A DNA stretch of 64,000 nucleotides from an uncultured Methylopila sp. (GTDB taxonomy: Bacteria; Pseudomonadota; Alphaproteobacteria; Rhizobiales; Methylopilaceae), in the NCBI GenBank assembly GCA_902168115.1, contig CABHPB010000082.1, forward strand, positions 124,001 to 188,000. Direction: 5' to 3'. The notes under the pieces are model-generated. The model saw only the letters and a program-made list of their open reading frames with translations, ran no database searches and was not told the origin of the DNA. This document shows, one piece after another, positions 1-64,000 of this stretch (position 1 is the stretch's first letter; the number at the start of each line of letters is the position of its first letter). The translations under genes and the position numbers were made by a program.

Positions 1-104
1 GGCACGGCGATGTAGCCCTTGAACAGCCTGCCCCGCCCGCAGGCCGGGCAGCGGCCGAGGAGCCCGGCAAGGGCGGCGGATGCGGGCGCGCTGGGAGCGG
101 ACAT
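1..104 (-). CDS. DUF983 family protein (partial, N-terminus only)
   Basis: The first 34 codons of a minus-strand gene are visible; the rest lies beyond the window start. The peptide has an Ala-rich start followed by a CPACGRGRLFKGY motif, the Cys-x2-Cys knuckle and GRGRLF segment typical of the N-terminus of DUF983 membrane proteins. In Rhizobiales this gene usually follows ctaE at the end of the cytochrome c oxidase operon, as it does here (74 bases downstream of ctaE). A role in oxidase biogenesis is inferred from position only. The family call rests on a short segment and on synteny. Confidence 0.75.
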   Translation of the reverse strand, partial: MSAPSAPASAALAGLLGRCPACGRGRLFKGYIAV

Positions 105-177
105 GGCGCCTTCCAAAAGCGAACGGGGCCGCTGGGCTTGTCGCCCGCGGCCCCGCCGAAGCGAGAGGAAAGAAGCG

Positions 178-1008
178 TCAGCCGGCGTGCGCGCCGCCGC
201 CCCAGACGTAGATGCAGGCGAACAGGAACAGCCACACCACGTCGACGAAGTGCCAGTACCAGGCCGCCGCCTCGAAGCCGAAGTGCTGCTTCGGCGTGAA
301 GTGGCCCTTGTAGACCCGGGCGAGGCAGACCGCGAGGAAGATGGTGCCGACGATCACGTGGAAGCCGTGGAAGCCGGTCGCCATGAAGAAGGACGCGCCG
401 TAGATGTGGCCTTTGAAACCGAAGGCCGCGTGGCCGTACTCGTAGGCCTGGCAGATCGAGAACAGCACGCCGAGGATGATCGTCAGCCACAGGGCCTGCT
501 TGAGGCCCTTGCGGTCGTTGTGGATCAGCGCGTGGTGCGCCCAGGTCACCGTGGTGCCCGAGGTCAGCAGGATCAGCGTGTTCAGCAGCGGCAGGTGCCA
601 GGGGTCGAAGGTCTCGATGCCCTTGGGGGGCCACACGCCGCCGGTCACTTCCGTGCGCTGGAACTGGTGGATCTCGTTCGGGAACAGCGCGACGTCGAAA
701 TAGGCCCAGAACCAGGCGACGAAGAACATCACCTCGGAGGCGATGAACAGGATCATGCCGTAGCGCAGGTGGATGGCCACTACGCGCGTATGGTCGCCGC
801 GATGGGCTTCCTTGATGACGTCGCTCCACCACGCGATCATCGTGTAGAGCACGCCGGCGAAGCCCGCGAGCGCGATCCAGGGCGCGCCGCCCTTCATGTA
901 GGTGACGGCGCCGATCGCGAGCACGAAGGCCGCGACCGAGCCGATGAAGGGCCAGGGGCTCGGGTCGACGAGATGGTAGTCGTGATGCTTGGCGTGGGCG
1001 TCGGCCAT
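178..1008 (-). CDS. ctaE: Cytochrome c oxidase subunit III
   Basis: 276-residue membrane subunit III of the aa3-type cytochrome c oxidase, which reduces O2 to water in the inner membrane. It has the typical seven hydrophobic helices and the recognisable segments [33 protein letters not shown] and the C-terminal [14 protein letters not shown]. Length is normal for the family (about 260-290). It is the penultimate gene of a minus-strand oxidase operon, downstream of ctaG and followed by a DUF983 gene. No anomalies seen. Confidence 0.97.
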
Positions 1009-1065
1009 TCGGGGGATCCCCTTCCCTCTCTTCTCGCGCCGGTCGCCCGCCGCGCCTGTTTTATC

Positions 1066-1659
1066 TTAGCTCTTCGGCCGCTCTCCCGCGACAGCGGCGG
1101 AGCGCTGCCGGGCAGGGAAGAACGTATAGGACAAGGTCAGTTCGTTGAGGTCGTCGAGCTCGCGGTTCTCGGCGATCGACGGGTCGACGAAGAAGGCGAC
1201 CGGCATGTCGATCTCCTCACCCGGCTGGAGCGTCTGCTCGGTGAAGCAGAAGCACTGGATCTTGGAGAAGTAGGCGCCGGTCTGCTCGGGCGTGACGTTG
1301 TAGCTCGCGGTGCCGGTGAGCGGCTTGTCAGAGACGTTCTTCGCCTTGAACATCGCGAGCTTGGTCTCGCCGACCTTGACCGTCATCGTGGTCTGCTCGG
1401 GACCGAAGGTCCATTTGAGGCCGGGCGCGACGTTGCCGTCGAAGCGCACGGTCACGGTGCGATCGAGCGCCTTCTCGGGCGCCGCCGTCGCGACCTGGGT
1501 GGTGCCGCCGTAGCCAGTGGCGCGGCAGAACAGGTCGTAGAGAGGGACGGCCGCGTAGGACGCGCCGACCATGCCGGCGACGAGCGCCGCGCAGGCGAAG
1601 GCGATGCGCCCGTGGCGGGGCCGCGCCCTGTCGTCGGGTCCGCGCTCCGGCTCAGCCAT
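1066..1659 (-). CDS. ctaG: Cytochrome c oxidase assembly protein CtaG/Cox11
   Basis: 197-residue copper chaperone that delivers copper to the CuB site of cytochrome c oxidase subunit I. One N-terminal membrane anchor (about residues 19-40) is followed by a periplasmic immunoglobulin-like domain. The copper-binding motif CFCFTEQTL, with Cys-Phe-Cys, is present, as is the family segment MPVAFFVDP near the C-terminus. Its ATG overlaps the stop of the upstream coxF-like gene (ATGA), so translation is probably coupled. Standard member of the Cox11 family. Confidence 0.97.
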   Translation of the reverse strand: MAEPERGPDDRARPRHGRIAFACAALVAGMVGASYAAVPLYDLFCRATGYGGTTQVATAAPEKALDRTVTVRFDGNVAPGLKWTFGPEQTTMTVKVGETKLAMFKAKNVSDKPLTGTASYNVTPEQTGAYFSKIQCFCFTEQTLQPGEEIDMPVAFFVDPSIAENRELDDLNELTLSYTFFPARQRSAAVAGERPKS

Positions 1660-1832
1660 CAGAGCGGCCTGTTGGCGACGTTGCCGCCCATCTTGAATAC
1701 GGTGAGCAGGTAAAACAGCACGACGAGCACGAACAGCGCGACGCCGATCGCGACGTTGCGGGCGCGGCGCCGGCGCTGCTGCTCCTCGGTGAGGACCAGT
1801 CCTGTGGCGCGCCTGTCGTCATCGCGGGTCAT
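1659..1832 (-). CDS. Small CoxF-like membrane protein of the oxidase operon
   Basis: 57-residue protein between ctaB and ctaG, starting MTRDDDRRATG. A charged, Arg-rich N-terminus (TEEQQRRRRARN) precedes a single transmembrane helix (about residues 29-45) and a short tail ending in GGNVANRPL. It starts 4 bases after the ctaB stop and its TGA overlaps the ctaG ATG, which supports real translation. Short proteins with this architecture are regularly found at this place in alphaproteobacterial oxidase operons and are annotated CoxF or 'cytochrome c oxidase assembly'. The biochemical role is not established. Confidence 0.82.
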   Translation of the reverse strand: MTRDDDRRATGLVLTEEQQRRRRARNVAIGVALFVLVVLFYLLTVFKMGGNVANRPL

Positions 1833-1836
1833 GCCG

Positions 1837-2799
1837 TCACAGCCAGCCCGCGACCGGACCGGTCAGCGGTACGACGCCGACGAGCTTCTCCGCGAGGAGC
1901 AGCAGGAACAGCGCGAACAGGTAGAGGATGGAGAAGCCGAACAGCCCCATCGCCGCCTTGCGGGCCGGGGCGCCCTCGCGGACGCGGTGGACGATCAGCG
2001 CGCGGCGCACGAACTCGACGCCGCCCGCGACCGAGACCGCGAGATAGGGCCAGCCGCCGAGCCCGATCAGCGCCGGCGCGACGCCGAGCGGCGCGAGCGC
2101 CAGCGAATAGAGCAGGATCTGCCTGCGGGTCTCGTCCTGCCCGGCGACGACCGGGAGCATCGGCACGCCGGCCCGGGCGTAGTCCTCGGACTTCACCAGC
2201 GCGAGCGCCCAGAAGTGCGGCGGCGTCCACATGAAGATCAGCGCGACCAGCACGGCGCTTTCGAAGCTGACGGTTCCCGTCTGCGCGGCCCAGGCCACCA
2301 TGGGCGGCATGGCGCCGGCGAGGCCGCCGATCACGATGTTCTGCGGCGTCCAGCGCTTCAGCCACATCGTGTAGACCACGACGTAGAAGGCGATGGTGAA
2401 GGCGAGCAGGCCGGCGGCCAGCCAGTTGGCGGCGAGGCCGAGCATCAGCACGGAGCCGACCGAGAGCGTCATGCCGAAGGCGAGCGCCTCGCCCGGCGTC
2501 ACGCGGCCGGACGGCACGGGGCGCGTGACGGTGCGCGCCATGACGGCGTCGATGTCGGCGTCCCACCACATGTTGAGCGCGCCCGAGGCGCCGGCGCCGA
2601 CGGCGATGCACAGCAGCGAGATCGCCGCGACGACGGGATGCTCGCCGGTCGGCGCGACGACGAGGCCGGTCAGCGCGGTCAGCACGACGAGCGACATCAC
2701 CCGCGGCTTCAGCAGAGCGAGATAGTCCCCGACGCCGGCGAGGCTCGGCCCGGGAAGGGCCGAGACGGCTTCGATACGATCGTCCTGAATCATCGACAT
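1837..2799 (-). CDS. ctaB: Heme o synthase (protoheme IX farnesyltransferase)
   Basis: 320-residue UbiA-superfamily integral membrane prenyltransferase. It adds a farnesyl group to heme b to give heme o, the precursor of heme a for the aa3 oxidase. The first Asp-rich motif [19 protein letters not shown] binds the prenyl diphosphate through Mg2+, and [17 protein letters not shown] with the following GAMPP is the family signature. About nine hydrophobic helices are evident. It lies between ctaD and the coxF-like gene. A second in-frame ATG two codons in (MSM...) leaves the exact start uncertain by two residues. Confidence 0.97.
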
Positions 2800-2842
2800 C
2801 GACGAATACGCGTCCCGTCAGACCGGCCGCGGGCGGCCGGCG

Positions 2843-2882
2843 GAAAGAAGGCGGGGCGGACGCCCGTAGGCTCCGCCCCGCC
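2843..2882 (-). terminator. Hairpin with T-rich tail between ctaD and ctaB
   Basis: A perfect 11-bp inverted repeat, GGCGGGGCGGA at 2850-2860 and TCCGCCCCGCC at 2872-2882, encloses an 11-base loop. Reading the minus strand it is followed by TTCTTTCC. It lies just after the ctaD stop. It may be a partial terminator that lowers expression of ctaB and the assembly genes relative to the structural subunits, or an mRNA-stabilising hairpin. The tail is not a pure U-tract, so full termination is doubtful. Confidence 0.5.
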
Positions 2883-2888
2883 GCTCGA

Positions 2889-4499
2889 TCACTTGACCCG
2901 CGGCAGGGTCGAGAACTGGTGGAACGGCGGCGGCGAGGACAGCGTCCACTCCAGCGTCGTCGCGCCCGGACCCCAGGGGTTGTCGCCGGCCAGCCGCTTC
3001 TTCGCGAAGGCCTCGAACACGCCGTAGAGGAAGATCAGCACGCCGATGCCCGAGATGTACGAGCCGTAGGACGACACCATGTTCCAGCCGGCGAAGGCCT
3101 CCGGATAGTCGATGTAACGGCGCGGCATGCCGGCGAGGCCGAGGAAGTGCTGCGGGAAGAACACCAGGTTCACGCCGACGAAGGTGAACCAGAAGTGCAG
3201 CTTGCCGATGGTCTCGTTGTACATGTAGCCGCTCATCTTCGGGAACCAGTAGTACCAGCCCGCGAAGATGGCGAAGACGGCGCCGAGCGACAGCACGTAG
3301 TGGAAGTGCGCCACGACGTAGTAGGTGTCCTGCAGCGAGCGGTCGATGCCGGCGTTCGACAGCACGACGCCGGTGACGCCGCCGAGCGTGAACAGGAAGA
3401 TGAAGCCGATCGCCCAGATCATCGGGGTGCGAAGCGAGATCGAGCCGCCCCACATCGTCGCGATCCAGGAGAAGATCTTCACGCCGGTCGGCACCGCGAT
3501 GACCATGGTGGCGAACACGAAGTAGGCCTGCGTGTTCACCGAAATGCCGGTCGTGTACATGTGGTGCGCCCAGACCACGAAGCCGACCACGCCGATCGCG
3601 ACCATCGCGTAGGCCATGCCGAGGTAGCCGAAGATCGGCTTCTTCGAGAAGGTCGAGATCACGTGCGAGATCATGCCGAAGCCCGGCAGGATCAGGATGT
3701 ACACCTCGGGGTGGCCAAAGAACCAGAACAGGTGCTGGAACAGGATCGGGTCGCCGCCGCCCTGCGGGTCGAAGAAGGTCGTCCCGAAGTTGCGGTCGGT
3801 CAGCAGCATGGTGATCGCGCCGGCGAGGACCGGGAGCGAGAGCAGCAGCAGGAAGGCGGTCACGAGCACCGACCAGGCGAACAGCGGCATCTTGTGCAGC
3901 GTCATGCCCGGGGCGCGCATGTTGAAGATCGTGGTGATGAAGTTGATCGCGCCGAGGATCGACGAGGCGCCGGCGAGATGGAGCGCGAGGATCGCGTAGT
4001 CCATCGCGGGACCGGGCTGGCCGGCCTTCGAGGAGTACGGCGGGTAGATCGTCCAGCCGCCCGAGACGCCGTGCGAGCCGGGCGCGCCCTCGACGAACAG
4101 CGAGATGATGAGCAGACCGATCGCCGGCGGCAGCAGCCAGAACGAGATGTTGTTCATGCGCGGGAAGGCCATGTCCGGCGCGCCGATCATCAGCGGCACG
4201 AACCAGTTGCCGAACCCGCCGATCATCGCCGGCATGACCATGAAGAAGATCATGATCAGGCCGTGGGAGGTCGTAAACGCGTTGAAGGTGTTCGGGTTGG
4301 TGAAGATCTGCATGCCGGGGCTCTGCAGCTCCAGGCGGATGCCGATCGAGAGCGCGCCGCCGATGATGCCCGCGCAGATCGCGAAGATCAGGTAGAGCGT
4401 TCCGATGTCCTTGTGGTTCGTCGAGAACACCCACCGGCGAAAGCCGGTCGGATGGTCGTGGTCTGCGCTCGTATGTCCGTGAGCCGCTGCCGTAGCCAT
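2889..4499 (-). CDS. ctaD: Cytochrome c oxidase subunit I
   Basis: 536-residue heme a/a3-CuB catalytic subunit with 12 predicted transmembrane helices. The CuB and proton-channel signature [17 protein letters not shown] is present, as are the heme-ligand region [22 protein letters not shown] and [15 protein letters not shown]. The start is the ATG at 4499 (MATAAAHGH), because GGGAGAGG lies at ribosome-binding distance before it; the upstream in-frame TTG at 4514 is part of that site. Length is normal. It follows ctaC directly (44 bases) in the same operon. Confidence 0.98.
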
Positions 4500-4543
4500 G
4501 CCGCCCTCTCCCAAATCTGCTGCTTCGTGTCGGCCAGGCGCGC

Positions 4544-5407
4544 TCAGCGCGCCGCGATCTTGTTCGCGGCGGCGGCGTCCGCCTTGGCCTGCTTCAGGAC
4601 TTCCTTGGCCTTCTCAGGATCCGCCTTCGCGGCCTCGAGCCACTTCTTGTAGGTCTCCTCGCTGACGACCTGGATCTCGATCGGCATGAAGGCGTGGGCG
4701 AGACCGCAGAGCTCGGAGCACTGGCCGTAATAGGCGCCTTCCTTCTCGGCCTTGAACCAGGTCTGGTTCAGGCGGCCCGGGATGGCGTCGACCTTCACGC
4801 CGAAGGACGGGATCGTGAAGGCGTGGATGACGTCCTCGGCGGTGACGTCGACCTTGACGACCTTGTTCACCGGCACGACGGCCGGGTTGTCGACGGCGAG
4901 CTTCGAGGGCTGGCCGGGCGCCAGCTCGTCGGGCTGGAGCATCAGCTGGGTGATCGTCACGCCCTTGGTGTCCGGATAGACGACGTCCCAGTTCCACTGG
5001 CGGCCGACGACCTTGATCGTGAGATCGGCCGGGGGCGGGGTGTACTGGGCGTAGAGCAGGCGGAAGGACGGCACGGCGATCGCGACGAGGATCAGCACCG
5101 GGATGATCGTCCAGGCGACCTCGAGCAGCGTGTGGTGCGTCGTCTTCGACGGCACCGGGTTCTTGTCCTCGCTGAAGCGCACCACGACGTAGATGAGCAG
5201 GCCGAGGACGAACAGCGTGATCGCCGTGATGATGATCACGAGGAAGTTGTGGAACGAGTGGGCCTGCTCGAAGACCGGGGTCACCGCGTCCTGCAGCCCC
5301 AGCTGCCAGGGCGAGGGTTGGCCGGTTCCCGCAAGGGCCGGAGCGGCGGCCGCGCCCACCGCGAGAGCGGCGGCAGCGATGGTCGTCAGACGTCCCGGTC
5401 GAAACAT
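4544..5407 (-). CDS. ctaC: Cytochrome c oxidase subunit II
   Basis: 287-residue subunit carrying the binuclear CuA centre that receives electrons from cytochrome c. A Sec signal peptide ([20 protein letters not shown]) is followed by two membrane helices and a periplasmic cupredoxin domain. The CuA ligands are clear in [20 protein letters not shown] (two Cys, Glu, His, Met), and WNWDVVYP matches the aromatic electron-entry region. A Lys/Ala-rich C-terminal tail of about 35 residues follows the domain. First gene of the minus-strand oxidase operon. Confidence 0.97.
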
Positions 5408-5825
5408 GCTCTAAACGCCTCTTGTCGTTCCCCGAGGCCAGCGCTTGGCCCCACCCCTTTACCGCGCGACGTGCGGCGATCCTACGCGTCGCGTCGGCGT
5501 CCCGCCTCGTCTCGCCGCGCGAAAGCGCAGCGGCGCGCCGGGCGCCGCTTCTGGCGGCATGGCCTTGAAACCATACCGGTTAGAAAAGCTCAATGTGACC
5601 ATTGGGAGGGCCTCGTGCGGCATTTGCGCGCGAAAATGTCGCCGTCTCGTCACACTCTTGGCCGACCCCGGCGCACGCCTTGAGCCGCTTGACACGGCGA
5701 CGTCCTCTGTTACGCCCAACCGCGCCGTCCGGAGCTTTTGACAGGGCGGTGAACGAGGCCTCGCCGTTCGGCGCGGCCGGCCCCGTCGCCGTCCCGGTCG
5801 ACGCAGAATCAGGAGACCGCCGACG
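5408..5825. other. Divergent intergenic region between ctaC and the IalB-like gene
   Basis: 418 bases without a credible gene. It must hold the ctaC promoter (minus) and the promoter of the IalB-like gene (plus). On the plus strand TTGACA at 5689-5694 is a perfect -35 hexamer; about 16 bases downstream is the weak -10-like TACGCC. Nothing else was recognised; the open frames here are high-GC artefacts with no family features. Confidence 0.5.
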
Positions 5826-6350
5826 GTGCGCCCCTCCAAACTTCCGGCCGCCAGACTGGTCGCCAGACTGCTGATCGCCTCGACCATGGCCGCGGGCCTT
5901 GCGCCGGCGAGCGCTGTCGCGCAAGGCGCGGTCAAGGCGACGCATGGCGACTGGCAAATGCGCTGCGACACGCCTCCCGGCGCGCAGGGCGAGCAGTGCG
6001 CGCTGGTTCAGAGCGTGACCGCCGACGACCGCCCGAACGTCGGCCTCACCGTGATCGTGCTGAAGACCGCCGACAAGAAGAGCCGCCTCCTGCGCGTGCT
6101 CGCGCCGCTCGGCGTGCTGCTGCCGTCGGGCCTCGGCCTGCGGATCGACCAGACCGAGGTCGGCCGCGCCGGCTTCGTGCGCTGCCTGCCCAACGGCTGC
6201 GTAGCCGAGGTCGTGCTCGAGGACACGCTGGTCAACCAGTTCAAGACCGGCAAGCAGGCGACCTTCATCATCTTCCAGACGCCCGAAGAGGGCATCGGCG
6301 TGCCGGTCTCGCTGAACGGCTTCGGCCCGGGCTTCGACGCGCTGCCCTGA
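5826..6350 (+). CDS. Invasion-associated locus B (IalB) family protein
   Basis: 174-residue secreted protein. A GTG start is preceded by AGGAG about 10 bases upstream; the N-terminus is a long signal peptide ending near ASAVAQG. The mature part begins with THGDWQMRCD, the conserved opening of IalB proteins. It contains four Cys in the usual pattern (MRC, EQC, FVRC, NGC) likely forming disulfides, and the VVLEDTLVNQFKTGKQATFIIFQTPEEGIGVP block. The family is widespread in Rhizobiales; a Bartonella member is linked to erythrocyte invasion, but free-living relatives have no defined function. Monocistronic. Confidence 0.9.
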   Translation: MRPSKLPAARLVARLLIASTMAAGLAPASAVAQGAVKATHGDWQMRCDTPPGAQGEQCALVQSVTADDRPNVGLTVIVLKTADKKSRLLRVLAPLGVLLPSGLGLRIDQTEVGRAGFVRCLPNGCVAEVVLEDTLVNQFKTGKQATFIIFQTPEEGIGVPVSLNGFGPGFDALP

Positions 6351-6373
6351 GGAGGGCGTTGCGCGCTCCTTGT

Positions 6374-6778
6374 CTATTCGCCGATCAGCGGCACGCCCTC
6401 GCCGGCGGCGGCCCGCGCCAACGCGTCGTCCAGGGTGGCGAGCGGCGAAGCCAGCCTTATGGCGAGTTCCAGGTAGGCTGCGTCGTAAACCGTCAGACGA
6501 TGACGACGCGCGAGGCGGAGCACGGCCTTGTCGTCCGGCTCCTGGTCGATCCGGATCGGCAGGCGTGCGAGGACTGCGATAGCCTGGTCGACCGTGCCTG
6601 TGTCGATCCGGCCGCGCCTCTCGTTGACCACGAGTATGTTGCGCGCCTCGAACCACCACAGCGACGGCGCCGCCGCGTCCTGCTCATCCAGAAGGTCATA
6701 GGCGGCGACCGCGCGCGGATCGCTTTCGTCCGGCAGCAGCCAGGAGGCAGTGATCGACGCATCCGTCACGAACGGCAT
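6374..6778 (-). CDS. VapC-like PIN-domain toxin
   Basis: 134-residue PIN-domain ribonuclease. The acidic metal-binding residues are present: Asp6 in MPFVTDASI, Glu in WWFEARN, Asp in LTVYDAAYLELA and LATLDDALARAA. In this family the toxin cleaves tRNA or rRNA until neutralised by its partner. Its ATG overlaps the stop of the upstream antitoxin gene by ATGA, the standard toxin-antitoxin arrangement. The reading frame stays open further upstream, but the ATG at 6778 fits both the family length and the overlap. Confidence 0.9.
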   Translation of the reverse strand: MPFVTDASITASWLLPDESDPRAVAAYDLLDEQDAAAPSLWWFEARNILVVNERRGRIDTGTVDQAIAVLARLPIRIDQEPDDKAVLRLARRHRLTVYDAAYLELAIRLASPLATLDDALARAAAGEGVPLIGE

Positions 6779-7023
6779 CAGCCGCGACGCCCATCGTCGC
6801 GCGCCGACAGAATGTCGCGAAGCTCGAGACGCGGCATTGAGCCCCGCAACCGGACGATGTCGGACTTGAGGTCCGCCAGTTCCGAACGGCGATCGCCGCC
6901 CGCTGGGGAAAGACGCGCGATCGGACGGCCATGCCGGGTGATGACGATCGTCTCGCCGCGCTCGACATCCGTCAGGAGCCGGGGCAGGTGGGTCTTGGCC
7001 TCGGAAGCCTGAATTTCGCGCAT
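6778..7023 (-). CDS. Phd/YefM-family antitoxin
   Basis: 81-residue antitoxin. MREIQASEAKTHLPRLLTDV followed by GETIVITRHGRPIARLSP is the typical Phd/YefM DNA-binding fold; the C-terminal part (about residues 50-81) would wrap the toxin. The start is the ATG at 7023, with GGAGATG upstream. An upstream extension stays open but carries no family features. It partners the PIN toxin downstream (ATGA overlap). Such proteins normally repress their own operon with the toxin as co-repressor. Confidence 0.9.
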   Translation of the reverse strand: MREIQASEAKTHLPRLLTDVERGETIVITRHGRPIARLSPAGGDRRSELADLKSDIVRLRGSMPRLELRDILSARDDGRRG

Positions 7024-7224
7024 GAGGCATCTCCGACTGGTCGTTTCGACTGGTCGATTTAATCTGGCTTCGGCCGGATGAGGATGCAAGGCCGGATTCT
7101 GGGCCAATGCATGAGCGGACGAAGTGCGGGCCGGACGGCGCCGGCTCTTCCTGATATGCGTTGAGGCTCTGGATCCCTGCCGGAAGGGCCGGACAAGGAT
7201 CGTGTCCAACCGGAGAACCCGGCC

Positions 7225-7653
7225 ATGAGACTTCTGCTCTCAACGCTCGCTCTTCTCCTCGCTGCGACGGCCGCCCACGCCGCCGGGCCAAAGGCGCCAG
7301 AAGGCCTGTCACTCGCGCGCAAGGCGCTGGCCGACGCGGTCGAGAAGAAGGACGTCAAGGCGTTCGCCGCGATGTCGCGCTTTCCGCTGGTGATCGACGT
7401 CTACCAGATGGCGCCGAAGATCACCGCGAAGGAGTTCGGCAAGGCGGACATCGACCTCATGTTCGGCGGCGGCGACGAGGGCGTCCTCAAATGCCTGCGC
7501 GGCGACTCCGTCGCGAAGAACGATCCCAAGGCGGACGAAACCGCCCGCCGGTTCGGCAAGAGCTGGTACGCCGACTGCGACGGCAACAACTACTTCTTCG
7601 CCGAGAAGGACGGCCGCTGGGTCTTCACCGGCTACCAGAACGTCAACGAGTAG
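7225..7653 (+). CDS. Secreted hypothetical protein
   Basis: 142 residues with a clear signal peptide (MRLLLSTLALLLAATAAHAA). The mature part begins with an amphipathic helix (LARKALADAVEKKDVKAFAAMSRFPLVIDVY), is rich in Lys/Asp, and ends FTGYQNVNE. The region from AMSRFPL to the C-terminal GRWVFTGYQ resembles small periplasmic proteins with an NTF2-like cone, but I do not recognise a named family. Two Cys (LKCLRG, YADCDG) could form a disulfide. The last 11 bases overlap the convergent pabC stop. Confidence 0.75.
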   Translation: MRLLLSTLALLLAATAAHAAGPKAPEGLSLARKALADAVEKKDVKAFAAMSRFPLVIDVYQMAPKITAKEFGKADIDLMFGGGDEGVLKCLRGDSVAKNDPKADETARRFGKSWYADCDGNNYFFAEKDGRWVFTGYQNVNE

Positions 7654-8464
7654 CCGCCCCGCAGGCGCGGGCGACCAGGGCGGCGAGGCGCGCGACGGGA
7701 TCGGGCGTGCCGCGACGCAGGCCGTCGACCATCGTGACCGGCATGACCAGCCGCACGCTGTTGGTCGCGAAGAGCGCGTCCGCCCGGTCGAACGCCTCGA
7801 TGTCGAGGGAACGCTCCGTCGCCATGAGGCCGGCCTTTTCCGCGAGCTCCATGACCGCGCCCCGCACGATCCCCGGCAGCACGCCTTCGCTCACCGGCGG
7901 CGTGACGAGTTCGTCGCCGACGAGCGCGAACAGGTTGGCCATCGCGGTCGAGGCCACGCGGCCGTCCGTGTTGAGCATCAGCGCGTCGTCGCCGCCGGCG
8001 CGCTTCGCCTCGTCGAAGGCGAGCACGCTGTCGAGATAGGAGAGGGTCTTGGCGCGGCTCGCGAAGCTCGTCGGGTTGCGGCGGACAGAGACCGTCGCGA
8101 GCCGGATCGGGACGTTGAGCGCGCCCTTCGGATAGGGCGAAGACGCCGCGATCACGTTCGGCCTCGCCTCCTCCGGGAGCGCGAGCCCCCGAGCGCCGGC
8201 GCCGCGCGTGACGGTGAGGCGGACGATGCGGTCGCCCTCCCCGGCCGCGAGCGCCAGGATCTCGGCCTCGCAGAAGGCGCGGTCGACCGGGAGGCGGATC
8301 TCCGCCGCGGCGCGCTCCAGCCGGTCGAGATGCTCGCCCAGCAGCGCGGGCTTGCCGCCGAACACCGCGATCGTCTCGAACAGCCCGTCGCCGAGCGTCA
8401 GCCCGCGGTCGGCGAGATCGAAGGGAGCGGCGCCGTCGACCGCCGCCCCGTTCAGGCGGAGCAT
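7643..8464 (-). CDS. pabC: Aminodeoxychorismate lyase (class IV aminotransferase)
   Basis: 273-residue fold-type IV PLP enzyme that converts 4-amino-4-deoxychorismate to p-aminobenzoate and pyruvate for folate synthesis. FDLADRGLTLGDGLFETI is the family opening; KTLSYLDSVLAFDEAKRAGGDDALMLNTDG carries the Schiff-base Lys and the substrate loop. The assignment over branched-chain or D-amino-acid aminotransferase rests on the operon: it overlaps pabA by 13 bases and follows pabB. Length is normal. Confidence 0.9.
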   Translation of the reverse strand: MLRLNGAAVDGAAPFDLADRGLTLGDGLFETIAVFGGKPALLGEHLDRLERAAAEIRLPVDRAFCEAEILALAAGEGDRIVRLTVTRGAGARGLALPEEARPNVIAASSPYPKGALNVPIRLATVSVRRNPTSFASRAKTLSYLDSVLAFDEAKRAGGDDALMLNTDGRVASTAMANLFALVGDELVTPPVSEGVLPGIVRGAVMELAEKAGLMATERSLDIEAFDRADALFATNSVRLVMPVTMVDGLRRGTPDPVARLAALVARACGAATR

Positions 8465-9045
8465 GCGACCCGTTCCCCCGCGGCCGCGATGAAGTTCAGC
8501 AGCAGGCGGTGCCCGGCCTCGGTCAGGATCGACTCGGGGTGGAACTGCACCCCGAAGGTCGGGTGCTCGCGATGGGCGAGCGCCATCACCTCGCCCTCCT
8601 CGGACCGTCCGGTGACGACGAGCGGCCCGTCATAGCCCTCGTCGAACTCGACGATCAGCGAATGGTAGCGGCCGACCGAAAGCGGGTTCGGCAGCCCCGC
8701 GAACAGCCCGGCGTCGTCATGCCTCACCCGCGAGGAGCGACCGTGCAGCGGCTTCTTCGCGCGCGCGACCCTGCCGCCGAAGGCCTCGCCGATGGCCTGG
8801 TGGCCGAGGCACACGCCGAGCATCGGGATGCGGCCGGAAAAGCGGCGCACGACCTCGAGCGTCACGCCCGCCTCGGTCGGCGTGCAGGGTCCTGGCGACA
8901 GGATGATGGCGCCCGGCGCCATCCGCTCGATCTCGTCCGGCGTGGTCTGGTCGTTGCGGACGACGGTCGTCGGCCGGCCCAGCTCTTCGAAATAGCGCGA
9001 CAGGTTGAAGACGAAGCTGTCGTAATTGTCGATGACGAGGATCAC
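8452..9045 (-). CDS. pabA: Aminodeoxychorismate synthase glutamine amidotransferase subunit
   Basis: 197-residue class I glutamine amidotransferase that feeds ammonia to PabB; it could also serve anthranilate synthase. The nucleophile Cys79 lies in GVCLGHQ and the catalytic His/Glu pair in FGVQFHPESILTE. The oxyanion-hole segment ILSPGPCTPTEAG is intact. It overlaps pabB by four bases (ATGA) and pabC by 13, so the three pab genes are translationally coupled. Confidence 0.93.
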   Translation of the reverse strand: MILVIDNYDSFVFNLSRYFEELGRPTTVVRNDQTTPDEIERMAPGAIILSPGPCTPTEAGVTLEVVRRFSGRIPMLGVCLGHQAIGEAFGGRVARAKKPLHGRSSRVRHDDAGLFAGLPNPLSVGRYHSLIVEFDEGYDGPLVVTGRSEEGEVMALAHREHPTFGVQFHPESILTEAGHRLLLNFIAAAGERVACSA

Positions 9046-10445
9046 CGAAGCCCCCCGGCCCGCGCCCGGTCCGCGCCGGCCGAGCCCTCCTCGGCGAGCG
9101 AGCCGCCGAAGGCGTCGAACACGGCGCGCGCCTTGGTCAGCGTCTCGTCATACTCGGCCGCCGGGTCCGACAGCGCCGTGATGCCGCCGCCGGCCGCGAA
9201 CACAGCCTTGCCCTTCGAGAGCGTCGCAGTGCGGATCGCGATGTTGAAGTCGGCGTCGCCCGAAAAGCCGATCCAGCCGATCGAGCCGCAATAGACGCCG
9301 CGGGCGTAGCGCTCGAGCTCGGTGATGATCTCCATCGCCCGCAGCTTCGGCGCGCCGGTGATGGAGCCGCCCGGAAAGCTGGCGCGCAGAAGATCCGTGA
9401 CGCCGAGACCGTGCCTGAGGCGTCCGGTGACGACCGAGACGAGGTGGTGGACCGAGGCGTAGGTCTCCAGCCCGCAGAGTTTCGGGACTTCGACCGAGCC
9501 CGGCCGGCAGACCCGCGACAGGTCGTTGCGCAGGAGGTCGACGATCATGACGTTCTCGGCGCGGTCCTTCTCACTGTCGAGCAGAGCGCGGGAGGAGGCG
9601 CCGTCGGCGTGCGGGTTGGCCCAGCGCTTGGATGTGCCCTTGATCGGCCGCGCCTCGACATGGCCGGCGTCGACGCACACGAACCGCTCGGGCGAGGACG
9701 AGCACACGGTGACGTCGCCGAAGGCGAGATAGGCCGCGAAGGGCGCGGCGTTGCGCGACCTGAGGCGCCGGTAGAAGGTCCAGGCGTCGAATCCGGCCGG
9801 CAGGTCCGCGAGAAAGCGCTGGGCGATGTTGGCCTGAAAGATGTCGCCGGCGAGCACGTATTCGACGGTCCGCGCGATCGCCTCGATGTAGTCGCCGCGC
9901 GAGAAATTCGAGCGGAAGCTGAGCGCCGGCTGGACGGGCGAGGCCTGCCTCGGGGCCGGCCGCTCCAGCGCCTCCAGCACGGCGGCGGCGCGCGCCTTCG
10001 ACCGCGCCTCGCGGGCGTCAGCGTCGGCCTCGGGAGCGCCGGTTGAGATCAGCCAAGCCCGGCCCTCGACATGGTCGCAGGCGATCACCCAGTCATAGAG
10101 CGGCAGGATCGCGTCCGGAACGCCGAGGTCGTCGACCTCGGCTTGCGGCAACGTCTCCAACCGCCGGCCGAACTCGTAGGAGATGAAGCCGATCGCGCCG
10201 CCCTGGAACGGCGGCAGGTCGGGGCGGCGTTCGGCGCCGGGGACGGCGAGCGCGTCCTTCAGCTCTGCGAGAAGATCGCCCCCGCCGCTCGCCTCCAGCA
10301 CCGCGTAAGGGTCGGCGGCGACGTAGGAGTAGCGGCCGAGCGCCGAATGCGGCATCGCGCTGTCGAGAAAGGCGAGATGCGGCAGCCCTGCGAGCCTCTC
10401 GGCGATCGCGGGCATGTCGGTCGTGGAAAGCTCGTGAACCTGCAT
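9042..10445 (-). CDS. pabB: Aminodeoxychorismate synthase component I
   Basis: 467-residue chorismate-binding enzyme that makes 4-amino-4-deoxychorismate. The motif RPIKGTSKR contains the PIKGT lysine that distinguishes PabB from anthranilate synthase TrpE (PIAGT). Other signatures are ENVMIVDLLRNDL, FPGGSITGAPKLRAMEII and YCGSIGWIGF. The N-terminal lobe (about 1-150) carries FQGGAIGFISYEFGR. First gene of the pabBAC operon, divergent from the antiporter gene. Confidence 0.95.
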   Translation of the reverse strand: MQVHELSTTDMPAIAERLAGLPHLAFLDSAMPHSALGRYSYVAADPYAVLEASGGGDLLAELKDALAVPGAERRPDLPPFQGGAIGFISYEFGRRLETLPQAEVDDLGVPDAILPLYDWVIACDHVEGRAWLISTGAPEADADAREARSKARAAAVLEALERPAPRQASPVQPALSFRSNFSRGDYIEAIARTVEYVLAGDIFQANIAQRFLADLPAGFDAWTFYRRLRSRNAAPFAAYLAFGDVTVCSSSPERFVCVDAGHVEARPIKGTSKRWANPHADGASSRALLDSEKDRAENVMIVDLLRNDLSRVCRPGSVEVPKLCGLETYASVHHLVSVVTGRLRHGLGVTDLLRASFPGGSITGAPKLRAMEIITELERYARGVYCGSIGWIGFSGDADFNIAIRTATLSKGKAVFAAGGGITALSDPAAEYDETLTKARAVFDAFGGSLAEEGSAGADRARAGGLR

Positions 10446-10632
10446 TGCGCCGCTCGCGGTCGGCCGCGCGCGTGACGGCCGGATGACCGCTACATAATCG
10501 CGGACGACGCATCCGTCATGAGCGCCTTAAGACGCGGGCGCCCGCGCAAGCCCATGACGACGCTGAGCACTTGCTCCGGCTCACCCGGAGCGGCCAAAGT
10601 GCGGACTGCTTCCCGCGAAGGCTTTTTCCCGA

Positions 10633-12465
10633 ATGGACCACGGCTCCTCCTCCGGCATGCTGCTCGGCGCGCTGATCTTCCTGATCGCGGCGGTGATCGC
10701 GGGCCCGCTCGCACGCCGCTTCGGCCTCGGCGTCGCGGTCGGCTATCTCGCGGCGGGCGTGGTGATCGGGCCGAAGGTCGCCGGCTTCTTCCAGGACACG
10801 ACCTCGATCCTGCATGTCGCCGAGATCGGCGTCGTCATGCTGCTGTTCCTGATCGGTCTGGAGCTGAGGCTCGAACGCCTGATCGCGCTGCGTCGGCTGG
10901 TGATCGGGCTCGGCGGGCTGCAGATCGCCGTGACGGCGGTCACGCTGACCGGCGCGCTCTGGGCCTTCGGCTACGCCCCGCGCGCGGCTCTCGCCGTCGG
11001 CCTCGCCCTCGCCTTCTCCGGCACCGCGCTCGCGCTTCAGATTCTGGAGGAGCGCGGCCACCTCAATCGCAGCTACGGCGAGAAGACGTTCTCGACCCTG
11101 CTCGCGCAGGACATCGCCGTGGTGCCCGCGCTCGCGCTCGTGCCGATCCTCGGCGGCGGAAGCGGACATGAAGGCGGCTGGACCGAGGCGCTGGCCTCGG
11201 CTGCGATCGGCGCGGGCGCGCTCGCCGGAATAGTGGTCGCGGGCCGCTACCTGCTCGACCCGATGTTCAAGCTGCTCGCCGGCGTCGGCGCGCGCGAGGT
11301 GATGACGGCGGCGGCTCTGCTCGTCGTGCTCGGCGCGGCCGAGGTCGCGAGCCTTGCGGGGCTGTCCATGGCGATGGGCGCGTTCCTCGCCGGCGTGCTG
11401 CTCGCCGGCTCGTCCTACCGCCACGAGCTCGAGGCCGACGTCGAGCCGTTCCGCGGCCTGCTGATCGCGCTGTTCTTCATGGGCATCGGCATGACCATCG
11501 ACCTTGCGGTCGTGGCGGCGAACTGGGCGGTGCTGGCCGCCGGCGTCGTCGTCTATCTGGCGCTCAAAGTGGCGGTCGCCGCCGCGCTCGCCCGCGTCTT
11601 CGGCGCGACCTTCGGCGACGCGCTGCGGGTCGGCGCGCTGCTCGCGGCGGCCGGCGAGTTCGCCTTCGTGCTGATCCCGCTCGCCCAGACCCACGGGCTG
11701 ATCGAGCCGGGCTCCGCCAGCATGCTGTCGGCGCTCGCCGCGCTCAGCCTCGTGCTCGCCCCGGCGGTCGTGCGTCTCGCCGAGTGGGCCGCCGACCGCT
11801 CCGAGCCGAAGAAGGCCGTCCCGGAGGAGGACTTCTCCGACGCCAAGGGCCAGGTCCTCGTCGTCGGCTTCGGCCGCGTCGGCCAGATCGCCGCCCAGCT
11901 GCTGCTGGCCGAAGGCGTCGAGACCACCCTGATCGACGCCAACCCGCAGCGCGTCGAGCAGGCCTCGCGCTTCGGCTTCAAGGTCTATTACGGCGACGGC
12001 TCGCGGCTCGACGTGCTGCGCGCCGCCGGCGCCGGCGACGCGCGCGCGGTGCTGGTCTGCGTCGACGACCAGGAGGCGACCAAGCGGATCGTCGAGATGA
12101 TGCGGCAGAGTTTTCCTCTGACCGAACTGGTCGTGAAGGCCTACGACCGCGGCCACGCGCTCGACCTCTACGGCCTCGGCGTCGAGAACGTCGTCCGCGA
12201 GACCTTCGAGAGCGCGCTGGTGCTCGGCCGGCAGGCGCTGGAGGCGGTCGGCGTCGACCCTGAGCGCGCCGCCGAGATCGAGGCGGACGTGCGGCGACGC
12301 GACGCGCAGCGGCTCGAGATCCAGCGGGTCGACGGCATCACCGCCGGGCGGCACCTGTCCTACACCAACAAGCCGACGCCCGAGCCGCTCTCGATGCCGA
12401 AGCGCAAGGGCGGCAAGATCGACGAGGACGTCATGGCCCCGCAGGCGGCGGAGGCCTCGGCGTGA
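10633..12465 (+). CDS. KefB/KefC-type monovalent cation:proton antiporter (CPA2)
   Basis: 610-residue inner-membrane antiporter. Residues 1 to about 390 form 12-13 hydrophobic helices with the CPA2 features (LLFLIGLELRLERL, ALAFSGTALALQILEERG, FFMGIGMTIDL). Residues about 400-520 are a cytosolic TrkA-N/RCK domain with a Rossmann motif (VLVVGFGRVGQIAAQLL) and an acidic nucleotide ribose ligand (LIDANPQRV). The family exports K+ (or Na+) in exchange for H+, often gated by glutathione adducts. No ancillary KefF/G gene is adjacent. A charged tail of about 50 residues follows the RCK domain. Confidence 0.92.
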   Translation: MDHGSSSGMLLGALIFLIAAVIAGPLARRFGLGVAVGYLAAGVVIGPKVAGFFQDTTSILHVAEIGVVMLLFLIGLELRLERLIALRRLVIGLGGLQIAVTAVTLTGALWAFGYAPRAALAVGLALAFSGTALALQILEERGHLNRSYGEKTFSTLLAQDIAVVPALALVPILGGGSGHEGGWTEALASAAIGAGALAGIVVAGRYLLDPMFKLLAGVGAREVMTAAALLVVLGAAEVASLAGLSMAMGAFLAGVLLAGSSYRHELEADVEPFRGLLIALFFMGIGMTIDLAVVAANWAVLAAGVVVYLALKVAVAAALARVFGATFGDALRVGALLAAAGEFAFVLIPLAQTHGLIEPGSASMLSALAALSLVLAPAVVRLAEWAADRSEPKKAVPEEDFSDAKGQVLVVGFGRVGQIAAQLLLAEGVETTLIDANPQRVEQASRFGFKVYYGDGSRLDVLRAAGAGDARAVLVCVDDQEATKRIVEMMRQSFPLTELVVKAYDRGHALDLYGLGVENVVRETFESALVLGRQALEAVGVDPERAAEIEADVRRRDAQRLEIQRVDGITAGRHLSYTNKPTPEPLSMPKRKGGKIDEDVMAPQAAEASA

Positions 12466-12563
12466 GGCGCGGACTTTCGATAGCCATGCGTCGGGTGGCG
12501 ACGAAAGCCATGAAGCTCTAAGATCGAAGACGACGAACGCGTCCGCCGGGCAGGAGTTCTGTG

Positions 12564-13409
12564 ATGTACACGATGTTCGATCTGTTCCGGCAAGCGCAGG
12601 GCGGCGCGGCGTTCGACAACCTCGCCCGCGCCTACGGCATGTCGCCGGAGCAGATGCGGGCCGCCACGGCGGCCCTCACGCCGGCCTTCATGCAAGGGTT
12701 CCAGCGGCACGCCGCGAGCGACGCCGGGGCCCAGCGCTTCGCCGAGCTGTTCCAGACCGAGACCTACGCCCGCGCCTTCGAGGCGCAGGCGGCGGCGCTC
12801 GATCCTAGGGCCCGCGGCGCCGGCGAGGACGCGCTCGGCGCGCTGTTCGGCTCCAAGGAGGTTTCGCGCGCGGTGGCGGCGCAGGCGGCGGCGGCTTCGG
12901 GCGTGCAGGCGCAGATCATCCGGCAGGTGCTGCCGGTTCTCGCCAGCATCCTTATGGGCGGCTTCATGAAGGCGATGCAGGGCGGCCTCGCCCCGCAGGG
13001 CGGCGGGTTCCCGGGGCCGTTCGGCGACGTGTTCGGCCAGATGTTCGGGCAGGGTCAGGCGGATCGCCGCGACGCCGCGCCCGGCAACCCGTTCGAGCAA
13101 TGGATGGACATGTTCGGGCGCGGGACCAAGGAAGCGCCGCAGCAGCCCTCGAACCCGATGGGCGAGGCGATGGGCGACATCCTGAACTCGATGTTCGGCG
13201 GCGCGCCGAAAGCGCCGCAGCAGCCCGAAAGCGATCCGGCGCAGGACAGCGAACGGCCTGCCGGGGCTGGGGACGACGCCCGGCAGGCCGAGCCCGCCGA
13301 CCCGTTCGACGAGATGTTCAGAACGGGCCGCGAGATCTCCGCCCAGAACGCTGACGCGATGGAGCGGATCTTCGACGTTTTCTTCGGGGGACAGACGCCG
13401 AAACGGTAA
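12564..13409 (+). CDS. DUF937 domain protein
   Basis: 281 residues. The ATG at 12564 is 7 bases after AGGAG; a GTG one codon earlier is also possible. The N-terminal three fifths is helical and alternates Gln/Ala-rich segments with the DUF937 pattern (VSRAVAAQAAAASGVQAQIIRQVLPVLASILMGGFM). The rest is low-complexity Gly/Pro/Gln with repeated MFG motifs. DUF937 is related to E. coli YidB; no molecular role is established. It follows the antiporter by about 100 bases and may be independent. Confidence 0.8.
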   Translation: MYTMFDLFRQAQGGAAFDNLARAYGMSPEQMRAATAALTPAFMQGFQRHAASDAGAQRFAELFQTETYARAFEAQAAALDPRARGAGEDALGALFGSKEVSRAVAAQAAAASGVQAQIIRQVLPVLASILMGGFMKAMQGGLAPQGGGFPGPFGDVFGQMFGQGQADRRDAAPGNPFEQWMDMFGRGTKEAPQQPSNPMGEAMGDILNSMFGGAPKAPQQPESDPAQDSERPAGAGDDARQAEPADPFDEMFRTGREISAQNADAMERIFDVFFGGQTPKR

Positions 13410-13439
13410 GGCGCGACCGTCTAAGGCCGCGCGGGCGAC

Positions 13440-13556
13440 ACACCACCGTCGTCCCGGACTTGTTCCGGGACCCATTACCGCCGCCGTGCCCAAATACATC
13501 GATAGCGCTGCGGCAATGGACCCCGGCGCTTCGGCCGGGGTGACGGCGTCATTGTC
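13440..13556. repeat. REP-like palindromic intergenic repeat
   Basis: The stretch contains TCCCGGACTTGTTCCGGGA (a palindrome with a short loop) and, about 70 bases on, CAATGGACCCCGGCGCTTCGGCCGGGGTGACG (a second stem-loop). Paired sequences of the form 'CGTC.TCCCGGACTTG.TCCGGGACCCATT ... CGGCC(G)GGGTGACG' are dispersed in many alphaproteobacterial genomes between convergent genes. Here it lies between the convergent DUF937 and DUF1127 genes. It may also act as a bidirectional terminator. Confidence 0.65.
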
Positions 13557-13568
13557 GGATCGCGATCC

Positions 13569-13880
13569 TCAGTCGCGGCGCGGCTTCAGCTCCGCGAGGG
13601 CGCGCTCGCGCGCGCTCCGGCGGCCTTCCGCGAGCTCGGCGAGGCGCTCGCCCGGATCGCCCCAGAGCGACCAGCGCGCCGCCTCCTCGAGGTCGGAGCG
13701 GGTGACGCCGATGTCCGAGAGCATGCGGTCGTCGAGCTGGCTCAGCGCATGGATCTGCCTGCGGCGGGTGAGCGAAACGGCGAACGCCTTCAGGTGGGCG
13801 CCCACGCGGGACCAGCTGACCGGGCGCAAGGCGCGCGGGGCGGAAGAGTTGTGGAACAGGCCTTCGGTAAAGAACGACAT
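13569..13880 (-). CDS. DUF1127 domain protein
   Basis: 103-residue basic protein. Start at the ATG at 13880, with GGAGAG before it. The DUF1127 core is LTRRRQIHALSQLDDRMLSDIGVTRSDLEEAARW, in which an Arg-rich helix precedes the invariant L.DR.L.DIG.TR segment. Some DUF1127 proteins bind RNA or act in phosphate and stress metabolism in Rhizobiales; the role here is unknown. Unlike the roughly 47-residue minimal members, this one has N- and C-terminal extensions. Divergent from the LysR gene. Confidence 0.88.
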   Translation of the reverse strand: MSFFTEGLFHNSSAPRALRPVSWSRVGAHLKAFAVSLTRRRQIHALSQLDDRMLSDIGVTRSDLEEAARWSLWGDPGERLAELAEGRRSARERALAELKPRRD

Positions 13881-13971
13881 TTCGGCTCTCCTTTCTGTCC
13901 GGACGACCGGCGCCGGACTTCGCGCGGGCCACCCGGCCCGTCGCTTCGAAGGGAGATATGCCCCCACCGCA

Positions 13972-13998
13972 TTGATCAGAGAAGCGAATGTTTATAAT
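13972..13998 (+). promoter_or_regulatory. Candidate promoter of the LysR gene
   Basis: TATAAT at 13993-13998 is a perfect -10 hexamer in an AT-rich patch unlike the surrounding DNA; TTGATC at 13972 is a possible -35 with a short 15-base spacer. The position, about 60 bases before the LysR start and in the region shared with the divergent DUF1127 gene, is where an autoregulated LysR promoter is expected. Sequence evidence only. Confidence 0.4.
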
Positions 13999-14055
13999 GT
14001 ACCCCATCACACATGATGATGGCCCAAACGATGGGCGCAATCCGGAGGAGCCGCC

Positions 14056-14946
14056 ATGCCCGCGCTGCTCGACGTCGACCAGCTGAAGACCTTCGTCGCC
14101 ATCGTCGACACCGGCTCGTTCACCCGCGCCGCCGACGTCGTCTACAAGACCCAGTCCGCCGTCTCGATGCAGATGAAGCGGCTCGAGGAGCGGGTCGGCC
14201 GGCCGATCTTCGCGCGCGACGGCCGCGGCGCGCGCCTCACCGAGGACGGCGAGCGGCTGCTCGACTACGCCAGGCGCATCGTCCACATCTCGCGCGAGGC
14301 GATCTCGGCCTTCGCCGACGACGCGCTGACCGGCCGGGTGCGCCTCGGCCTGCCCGACGACTACGCCGAGCGCTACCTGCCCGAAATCCTCGCCCGCTTC
14401 TCCCGCTCTAACCCGCGCGTCGAGGTGACGGTGCTGTGCGAGCCGAGCGACCAGCTGATCAACCTCGTCTCGCGCGACGAGGTCGACCTCGCCATCATCA
14501 CCCATGCGACCCGAAAGCCGGTCGGCGAGGTCATCCGGCAGGAGCCGCTGCTGTGGGTCACCTCGCAGCGCTCGCTGGTGCATGAGGAGCAGGTGGTGCC
14601 GCTCGCGCTGAGCCATCCGGCGTGCGTGTGGCGCGAGAGCGCGGTGGCCAAGCTCGAGGAGGTCGCGCGACCGCACCGCATCCTCTATTCGAGCCGCAGC
14701 TTCGCCGCCGTAGGCGCCGCGGTGCTCGCCGGGCTCGCGGTCTCGGTCGTGCCGGAATCGGCTCTGCGGACCGGCATGCGGGTGCTCGGCTCCGCGGAAG
14801 GCTACCCGCCGCTGCCGAGCTGCAAGATCGCCCTGCTGCGCAATCCCGGCGCCGTCGACGAGACGGTGCAGGCGCTCGCCGACCACATTGTCGCGAGCCT
14901 CGACAACATGTCGACAGAGTTCGCGGCGGCCGAGGCGGCGGAGTAG
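14056..14946 (+). CDS. LysR-family transcriptional regulator
   Basis: 296 residues. The N-terminal winged helix-turn-helix (about 4-65) reads LKTFVAIVDTGSFTRAADVVYKTQSAVSMQMKRLEERVG. A linker helix and a periplasmic-binding-like effector domain (about 90-285) follow. GGAGGAGCC precedes the ATG. The regulated genes are not obvious: the divergent DUF1127 gene is the natural candidate, and the downstream amino acid ABC operon is separated by more than 300 bases with repeats. Effector unknown. Confidence 0.92.
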   Translation: MPALLDVDQLKTFVAIVDTGSFTRAADVVYKTQSAVSMQMKRLEERVGRPIFARDGRGARLTEDGERLLDYARRIVHISREAISAFADDALTGRVRLGLPDDYAERYLPEILARFSRSNPRVEVTVLCEPSDQLINLVSRDEVDLAIITHATRKPVGEVIRQEPLLWVTSQRSLVHEEQVVPLALSHPACVWRESAVAKLEEVARPHRILYSSRSFAAVGAAVLAGLAVSVVPESALRTGMRVLGSAEGYPPLPSCKIALLRNPGAVDETVQALADHIVASLDNMSTEFAAAEAAE

Positions 14947-15029
14947 CAGCCGCCTGTTTTTTGGGCACGAGACCACGTAGCGGCGAGGTCCCGTGCATCA
15001 GAACGGCAGACCGCACAGGGGAACAGCGC

Positions 15030-15192
15030 GACGGCTCCGCCCCCTCTCCCCTCGCGGGAGAGGGTATGGGTGAGGGGGCGGTTCAGGATGAAGCTCCAAG
15101 CAGCCGGCTAGCGGAAAAAGCCCCCTCATCCGACCTCCGCTTCGCTCCAGCCACCTTCTCCCGCGAGGGGAGAAGGGACTGCCCCTTCTGCC
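15030..15192. repeat. Dispersed imperfect inverted repeat (CCCTCTCCC...GAGAGGG type)
   Basis: The 332-base gap between the LysR gene and the ABC operon holds two facing arms. One, near 15041-15080, is CCCTCTCCCCTCGCGGGAGAGGG followed by TATGGGTGAGGGGGC. The other, near 15118-15180, runs from CCCCCTCATCCGACC to CACCTTCTCCCGCGAGGGGAG. Each arm is itself a hairpin and the two arms are partly complementary. Elements of this form are common multi-copy intergenic repeats in Rhizobiales. No coding function is seen in the gap. Confidence 0.7.
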
Positions 15193-15278
15193 CAAAACCG
15201 CTGGCATACGGCTTGCGTCCGTAGGGTTCGGCCGTCGCGTTCCGCGGCGGGGTCTCCAGACGCCAGGACGCCGCATCC

Positions 15279-16061
15279 ATGCTCCGCAGATCCTTCCTCA
15301 TCCTCGCCGCGACCTTCGCGCTCGGCGCGGCTTCCATGCCGGACGCCCGCGCGGAGCTCGCCGACGTCACCTCGCGCGGAACGATCCGGATCGCGGTGCC
15401 GCAGGACTTCCCGCCCTTCGGCAGCGTCAGCCTCGACATGGCCCCGCAGGGCTACGACATCGACGTCGCGAAGCTGATCGCCGAAAAGCTCGGCGTGAAG
15501 GTCGAGCTCACCCCGGTCACCAGCGCGAACCGCATCCCGTTCCTGCAGACCAATAAGGTCGACCTCGTCATCTCCAGCCTCGGCAAGAACCCGGACCGCG
15601 AGAAGGTCATCGACTTCTCGGTCCCCTACGCGCCGTTCTTCAACGGCGTGTTCGCGCCGGACACGGTGGCGGTGTCGAAGGTCGAGGACCTGGCGGGCAA
15701 GACCGTCGGCGTGACGCGCGGCTCGGTCGAGGACTTGGAGCTCACCAAGATCATCCCGTCCGACGCGACCGTAAAGCGCTACGACAACAACAACGGCACC
15801 ATCTCGGCCTTCCTGTCCGGCCAGGTGCAGGTGGTGGCGACCGGCAACGTCGTGGCCGCCGCGATCCTCGAGAAGAACCCGCCGAAGAAGCCGCAGCTGA
15901 AGTTCCTCATCAAGAACTCGCCCTGCTATGTCGGCATGAACAAGGAGCAGCCCGCGCTCAAGGCCAGGATCGACGAGATCCTGACCGCCGCCAAATCCGA
16001 CGGCGCGCTGAACGCCATCGCGCAGAAGTGGCTGAAGACCGACCTTCCGAAGGACCTCTGA
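15279..16061 (+). CDS. Polar amino acid ABC transporter substrate-binding protein
   Basis: 260 residues: a signal peptide (about 1-25, ending DARA) and a family 3 solute-binding domain. Recognisable segments are TIRIAVPQDFPPFG, GYDIDVAKLIAEKLGVKVELTPV, NRIPFLQTNKVDLVIS and REKVIDFSVPYAPFFNGVF. It should deliver a polar or acidic amino acid to the permeases encoded downstream. The ligand cannot be read from the sequence. First gene of a four-gene importer operon. Confidence 0.93.
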   Translation: MLRRSFLILAATFALGAASMPDARAELADVTSRGTIRIAVPQDFPPFGSVSLDMAPQGYDIDVAKLIAEKLGVKVELTPVTSANRIPFLQTNKVDLVISSLGKNPDREKVIDFSVPYAPFFNGVFAPDTVAVSKVEDLAGKTVGVTRGSVEDLELTKIIPSDATVKRYDNNNGTISAFLSGQVQVVATGNVVAAAILEKNPPKKPQLKFLIKNSPCYVGMNKEQPALKARIDEILTAAKSDGALNAIAQKWLKTDLPKDL

Positions 16062-16089
16062 GCCTCCAACCAGCGGCCGGGGGGCGCGA

Positions 16090-16764
16090 ATGGGTTACGT
16101 CTTCGACTATTCCTGGCTCGGACAGTATTCCGGCGTCCTCATCAAGGGGGTCTGGCTCACCGTCTGGCTGATCCTCGTCGGCGCGACCTTCGGGGTCGCG
16201 CTCGGGGTCGCCTGCGCCTGGGCGCGGGCGCTCGGCCCCATGTGGCTGAGGCCGATCGTCGGCGGCTATGTCGAGGTGATCCGGAACACGCCGTTCCTGA
16301 TCCAGCTGTTCTTCATCTTCTTCGGCCTCGCCTCGATCGGCTTCCAGTTCAGCGAGACCACGGCGGCGCTCACCGCCATGATCATCAATCTCGGAGCCTA
16401 TGGCTGCGAGATCATCCGCGCCGGCATCCAGGCGACGGCGAAGGGCCAGTTCGAGGCCGGCTGGAGCCTCGGCATGAGCCGGCTGCAGACCTTCTGGCAC
16501 GTCGTGCTGATCCCCTCGCTGCAGCGGATCTGGCCGGCGCTCTCCTCGCAGATCGTCATCCTCATGCTGGGCTCGGCGGTCGTCAGCCAAATCGCGGCCG
16601 AGGACCTCTCCTACGCCGCCGACTTCATCCAGTCGCGCAACTTTCGCGCCTTCGAGACCTACATCGTCGCGACGCTGATCTACCTCGCGCTGGCGATCCT
16701 GCTGCGGCAGCTGCTGAAGGGCGTCGGCTGGCTGCTGTTCCCGAAGAGGAGCGCGGCCCGATGA
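16090..16764 (+). CDS. Amino acid ABC transporter permease (first)
   Basis: 224-residue HisM/GlnP-type inner-membrane permease. The EAA coupling loop reads GIQATAKGQFEAGWSLGMSRLQTFWHVVLIPSLQRIWP and YVEVIRNTPFLIQLFFIFFGL is the family N-terminal signature. About five transmembrane helices. Its TGA overlaps the ATG of a six-codon mini-ORF that bridges to the next permease (see 16761-16781). Forms a heterodimer with the next permease. Confidence 0.94.
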   Translation: MGYVFDYSWLGQYSGVLIKGVWLTVWLILVGATFGVALGVACAWARALGPMWLRPIVGGYVEVIRNTPFLIQLFFIFFGLASIGFQFSETTAALTAMIINLGAYGCEIIRAGIQATAKGQFEAGWSLGMSRLQTFWHVVLIPSLQRIWPALSSQIVILMLGSAVVSQIAAEDLSYAADFIQSRNFRAFETYIVATLIYLALAILLRQLLKGVGWLLFPKRSAAR

Positions 16765-16781
16765 TCGAGTTCACCGCATGA
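16761..16781 (+). other. Six-codon mini-ORF from a short tandem duplication
   Basis: ATGATCGAGTTCACCGC at 16761 is repeated with changes as ATGATCGAATTCACGAC at 16778. The first copy reads Met-Ile-Glu-Phe-Thr-Ala-stop. It begins inside the stop of the upstream permease (ATGA), and its own TGA overlaps the ATG of the downstream permease, which itself begins Met-Ile-Glu-Phe-Thr. The duplicated start may help re-initiating ribosomes move between the two permease genes. Confidence 0.5.
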
Positions 16782-17437
16782 TCGAATTCACGACCTGGGA
16801 CATCCTGCGCAACCTGCTGCTGGCGGCGCGCTGGACCGTCGTCCTCTCGCTGGTCGCCTTCACCGGCGGCGCGATCGTCGGGCTTGCGATCCTGTTCCTG
16901 CGGATCTCGAAGGGAAAGGCCGCGCGCGTCTTCGCCTCCGGCTACATCGAGCTGTTCCAGGGCACCCCGCTGCTGATGCAGCTGTTCCTGTCCTTCTTCG
17001 GCCTGTCGCTGCTCGGCATCGAGGTGCCGGCCTGGCTTGCGGCCGGCATCGCGCTGATCCTCTGGACCGCCTCGTTCCTCGCCGAGATCTGGCGCGGCTG
17101 CGTGGAGGCGATCCCGAAAGGCCAGTGGGAGGCCTCGGCGAGCCTCGGCATGGGCCGCCTCCAGCAGATGCGCCACGTGATCCTTCCGCAGGCGCTCAAG
17201 ATCGCGGTGCCGCCGACCGTCGGCTTCTCGGTGCAGGTGGTGAAGGGCACCTCGCTGACCTCGATCATCGGCTTCACCGAGCTCGCCAAGGCCGGTCAGG
17301 TCATCGCCAACGCGACCTTCGCGCCCTTCACCGTCTACGGCTTCGTCGCCCTGATCTACTTCGTCCTGTGCTTCCCGCTCTCGAAATCCAGCCAGTTCCT
17401 CGAAAGGAAGCTCAATGTCGCTCATCGAAATCACTGA
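16778..17437 (+). CDS. Amino acid ABC transporter permease (second)
   Basis: 219-residue HisM/GlnP-type permease. The EAA loop is WRGCVEAIPKGQWEASASLGMGRLQQMRHVILPQALKIAVPP and the N-terminal signature is GYIELFQGTPLLMQLFLSFFGL. The start at 16778 is supported by family alignment (MIEFTTWDILRNLL); the near-identical ATG 17 bases upstream is out of frame. The last 23 bases overlap the ATPase gene, so expression of the two is coupled. Confidence 0.94.
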   Translation: MIEFTTWDILRNLLLAARWTVVLSLVAFTGGAIVGLAILFLRISKGKAARVFASGYIELFQGTPLLMQLFLSFFGLSLLGIEVPAWLAAGIALILWTASFLAEIWRGCVEAIPKGQWEASASLGMGRLQQMRHVILPQALKIAVPPTVGFSVQVVKGTSLTSIIGFTELAKAGQVIANATFAPFTVYGFVALIYFVLCFPLSKSSQFLERKLNVAHRNH

Positions 17438-18143
17438 GGTGAGGAAGAGCTTCGGCGACAACGAGGTGCTGAAGGGCATCGACCTCAACGTCGAGCCGGG
17501 CGAGGTCATCGCCATCATCGGCAAGTCCGGCTCGGGCAAGTCCACCCTGCTCCGCTGCATCAACGGGCTCGAGACCATCAACGCCGGCTCGATCCAGGTC
17601 GCCGGCGCGCAGCTCGCGACCGACGAGCTCCACCTCAAGGCGCTGCGCCTCAAGGTCGGCATGATCTTCCAGGGTTTTAACCTGTTCCCGCACAAGACCG
17701 CGGGGCAGAACGTCATGCTCTCCCAGATGGTGGTGAAGAAGACGCCCAAGCCCGAAGCCGAGGCGATGGCGAAGAAGATGCTCGACCGCGTCGGGCTCGG
17801 CCACAAGTTCGACGCCTATCCAGACGAGCTCTCCGGCGGCCAGCAGCAGCGCGTCGCGATCGCCCGCGCGCTCGCGATGCAGCCGGTCGCGCTGCTCTGC
17901 GACGAGGTCACCTCCGCGCTCGATCCCGAACTCGTGCAGGAGGTGCTGGCCGTGGTGAAGGAGCTCGCAGCGGAGGGCATGACGCTGCTGATGGTGACCC
18001 ACGAGATGCGCTTCGCCCGCGACGTCTGCTCCCGCGTCGTCTTCATGCATATGGGCCGCGTCCACGAGATCGGCCCGCCCGACGAGGTGTTCGGCGACCC
18101 GAAGACCCCCGAGCTCCGGCAGTTCCTCGGCGCGCAGCACTGA
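17415..18143 (+). CDS. Amino acid ABC transporter ATP-binding protein
   Basis: 242-residue GlnQ/HisP-type ATPase. Walker A GKSGSGKST, Q-loop region MIFQGFNLFPHKTAGQNV, signature LSGGQQQRVAIARAL, Walker B LLCDEVTSALDPELV and switch His in MLLMVTHEMRFARDV are all intact. It energises the permease pair encoded upstream. Last gene of the operon. Confidence 0.95.
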   Translation: MSLIEITEVRKSFGDNEVLKGIDLNVEPGEVIAIIGKSGSGKSTLLRCINGLETINAGSIQVAGAQLATDELHLKALRLKVGMIFQGFNLFPHKTAGQNVMLSQMVVKKTPKPEAEAMAKKMLDRVGLGHKFDAYPDELSGGQQQRVAIARALAMQPVALLCDEVTSALDPELVQEVLAVVKELAAEGMTLLMVTHEMRFARDVCSRVVFMHMGRVHEIGPPDEVFGDPKTPELRQFLGAQH

Positions 18144-18377
18144 AGCGGGCGCCGCGGTTCAGCGCACGCGCCGGCGCGATACGGTGCATCTCCGGAATGA
18201 TCGGGCGGACGCCCGGTCAGGGTCCTGCGCGATTCCTTTGACGCTTGCCTAAGCCTCGCCGCGGGAGAACAATCGACGGTGGAGCTTCCTGCCGGGCCGC
18301 GGCCCGCGGGGAGCGGAAGGCGTGTTGTTGCTTAAGCGGAGTTGATCGCCGGCAGACTGGTTTCGGGGGAGATCAGC

Positions 18378-20114
18378 ATGAAGCGCTGGGTGATAGCGGC
18401 CCTGTTCCTTCAGGCGCTGGCGGCGACGTCGTTCGCGGCTGAAGGCGCGCCCGACATCTTTGACCCGCCAATGGCGACGCCACCCGATATCGTCGGGGAT
18501 GTGAGCGATCCCGAGGCGATCGACGACCTTCCGAACCCGCCGGAACTTCGCAGCCGGGACGGCGTCCTCGAGGCGACGCTGACGGCGCGGCCGGCCTGGG
18601 TGCGCGTCGCCGGCAAACGGTTCCGCAGCAACGTCTACAACGGCAGGTACATCCCGCAGACGCTTGTGCTGGAGCGCGGCGATACGCTGAGGCTGACGAT
18701 CCACAACGAGATCGGCCGCGCCGACGTCGCCATCAAGAAGCCGCTGCGCACCAACGTGCATTATCACGGGACGGACGTCAGCCCGAAGTCGCCGGGCGAC
18801 GACGTTCTACTCGACGTCAAGGCGGGCAAGACATTCGACTACGTGGTGCCGTTCCCGAAGGACCATCCGCAGGGGCTGCACTGGTACCACCCGCACTCGC
18901 ACGGCTTCGTCGAACCGCAGATCCTGTCCGGCATGTCGGGCATGCTGATCGTCGACGGCTATATCGAGGAGCACTACCCGGAGCTCGCCAAGCTCAGGCG
19001 CCGGGTGATGGTGCTGAAGGACATCTACCTGCCGGGCCAAGACCCGAGCACGGCGATCACCAAGACGCTGAACAGCTACAGCGATCCGCCGATCAAGGCG
19101 CGGCCGGAGGAGTGGCAGGTCTGGCAGATCGGCAATCTCGGCGCCGACGGCTACTTCAAGCTGGCGCTCGAGGGCCACGAGTTCTGGACGCTGGAGCGCG
19201 ACGGCAACGTGCTGCCGCTGCCCGAACGGCAAGAGGTGTTGTTCCTCTCCCCCGGCGCCCGCACGACCGTCGCCGTGAAGGCAGGGGCCGCGGGCCGCTA
19301 CGCGCTCCGGTCGCTGGAGGTGGACACCGGCCCGCAGGGCGATCCGAACCCGCAGGTCCGGATCGGGACGCTGGTCGTCGCGGGCGATCCCAAACCGGCG
19401 AAGGGGATCGGCGCGCGCCTGCGCGAGCCCGCCGCCGACCGGGGCGACATCTATCCGCGGCCCCGCGACATCAAGGCGATGGAGATCACCCGGGAGCGGA
19501 CCATGACGTTCTCGGAGAGCGCGGACGGGAACACGTTCTACATCAACAAGCGGCAGTTCGATCCAAACGTGGTCGACACCACCGCCCGCGTCGGCGACGT
19601 CGAGCGCTGGACGTTGCGGAACACGTCCGGCGAGCTCCACGTCTTCCACCTGCACCAGACCGCCTTCCTCGTGCAAAAGGCGGGCGTCGGCGAGCAGGAG
19701 GACGCGACCGGCATGCGGGATGTCATCAACCTGCCCTACGCCAAGGACGGCAAGGCGGGGGAGGTATCCATCATCATCCCCTTCACCAACCCGGTGATGG
19801 TCGGCCGGTTCGTCTATCACTGCCACATCGTCGGCCATGAGGACGCGGGGATGATGCAGATCATCCGCGTGCTGCCGCGCCGCACCGCGGCGGAGGACGC
19901 CTGGTACATGTTCGGCCGGCTGCTGGGGTCCGACGCGCCGCCGCCGTGGTGGCCGGACCGGGCGCGCACGGCGGCCCGGATCCCCGAGGCGGACGAGCTG
20001 TCGGCCGCGCTGCGCGGCCAGATCTGCGTCAGCCCCGACGAGGATGAAGAGGAGCGCGAGGCCGGCCTGTGGGTCTCCGGAAAGGGCCCTGTCTCGCCCG
20101 TCAGGAGCGATTGA
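18378..20114 (+). CDS. Multicopper oxidase
   Basis: 578-residue secreted oxidase with a signal peptide (about 1-21). The four copper-binding motifs are complete: HYHGTD and HWYHPHSHG in the N-terminal cupredoxin domain, and HVFHLHQT and [14 protein letters not shown] in the C-terminal domain, giving one T1 site and the trinuclear cluster. The T1 axial residue is Met. The start at 18378 has GGGGGAGA upstream. Substrate (Cu(I), phenolics, metals) is not evident. The N-terminal cupredoxin is preceded by about 50 residues rich in Pro/Asp. No copper resistance genes are adjacent. Confidence 0.92.
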
Positions 20115-20230
20115 CGGCGCCGTATCGACCCGTTCCGGCGCGCTCAGGCTCGACGATGCGCCGGGCCCCCGCCGATCCGACACGCGACCGCCGCGAGATC
20201 CTAACGCAGCCGCGGCGTCGCGTGGTCGAC

Positions 20231-20530
20231 ATGCACTTCATGCTCCGCTCGGAGGCGCAGGAGATCCAACTCGACCTAAGCCTGAGCTATCGCACCAATG
20301 TCGAGCGCTATCCGGAGTTCCAGGCCAATTTCCGCAAAGCTCAGCCGCCGCTGCCCGCGGTCTGGGGCAAGAACGACGTCTTCTTCATCCCGCCGGGGGC
20401 CGAGGCCTACAAGCGCGACCTGCCGAAGGCCGAGGTCCACCTGCTCGACGCCGGCCATTTCGCGCTGGAGACCCACGCGGGCGAGATCGCGGACCGGATC
20501 CGCGATTTCCTGAAGCGCAACGGCGTGTGA
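20231..20530 (+). pseudogene. C-terminal remnant of an alpha/beta hydrolase
   Basis: About 100 residues match only the C-terminal third of alpha/beta-fold hydrolases: [21 protein letters not shown], then [21 protein letters not shown] with the usual acid-residue region, and [24 protein letters not shown] with the catalytic His. The N-terminal two thirds, including the nucleophile elbow, is absent and the preceding DNA shows no related sequence in any frame. It is therefore a truncated relic, possibly still translated from the ATG at 20231 but not expected to be active. Confidence 0.75.
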
Positions 20531-20580
20531 GCCGAAGACGCTCCGGGCGTGGGTTCTACCGAGAAATCGAGGATCGCGCT

Positions 20581-20614
20581 GAAAAGGGCGAGAGGGGCTG
20601 AGCGCCCCTCTCGC
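20581..20614 (-). terminator. Hairpin terminator after the TehA-like gene
   Basis: A perfect 11-bp stem, GCGAGAGGGGC (20588-20598) and GCCCCTCTCGC (20604-20614), has a 5-base loop. On the minus strand it is followed by CCTTTTC. It lies between the convergent hydrolase relic and the TehA-like gene and best fits termination of the latter. Confidence 0.6.
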
Positions 20615-20672
20615 GTCTGGTCGTGACCGACCAAGCGCGCGGGATGTTCCCCGCCCGAGGCATCGCCGGACG

Positions 20673-21629
20673 TTACGTCGCCGCCGCCGGCGTCGGGCGT
20701 GCGGACCGCAGGATGCTGATGACGGAACGGATCGCCACGTAGCCGACCGCGAGGTTCGCGGCCACGAACAGCGCGGGGGCGATCAGCGCGGCCGGCCCCA
20801 GGTCACCACGCGCGACGAGCTTCAGGGCCGTGGACGCCAGCGCCGTCGCGCCGAAGGTGAAGGCCCAGTAGGACGGCGCGAAAGGCTGCTTCGTGATCCA
20901 GGGCAGGAGCCGGACGATCACAAGCGCTTGCAGGACGCCATAGCCGAGAAGCGCATGAGCCAGGACGTCGGGCGGGCCTTGCGTCACCGAAAGGTAGGCG
21001 AGCGCGCCGACGGGCGCCGGCGCGAGCTGGATGCCCAGCGTCGGCCTCAGAGGCGGCGGCAAAGGCTCGCCTGTCAGGAGGCGATGGACGAGCACGGACT
21101 CGATCGCAAGCCATGAAAACAGTCCGGCGCCGAAGAAGGCCTGTCCCCAATCGGGATGACCCAGAGCGCCGAGCGAAGCCGCGGTCACGAAGCTGCCTGC
21201 GACCGTAGGCAGGTAGAGCACAGGGGTGGTCGTGCCCGGATCCCGTCCTCCCTTCCAGAGTTCGCCGGTCCGCCAGATCGCGAAGCCGAGCGTGAACAGC
21301 GCGCCGGCTGCGATCAGCGCGACCGCGAGCGGACGCGCATGCGGCAGCGCGCCCGCGCCGACCAGCATGGTAGCGACGCCGACGAGCCCGATGAAGCAGC
21401 ACTGGATCGGATGGAGCGCCTCAGCGATCGAGTCGGCCCGGGCGACCAGCCATTTGGCGACGTAGAGCGCGAGCAGGACGAGCCAGACGATCCCGGCGAC
21501 GGCGTAGAGCGCCTCGCCGGGCCAGACCGGCAGTCCCCAGACGTCATGCGCTGCGCGCCAGCTTCCGCCGAGCCCGGCGAGGCCGAGCACCGAGCCGAAG
21601 AAGGAAGCGGGTATCGGCGGGACCTTCAT
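20673..21629 (-). CDS. TDT/SLAC1-family transporter (TehA-like)
   Basis: 318 residues with about ten hydrophobic helices and little else, matching the TehA/SLAC1 anion-channel fold. The conserved openings PPIPASFFGSVLGLAGLGGSWR and PSYWAFTFGATALASTALKL, with the pore-lining Phe region, support it. Members mediate C4-dicarboxylate, sulfite or chloride movement or confer tellurite resistance; the substrate here is not evident. No tehB methyltransferase is adjacent. Confidence 0.88.
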   Translation of the reverse strand: MKVPPIPASFFGSVLGLAGLGGSWRAAHDVWGLPVWPGEALYAVAGIVWLVLLALYVAKWLVARADSIAEALHPIQCCFIGLVGVATMLVGAGALPHARPLAVALIAAGALFTLGFAIWRTGELWKGGRDPGTTTPVLYLPTVAGSFVTAASLGALGHPDWGQAFFGAGLFSWLAIESVLVHRLLTGEPLPPPLRPTLGIQLAPAPVGALAYLSVTQGPPDVLAHALLGYGVLQALVIVRLLPWITKQPFAPSYWAFTFGATALASTALKLVARGDLGPAALIAPALFVAANLAVGYVAIRSVISILRSARPTPAAAT

Positions 21630-21701
21630 GGCGGCCTTCTTTGTCGTCGCGTGGGAAGCCGGGGAGCACTGCCTCGCCGATCGGCCGGGTCACCTTGAGC
21701 C

Positions 21702-22649
21702 CTACCCGCCAGTCTTCCGCTTCGCCAGCCCCAGCACCACCACGTTCCCCACCGCGACCAGCGCGACGCCGAGCAGGGCGAGCGGGCCCCAGTGATAGTC
21801 CTCGAAGACGCTCGAGATCGCCAGCGCCACCACCGGGAACAGCACGGTCGCGAAACCCGCCCGCGCCGGGCCGATGCGCTTGATGAGCGCGAGATAGGCG
21901 ATGAAGGCGGTGACCGACGAGCCGATCGCGAGCCAGCCGAGCGAGACGATGTAAGGCGCGCGCCAGTCGAACGCGAATTCGGCGCCGCTGGCGAGGCTCA
22001 GGGCCAGCAGCCAGAGCGCGCCGTAGCCCATGCCCCAGGCGGTCGCTGCGGTGTCGCTGACGCCTTCGCGCTGGATGACGCTGGAGGCCATGTTGCCGAG
22101 GCAAAAGCACAGGGTTCCGGCGACTGCGAGCGCGAGCCCCCCGAGGGCGGCGAGGTCAAAGCCCGTCCCCATGATCTCCGGCGCGTAGAGCAGCGCGACC
22201 CCCAGAACGCCGATCGCGGCGCCGACCAGCACGCGCATCTCCGCCGGCCGTCCGAAGAACAGCGCGGACAGGCCGAGATTGATGGGCGAGGCCAGCGCGA
22301 ACACGACCGCGAGCAGGCCGGTCGGGACGTGCCGGCCGGCGAGGTAGAACAGCAGGAAGTTGGTCGAGAACATCAGCACGCCCGCGGCCATGAACCAGAG
22401 GTGCCGGCGCACGGGGAAGCCGAGGCGCTCGCCGCGCCAGAGCGCGATCGCGAAGCAGATCGCGGCCGAGAGGATGAAGCGCCACAGCAGCGAGACGACC
22501 GGCGCGACCTCGCCGAGCTGGTGGCGGATCGCGATCCAGCTCGTGCCCCAGACGAGGATGAGCGTGGCGTAGAGCGCGGCGTCGGCGCGGTCGAAGGCGG
22601 GGGTCGCGCGGGACATGGGGGACGCCGGCTGCGCGATGCTGCGGGACAT
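21702..22649 (-). CDS. EamA/DMT-family transporter
   Basis: 315 residues with ten predicted helices in two EamA repeats of five (LYATLILVWGTSWIAIRHQLGEVAPVVSLLWRF in the first; VIQREGVSDTAATAWGMGYGALWLLAL in the second). This drug/metabolite transporter family exports amino acids and other metabolites. A second Met at residue 12 (MSRATPAF) could be the start. It shares a 72-base gap with the TehA-like gene. Substrate unknown. Confidence 0.9.
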   Translation of the reverse strand: MSRSIAQPASPMSRATPAFDRADAALYATLILVWGTSWIAIRHQLGEVAPVVSLLWRFILSAAICFAIALWRGERLGFPVRRHLWFMAAGVLMFSTNFLLFYLAGRHVPTGLLAVVFALASPINLGLSALFFGRPAEMRVLVGAAIGVLGVALLYAPEIMGTGFDLAALGGLALAVAGTLCFCLGNMASSVIQREGVSDTAATAWGMGYGALWLLALSLASGAEFAFDWRAPYIVSLGWLAIGSSVTAFIAYLALIKRIGPARAGFATVLFPVVALAISSVFEDYHWGPLALLGVALVAVGNVVVLGLAKRKTGG

Positions 22650-22804
22650 GGGATCAGGACCTCGAGACGGTTCCGAGGCTTGGCCCTTCTCGCGCGGCGC
22701 CGGCCAGGAGGCAAACCACGATCGGTGATGGCGGCTATGTCCGGCGCTGATGGCTTGATCGGGCCGGGCGCACGCCTCACTTTCTCCCGTCAGGGAGTTT
22801 TGGG

Positions 22805-23767
22805 ATGCACCAGTCCAGCCACGCCGCCATGTTCCGCCACGAGCACCGCTTCCTCGGCGAGGGCCACGCCGAGAACGCGCGGCGAACCGGCTGGGTCGTC
22901 GTCATCACCGCGGTCACGATGGTCGCCGAGATCGCGGCCGGCTGGGCGTTCGGCTCGATGGCGCTGCTCGCCGACGGGTTCCACATGGCGACCCACGCCG
23001 GCGCGATCGGCGTCGCGGCGCTCGCCTACAGGATCGCGGCGCGGCGGGCGGCCGATCCGCGGCTCGCCATGGGCGCCGGCAAGGTCGGCGACCTCGCCGG
23101 CTTCGCCAACGCGATCGTGCTCGGGATGGTGTCGCTCGCCATCGCCTGGGAGTCGCTGTCGCGGCTCGCGAACCCGCAGCCCGTCGCCTACGCCGAGGCG
23201 ACCGTCGTCGCCGCGCTCGGCCTCGCCGTGAACATCCTTTCGGCGGCCCTGCTCGGTCACGGCCACGGCGATGGTCATGGACAGGTTGACCACCATGGCC
23301 ACCATCATGACCACTCCCATGGCCATGACGACCGCAACCTGCGCGGAGCCTATCTGCACGTGCTGGCCGACGCCCTGACGTCGGTCGTCGCGATCGCCGG
23401 CCTCGCCGCCGGCTGGGCGTTCGGCTGGACCTGGATGGACCCGGCCGTCGGCGTGCTGGGCGCGCTAATGATCGCGTCCTGGGCGTTCTCGCTCGCCGGA
23501 GACGCCGCGCGCACCCTCGTCGACGCCCCGCCGGACGCCGGACTGGAGACGGCGATCCGCGAAAAGCTCGAGACCGGCGACGTCACGGTCAGCGACCTTC
23601 ACCTGTGGCGGGTCGGGCCGGGCCACGTGGCGGCGATCGTCTCGCTCGTCACCCACGACCCCAAGGAGCCGGCGGCCTACAAGGCGAAGCTCGCGGGGCT
23701 CGCGCCGCTCGCGCATGTCACCGTCGAGGTCAACCGCTGCCCCGGCGAGCGCTGCGCCGCCGCCTGA
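22805..23767 (+). CDS. dmeF: Cation diffusion facilitator, DmeF-like Co/Ni exporter
   Basis: 320 residues with six transmembrane helices. The metal-site motifs are ADGFHMATHAG in helix 2 and HVLADALTSV in helix 5. A His-rich cytosolic loop follows helix 4 (HGHGDGHGQVDHHGHHHDHSHG). The ADGxHMxTHAG form, with His in place of the usual Asp, is characteristic of the DmeF subgroup that exports Co2+ and Ni2+. No DmeR (RcnR/CsoR-type) repressor is adjacent, although dmeR and dmeF are often paired in rhizobia. The symbol is given by subgroup resemblance. Confidence 0.85.
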   Translation: MHQSSHAAMFRHEHRFLGEGHAENARRTGWVVVITAVTMVAEIAAGWAFGSMALLADGFHMATHAGAIGVAALAYRIAARRAADPRLAMGAGKVGDLAGFANAIVLGMVSLAIAWESLSRLANPQPVAYAEATVVAALGLAVNILSAALLGHGHGDGHGQVDHHGHHHDHSHGHDDRNLRGAYLHVLADALTSVVAIAGLAAGWAFGWTWMDPAVGVLGALMIASWAFSLAGDAARTLVDAPPDAGLETAIREKLETGDVTVSDLHLWRVGPGHVAAIVSLVTHDPKEPAAYKAKLAGLAPLAHVTVEVNRCPGERCAAA

Positions 23768-23911
23768 ATTCTCAGGGGCTCGCACGGCCCCCGCGAAAAA
23801 TCCCGCCGTCGCGATGAACCTTGCTGCGGCCCGGCGCCACCAATGTGCGGACGTCCGGGGGCGTCGCTCCCTCTGCGCCCTCGGGAGCGTCCGGCAAAAG
23901 GAGCAAACACG

Positions 23912-24217
23912 ATGATCCATACCTATGCGCTTTCCGCCGCGGTTCTCGCCGGCGGCCTCATGGTCGCCGCCTCGGCGCCCGCGTCCGCCGCGCCGGCCTC
24001 CGCGGCCGGCCTCGCCAAAGCCAAGCTCGACGCGGCGCAGGGCGAACTCATGAACGTCGGCTGGCGTCACGGCGGCTGGGGCGGCGGTCGCCGCTGGCGC
24101 GGCGGCTACGGCTACTACTGGGCGCCGCGCGTATACGTCCGCCCGCGCGCCTACTACTACGCGCCGCGTTATCGCCGCTGCTGGATCGACAGCTGGGGCT
24201 ACCGCGTCTGCGGCTGA
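23912..24217 (+). CDS. Small secreted Gly/Arg/Tyr-rich protein
   Basis: 101 residues. The ATG at 23912 follows AAAGGAG. A signal peptide (MIHTYALSAAVLAGGLMVAA, cleavage after ASA) precedes a short helix. The C-terminal half is basic and aromatic (WRHGGWGGGRRWRGGYGYYW, then repeated Tyr/Arg) and ends in CWIDSWGYRVCG with two Cys. Short secreted proteins of this composition are common in Rhizobiales but uncharacterised; a cell-envelope or surface role is a guess. Real gene judging by start, signal peptide and codon use. Confidence 0.75.
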   Translation: MIHTYALSAAVLAGGLMVAASAPASAAPASAAGLAKAKLDAAQGELMNVGWRHGGWGGGRRWRGGYGYYWAPRVYVRPRAYYYAPRYRRCWIDSWGYRVCG

Positions 24218-24235
24218 TCCTCATGAGGATCTCTC

Positions 24236-24266
24236 GGGTCCGCGCGGGATGCGTCCGCGCGGGCCC
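24236..24266. terminator. Bidirectional hairpin between convergent genes
   Basis: A 12-bp stem with one G-T pair: GGGTCCGCGCGG (24236-24247) and CCGCGCGGGCCC (24255-24266), 7-base loop. It lies midway between the stop of the small secreted protein and the convergent gshA stop, where a shared terminator is expected. No U-tract on either strand. Confidence 0.45.
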
Positions 24267-24274
24267 GTAGCGGC

Positions 24275-25645
24275 TCAGTACGCCATCTCGGCGAAGACCG
24301 GGTCGATCTCGCCGCCCCAGGCGCCGGCGAATTTCTCCAGCAGGCCTTCGGCGAGCGTGCGCTCATCCTCGACGACCTGCATCAGCGGGCGCAGGTGAAT
24401 GCTCTCGTCCTCGCCGATCCAGTTGAGACGCTTGCGCCGCTTCAGCCCGTCCTCGGCGAGCTGCAGCGCGTCCTTCGCGACGTCCAGCACGGAGCGTCCG
24501 GCGATCGTCGCCCTGAGGCCCTCGCGTGGAACCGCGTCGCGTAAGGCTTGCCGCTCCTGCGCGGTCCAGCCCTTCACGAGCTGCCAGGCGCCGTCGAGGC
24601 TCGCTGCGTCGTAGTAGATCCCGACCCAGAAGGCCGGCAGCGCGCAGATGCGGCTGGTCGGGCCGCCGTCCGCGCCGCGCATCTCGAGGAAGCGCTTGAG
24701 GCGCACCTCGGGGAAGATCGTCGACAGGTGGTTGGTCCAGTCCGAGACCGACGGCAGTTCGTCCGGCAATTGGGCCAGCTCGCCCTGCATGAGGTCGCGG
24801 AACGAGGCGCCGGCGACGTCGTGATAGACGTCGCCGCGCTTGACGAAATACATCGGCACGTCGAGCGCATAGTCGACGTAACGCTCGAATCCGAAGCCGT
24901 CCTCGAAGGCGAAGGGCAGCATGCCGGCGCGGTCGTTGTCGGTGTCGCGCCAGATCTCCGAACGAGCCGAGAGCAGGCCGTTCGCCTTGCCTTCCGTGAA
25001 CGGCGAATTGGCGAACAGCGCGGTCGCGATCGGCTGCAGCGCGAGGCCGACGCGCATCTTCTTGACCATGTCGGCTTCGGAGGAGAAGTCGAGATTCGCC
25101 TGCACCGTGCAGGTCCGGTACATCATGTCGAGGCCGCGCGAGCCGACCTTCGGCATGTAGCGCGTCATGATCTCGTAGCGGCGCTTGGGCATCACCGGCG
25201 TCTCCGCCAGCGTCCATTTCGGGCTCATGCCGAGGCCGAGGAAGCCGAGGCCAAGCGGTTCGGCGACTTCCTTGACCTGCGCCAGATGCGCGTAGAGCTC
25301 GGAGCAGGTCTGGTGGATCGTCTCGAGCGGCGCGCCCGACAGCTCGAACTGGCCGCCCGGCTCGAGGCTGATCGCGCCGCCGCCGGTGACGTCGTAGAGC
25401 CCGATGATCTTGCCGGCGTCGGTGATCGGCTCCCAGCCGAGCAGCCCCTGCATGCCCTCGAGCATCGCCCGGATGCCCGCCGGCCCTTCATATGGGACAG
25501 GCGACAGGTCGGCGACGTGGAACGGGAACTTCTCGTGCTCGGTGCCGACCCGGAACTCGGACTCCGGCCTGCAGCCCGCCTCCATCCAAGCGACGAGTTC
25601 GTCCCGCGAGGTAAGCGCGGTCGGGTCGATCTGGTCGCGGGCCAT
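24275..25645 (-). CDS. gshA: Glutamate-cysteine ligase, plant/alphaproteobacterial type
   Basis: 456-residue GCS2-family ligase for the first step of glutathione synthesis (glutamate + cysteine + ATP). FRVGTEHEKFPF opens the active site; other marks are GGAISLEPGGQFELSGAPL, SRGLDMMYRTCTVQANLDFSSE and FANSPFTEGKANG. Length and motifs match the plant-like enzymes of alphaproteobacteria and differ from E. coli GshA. Stand-alone gene between two hairpin or intergenic regions. Confidence 0.96.
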   Translation of the reverse strand: MARDQIDPTALTSRDELVAWMEAGCRPESEFRVGTEHEKFPFHVADLSPVPYEGPAGIRAMLEGMQGLLGWEPITDAGKIIGLYDVTGGGAISLEPGGQFELSGAPLETIHQTCSELYAHLAQVKEVAEPLGLGFLGLGMSPKWTLAETPVMPKRRYEIMTRYMPKVGSRGLDMMYRTCTVQANLDFSSEADMVKKMRVGLALQPIATALFANSPFTEGKANGLLSARSEIWRDTDNDRAGMLPFAFEDGFGFERYVDYALDVPMYFVKRGDVYHDVAGASFRDLMQGELAQLPDELPSVSDWTNHLSTIFPEVRLKRFLEMRGADGGPTSRICALPAFWVGIYYDAASLDGAWQLVKGWTAQERQALRDAVPREGLRATIAGRSVLDVAKDALQLAEDGLKRRKRLNWIGEDESIHLRPLMQVVEDERTLAEGLLEKFAGAWGGEIDPVFAEMAY

Positions 25646-25724
25646 GGGGTCTCGGCGGCAGGGGGAACGCCGCGGTCAGTTAGTCGGTCGCAGGCGGGGC
25701 GTCTAGGGGGACCGGCTGTCCGCC

Positions 25725-26453
25725 TTACGCGTCGATGATGACGGTCGCTCCAACGTCGGCGCGGTCGTAGAGGTCGATGACGTCGTGGTTGAACATCCGC
25801 ACGCAGCCCGACGACATCGCGAGGCCGATCGACTTCGGATAATTCGTGCCGTGGATGCGGTAGGACGAATCCCGGCCGTTCTGAAACAGGTACATCGCGC
25901 GCGCGCCGAGCGGATTCTGCAGGCCGCCGGGCATGCCGCCGGCCCAGGGGCCGTTGGTCTTCTTGTCGCGCTTGATCATCTCGGGGGTCGGCGTCCAGCG
26001 CGGCCAGGCCGCCTTGTGCGCGATCTTGGCGCGGCCGCTCCACTCCATGCCCTCGCGGCCGACGCCGATGCCGTAGCGGATCGCGGAGCCGTTCTTCTCC
26101 ACGAAGTAGAGCCGGCGGGCGGAGGTCTTCACCACGATCGTGCCGGGCTTTTCGCCGGTCGGGTCGGCGACGCGGCGACGGAGCACCGTCGGTTCGACAT
26201 TGGCGTAGTTCATGGCCGGCAGGTCCCGGCCGTTGTCGGACCGCGCGCCGTAGATCTTGTTGTAGCTGAAGCCGGAGTCGCCGAACTCGTCGAACAGCGA
26301 GGCCATGTTGGGGCCCGAAGCGCAGGCGCCGAGCGCGAGCGGCAGGCCGGCGACCAGCGCGCGGCGCGACAGCCGCACGACCGCGGGGGCCGCGAGCGGC
26401 GCATCCTCTTCGGAAGCAGAACCGAGGGGGGCGGCGGAGGCGTCGGTCGTCAT
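25725..26453 (-). CDS. L,D-transpeptidase (YkuD domain), first of a tandem pair
   Basis: 242 residues. An N-terminal Arg-rich anchor and hydrophobic segment with a lipobox-like LALGACAS (about residues 35-42) suggests lipoprotein or membrane attachment. The YkuD catalytic domain runs from about 95 to 240: YRIHGTNYPKSIGLAMSSGCVRMFNHDVIDLYDR contains the His and catalytic Cys of the HxxN...SSGC.R motif. These enzymes make 3-3 peptidoglycan cross-links or attach proteins to peptidoglycan. The neighbouring gene at 26584 is a paralogue. Confidence 0.92.
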   Translation of the reverse strand: MTTDASAAPLGSASEEDAPLAAPAVVRLSRRALVAGLPLALGACASGPNMASLFDEFGDSGFSYNKIYGARSDNGRDLPAMNYANVEPTVLRRRVADPTGEKPGTIVVKTSARRLYFVEKNGSAIRYGIGVGREGMEWSGRAKIAHKAAWPRWTPTPEMIKRDKKTNGPWAGGMPGGLQNPLGARAMYLFQNGRDSSYRIHGTNYPKSIGLAMSSGCVRMFNHDVIDLYDRADVGATVIIDA

Positions 26454-26521
26454 TCGCTCAGGTTCCGTCAGGCTCTGGAAACGCGAAGGCCGGGCCGCCC
26501 GAAGACGACCCGGCCATGGCG

Positions 26522-26542
26522 CGCCGGGCTGTGCGCCCGGCG
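26522..26542 (-). terminator. Hairpin between the two L,D-transpeptidase genes
   Basis: CGCCGGGC (26522-26529) and GCCCGGCG (26535-26542) form an 8-bp stem with a 5-base loop just downstream of the stop of the 26584-27336 gene (minus). It may end that transcript or separate expression of the two paralogues. No U-tract. Confidence 0.4.
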
Positions 26543-26583
26543 ATGGACCCGCTCTCCCCCGAGGCGGGTCCGGGACTTATCGG

Positions 26584-27336
26584 TCACGAACGGACCACGA
26601 CCTTGGTGCCGAGCGGCACCCGGTCGTACAGATCGATGACGTCCTGGTTCATCATGCGGATGCAGCCGGACGAGACGGCCTTGCCGATCGAGTAGGGCTC
26701 GATGGTGCCGTGGATGCGGAACAGCGTGTCCTTGTCGCCCTGCCAGAGCGTCATGGAGCGCGCGCCGAGCGGGTTGCCGGGGCCGCCGGGCATGCCGTTG
26801 GCGTAGGGGCGCGCATGCGGATCGCGCGCGACCATCTCCGCCGGCGGATGCCAGTCCGGCCATTCCAGCTTGCGGCGGATATAGGCCTCGCCGGACCATC
26901 CGAATCCCTCGCGGCCGACGCCGACGCCGTAGCGCAGCGCGGTGCCGTCGTCCTGCACCAGATACAGGTGACGCTCGCTCGGGATGATGACGATGGTGCC
27001 GGCGGGCTCGCCGGTGGTGTTCGGGACGGTCTGCCGGAGGAACTCCGGCTTCACCTTCTCGACGTTGATCGACTTGACCGGATAGGGCTCGCTCGCCGTC
27101 AGGCTGTCGCCGTATCGCTCGGAGGCGGCCGGCTCGCCGAAGGAGGGCCCGATCGAGGCGATCGGCGCCGGGGCGGGCGCGAAGGCCGGCGCGGGCTGGG
27201 CCTTGGGCGGCTCGGCGGTCGCGAGCGGCTTGGACGTCACGCAGCCCGCGAGAAGAAGGGGGAGCGCCGCAAGCGCCGCGCGGCGCGCCCAAAGGACGAA
27301 GGGAGATGCGCACTCACGGGATGACGCTGTGGACAT
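26584..27336 (-). CDS. L,D-transpeptidase (YkuD domain), second of a tandem pair
   Basis: 250 residues with an N-terminal lipoprotein-type signal (LAALPLLLAGCVTS) and a Pro/Ala-rich linker. The YkuD domain from about 95 ends in FRIHGTIEPYSIGKAVSSGCIRMMNQDVIDLYDR, with the catalytic Cys present. It is about half identical to the product of the 25725-26453 gene over the catalytic domain, indicating a tandem duplication. The Asn of the HGTN motif is Ile here (HGTIEP), as in many family members. Envelope cross-linking role by family. Confidence 0.92.
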   Translation of the reverse strand: MSTASSRECASPFVLWARRAALAALPLLLAGCVTSKPLATAEPPKAQPAPAFAPAPAPIASIGPSFGEPAASERYGDSLTASEPYPVKSINVEKVKPEFLRQTVPNTTGEPAGTIVIIPSERHLYLVQDDGTALRYGVGVGREGFGWSGEAYIRRKLEWPDWHPPAEMVARDPHARPYANGMPGGPGNPLGARSMTLWQGDKDTLFRIHGTIEPYSIGKAVSSGCIRMMNQDVIDLYDRVPLGTKVVVRS

Positions 27337-27530
27337 GGGCGTGTTCGCGGTGACTCGTTACTCAAGCGCCGTCCGACAGCGCCGACTTAAGGCTATACGC
27401 CCCTTTGTCGTGGCGTCGGCATGGCAAGTTGAGGCTTGCGTGGCGATCCCGTGATGGTGCGGCTTTTCGGCAACGGCCATCGAGACCGGGCGCTCCATCC
27501 GAAACCGTTGAAGAGCTTGATCGGATTTGG

Positions 27531-27565
27531 TTAATCGATCCTAAATCCGCTCAGGATCGATTTAA
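27531..27565. repeat. AT-rich palindrome overlapping the rsmE stop
   Basis: TTAATCGATCCT (27531-27542) and AGGATCGATTTAA (27553-27565) are inverted copies, 12 bp with one bulged T, around a 10-base spacer. The right arm contains the rsmE stop codon. The AT content contrasts with the surroundings. It could be a terminator without a U-tract, an RNA-stabilising hairpin, or a protein-binding site in the region upstream of the 26584 transpeptidase gene. Confidence 0.45.
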
Positions 27566-28302
27566 CGCCAGTCGCCGGCCGCAACCTGGACGAGAGCGAG
27601 CGCCGCGACCGCAGCCGTATCGGCCCGGAGGATGCGCGGGCCGAGCCCCAGCCGGACGATTCCCGGCCGCCGCAGCAGCGCCGCGCGCTCCAGCGGATCG
27701 AAGCCGCCTTCCGGGCCGATGAGGAGGCTGAGCGAGCGGCCCTTCAACGGGGCGAGCGCCGCCGCGCCCTCGGCCGGATCCGCCGCCTCGTCGCAGAAGA
27801 CGAGCGCCGCATCCTCGTGCAGTCCGTCGAGTCCCTGATCCAGCGAGGCCGGCTCGTCGATCTCCGGGATCGTCAGCACGCCGCATTGCTCGGCGGCCTC
27901 GACGGCGTTGGCGCGCATGCGCTCGAGGTTGACGCGCGCGACCTGCGTGCGGCGGGTGATCGTCGGCGAGAGCCGCGAGACGCCCATCTCGACGGCCTTC
28001 TGCACCATGTAGTCGAGCCGGGCGTGCTTGAGCGGCGCGAACATCAGGCGGAGCGAGGGCGCGGGCGTCTGCTCCCGCAGGCGCGATTCGCAGGCGAGCA
28101 GGACGCGCTTCTTGGCGACCTCCGCGACCCGGGCGCCCCACTCGCCGTCGCGTCCGTTGAACAGCAGGAGCCCGTCGCCCGCCGACATCCGGAGGACGTT
28201 GCGGACATAGTTCGCGGCGTTGTCCTCGAGCGTGACCTCGGCGCCCTCGCTTAGGGAGGCGTCCACGAACAGCCGGGTGGAGGAGAAGTCGTAATCGGGC
28301 AT
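27562..28302 (-). CDS. rsmE: 16S rRNA (uracil1498-N3)-methyltransferase
   Basis: 246-residue SPOUT-family enzyme that methylates U1498 of 16S rRNA. The C-terminal knotted domain contains LSLLIGPEGGFDPLERA and LGPRILRADTAAVAALALVQ, which form the AdoMet pocket. The N-terminal PUA-like part starts DYDFSSTRLFVDASL. Divergent from ubiA with an 80-base gap, a common alphaproteobacterial arrangement. Confidence 0.95.
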   Translation of the reverse strand: MPDYDFSSTRLFVDASLSEGAEVTLEDNAANYVRNVLRMSAGDGLLLFNGRDGEWGARVAEVAKKRVLLACESRLREQTPAPSLRLMFAPLKHARLDYMVQKAVEMGVSRLSPTITRRTQVARVNLERMRANAVEAAEQCGVLTIPEIDEPASLDQGLDGLHEDAALVFCDEAADPAEGAAALAPLKGRSLSLLIGPEGGFDPLERAALLRRPGIVRLGLGPRILRADTAAVAALALVQVAAGDWR

Positions 28303-28382
28303 CGGCTAGCCGGATCATGCCGCCGCGGCTTCCGTCAACCCGCTTGACCGGCCGCCCCGCCGCGTCGCTTGATCGCCGCGTG

Positions 28383-29321
28383 ATGACCACGCCCCCCGCC
28401 TCCGGCTCCGTCGCGGACGCCCTGCCCTCGAACTGGGTCGACCGCCGCGCGCCGGCGGCCTGGCGGCCCTATCTCAGGCTCGCGCGAGCGGACCGGCCGA
28501 TCGGGGCGTGGCTGCTGTTCTGGCCCTGCGCATGGTCGAGCGCGCTCGCGGCCGTCGCCTCCGGCGCGGGCTGGCCGAACCCGTGGCATCTCGCGCTGTT
28601 CGCGATCGGCTCGATCGCGATGCGGGGCGCGGGGTGCGCCTACAACGACCTCGTCGACCGCGACATCGACGCCAAGGTGGCGCGCACCCGCTCGCGGCCC
28701 CTGCCCTCCGGCCAGATCACGCCGAAGCAGGCCGCGGCCTTCCTCGCCGCGCTGCTGCTGGTCGGGCTCGCCGTGCTGCTGTCGCTGCCGCCGTTCGCGA
28801 TCCTGGTCGGCCTCGGCTCCATCGTCCCGGTCGCGCTCTACCCCTTCATGAAGCGGATCACCTGGTGGCCGCAGGCGATGCTGGGCGTGTGCTTCGGCTG
28901 GGGCGCGCTGATGGGCTGGGCGGCCGCCTTCGAGCGGCTCGACTGGGCCCCCGTCGCGCTGCACGGCGCGGCCTTCCTCTGGATCATCGGCTACGACACG
29001 ATCTACGCGCACCAGGACAAGGAGGACGACCTCGCCATCGGCGTCGGCTCCACCGCCCTGCTGTTCGGCGCGCGGACGCAGCCGATCCTGTTCGCCTTTT
29101 ACGCCGGCGCCGCGGCGCTGCTTTTCGTCGCCGTGCTGCTCGCCGGCGGCGGGCTGATGTCCTACGCCGGCGTCATCGCTTTCGCGCTGCATTGCCTGAA
29201 GCAGACGCGCCGGCTCGACGTCGACGATCCCGCCCTGTGCCTGAGGCTGTTCAAGTCCAACCGCGACGCGGGCGCGCTGGTCTTCCTTGGGCTCGTCGCA
29301 GACGCCATATTACGGTTGTGA
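28383..29321 (+). CDS. ubiA: 4-hydroxybenzoate octaprenyltransferase
   Basis: 312-residue membrane prenyltransferase joining 4-hydroxybenzoate and the polyprenyl tail in ubiquinone synthesis. The two Asp-rich motifs are present: GCAYNDLVDRDIDAKVARTRSRPL and YDTIYAHQDKEDDLAIGVGST. The start at 28383 (MTTPPASG) was preferred to the one 22 codons upstream because the longer version adds only unconserved Arg/Pro residues. About nine hydrophobic helices. Confidence 0.94.
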   Translation: MTTPPASGSVADALPSNWVDRRAPAAWRPYLRLARADRPIGAWLLFWPCAWSSALAAVASGAGWPNPWHLALFAIGSIAMRGAGCAYNDLVDRDIDAKVARTRSRPLPSGQITPKQAAAFLAALLLVGLAVLLSLPPFAILVGLGSIVPVALYPFMKRITWWPQAMLGVCFGWGALMGWAAAFERLDWAPVALHGAAFLWIIGYDTIYAHQDKEDDLAIGVGSTALLFGARTQPILFAFYAGAAALLFVAVLLAGGGLMSYAGVIAFALHCLKQTRRLDVDDPALCLRLFKSNRDAGALVFLGLVADAILRL

Positions 29322-29334
29322 GAAGGCGGGCGAG

Positions 29335-29475
29335 ATGAGCGAAGACGGTCAGGTGGTGAAGGATCCGGTCAGCCCGGAGCATAAGCGCTTCGTGCTGGCG
29401 CAGGCGAGCTTGAGGTTGTGGCTGATGGCGGCCGTGGTCGTCGCGCTGCTGGCCTGGCTGTTCGTGGAGCTCTGA
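29335..29475 (+). CDS. Small single-pass membrane protein
   Basis: 46 residues (MSEDGQVVKDPVSPEHKRFV...), starting 13 bases after the ubiA stop. A charged cytosolic N-terminus is followed by one transmembrane helix (LRLWLMAAVVVALLAWLFV). Tight spacing suggests co-transcription with ubiA. Short proteins of this form occur after ubiA in related genomes, but I do not recognise a named family. Confidence 0.6.
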   Translation: MSEDGQVVKDPVSPEHKRFVLAQASLRLWLMAAVVVALLAWLFVEL

Positions 29476-29548
29476 GGCGCCACGCCAGATCCGGGGCAAT
29501 CCGTTTACGCCTGCACGGCATCATCGCCGTCCGAACCGGACGATCGCC

Positions 29549-29905
29549 ATGCCGACGAACAGTCGCCCGAGCCAGCGCCGCATGCCCCCCGGCAAGACGT
29601 TTTGCGTTGTTGGGCTGCTCGGCCTGTGGACGTTCTGCGCTTACAAGATCTATTGCGCGGCGAGCTACGGACTGATCTGGCCACGAATGCGCTTCGGCGG
29701 CGGGTGGTTCTCCTATGCCGATGATCCCGGACTCTATGTGTCCCTGGTCGCCATAAACGGTTTTGTGGTCGCGGCTCCCGTCCTGCTGTTTCTGGTCTGG
29801 ACCTGGATTCGCAAGGTCGAGGAGCGTCGTCGACGCGACGACGCCTCCAAGCCGGTCGTCGACGTCAGGCCGCAGCCGATCGTGCTTCACGAGACCAAGC
29901 GCTGA
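29549..29905 (+). CDS. Hypothetical two-helix membrane protein
   Basis: 118 residues. Two hydrophobic segments (TFCVVGLLGLWTFCAYKIYCAA and LYVSLVAINGFVVAAPVLLFLVWTWI) flank a periplasmic loop GLIWPRMRFGGGWFSYADDPG. A basic C-terminal tail (WIRKVEERRRRDD...) fixes its orientation by the positive-inside rule. Several Cys in helix 1. No family recognised; possibly an independent small gene between ubiA and the DUF2236 gene. Confidence 0.55.
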   Translation: MPTNSRPSQRRMPPGKTFCVVGLLGLWTFCAYKIYCAASYGLIWPRMRFGGGWFSYADDPGLYVSLVAINGFVVAAPVLLFLVWTWIRKVEERRRRDDASKPVVDVRPQPIVLHETKR

Positions 29906-29949
29906 CAGGCGTCATTGGCGTCTTCGCGCGGCGCTCCTAAGTCTAGAGC

Positions 29950-30783
29950 GTGCAAGAGATCCGCCACGCCATCAGATCGCAGATCCTGGAAATGGTCGGC
30001 GCCTCCGAGGGCCGCCGCGCCGAGCGGACCGACGACGGCCTGTTCGGGCCGCGCTCCTCGGCATGGCGGGTCCATCGGGACGTGACCTCGATGATGATCG
30101 GCGGCGTTGGCGCCTTGCTTCTCCAGATGCTGCATCCGGCCGCGCTCGCCGGGGTCTGGGACCATTCGGACTACCGGAAGGACATGTCCGGACGGCTGCG
30201 CCGCACCGCGCGCTTCATTTCCGGCACGACCTACGGGTCGACGGAGCAGGCCGAGGCGCTGATCGCGCGGGTGCGCGCCATTCATGACAGGATCGCGGGG
30301 CGTCTGCCGGACGGGACGCCCTATTCGGCGAACGACCCCGACCTTCTGACATGGGTGCATGTCGCGGAGGCGCGGAGTTTTCTCGCCGCGCATCTGCGCT
30401 ATCGCGAGGCGCTGTTCCCGCCCGCCGACCAGGACCGCTACCTCGCCGAGATGGCGATCGTGGCGAAGAAGCTCGGCGCGGGCGACGTGCCGACGACGCG
30501 CCGCGAGGTCGAGGACTATCTCGAGGCGATGCGCCCGCGCCTCGTCGTCGACGAGCGCACCTGCGCGGTCGCAAAGGCGCTGCTCTCGCAGCGGCCTGCA
30601 GGTCTCGCGCTCGCGCCGGCCTATCGACTGATGATGCAGGCCGGGATCGACCTGCTGCCCGACTGGGCGGCGCGGATGCACGGATTGCGCAGTCCGCGGA
30701 TCGGCCGGCCGGCGGTCGCGATCGGCGCGATCGGGATCGGCTCGGTCGTGCGCTGGGCGATGCGAGACCCGGCGCCGGCCTGA
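29950..30783 (+). CDS. DUF2236 / MpaB-type oxygenase family protein
   Basis: 277 residues from a GTG start. The family signature is visible: SSAWRVHRDVTSMMIGGVGALLLQMLHPAALAGVWDHSDYRKDMSGRLRRTARFI, followed by GTPYSANDPDLLTWVHVAEARSFL, with conserved His/Arg/Asp positions. Related proteins include heme-b-containing latex-clearing protein Lcp and MpaB' oxygenases, so oxidation of a hydrophobic substrate is possible, but bacterial DUF2236 proteins mostly lack a defined function. Stop is immediately next to the convergent 30784 gene. Confidence 0.88.
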   Translation: MQEIRHAIRSQILEMVGASEGRRAERTDDGLFGPRSSAWRVHRDVTSMMIGGVGALLLQMLHPAALAGVWDHSDYRKDMSGRLRRTARFISGTTYGSTEQAEALIARVRAIHDRIAGRLPDGTPYSANDPDLLTWVHVAEARSFLAAHLRYREALFPPADQDRYLAEMAIVAKKLGAGDVPTTRREVEDYLEAMRPRLVVDERTCAVAKALLSQRPAGLALAPAYRLMMQAGIDLLPDWAARMHGLRSPRIGRPAVAIGAIGIGSVVRWAMRDPAPA

Positions 30784-31029
30784 TCAGTTCCGCGCGATGA
30801 TCTCGCGCTCGCCGCGATGGACGGGCGTCTCGGGCGTCAGCCGGCCGGTGCGGCGGCGCGCCTGGAAACGGGTGCGGCGGCCCTTCAGCATGCTGTAGCC
30901 GCGGCGCGGGCGCGGACGCCCGCTGGACAGTTCGGCGCGCTCGGAAGCCTCCTCGCGATCGACCTCGCAAAGGTCTTCGGCGTCGTTCGCCGGCTGCGGC
31001 AAGTCGGAAAACAGCGTCGCGTTGCGCAT
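30784..31029 (-). CDS. Small Arg-rich hypothetical protein
   Basis: 81 residues. The ATG at 31029 has AGGAGCGACGAGAA upstream. The first 35 residues are acidic (DAEDLCEVDREEASERAE); the rest is strongly basic (RPRPRRGYSMLKGRRTRFQARRRTGR). The charge split suggests a nucleic-acid- or ribosome-associated protein, but no family is recognised. The stop abuts the convergent DUF2236 gene. The good ribosome site favours a real gene. Confidence 0.5.
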   Translation of the reverse strand: MRNATLFSDLPQPANDAEDLCEVDREEASERAELSSGRPRPRRGYSMLKGRRTRFQARRRTGRLTPETPVHRGEREIIARN

Positions 31030-31366
31030 TTCTCGTCGCTCCTGTCCCAGCCGACGCGACGAGGCGCGCCGGCTGCGGTTTGACGTCTCAGCATCCTGTC
31101 GAGAGAAGGCCCGATTGCTTCGAACTCTTCGCTTTATGTGCGTGAGAATGCGCTCCGAAGCGACGCTAACGGCTTAAGAGAGCTGGTGAATCCTTCCTGA
31201 ACCGGGGCATGTCTTCGCTCATGCTGAAGAGGAGCTTTCGGGACAGGGTAAGAATGTGATGAACGGCCATTCCCGCCTTGCGCCTGAGCCTTCATGCCGA
31301 CACTTTGGTGATGCGCTGCTTTGCGTGGCCCTCCAGACGCTTGCGAACCGGACACACCGCCGACCC

Positions 31367-32197
31367 GTGCCTTCCCCCGACGCGACCATCGATCTCGACC
31401 GCCTCGCCGTCCGCCTCGACGAAATCGTGCGTGAAGCCGGCGACATCGCGCTGCGTTTCTTCCGGGACGGGGCGGAACGCTGGACCAAGGGCGACGACAG
31501 CCCGGTCACCGAGGCCGACATCGCCGTCGACCGTTTCCTCGCGGCCGAGCTGCCCTCACTCGTCGCAGGCTCCGGCTGGCTGTCGGAGGAGACCGCCGAC
31601 ACGCCCGACCGGCTCGCCTGCCGAAGGCTCTGGATCGTCGACCCGATCGACGGCACCCGCGCCTTCGTCGAGAACAAGCCGGAGTGGGTGGTCTCGGTCG
31701 CGCTGGTCGAGGATGGCGCGCCGGTGGCCGGCGTCGTGCGCAACCCGTGCGAGAACGCGACCTACGCCGCGGTCCGCGGCGGTGGCGCGACGCTGACGAC
31801 GGCCGCAGGAACCACCGCGCTCGAGGTCCCCGACGGCGAGGACCTTCGCGGCCTGTCGATCAGCGGTCCGTCCAGCCTGGTCGGCCCGCTCAAGTCCTGC
31901 GGCGTCGAGACGGGCAAGTGGCACTACGCCCTCGCCAACCGCCTCGTGCAGGTCGCCGGTGGCACGCTGGACGCCGCGCTTGCGCGGCCGCGCGCCCATG
32001 ACTGGGACATCGCAGCCGCGCACCTGATCCTCGAGGAGTCGGGCGCGAGGCTGATCGGCTTCGACGGGCAGGTCCCGTCCTACAACAGAGAGACGACGCG
32101 CCACGGGGGCCTTATCGCGGCCGCCCCCAGGCGCGCCGCGGCGCTCGCCGCGGCCGTCGAGGAAGCACTGGCCGCAACCGCGGCCGTGGTCACATGA
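31367..32197 (+). CDS. cysQ: Inositol monophosphatase family / 3'(2'),5'-bisphosphate nucleotidase (CysQ-like)
   Basis: 276-residue Mg2+-dependent phosphatase. Metal-site motifs are complete: GDDSPVTEADIAVDRFL, WLSEETADT, LWIVDPIDGTRAFVENKPEW (DPIDGT) and ARPRAHDWDIAAAHLIL (WDIAA). This form, with an ENKPEW or similar sequence after DPIDGT, is usual for alphaproteobacterial CysQ, which hydrolyses PAP from sulfate assimilation. The start is uncertain: GTG at 31367 fits the family length, while the frame stays open to 31256. An inositol or histidinol phosphatase role cannot be excluded. Confidence 0.85.
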   Translation: MPSPDATIDLDRLAVRLDEIVREAGDIALRFFRDGAERWTKGDDSPVTEADIAVDRFLAAELPSLVAGSGWLSEETADTPDRLACRRLWIVDPIDGTRAFVENKPEWVVSVALVEDGAPVAGVVRNPCENATYAAVRGGGATLTTAAGTTALEVPDGEDLRGLSISGPSSLVGPLKSCGVETGKWHYALANRLVQVAGGTLDAALARPRAHDWDIAAAHLILEESGARLIGFDGQVPSYNRETTRHGGLIAAAPRRAAALAAAVEEALAATAAVVT

Positions 32198-32219
32198 ACC
32201 CTGCGGAGACCTTCACCCT

Positions 32220-32453
32220 ATGAGCGACGTCGTCCCCAAGCAGCTGCTCCACCTCGTCTTCGGCGGGGAGCTCGAGGATGTTCAGGGCGTCGCCTTCAAG
32301 GACGTGCCGAACCTCGACATCGTCGGGATCTTCCCCGACTACGCCAGCGCCCGCGCCGCCTGGAAGGCGAAGGCGCAGGCGACCGTCGACAACGCCCACA
32401 TGCGCTACTTCGTGGTTCACCTGCACCGGCTGCTGGACCCGGAGACGGCCTGA
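32220..32453 (+). CDS. DUF4170 family protein
   Basis: 77-residue protein (MSDVVPKQLLHLVFGGEL...), 22 bases after cysQ and likely co-transcribed. It matches the small DUF4170 family: HLVFGGELxD, the central FKDVPNLDIVGIFPDYASARAAWKAKAQATVDNAHMRYFVVHLHRLLDP. No signal peptide or membrane segment. Function unknown; the cysQ-DUF4170 pairing is common in alphaproteobacteria. Confidence 0.88.
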   Translation: MSDVVPKQLLHLVFGGELEDVQGVAFKDVPNLDIVGIFPDYASARAAWKAKAQATVDNAHMRYFVVHLHRLLDPETA

Positions 32454-32459
32454 GCCGAC

Positions 32460-33176
32460 TCAGCCGGCGCGGAGCTCCGTGAGCTTGCGGATCTGCCGCC
32501 CCCCGGCGTCGAAGTTCGCCGGATCGAGCCAAGCCTCGAACGCCGCCTTGATCGCCGGCCAGTCGTCCTCGGTCATGGCGAACCAGGCGGTGTCTCGGCT
32601 GCGCCCCTTGATCAGCATGTGCCGCTCGAAAATCCCCTCGAATCGGAAGCCGAAGCGCAGGGCCGCGGCGCGCGAGGGCGCGTTCAGCGCGTCGCACTTC
32701 CACTCGTAGCGCCGGTAGCCGAGCGCGAAGGCGTGGGCGGCCATCAAGTACATCGCCTCGGTCGCGGCCGGCGTGCGCGACAAAGCGGGCGAGAACAGGA
32801 TCGAGCCCACCTCAATGCAGCGATGCCCCGGTTCGATCCGCATGAAGCTCGCCCGGCCGAGCGTCCTTTCGCCCGCGGCGTCGCGGATCGCGAGCGTGAC
32901 GGCGGCGTCCGCCGAGGCGGCGGCCTCGAGCGCCGCGCGCAGCGCCGCCTCGCTCTCGAACGGCGCGTCGAACAGATAGGCGAACAGGCGCTCTTTCTCG
33001 GGCCCGGAGACGGCCGGAAAGAGATCGGCCGCGTCCTTCGCCGGATCGAGCGGCCCGAGCCGGACATGCCGGCCCTGCAGCGTTTCCGCCCGAGGCCGTG
33101 TCGGCGTCTCGCCGCCGACGAGCGGACCGCGCGGCGGGTTTGTCGCAGGATCGATGGGAGGCGTGCGGTCGGTCAT
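32460..33176 (-). CDS. GNAT-family N-acetyltransferase (RimJ/RimL type)
   Basis: 238 residues. After a Pro/Thr-rich N-terminal extension (about 1-35), the GNAT core includes RHVRLGPLDPAKDAADLF, the beta4/beta5 region IEVGSILFSPALSRTPAATEAMYLMAAHAFALGYRRYEWKCDALNAPSRAAALRFGFRFEGIFERHM, and DTAWFAMTEDDWP. This is the subtype that acetylates ribosomal protein N-termini or small amines; the substrate is not evident. Convergent with the DUF4170 gene, 6-base gap. Confidence 0.9.
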   Translation of the reverse strand: MTDRTPPIDPATNPPRGPLVGGETPTRPRAETLQGRHVRLGPLDPAKDAADLFPAVSGPEKERLFAYLFDAPFESEAALRAALEAAASADAAVTLAIRDAAGERTLGRASFMRIEPGHRCIEVGSILFSPALSRTPAATEAMYLMAAHAFALGYRRYEWKCDALNAPSRAAALRFGFRFEGIFERHMLIKGRSRDTAWFAMTEDDWPAIKAAFEAWLDPANFDAGGRQIRKLTELRAG

Positions 33177-33276
33177 GGAGGCTCAGTCGGCTTCGAGGAC
33201 GGGCCGTCCTCCCTGCGACGGCGCGCGGCCCGCGTCCAGCCAATTCCGCTGAAGCGGCCGATCGCGAAAGCTCATG

Positions 33277-33678
33277 TCAGAGCTTCATCATCCCCGACCA
33301 GCCGAGCCCCGGCTGGAAACGCGTGACCGACTTGTCCTTGCCCTCGACCGGAAAAGCGAGCCAGGCGCTGCCGTCCTTCGGGCATCCGGCGAGGTAGCTC
33401 ACGCCGAAGAACTCGCTCGCGCCGCTGGCGTCGGTGCCTGCCTTCTTGACCAGCTTCGTGAGGTTCTCGCGAACATGCGCGGCGCCGAGCCGCGTCGCCT
33501 CGGCGCGGAGTTCCTTGGACAGCGGAGCGGAGCACTGGTCGACCTGCGGATGCAGCAGGATGCGGATCTGGACGTTGGTCTTGCCGACCTTGGCCATGAC
33601 GACCGTGGTCTTGGGCGCGGCGAGCGCGGGAGCCGCGCCCAACGCGAGCGTTAAGGCGATGATCATGCGACGGGTCAT
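33277..33678 (-). CDS. Secreted hypothetical protein
   Basis: 133 residues with a signal peptide (MTRRMIIALTLALGAAPALA). The mature domain starts KTTVVMAKVGKTNVQIRILLHPQVDQCSA, then a charged helix LSKELRAEATRLGAAHVRENLTKLVKKAG, and ends with a beta-rich part (FFGVSYLAGCPKDGSAWLAFPVEG). Two Cys may pair. No family recognised; the periplasm is the likely location. Divergent from the aminotransferase gene. Confidence 0.7.
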   Translation of the reverse strand: MTRRMIIALTLALGAAPALAAPKTTVVMAKVGKTNVQIRILLHPQVDQCSAPLSKELRAEATRLGAAHVRENLTKLVKKAGTDASGASEFFGVSYLAGCPKDGSAWLAFPVEGKDKSVTRFQPGLGWSGMMKL

Positions 33679-33836
33679 CGCCGCCTGCTGCCACAGGAAT
33701 GCGGCGGGCTCGCGCCCTTGAAGTCGGTCGCGGCGTGAAACCGCGCCGCAAGGCGCCCGGATGACAATCGGGCGCCGGATGCTAGGTGTTGTGACGGAAA
33801 CCGCGGACCAAAAGACCCCGCAGCCGGAGAACCGTC

Positions 33837-35018
33837 ATGCTGAAGACTGTCGCAGCCTTCGACCGCATCGGCGAAGAGAACGCCTTCGCGGTGCTCGCCC
33901 GCGCCACCAAGCTCGCCTCGGAAGGCCGCGACATCGTCAATCTCGGCATCGGCCAGCCGGACTTTCCGACCCCGCCGCACATCGTCGAGGCGGCGATCAA
34001 GGCGCTCAAGGACGGCCATCACGGCTACACGCCCGCGACCGGCATCCTGCCGCTGCGCCAGGCGGTGTCGAAGGACCTCAACAAGCGCTTCGGCGTCGAG
34101 GTGGACCCCGAGCTCGTGATGATCATGCCGGGCGGCAAGGTCACGATGTACGCCGCGATCCTTCTGTTCGGCGAACCCGGCGTCGACATCCTCTACCCGG
34201 ACCCCGGCTTTCCGATCTACCGCTCGATGATCGAGTTCACCGGCGCGAACCCTATTCCCGTGCCGATCCGCGAGGAGAACGGCTTCGCCTTCTCGGCTGA
34301 AGAGACGCTGTCGCTGATCACGCCGAAGACGCGCCTGCTCATCATCAACTCGCCGGCCAACCCGACCGGAGGCGTCACCCCGAAGGAAGAGATCGACAAG
34401 CTGGTGAAGGGGCTCGAAGCCCACCCCGACGTCGCGATCATGTCGGACGAGATCTACGACCAGCTGACCTTCGACGGGCTCGAGCACCAGACCCTGCTCG
34501 CCTATCCGGAGATCCGCGACCGGCTGATCGTGCTGAACGGCTGGTCCAAGACCTACGCCATGACCGGCTGGCGGCTCGGCTGGTCGGTCTGGCCGAAGAA
34601 GCTCTACGACGACGTCCGCAAGCTCGGAGTCAACGCCTGGTCCTGCGTCAACGCCCCGACGCAGTGGGCCGGCATCGCCGCGCTCGAAGGGCCGCAGGAC
34701 GCCGTCGATCACATGCGCAAGGAATTCGACAAGCGCAGAAAGCTCGTCACCGAGGGGCTCAACGCCCTGCCGGGGGTCAGTTGCGCGACGCCGAAGGGCG
34801 CCTTCTACGCCTATCCCAACGTCAAGGAGACCGGCTGGAAGGCCAAGCCCCTCGCCTCCGCGCTGCTGGAGGACGCGGGCGTCGCGGTGATCGGCGGCCC
34901 GGACTTCGGCGTGCTCGGCGAAGGCTACATCCGCCTCAGCTACGCCAACTCCGCCGAAAACATCTCGCGGGCGCTGGAGCGGATGGGCGACTTCCTGTCG
35001 AAGCGCAAGGCGGCCTAG
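33837..35018 (+). CDS. PLP-dependent class I/II aminotransferase
   Basis: 393-residue fold-type I aminotransferase. VNLGIGQPDFPTPPHIVEAA opens the substrate site, NSPANPTGGVTPKEEI and MSDEIYDQLTFDG are the PLP-ring contacts, and WSKTYAMTGWRLGW contains the Schiff-base Lys. C-terminal Arg in EGYIRLSYANSAENI binds the carboxylate. The subgroup resembles aspartate/alanine-type aminotransferases acting on acidic or aromatic amino acids. Its last four bases overlap the convergent MFS gene. Confidence 0.92.
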   Translation: MLKTVAAFDRIGEENAFAVLARATKLASEGRDIVNLGIGQPDFPTPPHIVEAAIKALKDGHHGYTPATGILPLRQAVSKDLNKRFGVEVDPELVMIMPGGKVTMYAAILLFGEPGVDILYPDPGFPIYRSMIEFTGANPIPVPIREENGFAFSAEETLSLITPKTRLLIINSPANPTGGVTPKEEIDKLVKGLEAHPDVAIMSDEIYDQLTFDGLEHQTLLAYPEIRDRLIVLNGWSKTYAMTGWRLGWSVWPKKLYDDVRKLGVNAWSCVNAPTQWAGIAALEGPQDAVDHMRKEFDKRRKLVTEGLNALPGVSCATPKGAFYAYPNVKETGWKAKPLASALLEDAGVAVIGGPDFGVLGEGYIRLSYANSAENISRALERMGDFLSKRKAA

Positions 35019-36313
35019 GGCGAGGCGCCGGGCCGCGGACCGCCCGGCGGCGCCTTCGGCAAAGCGAGCAACACCGGAAGGACGGCGATCGCGACCGCGG
35101 CGATCATCGCACCCGGCGCCGTCGTCCAGCCGGTCCGTTCGACCAGGAGCTGGGCGAGCAGCGGCGCGAGCCCGCCGAACAGCGCCGTCGCCGTCGTCGC
35201 GCCGAGGGCAAGGCCCGTCACCCGTCCCTCGCCGGGAAACTGCTCGGCGGTCGCCACCGCGCCGACGGCGCTCACGCCGCCCGCCACCGCCGCAAGGACG
35301 GCCGCGCCGATGGCGGCCTCGAGCTGCGCGCCGCCCGCCATCAGCGCGAACATCGCGACCGGAAGGCATGCCGCCGCGAAGGCAAGCGCGACGAGCACGG
35401 GCTTGCGACCGAACCGGTCCGACAGCGCGCCGATAAGCGGGGTGACGAGGATCACCACCAGAGCCGCCGCCGTCGACAGCCAGAGCGAGGCGCCTTCGGA
35501 GAAGGCGCCGGTCGAGGTCAGGAAGGCCGGCACGTAGGTGATGCCGACGTAATAGGTGATCGAGCCGAGCGCGGAGATCGCGAAGCCGCGCAGCACGCCG
35601 GCCCGGTGATGCGTGAGCGCGTAGGCGAGCGGCCGTTCGGGCGCCGTCCCCGCCGCGCTCTGGCGCTCGAACTCCGGCGACTCCTCCATCATCGCGCGGC
35701 CGACCCAGACGCTGAAGGCGAGCGCCGCCCCGACGAGGAACGGGATGCGCCAGCCCCAGGCGTCGAGATCGGCCGGGCTCAGCATATGGACCGTCGCCGC
35801 GCAGACGCCGACCGCGAGCAAGGCGCCGATCTCGCTCGCCGCCGAGGCGGAGGAGGTGATGAGCCCCCGCCGTTTCTCCGGAGCGCCCTCGAGCAGATAG
35901 GCGACGACGCCGACATATTCCCCGCCGACCGAAAAGCTCATCACGCATCGCAGCGCCAGGAGCAGCCAGCCGGCCGCAGGCCCGATCTGGGCGTGGGTCG
36001 GGAGCACCGCGGTCGCCAGCATCGCCGCCGTCATGATCGCGACGGAAAGCAGCATGGCGCGCCGCCGGCCGAACCGGTCGCCGATGGTCCCGAACACGAT
36101 CGCGCCGAGCGGACGGAGCAGGTAGGCGAGCGCGAAGCCCGCCAGCGTCGCCGCGAGCGAGCCGTCGCCGGCGCCGACGAACACGCGCGACAGCACGGTC
36201 GCGAAATAGAGGTAGAGCGTGAAGTCGTACCACTCGACGATCGTCGAGAATGCGGCGATCGCCATCGACCGGCGCGATATCGGGGCGTTCGGTTCCGGGG
36301 CGGGCGACGTCAA
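35015..36313 (-). CDS. MFS transporter, metabolite:H+ symporter (MHS) type
   Basis: 432 residues, 12 helices. AAFSTIVEWYDFTLYLYFATVL and ALAYLLRPLGAIVFGTIGDRFGRRRAML are the MHS-family N-terminal signatures, followed by CVMSFSVGGEYVGVVAYLLEGAPEKRRG. Relatives transport citrate, alpha-ketoglutarate, proline/betaine or shikimate. Substrate not evident. It is not obviously linked to the flanking glucosidase gene, which is divergent. Confidence 0.9.
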   Translation of the reverse strand: MTSPAPEPNAPISRRSMAIAAFSTIVEWYDFTLYLYFATVLSRVFVGAGDGSLAATLAGFALAYLLRPLGAIVFGTIGDRFGRRRAMLLSVAIMTAAMLATAVLPTHAQIGPAAGWLLLALRCVMSFSVGGEYVGVVAYLLEGAPEKRRGLITSSASAASEIGALLAVGVCAATVHMLSPADLDAWGWRIPFLVGAALAFSVWVGRAMMEESPEFERQSAAGTAPERPLAYALTHHRAGVLRGFAISALGSITYYVGITYVPAFLTSTGAFSEGASLWLSTAAALVVILVTPLIGALSDRFGRKPVLVALAFAAACLPVAMFALMAGGAQLEAAIGAAVLAAVAGGVSAVGAVATAEQFPGEGRVTGLALGATTATALFGGLAPLLAQLLVERTGWTTAPGAMIAAVAIAVLPVLLALPKAPPGGPRPGASP

Positions 36314-36553
36314 GCTGCAGACGCTCCGGCGCTGGGCGGGCGGGCGCCGGACCTCTTCAGGCCCCGGCGCCCGCAGCGTGCATGAGCGTCGATCATGGCC
36401 ACGGCCGGCGGCGGCTCCAAGTACGAAACGACGAGCGGCCGGTCCAGGAGATGGGACGGCGCCATCGAGGGGTTTGGCCCGGCCGCGGATCGGTCATCCT
36501 CCGGCCGCCCGCGCGGACTATGTTGCGCGCAGAACTCGAGCAGCGGAGCGCGC

Positions 36554-38137
36554 ATGGCCGATCTGGCGTGGTGGCAGTCTGGGATCTTCTATCAGGTCTA
36601 TCCACGGTCCTTTCAGGACAGCGACGGAGACGGGGTGGGCGACCTCGATGGCATCCGGCGGCGCCTCGGCTACCTCAAGGCGCTCGGCGTCGACGCGGTC
36701 TGGATCTCGCCGATCTTTCCCTCGCCGATGGCGGACTTCGGCTACGACGTCAGCGACTATTGCGACATCCACCCGCTGTTCGGGGATCTCGCCGGTTTCG
36801 ACCGGCTCGTCGCGGAGGCCCATGCGCTCGGCCTGAAGATCGTGCTCGACTTCGTGCCGAACCACACCTCCGACGCCCATCCCTGGTTCGGCGAGAGCCG
36901 GTCGTCGCGCGAGAACCCTAAGCGCGACTGGTATGTCTGGCGAGACCCGGCGCCGGGCGGCGGCCCTCCCAACAACTGGATGTCGAATTTCGGCGGCCCG
37001 GCCTGGGCGTATGACGAGGCCAGCGGGCAATACTACTACCACGCCTTCCTGACGGAGCAGCCGGATCTCAACTGGCGCAATCCGCAGGTGCGCGCGGCGA
37101 TGAACGACGTGCTGCGCTTCTGGATGCGGCGCGGCGTCGACGGCTTCCGCGTCGACGTCATCTGGCATCTTCTAAAGGACAGGGATTTCCGCGACGACCC
37201 GCTCAATCCCGACTACCGGGAGGGCGAGGCCGACATCCGCCGCGTCCTGCAGACGCGCTCGACGGACCAGCCGGACGTGCATGGCGTCGTCGCCGAACTT
37301 CGCGCCACGCTCGAAGAATTCGGCGACCGCGTGCTGATCGGCGAGATCTACCTGCCGGTCGACAGGCTGGTGGCCTATTACGGCAGAGACCTCGGCGGGG
37401 CGCATCTGCCGTTCAATTTCCATCTCATCCTCGCCGAGTGGAACGCGCGTGGCCTCGCACGGCTCATCGACGCCTATGAGGCGGCGCTGCCCGAGGGCGG
37501 CTGGCCGAACTGGGTGCTCGGCAATCACGACCAGCCGAGGGTCGCAACCCGCATCGGACCGCGCCAGGCGCGCGTCGCCGCCATGCTGCTGCTGACGCTG
37601 CGCGGCACGCCGACCATGTATTACGGCGACGAGATCGCGCTCGAGAACGTTCCGGTGCCGACAGCACAGGCGCAGGATCCCTGGGAGCGGAACGAGCCGG
37701 GGCTCGGCCGCGACCCGGAGCGCACGCCGATGCAATGGGACGAAGGCGGCGCTGCGGGCTTCACGAACGGGCGGCCATGGCTTCCGCTGAGCGCCGACCA
37801 CGACGCGCGCAACGTCGCCGTCCTCGACGGGGACCCGAGGTCCATCCTGTCGCTTTATCGCCGTCTCATTGCGTTGCGGCAGGACCCGATCCTGCGCGCC
37901 GGCGCGTATCATGCGGTGGAGGCCGCCGGCGACATCCTGGCCTATGAGCGCCGTCTCGACGGGCGACGCTGGCTGGTCGCGCTCAATCTCGGACCCGGCG
38001 AGCAGAGTCTCGCGCTTCCCGAACATGGCGCGCCGACGGGCGAGTTGCTGTTGTCCACGTTCATGGATCGCGCCGGTCCCGTCGCCGAGACGCTCCGGCT
38101 CCGCCCCGACGAAGGCGCCCTTGTGAGGCTCGCCTGA
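36554..38137 (+). CDS. GH13 alpha-glucosidase
   Basis: 527-residue alpha-amylase-superfamily enzyme. Start at 36554 ([10 protein letters not shown]) with CGGAG upstream. Conserved regions: [54 protein letters not shown] (nucleophile Asp), [18 protein letters not shown] (acid/base Glu) and [16 protein letters not shown] (third Asp). The C-terminal beta domain is present. The oligo-1,6-glucosidase/maltase subgroup fits the length and [12 protein letters not shown]. No signal peptide, so it is cytosolic; likely substrates are maltose, trehalose-derived or sucrose-type glucosides. It stands alone without sugar-transport genes. Confidence 0.93.
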
Positions 38138-38816
38138 TCGGGCGCCCGGCGCGGCGTGCAGATCCTCGCCCGGCGTCGCATCCAGGACGGATCACCCCCG
38201 CGCTAAATTGTATACTTACTTTGTAGAAAGAAGCATGCGCCGCATTGCAACACGCCCGAATATTGCAGTGCGCAAATATTCGCGCCAGTCGGCGAGTGAC
38301 ACCAATTGTCCACATCTTTGGACTTAAGCAATGATGACTAGCAGATGTTGCTTGCAGTGGAGGCTTTCCTCCCCATCATAGATTCAGAGCAAAGTGGCGA
38401 TTCGCGCGCCTGCCCGTCAAGAACGAGTGTCGACGCGCCGAACTGGTTGAAGTCGATGGAACTCAAGAACTGCAGGCGGCCGCGCCAAAGCGGCCGAACG
38501 GGAATCCTTTCTCTCGCGCGCTGGGCGCGTCGCCCGGTCCAGGCGATCCGGACCGTCGCTTCGTCGCCAGCCGAAGGCTCCGCCAAAGCTGACATCGACG
38601 ATCGTCGACTGGTCGCGCTCGAGCAGGGCTGACGCGGCCCCACCCATGACCGCCATCGCCGGCTGATCCTGCGCAGCGCCGCCCTCAAAGCGGCGCCAGA
38701 GGCGTTTTTGCCCGGGCGACCGCCTCATCCGGGCGCTCATTTTTCAGGGACCGCATCAGGCCGCCGTCGAAATGGCGGGCTGGGCCGACGTTGCGGCTGG
38801 ACACGTGATACGTCAC
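38138..38816. other. Long intergenic region with an AT-rich patch
   Basis: About 680 bases with no convincing gene. From about 38205 to 38345 the DNA is markedly AT-richer than its surroundings (TTGTATACTTACTTTGTAGAAAG and GAATATTGCAGTGCGCAAATATTC). From 38400 to 38740 it returns to high GC. There, on the minus strand, fragments such as STIVDVSFGGA in one frame and AGDEATVRIAWTGRR in another are faintly reminiscent of a frameshifted PilZ domain, but too weak to call. The final stretch before 38817 should contain the promoter of the following operon. Confidence 0.4.
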
Positions 38817-38830
38817 TGATATATTAGATG
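38817..38830 (+). promoter_or_regulatory. Putative GntR operator upstream of the hydroxylase operon
   Basis: TGATATATTAGATG is a perfect inverted copy of the 14-mer at 42420-42433 between the GntR and MFS genes. Its core, T(G/A)ATATAT(T/C)A, is a near-palindrome suited to a dimeric GntR protein. It lies about 50 bases before the start of the hydroxylase-like gene and contains TATATT, a plausible -10 hexamer, so binding would block the promoter. The functional assignment is inference. Confidence 0.65.
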
Positions 38831-38878
38831 GACGAACAGGCGTCGACCTGTCCCGGACATGTCCGAAGGAGGATCGTC

Positions 38879-39670
38879 ATGGAGATCGCCCAAAGCCCGA
38901 TGTCGGAGCGCCAGCGGCGCTACCGCGCCAACTACCGCCAGCGCGTCGCCGGCTGGTACAATGGCTTCCTGCACATCGCGATCATCTACACGATCGGTCT
39001 CACCGCGCTGTACATCTACATCTCCAACCTGAATTCCCCAACGTGGCTGGAGCTGATGACCGTCCCGGTCACCTTCCTGTTCTGCAACTTCTTCGAATGG
39101 TGGCTGCATCGTTACGTGATGCATCGGCCGTCGAGCAATCCGGTCGCGCGCGCCGTCTACAACCGGCACACGCTGCAGCATCACCAGTTCTTCACCGAGC
39201 ACGAGATGCGCTTTGCGGACCATCGCGACTACCGCGTCACCTTCTTCCCGCCTTACGCGCTCGCGACCTTCACGCTGATGTCGATTCCCGGCGCGATCGT
39301 CCTCGGCTTCCTGTTCTCGCCAAATGTCGGCTGGCTGTTCATCACGACGACGACGTCGATCTACATGATCTACGAGTTCATGCACTTCTGCTGCCATGTC
39401 GACGAGAACTGGTTCGTGCGGAACTGCCCGCTGATCAACACGAACCGTCGGCACCACACCGCCCATCACGACCAGTCGATCATGATGGAGAAGAACATGA
39501 ACCTCACCTTCCCGATCATGGACTGGCTGTTCGGGACGTCGGACCTCAACCGCGGCCTCATCGGCACGCTGTTCAACGGCTACTCAACGCGGCACGTGAA
39601 GACCGACATGCGCAAGACCTCGCGCACGCCGGGCCGCCCCGACGCGCAGCCGCTGCAGGCGGCGGAGTGA
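38879..39670 (+). CDS. Fatty acid hydroxylase / sterol desaturase superfamily membrane protein
   Basis: 263-residue integral membrane protein. Start at 38879 (MEIAQSPMSER) with GAAGGAGG upstream. Four hydrophobic segments and the His-box set of di-iron membrane hydroxylases are present: HRYVMH (about 77-82), HTLQHH (97-102), HFCCH, and NRRHHTAHHD near the C-terminal third. This superfamily uses O2 to hydroxylate or desaturate lipids, sterols, carotenoids or alkanes. The substrate is unknown; the neighbours (a PanB homologue, GntR, MFS) suggest a catabolic or modifying pathway. First gene of a plus-strand operon. Confidence 0.88.
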   Translation: MEIAQSPMSERQRRYRANYRQRVAGWYNGFLHIAIIYTIGLTALYIYISNLNSPTWLELMTVPVTFLFCNFFEWWLHRYVMHRPSSNPVARAVYNRHTLQHHQFFTEHEMRFADHRDYRVTFFPPYALATFTLMSIPGAIVLGFLFSPNVGWLFITTTTSIYMIYEFMHFCCHVDENWFVRNCPLINTNRRHHTAHHDQSIMMEKNMNLTFPIMDWLFGTSDLNRGLIGTLFNGYSTRHVKTDMRKTSRTPGRPDAQPLQAAE

Positions 39671-39680
39671 GGAGGCGGCG

Positions 39681-40070
39681 ATGGAGTCGATCGAACCGAA
39701 CACCGTGGCGCTCTGCTGGTTCGCGCTGTTTTCGGGCGTCGCGAGCCTCGGCTTCTACGTGATCGCGGGCCTGTTTCCGCTCGAGACGCGGCCGGATCTG
39801 TCGCGCAGCGCGTCCGGCGTCGCGCTGGTGGCGGCCCTCACCCTCGCCTTCCTGGCGCTTCTGGTCGGCGCGACGCTGTACGGCGCCCAGAACCTGCGCT
39901 GGACCAGCATGGTGATCGTCGGCGGGTTCGCGCTGCTGTTCGCTCCCGGGCTGTTCAACGCCTGGCCGGCCGAGCAGCGGGACGGACGCGCGGGTCTTGC
40001 GGGTCTGCTCGCAATCACGCTCGTCGCGATCGGCGGACTTCAGGCCGTGGGCGGCGTCTACGGCGCCTGA
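39681..40070 (+). CDS. Hypothetical four-helix membrane protein
   Basis: 129 residues, starting 10 bases after the hydroxylase-like gene. Four hydrophobic helices with short loops (ALCWFALFSGVASLGFYVIAGLF, ALVAALTLAFLALLVGATLYG, MVIVGGFALLFAPGLF, LLAITLVAIGGLQAVGGVYG). No catalytic motif or recognised family. Position suggests an accessory subunit or partner of the hydroxylase. Confidence 0.65.
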   Translation: MESIEPNTVALCWFALFSGVASLGFYVIAGLFPLETRPDLSRSASGVALVAALTLAFLALLVGATLYGAQNLRWTSMVIVGGFALLFAPGLFNAWPAEQRDGRAGLAGLLAITLVAIGGLQAVGGVYGA

Positions 40071-40113
40071 CCCCGGTCGCGACGACAAACAAGAAAAGTC
40101 TAGGGAGGAGACG

Positions 40114-40332
40114 ATGCCGTTCCCGATCAAAATGGGGCTGACCGTCATGGTCGGGCTCGCAGCCGTGGCAGCCTGGCTCTTCATGGGCAGACTCGGCCAG
40201 ACCGGCCCCCAATGGGCCCTTATCTTCCTTGGCCCCTTCACGATGGGGAGCCTGTGGATCTTTCCCGAGGTCATGCGCTCCAAGGCCGACAACCAGCCGA
40301 TCGGGCGCGATGCGGCGGGACGGGCGCGATGA
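40114..40332 (+). CDS. Small two-helix membrane protein
   Basis: 72 residues; ATG at 40114 preceded by GGGAGGAG. Two hydrophobic segments (KMGLTVMVGLAAVAAWLFMG and WALIFLGPFTMGSLWIF) and a polar tail. Its TGA overlaps the ATG of the DUF6166 gene. No family recognised. The strong ribosome site and tight packing support it as a real member of the operon. Confidence 0.65.
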   Translation: MPFPIKMGLTVMVGLAAVAAWLFMGRLGQTGPQWALIFLGPFTMGSLWIFPEVMRSKADNQPIGRDAAGRAR

Positions 40333-40634
40333 AGACCTATTTCGGAGACCGGACGATCGACGGCGTCGCCGTTCTTGTCGACGGCCAGCGGCTCGAACCG
40401 CATGACGAGCTCAAGAACCACGCCGGCAAGGACTTCGAATGGTCCTATGAAGGCGAGGCGCCGCGGCAGCTCGCCTTCGCGCTGCTCTACGACCATCTCG
40501 GCGACGCCGGACGCGCCGACGCGCTGACGGAGCGGTTCATGCGCGACGTCGTCGCCAACTTCCAGAACGAGTGGGAGATGACGACCGCCGACATCGACCG
40601 CGTGATCTCTGGATACGGCGCGGCCGCGGCCTGA
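40329..40634 (+). CDS. DUF6166 domain protein
   Basis: 101-residue soluble protein, ATGA-coupled to the preceding gene. The DUF6166 pattern is clear: MKTYFGDRTIDGVAVLVDGQ, LKNHAGKDFEWSYEGEAPRQLAFALLYDHLGDAGRADAL, then ERFMRDVVANFQNEWEMTTADIDRVI. The family occurs widely, often near mobile or accessory genes; function unknown. In this operon it lies between small membrane proteins and the PanB homologue. Confidence 0.75.
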   Translation: MKTYFGDRTIDGVAVLVDGQRLEPHDELKNHAGKDFEWSYEGEAPRQLAFALLYDHLGDAGRADALTERFMRDVVANFQNEWEMTTADIDRVISGYGAAAA

Positions 40635-40711
40635 AAGGCCGACGCGTCGAGGCGGCGCTCGCTAACCTCCTGAAGCGCGCAATCAAGGCCTGAAGCTTTC
40701 AAAGGACAGTC

Positions 40712-41590
40712 ATGGACGCGCTCGCCAAGCCGACCCGCGAAAAGCGGACGATTCTCGAAATCCGCGCCTCGAAGACCACCGGCGAGAAGATGGTCTACAT
40801 GTCGGTGCCGGACTACACCTCGGCCAAGTGGGCCGAGATGGCGGGCGTCGATGTGGCCGTCGTCGGCGACAGCCTCGCCATGATCGCGCATGGCCACGCC
40901 AGCACCATCCCGGCGACGATGGACATGATGGTGATGCACGCCCAGGCCATCCGGCGCGGGGCCCAGAACACCTTCGTGCTCGGCTGCATGCCCTATCAGA
41001 GCTACAGCACCGTCGACCGCGCCCTGACCAACGCGACGCGCTTCATGCAGGAGGCGCTGACCGACGCGGTGAAGCCGCAGGGCGGCAAATCCCAGGCGCA
41101 TATCCTGAAGGCGCTGGTCGACGCCGGCATCCCGACGGCGTCGCATATCGGGCTGACGCCGCACACGATCGCGAACTTCGGCGGCTTCAAGATCCAGGGC
41201 AAGACGGCGGACGCCGCCTTCAAGATCCTCGAAGACGCTCTCGCGATCGAGGACGCCGGCTGCTTCATGCTGGAGTTCGAGGCCGTGCCAGCGCGCATCG
41301 CGAAGCTGATCTCCGAGCAGCTGACGATCCCGACCATCGGCATCGGGGCGGGCGTCGGGACCGACGGCCAGATCCTGCTCTGCCACGACCTGCTCGGCGT
41401 CTTCACCGACTTCAAGCCGAAGTTCACCAAGCGCTACGCCAACCTGACCGAGGTCGCGGTGGCGGGCGTCGCGGCCTATGTGCGCGACGTGAAGTCGGGC
41501 GCTTTCCCCGACGATGACCACTCCTATTCCGTGAAGGACGAGGAGTTCGAGAAGTTCGCGACGATGGTAGAGCGACGCCGTCAGCTGTGA
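40712..41590 (+). CDS. PanB-like (ketopantoate hydroxymethyltransferase family) protein with altered metal site
   Basis: 292-residue TIM-barrel protein of the PanB/PEP-mutase superfamily. Family features: VGDSLAMIAHGHASTIPATMD with Asp53 (E. coli PanB Asp45), GLTPHTIANFGGFKIQG, MLEFEAVPARIA with Glu190 (the catalytic Glu181 equivalent), PTIGIGAGVGTDGQILLCHDLLG. Two Mg2+ ligands of E. coli PanB are replaced: Asp84 by Cys92 (LGCMPY) and Glu114 by Gln123 (VKPQGG); the Lys is retained (Lys121). It also lies outside any pan operon. I infer a related aldol or lyase reaction on another 2-oxoacid rather than ketopantoate synthesis. Probably co-transcribed with the genes upstream. Confidence 0.8.
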   Translation: MDALAKPTREKRTILEIRASKTTGEKMVYMSVPDYTSAKWAEMAGVDVAVVGDSLAMIAHGHASTIPATMDMMVMHAQAIRRGAQNTFVLGCMPYQSYSTVDRALTNATRFMQEALTDAVKPQGGKSQAHILKALVDAGIPTASHIGLTPHTIANFGGFKIQGKTADAAFKILEDALAIEDAGCFMLEFEAVPARIAKLISEQLTIPTIGIGAGVGTDGQILLCHDLLGVFTDFKPKFTKRYANLTEVAVAGVAAYVRDVKSGAFPDDDHSYSVKDEEFEKFATMVERRRQL

Positions 41591-41602
41591 GCGCGGCGCG
41601 CA

Positions 41603-42343
41603 TCACACGTCCAGCGTCTTCCTCGTAAAGCTCTCGATGTAGTCCATCAGCCGGTCGGACGCGGCGCCCGCCGCCGCGCCGTCGCGGCTTGCGATCGCCT
41701 CCGCGACCTCGGCATGGAGGCGCGCGGAGAGGCCGAGGTCGCCGACCTCCTTGTAGTGCTGGTACCAGAACCTGCGCGACAGCGCGGTCATCAGCGCGAT
41801 CGAGCGCACGGCGAATTCGTTGCGGGCGGAGGCGGCGACCAGCTGGTTGAACTCGCGGTCGAGCCGCATGAACGCCATGTCGTCCGACTGGTCGGCGGCG
41901 GCGCGCATCGCGACCGAGATCTCCTGGAACCGCACGCGCTCGCCGGGGTCGGCGCGCTCGGCGGCGAGCCGCGCGAGCAGCGCCTCGAGCACCCTACGGG
42001 TCTCGAGCAGCCTCAGCTGCGTCTTGAGGTTGATCTCCGAGACGAGGATGCCCCGGCGCGGAACGACCACCACAAGCCCGTCGCGCGACAGCCGCTGCAG
42101 GGCCTCGCGGATCGGCGTGCGGCCGATGCCAAGGCGCTCGGCGAGCGCGAGTTCGCTGAGGAAGGCCCCCGGCGGCAGCTGCAGCGTGGTGATGAGCTCC
42201 TCGAGCTCGATATAGGCGCGGTCGGTGAGCGTCAGCGCGCTCGCCCCGGGCCGTGCGCGCGAGCCGCGCTTGGCTGAGCCTGCGCCCTGCGTGGACCGCG
42301 ATCGCGACCGGGCGGCAGAGGCGTTCATGGGGGGCGTCCGCAT
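41603..42343 (-). CDS. GntR-family transcriptional regulator (FCD effector domain)
   Basis: About 246 residues. After a Ser/Arg-rich N-terminal tail, the winged helix domain reads YIELEELITTLQLPPGAFLSELALAERLGIGRTPIREALQRLSRDGLVVVVPRRGILVSEI; GRTPIREAL is the GntR recognition helix. An all-helical FCD domain follows, with RLDREFNQLVAASARN and RFWYQHYKEVGDLGLSARLHAEVAEAI carrying candidate metal/ligand His and Asp. The start at 42343 was chosen over 42409 because the latter would almost abut the operator at 42420; this is not certain. Likely represses its own promoter, the MFS gene and the hydroxylase operon. Confidence 0.9.
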   Translation of the reverse strand: MRTPPMNASAARSRSRSTQGAGSAKRGSRARPGASALTLTDRAYIELEELITTLQLPPGAFLSELALAERLGIGRTPIREALQRLSRDGLVVVVPRRGILVSEINLKTQLRLLETRRVLEALLARLAAERADPGERVRFQEISVAMRAAADQSDDMAFMRLDREFNQLVAASARNEFAVRSIALMTALSRRFWYQHYKEVGDLGLSARLHAEVAEAIASRDGAAAGAASDRLMDYIESFTRKTLDV

Positions 42344-42419
42344 ATCAGAATCGTCTCGGACTCTTAGCATCCTGCCCGGCGACGCGCCATGGAGGCTTGC
42401 TGCATCCATCAGCAGCCGA

Positions 42420-42433
42420 CATCTAATATATCA
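42420..42433 (-). promoter_or_regulatory. Putative GntR operator between gntR and MFS genes
   Basis: CATCTAATATATCA (plus strand) is the exact reverse complement of the 14-mer at 38817-38830. It lies upstream of the regulator (minus) and about 70 bases upstream of the MFS transporter (plus), positioned to control both. Two exact copies of an AT-rich 14-mer within 3.6 kb of high-GC DNA are very unlikely by chance. Inference from pattern; protein binding not shown. Confidence 0.65.
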
Positions 42434-42502
42434 ATTGCATTTCTGATGGCTCGCGACTAGCGTGACGATCAACCAATCATAAAAATTGATGGGAGGATCA
42501 GC

Positions 42503-43912
42503 ATGTCCGATATCACGCTGCCGACAGGCGGCGCGGCAGCGGGGGTCCTCCCCGCCGCCTCCACCGCCAGCGACGTCATGATCGCCGCGCGGCTCGATCG
42601 TCTGCCGATGACCGGCTACCAGAAGATGATCTTCGCGATCATCGCGACCGCCTGGTTCTTCGACTCGATCGACCTCGGCTCGCTGACCTTCCTGCTCGGC
42701 TCCATCAAGACCGAGTTCAACCTCTCGACGGCGCAGGCCGGCTTCCTGTCGTCGATGAGCTTCCTCGGCATGTTCCTCGGCGCCGCGATCTCGGGGATGG
42801 CCGCCGACCGGCTCGGCCGCAAGCTCGTGTTCCAGATCTCGATGATCTTCTGGGGCGCGGGCAGCCTCTGGTGCTACTACGCGCCCGACCCGCAGACGCT
42901 CGGCTACGCCCGCCTGCTGCTCGGCTTCGGCATGGGCATGGAGTTCCCTGTCGCTCTCGCGATCGTCTCGGAATTCGTGCCGACCAAGAAGCGCGGACGC
43001 TATCTCGCGATCCTCGAAGGCTTCTGGCCGCTCGGCTTCATCGCGGCGGGCCTGCTCAGCTGGTTCTTCCTCACTCACTTCACCTGGCGCGAAATGTTCC
43101 TCTGCCAAGCGATCCCCGCGCTCTTCCTCTTCGTCGTGCGCTTCTTCGTGCCCGAGAGCCCGCGCTGGCTCGCCGACCAGGGCCGGGCCGAGGAGGCCGA
43201 GAAGGTGATGGCCGACATCGAGCGCAAGGTGGTGGCCCGCCTTCCGGCCGGGACGACCCTCGACGAGCCGAAGCCGGTCGTCGCGGTCGCCAAGGGCGCG
43301 CGCCGCTTCTCGTTCCTCGAGCTCTGGAGCGGTGAATACGCCAGCCGCACCGTGATGATCTGGCTGGTCTGGTTCTTCGCGCTGCTCGGCTTCTACGGCC
43401 TAACAACCTGGCTCGGCGCGCTGCTGCAGGCGCAGGGCTTCACCAACACCAAGTCGACCGAATACGTCGTGCTGATCGCGCTCGCCGGCATTCCGGGCTT
43501 CATCACGGCCGCGTGGCTCGTCGACGCCTGGGGTCGCAAGGGCACCTGCGCGCTGATGCTGATCGGCTCGGCGATCGCAGCCTACGCCTATGGCAACGCG
43601 CCGAACTTCACCATGCTGATCGTGTTCGGCCTCACCATGCAGTTCTTCCTGTTCGGCATGTGGTCGACGCTCTACGCCTACACGCCCGAGCTCTACCCGA
43701 CCCGCGCGCGCGCGACCGGAGCGGGCTGCGCCTCGGCGGTCGGCCGCATCGGCTCGCTGATCGGCCCCTCGGTCATCGGCGTGGTGCTGCCGACGCTGGG
43801 CTCGGCCGGCGTGTTCGCGCTCGGCGCCGGCTCCTTCGTGATCGCGGCGATCGCGGTGCTGACGCTCGGCGTCGAAACCAAGGGCAAATCGCTCGAGGCG
43901 ATCTCGGGCTGA
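42503..43912 (+). CDS. MFS transporter, sugar/aromatic-acid porter-like
   Basis: 469 residues, 12 helices. Features: ATAWFFDSIDLGSLTFLLGSI in helix 1, AAISGMAADRLGRKLVFQISM (the MFS D-R-G-R-K loop), RLLLGFGMGMEFPVALAIVSEFVPTKKRGR, RFFVPESPRWLADQGRAEEAEKV (PESPRWL, the sugar-porter-like mid-loop) and LYAYTPELYPTRARATGAGCASAVGRIGS. It resembles NiaP/aromatic-acid:H+ symporters. The GntR operator upstream and divergent regulator imply uptake of the substrate of the neighbouring pathway. A GGGAGGATC site precedes the ATG. Confidence 0.92.
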   Translation: MSDITLPTGGAAAGVLPAASTASDVMIAARLDRLPMTGYQKMIFAIIATAWFFDSIDLGSLTFLLGSIKTEFNLSTAQAGFLSSMSFLGMFLGAAISGMAADRLGRKLVFQISMIFWGAGSLWCYYAPDPQTLGYARLLLGFGMGMEFPVALAIVSEFVPTKKRGRYLAILEGFWPLGFIAAGLLSWFFLTHFTWREMFLCQAIPALFLFVVRFFVPESPRWLADQGRAEEAEKVMADIERKVVARLPAGTTLDEPKPVVAVAKGARRFSFLELWSGEYASRTVMIWLVWFFALLGFYGLTTWLGALLQAQGFTNTKSTEYVVLIALAGIPGFITAAWLVDAWGRKGTCALMLIGSAIAAYAYGNAPNFTMLIVFGLTMQFFLFGMWSTLYAYTPELYPTRARATGAGCASAVGRIGSLIGPSVIGVVLPTLGSAGVFALGAGSFVIAAIAVLTLGVETKGKSLEAISG

Positions 43913-43941
43913 CCCCCAGTCAGCCGGATCCGCCCCGGCCT

Positions 43942-43969
43942 GCGTCGGTCGGCCTACGCCGGCCGACGC
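43942..43969 (+). terminator. Hairpin after the MFS gene
   Basis: GCGTCGGTCGGC (43942-43953) and GCCGGCCGACGC (43958-43969) form a 12-bp stem with one T-G pair and a four-base loop, 30 bases past the MFS stop, followed by TTGCC. Likely transcription terminator of the MFS gene although the U-tract is minimal. Confidence 0.5.
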
Positions 43970-44025
43970 TTGCCTGGCGCGCCTGCCCGCGCTAGCGCTC
44001 GCTTCGCCCCAAGCGCGAGCGTTCC

Positions 44026-44577
44026 ATGGAATTCATCAGGCTCGACATTCCGGACGTCGTCGAGATCCGCCCAAGGCGGTTCGAGGACGCGCGCGGGTGG
44101 TTCGCCGAAACCTTCAAGCGCTCCGCCTTCGAGGCGGAAGGCCTCGTCGCAGAATTCCCTCAGGACAACCGCTCGCTGTCGCGCAAGCCCGGCACGGTGC
44201 GCGGCCTGCACTTCCAGCTGCCGCCCTTCGCGCAGGCCAAGCTAGTGAGCGTTGCGCGCGGCGCGATCCTCGACGTCGCGGTCGACATCCGGCGCGGCTC
44301 TCCCTCCTTCGGCCGCCATGTCGCGGTAACGCTTAGCGCCAAGAACGGAACGCTGCTCTACGTGCCGGAAGGCTTCGCGCACGGCTTCTGCACGATCGAG
44401 CCGGACACCGAGGTCATCTACAAGGTTTCGCGGCCTTACTCCGCAGCCCATGAGCGGGCCGTTTTCTGGGCCGATCCTGCGCTCGGCGTCGACTGGCCGG
44501 TCGACCGCGGCGGCGCTCTCGTATCGGAAAAGGACGTGGCCGCGCCGATGCTCTCTTCGGCTCCGGAGCTATTCTGA
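44026..44577 (+). CDS. rfbC: dTDP-4-dehydrorhamnose 3,5-epimerase
   Basis: 183-residue cupin enzyme of dTDP-L-rhamnose synthesis for surface polysaccharide. RGWFAETFKRSAFEAEGL, GTVRGLHFQLPPFAQAKLVSVARGAILDVAVDIRRGSPSFG, LLYVPEGFAHGF and YSAAHERAVFWADPALGVDWP are conserved; the His/Asp catalytic pair lies in RGLHFQ and the following segment. rfbB and rfbD are not nearby; rfbA is 4.8 kb downstream beyond two RTX genes. Confidence 0.95.
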   Translation: MEFIRLDIPDVVEIRPRRFEDARGWFAETFKRSAFEAEGLVAEFPQDNRSLSRKPGTVRGLHFQLPPFAQAKLVSVARGAILDVAVDIRRGSPSFGRHVAVTLSAKNGTLLYVPEGFAHGFCTIEPDTEVIYKVSRPYSAAHERAVFWADPALGVDWPVDRGGALVSEKDVAAPMLSSAPELF

Positions 44578-44758
44578 CGGCGCGCCGGCTGTACCGCCTC
44601 TTAAGACCGGCATTCCGACGCGCGCAGCCGACATAACGGCCAAGGGATCGTAGACCGATTGCAAGCAACGAAAGTCGATTTGTGCGCCGGCGAGCAAGAG
44701 CGCAGCATCTTGGCGTAGTCGCACAACCAGCGAATTCGGAAGGCCGGGGGGCGCTGAC

Positions 44759-47002
44759 ATGGCGGGTCCAACCAAAATCGGCGGAGAGAAAAGCGGCAAC
44801 TCCGACTTTATCACCGGCAGCGTCGCCGAACTGTCCAGTGGCGGCTATGCGACGGCCGAATTTACGACGCCATCGACCGTCAGTTATCTTGATGTCAGAT
44901 ATACGTCTGAGACAGGCGAAGATACGAGAACGGTAAATCTGCTCAGTGAGCCGTGGTCCAATTACGATTGGGACGTGAATTACATTACATACTCGCCCGT
45001 GATTGCGGGCCTGCCGGACGGCGCCACGGTAATATCAGCGACAGTCTCATACGACTACTTTATCGAAGATCCCGAGAACGACGATCCCTCGCGGCCGTAC
45101 AGCATAGTTTTTAACTACAGCGCCATCCTCAACGAGGACGGATCGGTAAGAAAGTATTTTAACGCCCCCGCTGATTTCGGGGTGCAAGATATCGCGTCCG
45201 GCGAGGACGGTCACTTCATCCTCGTAGGCAGCGACGGAACTGCCGATGGTCTTAGCGCGATTCTATACGACGAAAATGCAACTCTGATCGAAGACTCGAT
45301 TTCATTCGAGGCGCCCGCGGGTTTGCGTCCGGTCACTCCGAGCGCCGCCGCCTTCGACGGCGGATATGTCGTCGCCTGGATGAGCGTCGTGGGAACCCAG
45401 CAATCAGGGGTCCTGTCGATGCAACTGCTGGATCAGTCCGGGGAGGAGGTCGGCGGCCCGATCGAGATCGCTTCGAGTGGAAGGGACATGTCGGTCGAGG
45501 CGCTCGAGGGCGGACGGTTCATCGTCACCTGGACCGAGTCGGACGGGTCCGGCAGCGGCGTGCATGCCCAGTTGTACTCGGCCGCAGGCGCGACGATCGG
45601 CGACGAATTCATCGTCAACACCGAGACCGGCGGGGACCAGTCATACGCAAGCGTGACCGAACTCAAGAACGGCAGCTATGTCGTCGTCTGGACGGACGCG
45701 AGCGGCGTCGGCGGCGACTCGTCCGGAACGGCGATCAAAGGCCAGGTCTTTGGGGCGACCGGCGAAAGGCGCGGAGACGAGTTCCTCGTCAATACGCAGA
45801 CCGAAGGCTCGCAGCAGTGGCCCCTGGTGATCGCCCTGTCAGGCGATCGCTTCATGGTTCAATGGGCGTCACAGAACAACGGCGTCAAAGAGCAGATCTT
45901 CGACGCATCGAACCTGCCTAACGACTTCGTCGCGCCGACGATCGACGGCCTCTCGGGCGACACGGTCGCGGAGAACACGACGGACCGGACGATCTTCGGG
46001 ACCGTCGAAGCGTCCGACGTCGACACAGCCGCCGAAGACCTGCGTTTCACGCTGCTCGACGACGCCGACGGGCGCTTCACCAGCGGGGCCGTTTCCGGCG
46101 CCGTCCGCGTCGCGGACGGCCTGCGCCTCGACTACGAGCAGGAGACGAGCTTCACGATCGAGGTCCGCGTCACCGACACGGCGGGACACACGGCGGATCG
46201 CGAGTTCACGATCGATCTCAGCGACGTCTCGCCCGAGACGGTCAAGGGCGACGACAGGGACAACCGGATCATCGCCGGCGCCGGCAAGGATGCGCTGTCC
46301 GGCGCCGATGGGGCGGACACGCTGGAGGGCGGCGGCGGAAACGACACCCTCGACGGCGGCGAAGGCGTGGACAGACTGGTCGGCGGCAAAGGGAGCGACC
46401 GCTACCTCGTGAACGACACGGGCGACGTGGTGGTGGAGGCGTCCGGCGGCGGAAATGATGAGGTTCAGGCGACCGCCAGCTACACGCTCTCGGCGAACGT
46501 CGAGAAGCTGACGCTGCGCGGAGGCCAGGACATCGACGGAACCGGCAACGACTTAGCGAACAGGATCACGGGCGGCTCCGGAGACAACACGCTCGACGGC
46601 GAGGGCGGCGCCGACACGCTCGACGGAAAGGGCGGCGCCGACACGCTCGACGGCGGCCTCGGCGCGGACGTCCTGATCAGCGACGGCGGCGCGGACGTCT
46701 TCCGCTTCACCACCGCGATCGACAGCGGAGACAACGTCGACGCCATCAAGAGCTTCAGCGCCGCCAAGGACACGTTCGAACTCGCGAAATCGGTGTTCTC
46801 GGCGCTGTCGCGCGGCGTGCTGGACGACGACGCCTTCGTCGTCGGCGCGAAGGCGTCCGACGACGACGACAGGATCATCTACAAGTCCTCGACCGGCGCG
46901 CTCCTCTACGACAGGGACGGCGCGGGCGGCGCCGACGCCGTCAGGTTCGCAACGCTCGGACGCGGCCTCGAAATCGACGCCGACGATTTCCGCGTGATCT
47001 GA
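44759..47002 (+). CDS. RTX/cadherin-like secreted protein, copy 1
   Basis: 747 residues, no Sec signal. Residues about 1-390 contain beta-rich repeats of the form [10 protein letters not shown]...G.YVVVWTD..G..G....IKGQVF...G...[10 protein letters not shown], about 45-55 residues each. A cadherin-type domain (about 400-495) includes TIDGLSGDTVAENTTD and [16 protein letters not shown]. Then come Ca2+-binding RTX nonapeptides ([19 protein letters not shown], two blocks), and a serralysin-type C-terminal module ending DADDFRVI, the usual type I secretion signal region. Expected to be exported by a type I system (not encoded here). GC is lower in the first kilobase than in the 3' end. Paralogue follows. 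Confidence 0.9.
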   Translation: MAGPTKIGGEKSGNSDFITGSVAELSSGGYATAEFTTPSTVSYLDVRYTSETGEDTRTVNLLSEPWSNYDWDVNYITYSPVIAGLPDGATVISATVSYDYFIEDPENDDPSRPYSIVFNYSAILNEDGSVRKYFNAPADFGVQDIASGEDGHFILVGSDGTADGLSAILYDENATLIEDSISFEAPAGLRPVTPSAAAFDGGYVVAWMSVVGTQQSGVLSMQLLDQSGEEVGGPIEIASSGRDMSVEALEGGRFIVTWTESDGSGSGVHAQLYSAAGATIGDEFIVNTETGGDQSYASVTELKNGSYVVVWTDASGVGGDSSGTAIKGQVFGATGERRGDEFLVNTQTEGSQQWPLVIALSGDRFMVQWASQNNGVKEQIFDASNLPNDFVAPTIDGLSGDTVAENTTDRTIFGTVEASDVDTAAEDLRFTLLDDADGRFTSGAVSGAVRVADGLRLDYEQETSFTIEVRVTDTAGHTADREFTIDLSDVSPETVKGDDRDNRIIAGAGKDALSGADGADTLEGGGGNDTLDGGEGVDRLVGGKGSDRYLVNDTGDVVVEASGGGNDEVQATASYTLSANVEKLTLRGGQDIDGTGNDLANRITGGSGDNTLDGEGGADTLDGKGGADTLDGGLGADVLISDGGADVFRFTTAIDSGDNVDAIKSFSAAKDTFELAKSVFSALSRGVLDDDAFVVGAKASDDDDRIIYKSSTGALLYDRDGAGGADAVRFATLGRGLEIDADDFRVI

Positions 47003-47030
47003 GATCGGCGTCAGGCCGGGGAGCGCCGAG

Positions 47031-49301
47031 ATGACCAGCCCAATCAAAATCGGTGAAGAGACCGTAGATGGATCCTGGTTCTACTTTCGTGGCGTAGCTG
47101 AACTGTCCAACGGCGGATTCGCCACCGCCGAATATTCCATGGTTTCTACCGTCAGCTATCTTTCAGTAAGATATACCTCTGCAAACGGCGAGGACACCAA
47201 CAGCGTTACACTGGTCAGCCAGCCTTGGGTGCACGACGGATCAACTGTAGATTACGTCATATTCATGCCCGTCATAGCCGGCCTCTCCGATGGGGGCGCA
47301 ATCATATCGGCTACGATAAGACATCAATATTTCTCTGAGGGTCTGCAGAACGACGATCCCGACCCATCATCCAGCACAGACTCCAATTACAGCGCCATCC
47401 TCAATGAGGACGGCTCGGTGCGAAATTACTTTTCTGTCCCGGACGACTTCGGAATTCAGAACATTTCCGTAAGCGACAACGGCCAATTCATGCTCGTTGG
47501 TCAGAGCGATTTTTCCGATACTATAAACGCGCGCATATACGACGGAAGTGGAGTTCTTATCGACGGATCGATTTCAATCGACGCCCCGGAAGACTTGCGC
47601 CCGATCATGCCGAGCGCCGCCGCTATTGACGGCGGCTACGTCGTCGCCTGGACGAACGCTTCAGCCGTCGAGCTGTCTGGCGTCGTCTCCATGCAACTCC
47701 TAGATCGGTCCGGGGAGAAAGTCGGCGGTCCGATCGAAATCGCCTCCCGGGGCTCGTCCGTATCGGTGAAGGCGCTCGAGGACGAACGGTTCATCGTCAC
47801 CTGGTCGGGGTCAGACGGATCTGACAACGGCATTCATGCCCAGTTGTACTCGGCTACGGGCGAGACGATCGGCGACGAATTCATCGTCAACACCGAAACC
47901 GCCGAAGACCAGGGTGAGGCGAGCGTGACGGAACTGGCCGACGGCAGCTACGTCGTCGTCTGGACGGACATGAGCGGCACTGGCGGCGATCCATCCGCAC
48001 CGGGGATCAAGGGCCAGGTTTTCGCGGCGACAGGAGAAAAACGCGGCGACGAGTTCCTCGTCAATACGCAAACCGATGGCTATCAGCAGCTTCCCCATGT
48101 GATCGCCCTGACGGGAGAACGCTTCGTCGTTCAGTGGAACTCACAGGACGGCAGCATCAGGGAGCAGATCTTCGACGCCTCGAACCTGCCGAACGACTTC
48201 GTCGCGCCGACGATCGAGGGGCTCAGCGACGACACGGTCGCGGAGAACACGGAGAACCGCACGATCTTCGGGACTGTCGAGGCCACCGACGCCGGCTCGG
48301 CCGCAGGTGAGCTGCGCTTTGAACTGCTCGACGACGCCGACGGCCGCTTCACGATCGGGGCGGCCTCCGGCGCCGTCAGGGTCGCCGACAGTCTCCTGCT
48401 GGACTACGAACAGCTGGACAGCTTCACGATCGAAGTTCGCGTCACCGACGCCGGGGGCAATTTCGCCGACCGCGAGCTCACCATCCATCTCGACGACGTC
48501 TCGCCCGAGACCGTGAGCGGCGACGACCGCGGCAACCTGATCCGCGCCGGCGCCGGCGCCGATTCTCTGTCCGGGGCAGGCGGCGCCGACACGCTGGAGG
48601 GCGGCGGGGGGGCCGATACTCTTGACGGCGGCGAGGACGCGGACAGGCTGGTTGGCGGCAATGGGAACGACCGCTACCTCGTGGACGACATGGGCGACGT
48701 GGTGGTGGAGGCGTCCGGCGGCGGGAATGACGAGGTCCAGACGACCCTCAGCTACACGCTCTCGGCGAGTTTCGAGGCGCTCACGTTGCGCGGAGGCCAG
48801 GACATCCACGGAACCGGCAACGGCCTTGCGAACAGGATCACCGGCAATTCCGGCGACAACACGCTCGCTGGCAAGGGCGGCGCCGACAGACTCGACGGGG
48901 GGCGTGGCGCCGACAAGCTCGACGGCGGCCTCGGCGCCGACAGGCTTGACGGCGGCCTTGGCGCGGACGTCCTGATCGGCAGGGGCGGCGCCGACATCTT
49001 CCGCTTCAACACCGCGATCGACGGCGGGGACAACGTCGACGCCATCAAGGGCTTCAGCGCCGCAAAGGACACGATCGAACTTGCGAAATCCGTGTTCCCG
49101 GCGCTGTCGCTTGGCGCGCTGGACGACGACGCGTTCGTGGTGGGCGCGCGGGCAGCCGACGACGAGGACAGGATCATCTACAAGTCCTCGACCGGCGCGC
49201 TCCTCTACGACAGGGACGGCGCGGGCGGCGCCGACGCCATCAGGTTCGCAACGCTCGGACGCGGCCTCGACATCGACGCCGACGATTTCCGCGTGATCTG
49301 A
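47031..49301 (+). CDS. RTX/cadherin-like secreted protein, copy 2
   Basis: 756 residues, a tandem paralogue of the preceding gene with the same domain order: N-terminal segment (KIGEETVDG...[14 protein letters not shown]), beta repeats with [14 protein letters not shown] and [14 protein letters not shown], a cadherin-type domain with [16 protein letters not shown] and [19 protein letters not shown] nonapeptides with an extra block of [11 protein letters not shown] units, and the [10 protein letters not shown] end. The last 120 codons are nearly identical in DNA to copy 1, while the N-terminal 150 residues have diverged. Probable secreted or surface adhesin-like protein; function not known. 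Confidence 0.9.
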
Positions 49302-49374
49302 GGCGCGATCCGGCTATAGATCGGCGGCCGGCGGAGAACGCGCGGCGCGCAGGTCAAGGCAGCAGGGGCGGCGT

Positions 49375-50253
49375 TTGAAAGGCATCGTACTCGCCGGGGG
49401 CTCCGGCACCCGGCTCTATCCGGCGACGCTCGCGGTCAACAAGCAGCTGCTGCCGGTCTACGACAAGCCGATGATCTACTATCCGCTGTCGGCGCTCATG
49501 CTGGCGGGGATACGCGACATCCTGCTGATCGCCTCGCCCGAGTTCCTCGACAGCTACAAGCGGCTGCTCGGCGACGGGTCGGACTACGGCCTCAGCCTGT
49601 CCTATGCGGTGCAGGACAGGCCCGAGGGCATCGCGCAGGCGCTCGTCATCGGCCGAGAATTCGTCGGCGACGGGCGCGTGGCGCTGGTGCTCGGCGACAA
49701 CATCTTCTTCTCCGCCAATCTCGGCGAGCGGCTGAAGGCGGTCGCCGCCCGGCCCGACGGCGCGACCGTCTTCGCCTATCAGGTCGAGGACCCGCAGCGT
49801 TACGGCGTGGTCGAGCTCGACGCCGCGGGCCGGCCGACGGCGATCGTCGAGAAGCCGGAGAAGCCGCGCTCCGACTGGGCGGTGACGGGCCTCTACTTCT
49901 ACGACAGCGCCGCGCTCGACATCGCCGCGGCGCTGAAACCCTCGGCGCGCGGCGAATTCGAGATCACCGACGTCAACCGCGCCTATCTCGAGCGCGGCGC
50001 GCTGTCGGTCGAAAAGCTCGGCCGCGGCGCGGCCTGGCTCGACACCGGCACGCATGACAGCCTGCTAGAGGCGAGCGAATTCGTCCGCGCGCTGCAGCAC
50101 CGGCAGGGCCTCGCCATCGCGTGCCTGGAAGAGATCGCCTTCGAGAACGGCTTCATCGGCCTCGCGGCGCTTGAGTCGCGCGGAAGACTGTTTGAGAAGA
50201 CGGCCTACGGGCGCTATCTGCTGCGCCTCGTGGAAGCCCAGCGAGCGGTCTGA
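49375..50253 (+). CDS. rfbA: Glucose-1-phosphate thymidylyltransferase
   Basis: 292-residue nucleotidyltransferase, the first enzyme of dTDP-L-rhamnose synthesis. It begins at a TTG codon ([39 protein letters not shown]), preceded by AGGGG; no ATG is suitably placed. Other motifs: [64 protein letters not shown]. Its TGA overlaps the ATG of trmO by one base (TGATG). Confidence 0.95.
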
Positions 50254-50747
50254 TGGTCCGGCTGCAGGAGATCCGCGCCAACGAGGTCGCCGTCGAGCCG
50301 CCGGCTGCGACGGACGCCGGGCTCGTCTTCATCGGCCGCATCCGCACGCCCTGGACGTCGCGGCTCGAATGCCCCCGGCAGGGCCGGCGGGACGGCCCGA
50401 CATGCCGGATCGAGATCTTCGAGCCGTGGAGCCCCGCGCTCGCCGGGATCGAGGCTTTCGAGCAGCTCGAGGTCCTGTACTGGCTCGACCAGTCGCGCCG
50501 CGACCTCGTGCTCCAGAGCCCGAAGAACGACGGGACGACGCGCGGGACCTTCGCGCTGCGCTCGCCGGTGCGGCCGAACCCGATCGGGACCTCGCTCGTG
50601 TCGTTCGTCGCACGGGAAGGAGCGACGGTGCTGGTGCGCGGCCTCGACTGCCTCGACGGCACGCCGCTGATCGACCTGAAGCCCGATCGCTGCCAGTTCA
50701 CCCCGCTCGCCCCGCCGCAGCCGGGCGATTTCCAGGTCGGGGACTGA
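50253..50747 (+). CDS. trmO: tRNA (t6A37) methyltransferase TrmO family
   Basis: 164-residue SAM-dependent enzyme that N6-methylates threonylcarbamoyl-adenosine 37 in tRNA-Thr. Family marks: [55 protein letters not shown], and [16 protein letters not shown]. Translationally coupled to rfbA by a one-base overlap, though the functions are unrelated. Length is normal for the single-domain form. Confidence 0.9.
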
Positions 50748-50922
50748 TCGGTTCTCCGCGGGCAGGCCCGTCATGCGGCGGCGCCGCGCTTCGATGCGCG
50801 CCCGCAAGGGTGACGCGCGCGGAACACGCCTTAGAATCCGCCCCGTAATCAATCCGCCCGGCCGAGCTCTTCGCAGGGAGATGTCCCGCGCGCCGCCGGG
50901 CTTTCATGCCGAAAGGACAGCC

Positions 50923-51978
50923 ATGTTCGCCTGCACCGGCTACGCAGCTCAATCCTCCGACGCGCAGCTTGCGCCGTTCGACTTCACCCGCCGCGACCTG
51001 CGCCCGAAGGACGTCCGCATCGAGATCGCCTATTGCGGCGTCTGCCACTCGGACCTGCACCAGGCCCGCAACGAGTGGAAGAACTCGATCTATCCCTGCG
51101 TCCCCGGCCACGAGATCGTCGGCAAGGTGGTCGAGGTCGGCCCCGAGGTGACGAAGTTCAAGGTCGGCCAGAACGCCGCCATCGGCTGCATGGTCGACAG
51201 CTGCCGGACCTGCGCAAGCTGCAAGGACGGGCTCGAGCAGTACTGCGAGAACATGTTCGTCGGCACCTATAACGGCGCCGACAAGCAGACCGGCGAGAAC
51301 ACCTATGGCGGCTATTCCGACCAGATCGTCTGCGACGAGGATTTCGTGCTTCGCCTGCCCGAAAACCTCGATCTCGCCGCCGCCGCGCCGCTGCTCTGCG
51401 CCGGCATCACGACCTATTCGCCGCTGCGCCGCTGGAAGGTCGGACCGGGCATGAAGGTCGGCATCGTCGGCCTCGGCGGGCTCGGACACATGGCGGTGAA
51501 GCTCGCCCACGCCATGGGCGCGAAGGTGGTCCTGTTCACGACCTCCCCCAACAAGGTGGAGGACGCCAAAAAACTCGGCGCGGACGAGGTCGTGATCTCC
51601 AAGGACAAGGACCAGATGGCGGCTCACGCCTCCAGCTTCGACTTCATCCTCGACTGCGTCGCGGCCCAGCACGACATCAACGAATATATCGGCCTCCTGA
51701 AGCGCGACGCGACGCTCTGTCAGGTCGGCGCGCCGGAGAACCCGCTCGCTGTCGCCGTGTTCAGCCTGATCTTCGCCCGCCGCAACTTCGCCGGCTCGCT
51801 GATCGGCGGCATCGCGGAGACGCAGGAGATGCTTGATTTTTGCGGCAAGCACGGCATCACGTCCGACATCGAGATCATCCCGATCCAGGACATCGAGAAG
51901 GCCTACGCCCGGATGCTCAAGAGCGACGTGAAGTATCGCTTCGTCATCGACATGGGCAGCCTGAAGAAGGCCGCGTGA
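50923..51978 (+). CDS. Zinc-dependent NAD(P)-linked alcohol dehydrogenase
   Basis: 351-residue medium-chain dehydrogenase of the cinnamyl alcohol dehydrogenase/YahK type. The catalytic zinc site is CGVCHSDLHQARNEW with GHEIVGKV; the structural zinc Cys set is CRTCASCKDGLEQYC. The Rossmann motif GIVGLGGLGHMAVKLA is intact. Start at 50923 (MFACTGYAAQ) with GAAAGGAC upstream. Reduces aldehydes with broad specificity; physiological substrate unknown. Stand-alone gene. Confidence 0.93.
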   Translation: MFACTGYAAQSSDAQLAPFDFTRRDLRPKDVRIEIAYCGVCHSDLHQARNEWKNSIYPCVPGHEIVGKVVEVGPEVTKFKVGQNAAIGCMVDSCRTCASCKDGLEQYCENMFVGTYNGADKQTGENTYGGYSDQIVCDEDFVLRLPENLDLAAAAPLLCAGITTYSPLRRWKVGPGMKVGIVGLGGLGHMAVKLAHAMGAKVVLFTTSPNKVEDAKKLGADEVVISKDKDQMAAHASSFDFILDCVAAQHDINEYIGLLKRDATLCQVGAPENPLAVAVFSLIFARRNFAGSLIGGIAETQEMLDFCGKHGITSDIEIIPIQDIEKAYARMLKSDVKYRFVIDMGSLKKAA

Positions 51979-52021
51979 GACGACGCCGGCGTCGCGATCG
52001 CGCGGCGCCCGCCGTTCTCTC

Positions 52022-52402
52022 CTACTGCACGGAGGCCGCTGCGGTCTCGACGGCGAGGGCGCAGTAGACCGGCGAAGAGTTCAGGCTCTTGCAGGTCATG
52101 ACGACCTCGTGCCGGCCCTTGCCCGTCAATGGGAAGGTCTGCCGCCAGCGCTCGTCCGGATTGGTGTGTGGACCGAAGATCTGGGCGCCATTGTCCGTCA
52201 CCGTGATGGCCGTTGCGCTGTCGGTGTGGCGGTTGATGGTCATGACGCGGGCCGAGACCTGGACCCCGGCTTCGCTTTGCACGTCGACGACGACCCGGTC
52301 GTAATTCTGGCCCTTCGTGCCTTGCGGCTCGTCTGCGAACGAGGACGCCCCGCCGAATAATATGAATATTATAAATGCAGGAAGTATTGATCGCTTCGAC
52401 AT
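52022..52402 (-). CDS. Secreted hypothetical protein
   Basis: 126 residues with a signal peptide (MSKRSILPAFIIFILFGGASSFA). The mature part is beta-rich (YDRVVVDVQSEAGVQVSARVMTINRHTDSATAITVTDNGAQIFGPHTNPDE...) and ends with two Cys (MTCKSL, YCALAV). The coding region start is AT-rich relative to neighbours. No family recognised; a periplasmic location is likely. Confidence 0.65.
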   Translation of the reverse strand: MSKRSILPAFIIFILFGGASSFADEPQGTKGQNYDRVVVDVQSEAGVQVSARVMTINRHTDSATAITVTDNGAQIFGPHTNPDERWRQTFPLTGKGRHEVVMTCKSLNSSPVYCALAVETAAASVQ

Positions 52403-52510
52403 GGCGCTTCTCCCGACGCGCCAGGAGAATGCGGCTCGATTTACGAGGCGTCTACTGAGACAATTCTTATTACGATTTCCGAACTGCGGGTGGTGGGCGC
52501 CGACGCCGGA

Positions 52511-55189
52511 TCAGGCCGAAATCGCCTCCGGAACCCGCATGGCGGCTAGCATGCGGCGGATCTCCGGCAGGCAGGAGCCGCAGTTCGTGCCCGCCTTCGT
52601 CGCTGACCCGACCGCGGCTGCGTCGCAGGCGCCAGTCATGATGGCGCTCTCGATTACCCCCTTCGCGACACCATGGCAGGCGCAGACAAGAGGTCCGAGC
52701 GAGGCGCCGTCGCTGGCGCGGCCGGCGAGCAGCAGCCCGCGGGTCTCGCTTTCGTCCAGCGACTGGCCGAGCCGCCCGCGCAGGTAGGTCCATGCGCTTT
52801 CCTGTCGTCCCGGGCCGACGAACAGGCAGGCCTGCAGCAGGCCGCCACGGAAAACCGCCGCCCGATGGCGGCCACGGCGCGCATCGACGAATTCGACGAC
52901 CTCGTCGCCGGGGTCCAGATCCGGGATCAGGTCCTCGAGTCGGACTTGGTCGTCGGTCGCGAAAAGAATCCCCGTTCCGTCTGGTACGGCGGCGGTCGCC
53001 CACCATGCGCCATCCGGCTTTTCGAGCGCGCCGCGCGAGAGCGCGAAGCCCTGGCGCTCGAACCGCGCGGGCCGGACCGAAGCCGCCGTCGACTTCGCGT
53101 CGGGCTGTCCGGAGATCGGATCGACGCGCGCGTGGACGAGCGCGCCGATCAGGCCGGACGACGAGGTCTCCTGGGTCCAGTGGATCGCGGCGAACAGCGC
53201 GCCGTCGCGCGCCTCCGGCGTGACCCGCGCGCGCAGCGTCGCCTCGCCATGGGCCGTGGCGACGGTCGCGAAGCCGCCGTCGACGACTCCTGCGGCTTGG
53301 GCGTCGACGGTCGAGATTTCGAGGAACGGCTCCGGCAGATGGCTCGACAGGCGCGGGCTTTTCCCGGTGCGCGTCATCGTGTGCCACTGGTCGCGGATCC
53401 GGCCGGTGTTGAGACGCAGCGGGAAGTCGGCGGACAGGGTCGCCGCGGCCTGCGGCGCCGCGACGGCGACGAAGCGGCCCTTGCCGTCGGCGGTGTAGAA
53501 GCCGCCCTTGGCGAAGAACCGCGTCTCGGTCCGCGCCGTCCCCTTGCGCGCCGGCCACTGCACCGGCTGCAGGCGATCGTAGTCGCGGGTGTCGAGGCTC
53601 GCGAGCGCGCCGATGTCGAAGTCGCGCGCGCCGTCGTTCTCAAAGGCGGAGAGCGCCGCGTGCTCGCGGAACACCTCGCCGACGGTGCGCCAGCCGAAAG
53701 CCTCGCCATAGCCAAGGCGCTTGGCCACCTGCGCGATCGCCCACCAGTCCGGCCGAGCCTCGCCGGGCAGCGCAAGGAACGGCCGCTGCCGGGAGATGCG
53801 CCGCTCGGAATTGGTGACCGTGCCGTCCTTCTCGCCCCAGGCGGCGGCCGGCAGGCGGATCTTCGCGCCGGCCGCGAGCGTGTCGTTGGAGGCGACGTTC
53901 TCCGAGACGACGAAATGGTCGAGCCTGCCGAGCGCTTCAGCGACCGCGCCGGCGCGCGGCAGCGAGGCCGCCGGGTTGGTGCCCATCACCCAGAGCGCAC
54001 GAATCTCGCCGCGCGCGACCGCCTCGAACATGTCGACGGCTTTCAGACCAGGCGCTTTCGCCATGCGCGGCGCGTCCCAGAACCGACCGACCTTGTCGAC
54101 CGACTCCGCGTCGAAGCCCATATGGGCGGCGAGCATGTTGGCGAGCCCGCCGACCTCGCGCCCGCCCATGGCGTTGGGCTGGCCGGTCAGCGAGAAGGGT
54201 CCCATGCCCGCCTTTCCGATGCGGCCTGTCGCAAGGTGGCAGTTCAGGATGGCGTTGACCTTGTCGACGCCGTCGGCCGACTGGTTCACGCCCTGGCTAT
54301 AGAGCGTGACCGTGCGCTCCGTTTCGGCGAACATCGCGAAGAAGGCGGCGACGTCTGCCTCGCAGACGCCGCAGGCCTTCGCCGTAGCGGCGACACCGGG
54401 CGCGATCTCGCGCGCCCGGGCGAGCGCTTCGTCGAACCCTGACGTGTGCGCATGCACATAGGCGGGATCGATCCGTCCCGCGTCGGCGAGATGGACGAGC
54501 AGGCCGGAGAACAGCGCGACGTCGCTGCCGCCCGCGATCTTGAGGTGGAGGTCCGCCTCCTCCGCCGTCGCCGAGACGCGCGGATCGATCACGACCATCT
54601 TCGTGCCGCGCTCGGCCTTCGCCGCCAGCATGCGCTGGTAGAGCACCGGGTGACACCAGGCGGCGTTCGAGCCGGTGAAGACGATCAGGTCGGCGGATTC
54701 TAGGTCGCGATAGGTCCCCGGAACCGTGTCGGATCCGAACGCGCGGACATGCCCGGCGACCGAGGACGACATGCAGAGCCGGGAGTTGGTGTCAACGTTC
54801 GCCGATCCAAGGAAGCCCTTGAACAGCTTGTTAGCCGCATAATAGTCCTCGGTGAGGAGCTGGCCCGACAGATAGATCGCGATCGCTTTCGGCCCGTAGG
54901 TCTCGAGCGTCTGGCGGAACCCCTTGGCGACCGCGTCGAGCGCCTCGTCCCAGCTCGCGCGCTCGCCATCGATCTCCGGATGCAGAAGCCGGCCCTCAAG
55001 CGAGAGCGTCTCGCCGAGCGCGGACCCCTTCGAGCACAGCCGCCCGAAGTTCGACGGATGGTCGGGATCGCCCGCCACCGTCGCGCCGCCCGCCCGGTCG
55101 GGCTGCGCAAGCACCCCGCAGCCGACCCCGCAATAGGGGCAGGTGGTCGCGATCGGCGCCGGGTTCGGATCGGCGGCGTGCACGTTCAT
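52511..55189 (-). CDS. nasA: Assimilatory nitrate reductase catalytic subunit with C-terminal BFD-like domain
   Basis: 892 residues. Start at 55189 (MNVHAADPNP). The N-terminal [4Fe-4S] motif is CPYCGVGCGVL followed by NFGRLCSKG. The molybdopterin domains include TNSRLCMSSSVAGHVRAFGSDTVPG, FTGSNAAWCHP, and the C-terminal cofactor-binding segment RLNTGRIRDQWHTMTRTGKSPRL. The last 60 residues are a BFD-like [2Fe-2S] domain (LVCACHGVAKG...TNCGSCLPEIRRML). This cytosolic bis-MGD enzyme reduces nitrate to nitrite. Last gene of the reductase operon; electrons probably come from the CysJ-like or FAD protein. Confidence 0.95.
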   Translation of the reverse strand: MNVHAADPNPAPIATTCPYCGVGCGVLAQPDRAGGATVAGDPDHPSNFGRLCSKGSALGETLSLEGRLLHPEIDGERASWDEALDAVAKGFRQTLETYGPKAIAIYLSGQLLTEDYYAANKLFKGFLGSANVDTNSRLCMSSSVAGHVRAFGSDTVPGTYRDLESADLIVFTGSNAAWCHPVLYQRMLAAKAERGTKMVVIDPRVSATAEEADLHLKIAGGSDVALFSGLLVHLADAGRIDPAYVHAHTSGFDEALARAREIAPGVAATAKACGVCEADVAAFFAMFAETERTVTLYSQGVNQSADGVDKVNAILNCHLATGRIGKAGMGPFSLTGQPNAMGGREVGGLANMLAAHMGFDAESVDKVGRFWDAPRMAKAPGLKAVDMFEAVARGEIRALWVMGTNPAASLPRAGAVAEALGRLDHFVVSENVASNDTLAAGAKIRLPAAAWGEKDGTVTNSERRISRQRPFLALPGEARPDWWAIAQVAKRLGYGEAFGWRTVGEVFREHAALSAFENDGARDFDIGALASLDTRDYDRLQPVQWPARKGTARTETRFFAKGGFYTADGKGRFVAVAAPQAAATLSADFPLRLNTGRIRDQWHTMTRTGKSPRLSSHLPEPFLEISTVDAQAAGVVDGGFATVATAHGEATLRARVTPEARDGALFAAIHWTQETSSSGLIGALVHARVDPISGQPDAKSTAASVRPARFERQGFALSRGALEKPDGAWWATAAVPDGTGILFATDDQVRLEDLIPDLDPGDEVVEFVDARRGRHRAAVFRGGLLQACLFVGPGRQESAWTYLRGRLGQSLDESETRGLLLAGRASDGASLGPLVCACHGVAKGVIESAIMTGACDAAAVGSATKAGTNCGSCLPEIRRMLAAMRVPEAISA

Positions 55190-55202
55190 GCGCGATCCCC
55201 GG

Positions 55203-56846
55203 TCAGTAGACGTCGGCCTGGTAGCGGCCGGCCTTCTTGAGGTCGGCGATGTAGGCCTTCGCGCCGTCGCCCTTGCCACCGTGCTCCGCCGCGATGTCGA
55301 TCAGCGCCTTCTCGACGTCCGCCGCCATGCGTTTGGCGTCGCCGCAGACGTAGAAATGGGCGCCCGTCTCCAGCCAGCTCCAGAGTTCGGCTCCGGCCTC
55401 GCGCATCCGGTCCTGGACATAAACCTTGGCGTCGCCGTCGCGCGACCAGGCGAGAGAGAGCTTCGTCAGCGCGCCGGTCTCCTGCAGCTCGGCGATCTCC
55501 TCGCGATAGAAGAAGTCGGTCGCCTCGCGCTGGTGCCCGAAGAACAGCCAGGCGCCGCCGGCCGCCTTGGCCGCGCGCCGCTCGCGCAGGAAGGAGCGGA
55601 ACGGCGCGACGCCTGTGCCTGGCCCGACCATGATGATCGGGACGTCGCCGCTCTTCGGCAGCCCAAAGCCGTGCGCCTTCTGGACGTAGACCTTGAGCTT
55701 CGCGCCCGGCTCGACCCGGTCGGAGAGATAGGTCGAGGCGAGGCCGAGGCGGGTGCGCTCACCGATCCGGTAGCGCACCGCGTCGACGGTGAGGCTGACC
55801 CTGCCGGGATCGGCCGAGAGCGCCGAGGAGATCGAGTAGAGCCGCGGCTGCAAGGGTTCGAGCGTCGCGAGCAGGTCGGCGACGGGGGGCGTCGCGGCCG
55901 GGAACTTCTCCAGCGCCGCGAGGACGTCGAGCGTCTCGAGGTCGCCGTCCGGGTTCTCGCCCTCGGCGAGCCGCATCAGCTTCGCCTTGTCGGAAGCGTC
56001 CTCGACATGGACGCTGAGCAGCTCGAACAGCGCGTCAGGCGCTGCGCCGAGCGAGACCTTTTCGGACAGCCAGGTCGCAAGCGGCAGCGTCTGCCCGTCA
56101 TGGCTGACGGGCGCGTCCGGCGCGACGCCGAGGCGCGTCGCGAGATCGGCCGCGAGCGACGGGCAGTTGGTCGCGAACAGGCCGAAGCTGTCGCCCGGCT
56201 CGTAGGTCAGGCCGCACGCGCTGAGGTCGATCTCGACGTGGTTGGTCTCCTTGGAAGACCCCTCGCCGTTGAGCTTCAGGCGCGACAGGAAGGTCGCCTC
56301 GACCGGCGTCTCGCGCGAGCGGCCGGGCTCGGCCGCGGCGGGCTGGGCCGAAGCCGGCGCCGCCTCGGCCGGCTTCGTCGCGGGCGCCGCGCCCTCGAGC
56401 TCGGCGGCGAGCTTCTTCAGCATGCGCTGCGTTTCCTTGCCGCCGGGCACGCATAGATTGAGCTTTGTCTCCTCGCCGGTCGCGATCGCCAAGGAATAGG
56501 TGTCGCAGAGATAGCCGCACTGGCCGCAGTCCTGCTGGGCCATGGCCGCCATCATGCGGCGCTTCAGCGGCTTGCCGTCCGCGAGCTGCATGCGCTCGTC
56601 GATCGGCATGGAGGCGTCATGCCACGGCGCGCCGTCGTCCTCCTCCTCGGCGGGAGCGGCCTGCGGGGCGCCCGGCAGGGGCTCGCCGAGCAAAGCGGTC
56701 GCCGCGTCGCGCGACAGCGCCTGCACTCCGCCGTCCATCGAGAGCAGGCCGGCGAAGAAGCCGTTCAGCCAGGAACGCTGTTCGGGGCTGAACGGCGCGT
56801 TCTCCGGCACCAGCGGCGGCAGCATCATCTGGGTTGGCGCGGACAT
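55203..56846 (-). CDS. CysJ-like FAD/NADPH reductase with [4Fe-4S] domain
   Basis: 547 residues. An N-terminal helical segment (FSPEQRSWLNGFFAGLL) and a Fe-S domain of the RnfB type (CGQCGYLCDTYSLAIATGEETKLNLC) are followed by an Ala/Pro linker and the FAD/NADPH module of sulfite reductase flavoprotein: LTYEPGDSFGLFATN, PRLYSISSAL, HGFGLPKSGDVPIIMVGPGTGVAPFRSFL and FYVCGDAKRMAADVEKAL. The flavodoxin (FMN) domain of true CysJ is absent. I infer an electron donor from NAD(P)H to NirA and/or NasA. Its stop is 13 bases before the nasA ATG. Confidence 0.9.
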   Translation of the reverse strand: MSAPTQMMLPPLVPENAPFSPEQRSWLNGFFAGLLSMDGGVQALSRDAATALLGEPLPGAPQAAPAEEEDDGAPWHDASMPIDERMQLADGKPLKRRMMAAMAQQDCGQCGYLCDTYSLAIATGEETKLNLCVPGGKETQRMLKKLAAELEGAAPATKPAEAAPASAQPAAAEPGRSRETPVEATFLSRLKLNGEGSSKETNHVEIDLSACGLTYEPGDSFGLFATNCPSLAADLATRLGVAPDAPVSHDGQTLPLATWLSEKVSLGAAPDALFELLSVHVEDASDKAKLMRLAEGENPDGDLETLDVLAALEKFPAATPPVADLLATLEPLQPRLYSISSALSADPGRVSLTVDAVRYRIGERTRLGLASTYLSDRVEPGAKLKVYVQKAHGFGLPKSGDVPIIMVGPGTGVAPFRSFLRERRAAKAAGGAWLFFGHQREATDFFYREEIAELQETGALTKLSLAWSRDGDAKVYVQDRMREAGAELWSWLETGAHFYVCGDAKRMAADVEKALIDIAAEHGGKGDGAKAYIADLKKAGRYQADVY

Positions 56847-56851
56847 GTGCG

Positions 56852-58663
56852 TCAGGCCTTCTCGAGTTCGAACATGGTCTTGAGCGCGTCGATCTCGTGG
56901 CGACGCGTGAAGGCGGCGAAGGTCTCGGCCTCGCTCTCGCGGTTGGCGAGGTAGCCGCGCAGCATCTTCTCGACGACGGCCGGGCAGTCCTCGCCCTTCA
57001 CTTCGGAGACGAGGTCGCGGGCGATGGTGGCGTCCGTCCCGAAGCCGCCGCCGACGAGGATGTTGAAGCCGTCGACGGTGTCCTCCTCGCCGACCGGCAC
57101 GCGCGCGCCGATCAGGCCGATGTCGCCGATGTAGTGCTGGGCGCAGGAGTGGTGGCAGCCGGTGGCGTGGATGTTGATCGGCGTGTCGACGGTAAGGCCG
57201 ATCCCGTCGATGTGGGTCGCGATCTGGTCGGCGAAGCCCTTGGTGTCGGCGGCGGAGAACTTGCAGCCGCGATTGCCGGTGCAGGCGACGAGCCCGGCGC
57301 GGACGTTCGAGCAGGCGGTCTCCAGCCCGATCGCCCGGATCTTCTCCTCGACCTGCGCCACGAACTCGTCGCGCACGCCCGAGATCAGCAGGTTCTGCCA
57401 GACGGTCAGGCGGATGTCGCGGTCGCCATATTCCTGCGAGATGTCGGCGAGCGCCCGCATCTGGTCGCAGGACATGCGGCCGAGCTTCAGCGACACGCCG
57501 ATCCAGTTGTGGCCCTTCTGGCGCTGCGGATGGACGCCGATATGGGCCATGCGGTCGCTTTCGGGCCGCGGCGCCAGCGCGCCGGCCGGCGCGCGCACGA
57601 GCCTGGCGCCGAGAACCTTCTCGACCTCCTCGAGAAACTTCTCGAAACCCCAGGCGTCGAGCACGTATTTCAGCCGCGCCTTGGCGCGGTCGCTACGGTC
57701 GCCGTGCGAGATGAAGACGCGCACGATCGCGTCGGCGACCTTGTTGGCCTCACCGAGCGGCACGATCACGCCGGTGTCGCGCGCGAAGTCGCGGTGGCCG
57801 GTGATGCCGCCGAGCGCGAGACGCCACCAGACGCCCGGCTCGATCCCGTGGCCGTCCAGCACCTCGACGGCCTGGAAGCCGATGTCGTTGGTGTCCTCGA
57901 GCGCGGCGATCCGGCCGGCGCCGTCGAAGGCGACGTTGAACTTGCGCGGCAGGCCGTAGAGCGAGCGGTCGTTGAGGATGTGGTGGTGCCACTCCTTGGC
58001 GTAGGGGCGCGTGTCGACCAGCTCCTGCGGGTCGACGCCCGCCGTCGGCGTGCCGGTGACGTTGCGGATGTTGTCGGCGCCGGAGCCGCGCGCGGTGAGC
58101 CCGATGTCGACGAGGCCCTCGAGGAAGGCCGGCCCGTCCTTCGCGCCGATCTCGCGCACCTGAAGGTTGGCGCGGGTCGTCACGTGGCTGTAGCCGCCGC
58201 CGAACTGCTCCGCGAGGTCCGCGACCCCGCGGAACTGCCACGCCTTCAGGATGCCGTTGTGGATCCTGAGGCGGCACATATACGCGTCTTGCGTTGGCCC
58301 GACATAGAACAGGCCGTGGAAGCGGACGCGAAAGTCGTCGATCGATTTCGCGTACTTGCCTTCGGCCGCGAGCCCCTTGAAGCGGGCGTAGAAGTCGAAC
58401 GGATGCTCGTCGCGCTTGGCCTTCTCCTGAGCGACCAGCTTCTTGCCGGCCTTCTCCTGCCGCGCCATCGCCTCCAGATGGATCGCGTCCGGGCCGGAGG
58501 GCGCCTGCTCCTGCGGCGCCGGCAGGGACTGGCCGGCGCCCTGCCCCTGGAACGGCACCTGCCCGCCGAGCCCCGGCGCGCCGCGTGAGCCGCGGATCGC
58601 CTGGACGCCGGAGATGAAGCCTTCGAGGTAGCGCTTCTGGTCGGGGGTGAAATCGCCGCTCAT
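56852..58663 (-). CDS. nirA: NirA-family assimilatory nitrite reductase (siroheme/[4Fe-4S])
   Basis: 603 residues. Two ferredoxin-like and two siroheme domains: RVRFHGLFYVGPTQDAYMCRLRIHNGIL (first half-domain) and LTVWQNLLISGV. The cluster/siroheme Cys pattern is CTGNRGCKFS and CHHSCAQHYIGDIGL. An N-terminal helical segment FTPDQKRYLEGFISGVQAI closely resembles that of the CysJ-like partner. Reduces nitrite to ammonium with six electrons. Between the FAD oxidoreductase and CysJ-like genes with gaps of 10 and 5 bases, so one transcription unit. Confidence 0.94.
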   Translation of the reverse strand: MSGDFTPDQKRYLEGFISGVQAIRGSRGAPGLGGQVPFQGQGAGQSLPAPQEQAPSGPDAIHLEAMARQEKAGKKLVAQEKAKRDEHPFDFYARFKGLAAEGKYAKSIDDFRVRFHGLFYVGPTQDAYMCRLRIHNGILKAWQFRGVADLAEQFGGGYSHVTTRANLQVREIGAKDGPAFLEGLVDIGLTARGSGADNIRNVTGTPTAGVDPQELVDTRPYAKEWHHHILNDRSLYGLPRKFNVAFDGAGRIAALEDTNDIGFQAVEVLDGHGIEPGVWWRLALGGITGHRDFARDTGVIVPLGEANKVADAIVRVFISHGDRSDRAKARLKYVLDAWGFEKFLEEVEKVLGARLVRAPAGALAPRPESDRMAHIGVHPQRQKGHNWIGVSLKLGRMSCDQMRALADISQEYGDRDIRLTVWQNLLISGVRDEFVAQVEEKIRAIGLETACSNVRAGLVACTGNRGCKFSAADTKGFADQIATHIDGIGLTVDTPINIHATGCHHSCAQHYIGDIGLIGARVPVGEEDTVDGFNILVGGGFGTDATIARDLVSEVKGEDCPAVVEKMLRGYLANRESEAETFAAFTRRHEIDALKTMFELEKA

Positions 58664-58673
58664 CGCCGCCTCC

Positions 58674-59918
58674 TCACGCCGCCGCCACGAAGGACCGGCC
58701 GAAGGCCAGGTCGTCGCGCATCTCGCCGAGCGGCGCGCCCGAGGCGATCAGGTCGAGATACCAGAGCGCGTCCGAGGCCTCGCCGACTAGGATCGCCCCC
58801 ACCAGGCGGTCGTCGCGCATCACGAATTTCCGGTAATGGCCATGGCCGGGATCGGCGAGGGTGACGATGTCGTCGCCCTCCTCCGCCTCGACGGCGCCGG
58901 CCGAGAACACCGAGACGCCGGAGACCTTGAGATTGGTGGAGAGCAGGCTGCCGGCGTAGGCCGCCTCCGCCTCGCCTGCGAGATGGCGCGCGAGCGTCTT
59001 CGCATGCTCGTAGGCCGGCGCGACGAGGCCGTAGACGACGCCGGCATGCTCGGCGCATTCGCCGATCGCGTAGACGTTCGCGTCGGAGGTCCGCATGGCG
59101 TCGTCGACGACGATCCCGCGCTTGACGTCCAGCCCCGCCTCGCGCGCAAGGCCGGCGTTGGGCCGCACGCCGCAGGACATGACGATCATGTCGGCCGGCA
59201 GAACCTCGCCGCTCGCGAGCCTCAGGCCCTCGACGCGGGCCTCGCCGACGATCTCGGCGCTCTGGGCGGACAGGGCGAAGCCGATGCCCTTCTTCTCGAG
59301 CTGGCGCTTGAGCGTCGCGGCCGCCTTCAGGTCGAGCTGGCGCTCCATGATCTTGTCGAAGATGTGCACGACCGTCGTCGCGCAGCCGAGCTTGGCGAGG
59401 CCGTAGGCCGCCTCCAGCCCGAGCAGCCCGCCTCCGATGACGACGGCGCTCCTGCCCTCGCCCGAGAGCCTGGCGAGCATGGCTGCGTCGGCCCGGTCGC
59501 GGAAGGTCACGACCTCCGGCAGATGCCCGCCCGGCAGCGGCAGGCGGATCGGTTCGGAGCCCGTCGCCAGCACCAGCCGGTCGTAGGTCGCCCAGCGACC
59601 GTCGGTCAGCCAGACGGTCTTGCTGGCGAGGTCGATCCGAGAGACCTGCGCGTCGGTGAACAGGCGGAAGCCGCTCTGGCCGTACCAGGAGCGATCTTTC
59701 AGCGTCAGGTCCTCGTCGGCGGCCTCGCCGGCGAGCAGGGAGGACAGCAGCACGCGATTGTAGGCCGCGTCCTTCTCCGCCCCGAGCACGGTGACGTCGT
59801 ATTTGCCGGGGCACGCGGCGTTGAGCTCCTCGAGGAGCTTCAGCGCGGCCATGCCGGCGCCAACCAGCACGATACGTTCGCGCTCCGGCCGTTTCGTCGA
59901 TGCAGCTTTCCCGCTCAT
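58674..59918 (-). CDS. NAD(P)/FAD oxidoreductase (NirB N-terminal-like)
   Basis: 414 residues. Start at 59918 (MSGKAASTKR). FAD motif RIVLVGAGMAALKLLEEL, NAD(P) motif AVVIGGGLLGLEAAYGLAKLG, and second FAD motif TSDANVYAIGECAEH are intact, with a C-terminal domain (AFGRSFVAAA end). It matches the first part of NADH nitrite reductase NirB and related assimilatory reductases without the siroheme part, so it probably transfers electrons from NAD(P)H to NasA or NirA. First gene of the operon controlled by the leader at 60002-60112. Confidence 0.9.
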   Translation of the reverse strand: MSGKAASTKRPERERIVLVGAGMAALKLLEELNAACPGKYDVTVLGAEKDAAYNRVLLSSLLAGEAADEDLTLKDRSWYGQSGFRLFTDAQVSRIDLASKTVWLTDGRWATYDRLVLATGSEPIRLPLPGGHLPEVVTFRDRADAAMLARLSGEGRSAVVIGGGLLGLEAAYGLAKLGCATTVVHIFDKIMERQLDLKAAATLKRQLEKKGIGFALSAQSAEIVGEARVEGLRLASGEVLPADMIVMSCGVRPNAGLAREAGLDVKRGIVVDDAMRTSDANVYAIGECAEHAGVVYGLVAPAYEHAKTLARHLAGEAEAAYAGSLLSTNLKVSGVSVFSAGAVEAEEGDDIVTLADPGHGHYRKFVMRDDRLVGAILVGEASDALWYLDLIASGAPLGEMRDDLAFGRSFVAAA

Positions 59919-60001
59919 GCGCTTGCTTCCGGACTCCGATCGCCGCCCCCGAAGGGACCCGTTTCCCGGCCCGCGCCTCGCTCGGATGGCGCGGACCAAA
60001 C

Positions 60002-60052
60002 AAAAAGCCGCTGTCTCGACCCGCGCATTCGTCTGCGTGTCGGTTCAGCGGC
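60002..60052 (-). terminator. Leader terminator before the nitrate/nitrite reductase operon
   Basis: On the minus strand GCCGCTG (60046-60052) pairs with CAGCGGC (60007-60013), extended inside by CGAC/GTCG, and is followed by TTTTT (60002-60006). It lies about 85 bases before the FAD oxidoreductase start and after two hairpins of the ANTAR type, so transcription should stop here unless antitermination occurs. Confidence 0.82.
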
Positions 60053-60062
60053 GATGCTGGCG

Positions 60063-60112
60063 CGCCCCTCGATGGGCGAATGGTCCTGGCGTCAGCGTCG
60101 ACGGGGAACCAC
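60063..60112 (-). promoter_or_regulatory. Tandem-hairpin ANTAR (NasT/NasR-type) leader, reductase operon
   Basis: Reading the minus strand, hairpin 1 (60110-60082) has outer stem GGTTC/GGACC and inner stem CGTC/GACG with a six-base loop GACGCT. Hairpin 2 (60078-60063) has a perfect CGCCC/GGGCG stem with loop ATCGAG. A six-base loop with A at position 1 and G at position 4 is the known ANTAR recognition rule; hairpin 2 fits exactly, hairpin 1 has G at position 1. The terminator follows. Same arrangement as at 63543-63589. Confidence 0.75.
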
Positions 60113-60123
60113 GAGACAGTTCA

Positions 60124-60139
60124 TTCAAGAGGCATGCCA
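60124..60139 (-). promoter_or_regulatory. Sigma-54-like promoter of the reductase operon
   Basis: TGGCATG, four bases, TTGAA on the minus strand fits the -24/-12 layout (consensus TGGCACG-N4-TTGCA/T) except A for C at -12. An element with the same spacing lies at 63603-63618. The predicted start (about 60113) falls exactly at the base of leader hairpin 1. Confidence 0.6.
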
Positions 60140-60215
60140 GCCGCCTGAACCGGCGGAATTTCCTGGAGCTTGAACGGATCGACCTTCGGCTCGCGCCGTC
60201 GTCGAACCGTTCGGG

Positions 60216-60232
60216 CGCACGGCGATTGTGCA
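60216..60232 (-). promoter_or_regulatory. NtrC-type dyad upstream of the reductase operon
   Basis: On the minus strand TGCAC-N7-GTGCG, one base from the perfect TGCAC-N7-GTGCA dyad bound by NtrC. It lies about 110 bases before the predicted transcription start, a usual enhancer distance for a sigma-54 promoter. It sits next to the nrt operon terminator. Confidence 0.55.
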
Positions 60233-60240
60233 GTGCGCCC

Positions 60241-60272
60241 AAAACGGGCGCCGGAGGCGACCTCCGGCGCCC
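60241..60272 (-). terminator. Intrinsic terminator of the nrtABC operon
   Basis: GGGCGCCGGAGG (60246-60257) and CCTCCGGCGCCC (60261-60272) form a perfect 12-bp stem with a three-base loop; on the minus strand it is followed by GTTTT. It lies 9 bases past the ATPase stop and separates the import operon from the control region of the reductase operon. Confidence 0.8.
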
Positions 60273-60280
60273 GGGGACCG

Positions 60281-61078
60281 TCAGGCCGCCTCGACGAAGC
60301 GGTGGCGCTCGTAGAGGAACTTCAGCACCGCCGCGCGCGCCGCGATGTAGGCGCGGTCCGAGACCAGCTCGAGCCGGTTGCGCGGCCGCTCCAGCGGCAC
60401 CTCCAGAACCTCGCCGATGCGGGCCGAGGGCCCGTTGGTCATCATCACGATGCGGTCCGAGAGCAGCACGGCCTCGTCGACGTCGTGCGTGATCATCAGC
60501 ACGGTGTTGTTGAGCTCGGTCTGGATCTGCATGACCTGGTCCTGCAGATGGGTGCGAGTCAGCGCGTCGAGCGCGCCGAACGGCTCGTCGAGCAGCAGCA
60601 CCTTCGGCTGCATGGCGAGCGCCCGGGCGATGCCGATGCGCTGCTTCATGCCGCCCGAGATTTCGGACGGACGCCGGTCCTTGGCGTGCTCCATGTGCAC
60701 GAGCTTGAGCTTGTGCATCGTCCAGTCGTGGCGCTCTGCCTTGGACTTCGTCTTGCCGAACACCTTGTCGACCGCGAGCGCGACGTTCTCGTAGCAGGTC
60801 AGCCACGGCAGCAGGCTGTGGTTCTGGAACACGACCGCGCGGTCGGGGCCCGGCTCGTCCACCACCTTGTCCTGAAGGAAGACGACGCCCTTCGTCGCCT
60901 TGGTGAGGCCGGCGACGATATTGAGCAGCGTCGACTTTCCGCAGCCGGAATGGCCGATGATCGAGATGAACTCGCCCTCGGCGACCTCCAGCGAGACGTC
61001 CTTCAGAACCTCGTTGGTCATCGCCCCGCGCGAGAACGACTTGTCGACATGCTCGATCTTGAGAAACGGCTTGGTCAT
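60281..61078 (-). CDS. nrtC: Nitrate ABC transporter ATP-binding protein
   Basis: 265-residue NrtD/TauB-type ATPase, the single-domain form. Walker A GHSGCGKST, Q-loop region VVFQNHSLLPWLTCYENVALAV, signature ISGGMKQRIGIARAL, Walker B VLLLDEPFGALD and switch VLMITHDVDEAV are complete. Start at 61078 (MTKPFLKIEH). It energises uptake of nitrate/nitrite through the permease encoded 14 bases upstream. Symbol by position; cyanobacterial NrtC is a longer fusion, so 'nrtD' would also be defensible. Confidence 0.92.
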   Translation of the reverse strand: MTKPFLKIEHVDKSFSRGAMTNEVLKDVSLEVAEGEFISIIGHSGCGKSTLLNIVAGLTKATKGVVFLQDKVVDEPGPDRAVVFQNHSLLPWLTCYENVALAVDKVFGKTKSKAERHDWTMHKLKLVHMEHAKDRRPSEISGGMKQRIGIARALAMQPKVLLLDEPFGALDALTRTHLQDQVMQIQTELNNTVLMITHDVDEAVLLSDRIVMMTNGPSARIGEVLEVPLERPRNRLELVSDRAYIAARAAVLKFLYERHRFVEAA

Positions 61079-61092
61079 GGCTTTGCCCACCG

Positions 61093-62007
61093 TCACGCGT
61101 TGGCCGTGCCGCGCGTGACCGCGACGGCGATGAGGGCGACGATCCGGTCGAGCACGAAGCCGACCGCGCCGACGTAGACGAGCGCGAGGATGATGTCGCT
61201 GATGCGCGACGAGTTCCACGCGTCCCAGATGAAGAAGCCGATGCCGACGCCGCCGATCAGCATTTCGGCCGCGACGATTGCGAGCCACGACAGGCCAATG
61301 CCGATGCGAAGACCGGTGAAGATGTAAGGCGCGGCCGCCGGCAGCATGATCTTCGAGAAGTATTCGATCGGGTTGAGGCGCAGCACTTCCGCGACGTTCT
61401 TGTAGTCCTGCGGAATGTTGCGGATGCCGACCGCGGTGTTGATGATGACCGGCCAGATCGCGGTGATGAAGATCACGAAGATCGCCGAGGGCTCGCCGTC
61501 GCGGAAGGCGGCCAGCGACAGCGGCAGCCAGGCGAGCGGCGGGATGGTGCGCAGCACCTGGAAGACGGGGTCGAGCCCGCGCATCGCCCAGGTCGAGGCG
61601 CCGACCAGCGCGCCGAGGCCGATGCCGACGACGGCCGCGAGCGCATAGCCGAGCGCGACGCGCTTCAGCGAGGCGTAGAGCTGCCAGCCGAGGCCCTTGT
61701 CGTTGCCGCCGTTGTCATAGAACGGGTTGGCGATCAGCTCCCACGTGTCCGTGACCACTCGCGAGGGCGAGGGCAGCGAGGAGGTCGGCGACGAGCACAG
61801 CACCTCCCAGAACAGCAGCAGCGCGCCGACCGTCAGCAGCGGCGGAATGAAGGTCGCGGCGGCGTCCATGGCGCGCGTCTTCATGCGCGGCCCGAAGAAC
61901 GGCTTCTTCGGCGTCGGCAGCGCGACCACCCTGGCCGAGGCCGGGGCCTCCGCCGGCTGGGCGGGCTTGAGCGGCGTCACGTTGGACGCCGCGGCGGTCT
62001 GTGTCAT
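61093..62007 (-). CDS. nrtB: Nitrate ABC transporter permease
   Basis: 304-residue inner-membrane permease of the NrtB/TauC type. Start at 62007 (MTQTAAASNV). A long cytosolic N-terminus (about 60 residues, Ala/Pro-rich) precedes six helices. The EAA loop reads NVAEVLRLNPIEYFSKIMLPAAAPYIFTGLRIGIGLSW, and IPPLAWLPLSLAAFRDGEPSAIFVIFITAIWPV is a family signature. Second gene of the nrt operon. Confidence 0.93.
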   Translation of the reverse strand: MTQTAAASNVTPLKPAQPAEAPASARVVALPTPKKPFFGPRMKTRAMDAAATFIPPLLTVGALLLFWEVLCSSPTSSLPSPSRVVTDTWELIANPFYDNGGNDKGLGWQLYASLKRVALGYALAAVVGIGLGALVGASTWAMRGLDPVFQVLRTIPPLAWLPLSLAAFRDGEPSAIFVIFITAIWPVIINTAVGIRNIPQDYKNVAEVLRLNPIEYFSKIMLPAAAPYIFTGLRIGIGLSWLAIVAAEMLIGGVGIGFFIWDAWNSSRISDIILALVYVGAVGFVLDRIVALIAVAVTRGTANA

Positions 62008-62080
62008 CGGGCTCTCCGCGATAATTCGGGTGTCGCCTGCGGGTCGCCGCGCGGCCGGAAGGGCCACGCGGCGCGCTCCG

Positions 62081-63406
62081 TCAGACCATGCGCTTGATGT
62101 CGAGGCTGGCGAGGTAATCGCCGGGCTTCTCGGGGTCGAAGACCTTGCCGTCGAAGAACTTCTCGACGCCGCGCGAGGTCGAGGCCGGGAGGTCGGTCGC
62201 GCCGAGCTCCTTGGCGGCCTCGCGCCACAGATCCTCGCGGTTGACCTTGTCGATCAGGGCCTTGGTGTCAGTCGTCCCCGGCAGATAGCCCCAGCGGATG
62301 TCCTCGGTCAGGAACCAGAGGTCATGGCTCTTGTAGGGATAGGACGCGTGGTCCTTCCAGAAGTGCATGATGTAGGGGCTGTTCTCGACGAGGGGCTTGC
62401 CCGCGCCGTAGTCGAACTTGCCCTTCATGCGGTCGGCGATGTCGGCGACCGGCGCGCCGATCCAGTTGCGCTTGGCGCAGATGGCGGCGAGCTCTTCCTT
62501 GTTCTCCGTCTTCTCGCACCACTGCTGCGCCTCCATCACGGCGAGCAGCAGCGCCTTGGCGGCCCTCGGGTTCTGCTCGACCCAGTCGGTGCGCATCGCG
62601 AACGACTTCTCGGGGTGCTTGTCCCAGAGCTCGCCCGTGGTGATCGCGGTGTAGCCGATCTTCTGGTTCTTGAGCTGCTCGTTCCAGGGCTCGCAGACGC
62701 AGAAGGTGTCCATAGTGCCGACCTTCATGTTCGCCACCATCTGCGGCGGCGGGACGACGATGGTCTGGATGTCCTTGTTCGGGTCGACGCCGCCGGCGGC
62801 GAGCCAGTAGCGGATCCAGAGGTCGTGCGTGCCGCCCGGGAAGGTCATGGCGGCCTTCACGTCCTTGCCCGACGCCTTCTTCTTCTCGAGCGCGGCCTTG
62901 AAGGGCGAGGCGTCGAGGCCGAGCTGGAGGTCGGCGTATTCCTGGCCGACCGAGATGCACTGGCCCGCGACGTTGAGGCGGGCGAGGATCGACATCGGCG
63001 TGCCGGCCTTGTTCTGGGTCACGGCGCCCGACGTGATCAGATACGGCATGGGGGTGAGGATGTGCGCGCCGTCGATGCCGCCGCCGCCCGAGCCCAGCAC
63101 GATGTTGTCGCGCGTCGTGCCCCAGGACGACTGCTTGGTGACCTCGACTTCGGTCATGCCGTATTTGTCGAAGAAGCCCTTTTCCTTGGCCACGAACAGC
63201 GGACCGGCGTCCGTCAGCGCGATGTAGCCGAGCTTGGCCTTGGTGGTCTCGGGACCCGCGCCCTGGGCGAACACGCCGGACGGGGAGAGGGTTCGTGCGG
63301 CCGCGAGCGTGGCGGCGGCGTAGCCGCCGGCCTTCAGCACGCTGCGGCGGCTGACGCCGGACAGAAGGGCGTTCGCGACGTCTGGCGTCTTGGCGTCGTG
63401 GCTCAT
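62081..63406 (-). CDS. nrtA: Nitrate ABC transporter substrate-binding protein (NrtA/CmpA family)
   Basis: 441 residues. Start at 63406 (MSHDAKTPDV). A twin-arginine signal (SRRSVLKAGGYAAATLAAART) suggests folded export. The NrtA/CmpA fold is clear: KAKLGYIALTDAGPLFVAKEKGFFDKYG, GTMDTFCVCEPWNEQLKNQKIGYTAITTGELWDKHPEKSFAMRTDWVEQNP, FLTEDIRWGYLP. It binds nitrate in the periplasm for NrtBC. First gene of the operon, preceded by its own ANTAR leader. Confidence 0.94.
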   Translation of the reverse strand: MSHDAKTPDVANALLSGVSRRSVLKAGGYAAATLAAARTLSPSGVFAQGAGPETTKAKLGYIALTDAGPLFVAKEKGFFDKYGMTEVEVTKQSSWGTTRDNIVLGSGGGGIDGAHILTPMPYLITSGAVTQNKAGTPMSILARLNVAGQCISVGQEYADLQLGLDASPFKAALEKKKASGKDVKAAMTFPGGTHDLWIRYWLAAGGVDPNKDIQTIVVPPPQMVANMKVGTMDTFCVCEPWNEQLKNQKIGYTAITTGELWDKHPEKSFAMRTDWVEQNPRAAKALLLAVMEAQQWCEKTENKEELAAICAKRNWIGAPVADIADRMKGKFDYGAGKPLVENSPYIMHFWKDHASYPYKSHDLWFLTEDIRWGYLPGTTDTKALIDKVNREDLWREAAKELGATDLPASTSRGVEKFFDGKVFDPEKPGDYLASLDIKRMV

Positions 63407-63483
63407 TTCCGGCTCCGTTGGCGGCCCGCGGGCCGCGTGATCCACAAAACGAACCGGCTCCAGTCGATCGGATGCCGGCGAAC

Positions 63484-63541
63484 AAAAAAGCCGCTGTCTC
63501 GACGCGCGGAGTCGCGTGTCGGTTCAGCGGCGTTGCTGGCG
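63484..63541 (-). terminator. Leader terminator before the nrt operon
   Basis: On the minus strand GCCGCTG (63535-63541) pairs with CAGCGGC (63490-63496), with an inner CGAC/GTCG extension, and is followed by TTTTTT (63484-63489). It is about 78 bases before the nrtA start and nearly identical to the terminator at 60002-60052. Confidence 0.82.
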
Positions 63542-63542
63542 T

Positions 63543-63592
63543 GCCCCTCGATGGGCGTTGCGGTCCAAGCGTCAGCGCCGACGCGAACCACG
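63543..63592 (-). promoter_or_regulatory. Tandem-hairpin ANTAR (NasT/NasR-type) leader, nrt operon
   Basis: Hairpin 1 (63589-63562, minus) has outer stem GGTTC/GGACC and inner stem GCGTC/GACGC with loop GGCGCT. Hairpin 2 (63556-63543) has stem GCCC/GGGC with loop ATCGAG, identical to the loop in the other leader. Stem bases differ between the two copies while pairing is kept, which supports RNA function. The terminator follows directly. Confidence 0.75.
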
Positions 63593-63602
63593 CGACCTGT
63601 CA

Positions 63603-63618
63603 TTCAAGACGCGTGCCA
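63603..63618 (-). promoter_or_regulatory. Sigma-54-like promoter of the nrt operon
   Basis: TGGCACG-N4-TTGAA on the minus strand, followed by TGA; the -24 element is perfect and the -12 element has A for C. The predicted start (about 63592) falls immediately before hairpin 1. Matches the copy at 60124-60139. Confidence 0.62.
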
Positions 63619-63725
63619 GTTCGGTCGCGAAGCCGACTTCGGTTCAATTTGGAGAGTTCGAAGCGAATTGGCCGAACTTCGACCGCATGGGCGCCGACAT
63701 GATCGCGCGCCCGGCTTTTGTGCAG

Positions 63726-63742
63726 TGCACTAAACTTGTGCA
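63726..63742 (-). promoter_or_regulatory. NtrC-type dyad upstream of the nrt operon
   Basis: TGCACTAAACTTGTGCA is a perfect TGCAC-N7-GTGCA dyad, the NtrC-binding consensus, about 140 bases before the predicted transcription start and between nasS and the promoter. A further half-site (TTTTGTGCAG) adjoins it. Supports nitrogen-limitation control of nitrate uptake. Confidence 0.68.
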
Positions 63743-63774
63743 GATCGCGGATCGATTCAGCCGCGCTGGATTCG

Positions 63775-64000
63775 TCAGCCGAGCTTCGATCCGATGGGAT
63801 CGGCGACCGACGGCGCGGAGATCCCGAGGGCGGCGTCGAAGACGTCGGCGCGATAGACCGAAGCCGCCAGCGCCTCCTCCTCGGGCCCACCCTTCGTCTG
63901 GCCCCAGCGGGCCATCTCGGCGTACAGCCAGCGCGCATGCCGCTCGTCGGGACGCATGGCGCCGTCCCGCGCGAAGACAAGATAGCGGCCGTCGTTGCGC
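63775..64000 (-). CDS. nasS: NasS-like nitrate sensor (partial, C-terminus)
   Basis: The last 75 residues of a gene that continues past the window end. The segment YLVFARDGAMRPDERHARWLYAEMARWGQ aligns with [30 protein letters not shown] near the C-terminus of the NrtA encoded just downstream. It is therefore an NrtA/CmpA-fold protein. Located immediately before an nrt operon with NasT-type leaders, it best fits NasS, the cytosolic nitrate sensor that sequesters NasT when nitrate is absent. Whether a signal peptide exists cannot be seen. A second NrtA is the alternative. Confidence 0.75.
   Translation of the reverse strand, partial: RNDGRYLVFARDGAMRPDERHARWLYAEMARWGQTKGGPEEEALAASVYRADVFDAALGISAPSVADPIGSKLG

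Follow-up and report, generated by a model that had tools for sequence, protein, structure and literature searches.

Two putative NasT-type attenuator leaders in one nitrate assimilation cluster, the second apparently copied from the first

Why should a single cluster of nitrate assimilation genes carry two nearly identical attenuator leaders? In the window, i.e., the whole 64-kb stretch of DNA analysed here, which comes from a Hansschlegelia-like bacterium, nrtA and the operon of FAD-oxidoreductase, nirA, cysJ-like and nasA genes are each preceded by a sigma-54-like element and then by an attenuator leader, all on the minus strand (Table 1). An earlier note on this DNA had described two near-copy leaders before these genes, and both are indeed present there, with 85% identity from the -24 element to the T-run. 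A structural detector was used that looks for a hairpin whose six-base loop has A as its first and G as its fourth base (A1/G4), followed by another such hairpin that overlaps a terminator's 5' arm, the terminator having four or more T; with both strands of the window searched, it hit the two leaders and no other place. When it was run on 1.18 Mb (the window plus 94 loci), 19 rows were returned, of which 18 fell at nas leaders (two being the window leaders re-read via locus L003) and one was spurious, overlapping the leader of L022; in the rows of L022 and L025, hairpin 1 was taken as the first hairpin. An equally large first-order Markov control yielded 2 rows, and the detector overlooks six leaders of the genus in which the P2 loop starts in G. 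In the organism's own genome, a search with the P2/terminator pattern found the same two places only (the reversed control pattern gave 3), and an R1 search revealed no further leader of comparable strength, the third best match (30 bits) being the antisense of the nrtA leader and the following ones scoring 21.3, 18.7, and 18.2 bits. The folding energy of the two leaders was not above chance relative to shuffles (z -1.08 and -0.41).

Table 1. Features of the nitrate cluster in the window, in the order of the minus strand
Feature	Position	Strand	Remark
nasS, 3' end	63778..64000	-	rest of nasS and nasT lie just beyond the window edge, on contig C82 to about 189,480
NtrC-like dyad TGCACAAGTTTAGTGCA upstream of nrtA promoter	63726..63742	-	
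Second, weaker NtrC-like dyad upstream of nrtA promoter	63708..63724	-	
Sigma-54-like -24/-12 element TGGCACGCGTCTTGAAT before nrtA leader	63602..63618	-	
nrtA leader, hairpin 1 (extra upstream hairpin)	63560..63591	-	hexaloop GGCGCT
nrtA leader, P1 (hairpin 2 of the earlier note)	63543..63556	-	GCCC-ATCGAG-GGGC, loop A1/G4
nrtA leader, P2 (hidden antiterminator hairpin)	63525..63538	-	CAGC-AACGCC-GCTG, overlaps terminator 5' arm; predicted
nrtA leader, intrinsic terminator	63484..63531	-	GCCGCTG...CAGCGGC, T6
nrtA, nitrate ABC transporter substrate-binding protein, 441 aa	62081..63406	-	named by position before nrtB/nrtD
nrtB, permease	61093..62007	-	TIGR01183, 328.5 bits
nrtD, ATPase	60281..61078	-	TIGR01184, 346.9 bits
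Perfect inverted repeat of 12 bp downstream of nrtD, T4 tail; possible nrtABD transcript end	60241..60272	-	read from sequence
NtrC-like dyad TGCACAATCGCCGTGCG upstream of second promoter	60216..60232	-	count no better than chance
Sigma-54-like element TGGCATGCCTCTTGAAT before second leader	60123..60139	-	
Second leader, hairpin 1	60080..60112	-	hexaloop GACGCT
Second leader, P1	60063..60078	-	CGCCC-ATCGAG-GGGCG
Second leader, P2	60046..60059	-	CAGC-ATCGCC-GCTG, overlaps terminator 5' arm
Second leader, intrinsic terminator	60002..60052	-	T5
FAD-dependent oxidoreductase resembling N-terminal part of NirB, 414 aa	58674..59918	-	TIGR02374, 404.3 bits, below cut-off
nirA, assimilatory nitrite reductase	56852..58663	-	NF007126, 951.9 bits
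CysJ-like flavoprotein	55203..56846	-	NF004859, 791.7 bits
nasA, likely assimilatory nitrate reductase (molybdoprotein) with C-terminal NirB-like stretch	52511..55189	-	named by cluster position

In terms of architecture, the functional pair known from published systems corresponds not to hairpins 1 and 2 but to hairpin 2 (P1) and a third, hidden hairpin (P2), which was absent from the earlier note. In the window leaders, P2 has the form CAGC-ANCGCC-GCTG, and the end of its loop and its 3' arm double as the 5' arm of the terminator. The loops of P1 and P2 are ATCGAG and AACGCC in the nrtA leader and ATCGAG and ATCGCC in the second leader; hairpin 2 hence follows the ANTAR rule as had been claimed, and the P1 loop is A1/G4 in all 16 leaders of the genus. 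In transcripts cut before the 3' arm of the terminator, the predicted pair probabilities of P2 were 0.92-1.0 in the two window leaders, and in the full-length leaders the probability was 0.00, so that P2 and the terminator are predicted to exclude each other. In the nrtA leader of one relative (G012), P1 and P2 were both predicted to be poorly formed (0.14 and 0.11).

No Rfam family matches either leader: the covariance search of the window, a check the earlier note had proposed, gave 0 matches at the gathering score and no weak match inside the leaders, and so lends the ANTAR reading no support. Weak matches (tfoR, snoRNAs, and others) all lay outside the leaders and below the gathering scores. 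Membership among ANTAR targets therefore rests on the published definition of the dual-hexaloop attenuator (Ramesh et al. 2012). Both window leaders have two tandem hairpins, P1 and P2, whose six-base loops are each closed by 3 bp or more; both loops of both leaders are A1/G4; P2 overlaps and, by sequence and predicted pairing, excludes an intrinsic terminator; and the genome encodes NasT and one other ANTAR protein. The dual A1/G4 hexaloops and the overlap of P2 with the terminator thus support the ANTAR/NasT-type reading at the level of sequence. Indeed, nasT, the gene on which that reading had been made to depend, was found with most of nasS just outside the window. NasT (receiver-like plus ANTAR) has an ANTAR domain scoring 71.7 bits and a receiver domain scoring 23.4 bits, under the Pfam cut-off of 30.2, and NasS is an NrtA-like sensor with the predicted start MSLDRIKIGF, in which no obvious leader peptide was seen by eye. 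Both genes adjoin the nas genes, as expected of a NasS-NasT system, and nasT-nasS lies upstream of the cluster in 13 of 13 genomes of the genus. The other ANTAR protein (39.5 bits) is encoded on another contig, C42, of the draft genome. In the cluster itself, the nrtA product was hit by SsuA- and SaoX-type NCBIfam models only, below cut-off, and the nasA product by formate dehydrogenase alpha (444.8 bits) ahead of NasC (390.8) and NasA (368.9), all below cut-off. By analogy with published relatives, we consider both leaders to be NasT-type ANTAR attenuators that would bind NasT and respond to nitrate.

The claim that stem bases vary with pairing kept holds weakly between the two copies, where one double change (G-C to A-U) was found at the top of the terminator stem; otherwise, the folds differ in their stems by the gain of a pair in hairpin 2 and the loss of a pair in hairpin 1. 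When hairpin 1, P1, and the terminator are counted jointly, 5 pairs show double changes, which is not above shuffles (68/500 as high). The P1 and P2 stems are invariant within the genus, and the evidence for pairing therefore consists of identity and a few distant relatives: in some leaders outside the genus, the P2 5' arm, the P2 3' arm/terminator 5' arm, and the terminator 3' arm change jointly, the variants being CAGC/GCTG/CAGC, CGGC/GCCG/CGGC (L049, L080, and L083), and GAAGC/GCTTC/GAAGC (L077). The hexaloop positions are also invariant in the genus; in the P2 loop, G4 was found in 16/16 leaders, with A1 in 10 and G1 in 6. Leader matches outside the genus adjoin nas genes in 30 of 36 genomes; in the other six (L051, L065, L071, L078, L082, and L084), the fetched locus lacked any cluster gene and was dropped, and four of these (L065, L078, L082, and L084) look false. 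Among the 46 nrtA-upstream detections in the P2/terminator survey, some pick a non-canonical hairpin (e.g., hairpin 1 in L020-L022), and the control of this survey gave 8/562 matches, some of which may be real leaders.

Upstream of both leaders, the -24/-12 elements resemble the sigma-54 consensus. With one mismatch allowed at most, TGGCAYGNNTCTTGAAT has exactly two matches in the window, one ahead of each leader, and none in 100 shuffles; TGGCA is present in 16/16 genus leaders. Also, dyads upstream of both promoters resemble the NtrC consensus, and in 12/15 regions of the genus TGCAC occurs 92-131 nt ahead of the -24 element. The second copy has an upstream TGCAC site in all three genomes with a second leader. 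The NtrC-like motif is not above chance in the window (10 vs 12.75 expected), and these sites are a positional observation only. We infer by analogy that the promoters of both leaders may depend on sigma-54 and NtrC.

As to the origin of the second leader, a leader stands before nrtA in all 13 same-genus genomes searched, and the one between nrtD and the oxidoreductase gene is confined to three of them (its own genome, G009, and G012), which form one clade with FastTree support of 1.0 in a tree of seven of the nine cluster proteins (the CysJ-like protein and NasA were left out). In the leader tree, the three second leaders all fall on the same side of a branch (97/92), and the regions upstream and downstream of the leader core are homologous in all three genomes, marginally so upstream in G009 and downstream in G012 (3/300 shuffles as high in each). 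The earlier suggestion of a duplicated control cassette is borne out and can now be placed on the tree: since the second leaders group together and their flanks match, a single duplication of the nasS-nrtA intergenic region is probable. Resolution of the leader tree is poor, and the six leaders of these genomes as one clade were neither found nor rejected (p 0.217). Gene conversion keeping the copies alike was rejected for the window, where a clade of its two leaders as sisters had p 0.003, and also, though weakly, for G012 (p 0.035). By this reading of the sequences, the second leader apparently arose by copying the first, splitting one ancestral gene block into two.

The leaders might still be plain terminators or dispersed repeats without regulatory role, as strong GC stems, T-runs, and unremarkable fold z-scores would allow. 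The nas genes beside most non-genus matches, the invariant hexaloop positions, and the joint variation of P2 and terminator in certain distant leaders nonetheless make this highly improbable. Control by the second ANTAR protein of the genome instead of NasT is just as hard to credit; the protein exists, but its gene is on a different contig, and it is nasT-nasS that accompanies the cluster throughout the genus.

It is possible, though we doubt it, that the second leader serves mainly as a gate or relay within one long nrtA-nasA transcript, the copied promoter adding little; polymerase coming from the nrtA promoter would then have to pass another NasT-controlled terminator to reach the reduction genes. 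The cited accounts of Enterococcus faecalis eut describe four terminators of this kind interspersed within a single locus (PMC3369931, PMC3369936), and the inverted repeat after nrtD, having a T4 tail only, is not reported by a terminator scan with a 5-T minimum. The second copy, however, retains its sigma-54-like element and, in every genome that has it, the upstream TGCAC site. It is unlikely as well that the leaders have diverged to respond differently, with import and reduction tuned separately as the earlier note suggested. Small differences do exist in the window, i.e., T6 vs T5, terminator hairpins of -26.2 vs -23.1 kcal/mol (predicted; nrtA vs second leader), and P1 stems of 4 vs 5 bp, but both leaders have the same NasT-type hexaloops and promoter type, and the order of energies is inconsistent, being reversed in G012 (-25.9 vs -27.8) and -23.9 vs -23.0 in G009.

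As a whole, we regard it as very likely that the leaders are NasT-controlled attenuators behind their own sigma-54-like promoters and that the second came from an intergenic duplication. Without nitrate, NasS would hold NasT, and RNA polymerase would make hairpin 1, P1, and P2, after which closure of the terminator would destroy P2 and stop transcription. With nitrate, the freed NasT would bind the P1 and P2 hexaloops and keep P2, and polymerase would read through into nrtABD or the reduction operon. The gap between nrtD and the oxidoreductase gene would have received a copy of the nasS-nrtA intergenic region (about 370 bp), most simply in the ancestor of the three related species, and one apparent operon would thereby have become two under common regulation. 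Because both copies have the same NasT-type target and promoter type, co-induction is predicted.

Multiple NasT leaders per genome are already on record: the cited portions of PMC3795266, PMC5424462, PMC6759348, and PMC4724949 describe several predicted ones, transport and nitrite reduction being encoded at different loci. Like the nasA leader of Paracoccus denitrificans, which its NasT binds (PMC3795266), and those of Bradyrhizobium diazoefficiens (nosR, nirA, coxS, narK, and bjgb), as far as these are described, the present leaders combine NasS-NasT with hairpins before nitrate genes; unlike them, they are a within-cluster copy 3.5 kb apart, splitting one apparent operon. Attenuation by P1 and a P2 exclusive with the terminator is described in PMC3369931 and PMC3369936, and the E. 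faecalis eut leaders controlled by EutV share P1, the P2-terminator overlap, and A1/G4, with four ANTAR leaders within one cluster (PMC3369931, PMC3369936, PMC8934654). Signal and sensor differ from those here, and the cited passages mention neither an extra upstream hexaloop hairpin nor a sigma-54 promoter. The NasR-nasF leader of Klebsiella oxytoca is likewise a nitrate-responsive ANTAR attenuator of a nas operon with A1/G4 loops (PMC3369936), the operon being under Ntr activation (PMC5424462); NasR is a one-component regulator with one leader in the text cited, whereas the system here is NasS-NasT. Close relatives with one or two NasT-type leaders offer a natural experiment, in which the splitting of an operon by duplication of an entire promoter-attenuator region can be located on a tree.

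Hairpin 1 deserves a separate remark. Its loops in the window, GGCGCT and GACGCT, break the A1 rule; across the 16 genus leaders, the hexaloop is (G or A)-N-C-G-N-N, with G1 in 13 (the leader G009_F was read in an alternative frame, GTCGAC instead of GACGAT, and G1, C3, and G4 hold in both). Hairpin 1 as the canonical P1 was dropped as the main reading because hairpin 2 is always A1 in the genus and sits 2-4 nt before P2 (between 4-bp stems in 16/16 leaders). Pairing of its loop with the linker as an antiterminator, judged by eye, was also dropped because the complement is missing in G004, G007, and G011. We tentatively raise the possibility, against which the balance still lies, that hairpin 1 provides NasT with an additional docking site preceding P1 and P2, with a lineage loop rule of purine-1/G-4 instead of A1/G4. 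In such a three-site leader, NasT would be caught early by hairpin 1 and then passed on to P1 and P2, an extension of the published "recruitment hairpin" model. The extra hexaloop hairpin and the G at loop position 1 are natural variants for testing the ANTAR recognition rule.

The two leaders that the earlier note had placed before nrtA (leader N) and before the FAD oxidoreductase/nirA operon (leader F) were both verified in the sequence at those positions; between the -24 element and the T-run, they share 85% identity. Hairpin 2 and the terminator described in that note were also borne out, but a CAGC-hexaloop-GCTG hairpin lying between them had been overlooked; namely, CAGC-AACGCC-GCTG in leader N and CAGC-ATCGCC-GCTG in leader F. 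The end of its loop (GCC) and its 3' arm (GCTG) together constitute the terminator 5' arm, GCCGCTG. This hairpin is the P2 antiterminator, and hairpin 2 is P1, of the ANTAR model as set out in excerpts of PMC3369931, PMC3369936, and PMC8934654. P2 of leader N, AGCAACGCCGCUG, is similar to the AGCAANGRRGCUY borne by P2 of E. faecalis in the excerpt of PMC3369931, although the match is incomplete. In the window leaders, the predicted probability of P2 was 0.92-1.0 when the leader was cut before the terminator 3' arm and 0.00 in the complete leader. The same predicted switch (P2 0.85-1.0) was obtained for five of the six leaders tested, the exception being the nrtA leader of one relative, G012 (predicted pairing of P1 0.14 and P2 0.11).

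As for chance, a detector of P1, P2, and terminator matched within the window at the two leaders only. Over 1.18 Mb, it returned 19 rows, one of them spurious and 18 at nas leaders (counting the window leaders twice, via locus L003), and its Markov control gave two matches; six genus leaders with G at position 1 of the P2 loop (G1) are missed by this detector. P2 over the terminator was present in 46 of 116 nrtA-upstream regions, many of which belong to Bradyrhizobium nrtA genes with no nasT within the fetched stretch, and in 6 of 74 oxidoreductase-upstream regions; the controls gave 8 of 562 random segments and 2 of 570 Markov sequences. Within the genus (13 genomes searched; 13 leaders before nrtA and three second leaders), the P1 and P2 stems are invariant and hence offer no covariation there. 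When hairpin 1 (an extra upstream hairpin), P1, and the terminator were taken together, the genus leaders showed 18 further pair types vs 13.5 in shuffles (0/500 as high), while double-change pairs (5 vs 3.2; 68/500 as high) were not above chance. In a few non-genus leaders, the three strands shift in concert (CAGC/GCTG/CAGC, CGGC/GCCG/CGGC, and GAAGC/GCTTC/GAAGC); CAGC/GCTG is retained in most non-genus leaders. Leader fold energies did not stand out from those of shuffles, and the Rfam covariance search proposed in the earlier note gave zero families matching the leaders.

On the minus strand, the cluster is ordered nasT-nasS-(leader N)-nrtA-nrtB-nrtD-(leader F)-FAD oxidoreductase-nirA-cysJ-like-nasA, with nasT and most of nasS located just past the right edge of the window (C82:124001-188000, C82 being its contig). 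NasT, on whose presence the attenuation proposal depended, is encoded in this genome and carries an ANTAR domain in the Pfam search. NrtB, NrtD, NirA, and the CysJ-like protein scored above NCBIfam model cut-offs; the names NrtA, NasA, and NirB-like oxidoreductase are based on sub-threshold NCBIfam matches and gene order. The genome also has a second ANTAR protein, AmiR-like by eye and with no receiver domain match, around which no leader was found by the P1/P2 detector in 20 kb of its contig.

Coordinates of features in the window's contig and in fetched loci (L numbers)
Feature	Record	Position	Strand	Remark
ANTAR domain of NasT	C82	188899-189057		outside the window, right side
Second ANTAR protein	L004 (contig C42)	about 8459-9988		39.5 bits
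nas leader of another family	L077	about 1376-1495	minus	hexaloops AGCGCC, AACGAA, AGAGCC, then terminator
ANTAR-type leader	L051	1501-1610	minus	P1- and P2-like hairpins and T-run
Extra DNA between nasS and nrtA leader	L085 (genome G010)	about 10,020-11,310		differs from other genus members
Palindromic REP-like sequence	L026	13269-13421		nrtD-oxidoreductase gap
Palindromic REP-like sequence	L027	13258-13388		nrtD-oxidoreductase gap

Gene order is common to all 13 genus genomes, ten of which have one leader only; in these ten, the gap between nrtD and the oxidoreductase spans anything from tens of bases or fewer up to about 220 bp, with no leader detected there by R1, a covariance model of the leader made in this analysis. 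The second leader occupies this gap in the window's genome, G009, and G012, which group as a single clade (FastTree support 1.0), G008 being their sister (0.95). In the leader tree, one branch (97/92) sets apart the three second leaders, and grouping of the two leaders of the window's genome was rejected (p 0.003); the copies have therefore diverged without later homogenisation in that genome. The six leaders as a single clade are absent from the tree, yet not rejected (p 0.217). Upstream flank alignments were equalled by 0 (window's genome), 3 (G009), and 0 (G012) of 300 shuffles, and downstream ones by 0, 0, and 3, respectively. Since the flanks match besides the leaders, the copied unit was probably the stretch between nasS and nrtA (extracts 372-375 bp long), beyond the hairpins alone; the control-cassette duplication put forward earlier is supported by these flanks and by the grouped second leaders. 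Also, we noticed that nasS and the leader lie about 1.3 kb apart in G010, that two relatives with no second leader have REP-like sequences in the gap, and that gaps of about 150-260 bp lie between reduction genes in several relatives.

In terms of published systems, Bradyrhizobium diazoefficiens carries several NasT-type leaders in its genome, transport and reduction being encoded at different loci (excerpts of PMC6759348 and PMC4724949), and the E. faecalis eut cluster contains four ANTAR leaders (excerpts of PMC3369936 and PMC3369931). Among the matches listed, titles and abstract starts of open-licence PMC papers did not describe this leader duplication.

Both copies have retained a NasT-type target as well as the same type of promoter, from which co-induction from two promoters would be the simplest prediction. 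Separate tuning of import and reduction, the purpose suggested in the earlier note, is possible; terminator energies of the copies differ with no consistent direction over three genomes. TGGCAYGNNTCTTGAAT precedes both leaders and is presumably a sigma-54 -24/-12 element, judging from the consensus; the window has exactly two occurrences of it, against 0 of 100 shuffles with any. TGGCA is found in 16/16 genus leaders. In 12 of 15 genus regions, a TGCAC site, partly as a dyad similar to the NtrC consensus, lies 92-131 nt ahead of the sigma-54-like element; NtrC-like sites were not over-represented in the window.

With R1, the two leaders scored 117 and 102 bits and the rest of the genome had no comparable match; of 397 genomes sampled from the order, 49 were matched, including all 13 of the genus. 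Cluster genes lay within the fetched locus for 30 of the 36 matched non-genus genomes, and Methylobacterium and Methylorubrum are among the named relatives with leaders preceding nrtA. Of 15 genomes searched in f28, a different family of the same order, G086, G121, G221, and G240 (loci L050, L054, L070, and L168) have nrtA divergent from the oxidoreductase-nirA operon, with an ANTAR-type leader ahead of the oxidoreductase in every one. In the three f28 genomes whose nrtA side was read, nrtA follows a P1-type hairpin and a terminator, and a canonical P2 over the terminator was not seen there; R1 was clear on this side in G240 only (32 bits; 19 in G221 and 15 in G121). This pair, if real, would be independent of the event in the window.

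Hairpin 1 is the least explained feature of the leaders. Its hexaloop has C3 and G4 in 16/16 genus leaders, with A1 in three and G1 in 13. Because the P2 loop has G1 in 6/16, a purine at position 1 may be enough in the window's lineage; G4 is the sole base-specific contact reported in PMC8934654.

Elsewhere, the L077 leader has three tandem A1/G4 hexaloop hairpins and is possibly a three-site ANTAR leader outside the genus. The L051 leader precedes an ORF of ~390 aa, which is none of the cluster's genes and by eye a possible outer-membrane protein. In a record labelled Streptomyces sp. AcH 505 (L110), a nas cluster follows the gene order of alphaproteobacteria and its NrtA shares 74% identity with that of the window; that assembly is likely to be contaminated.
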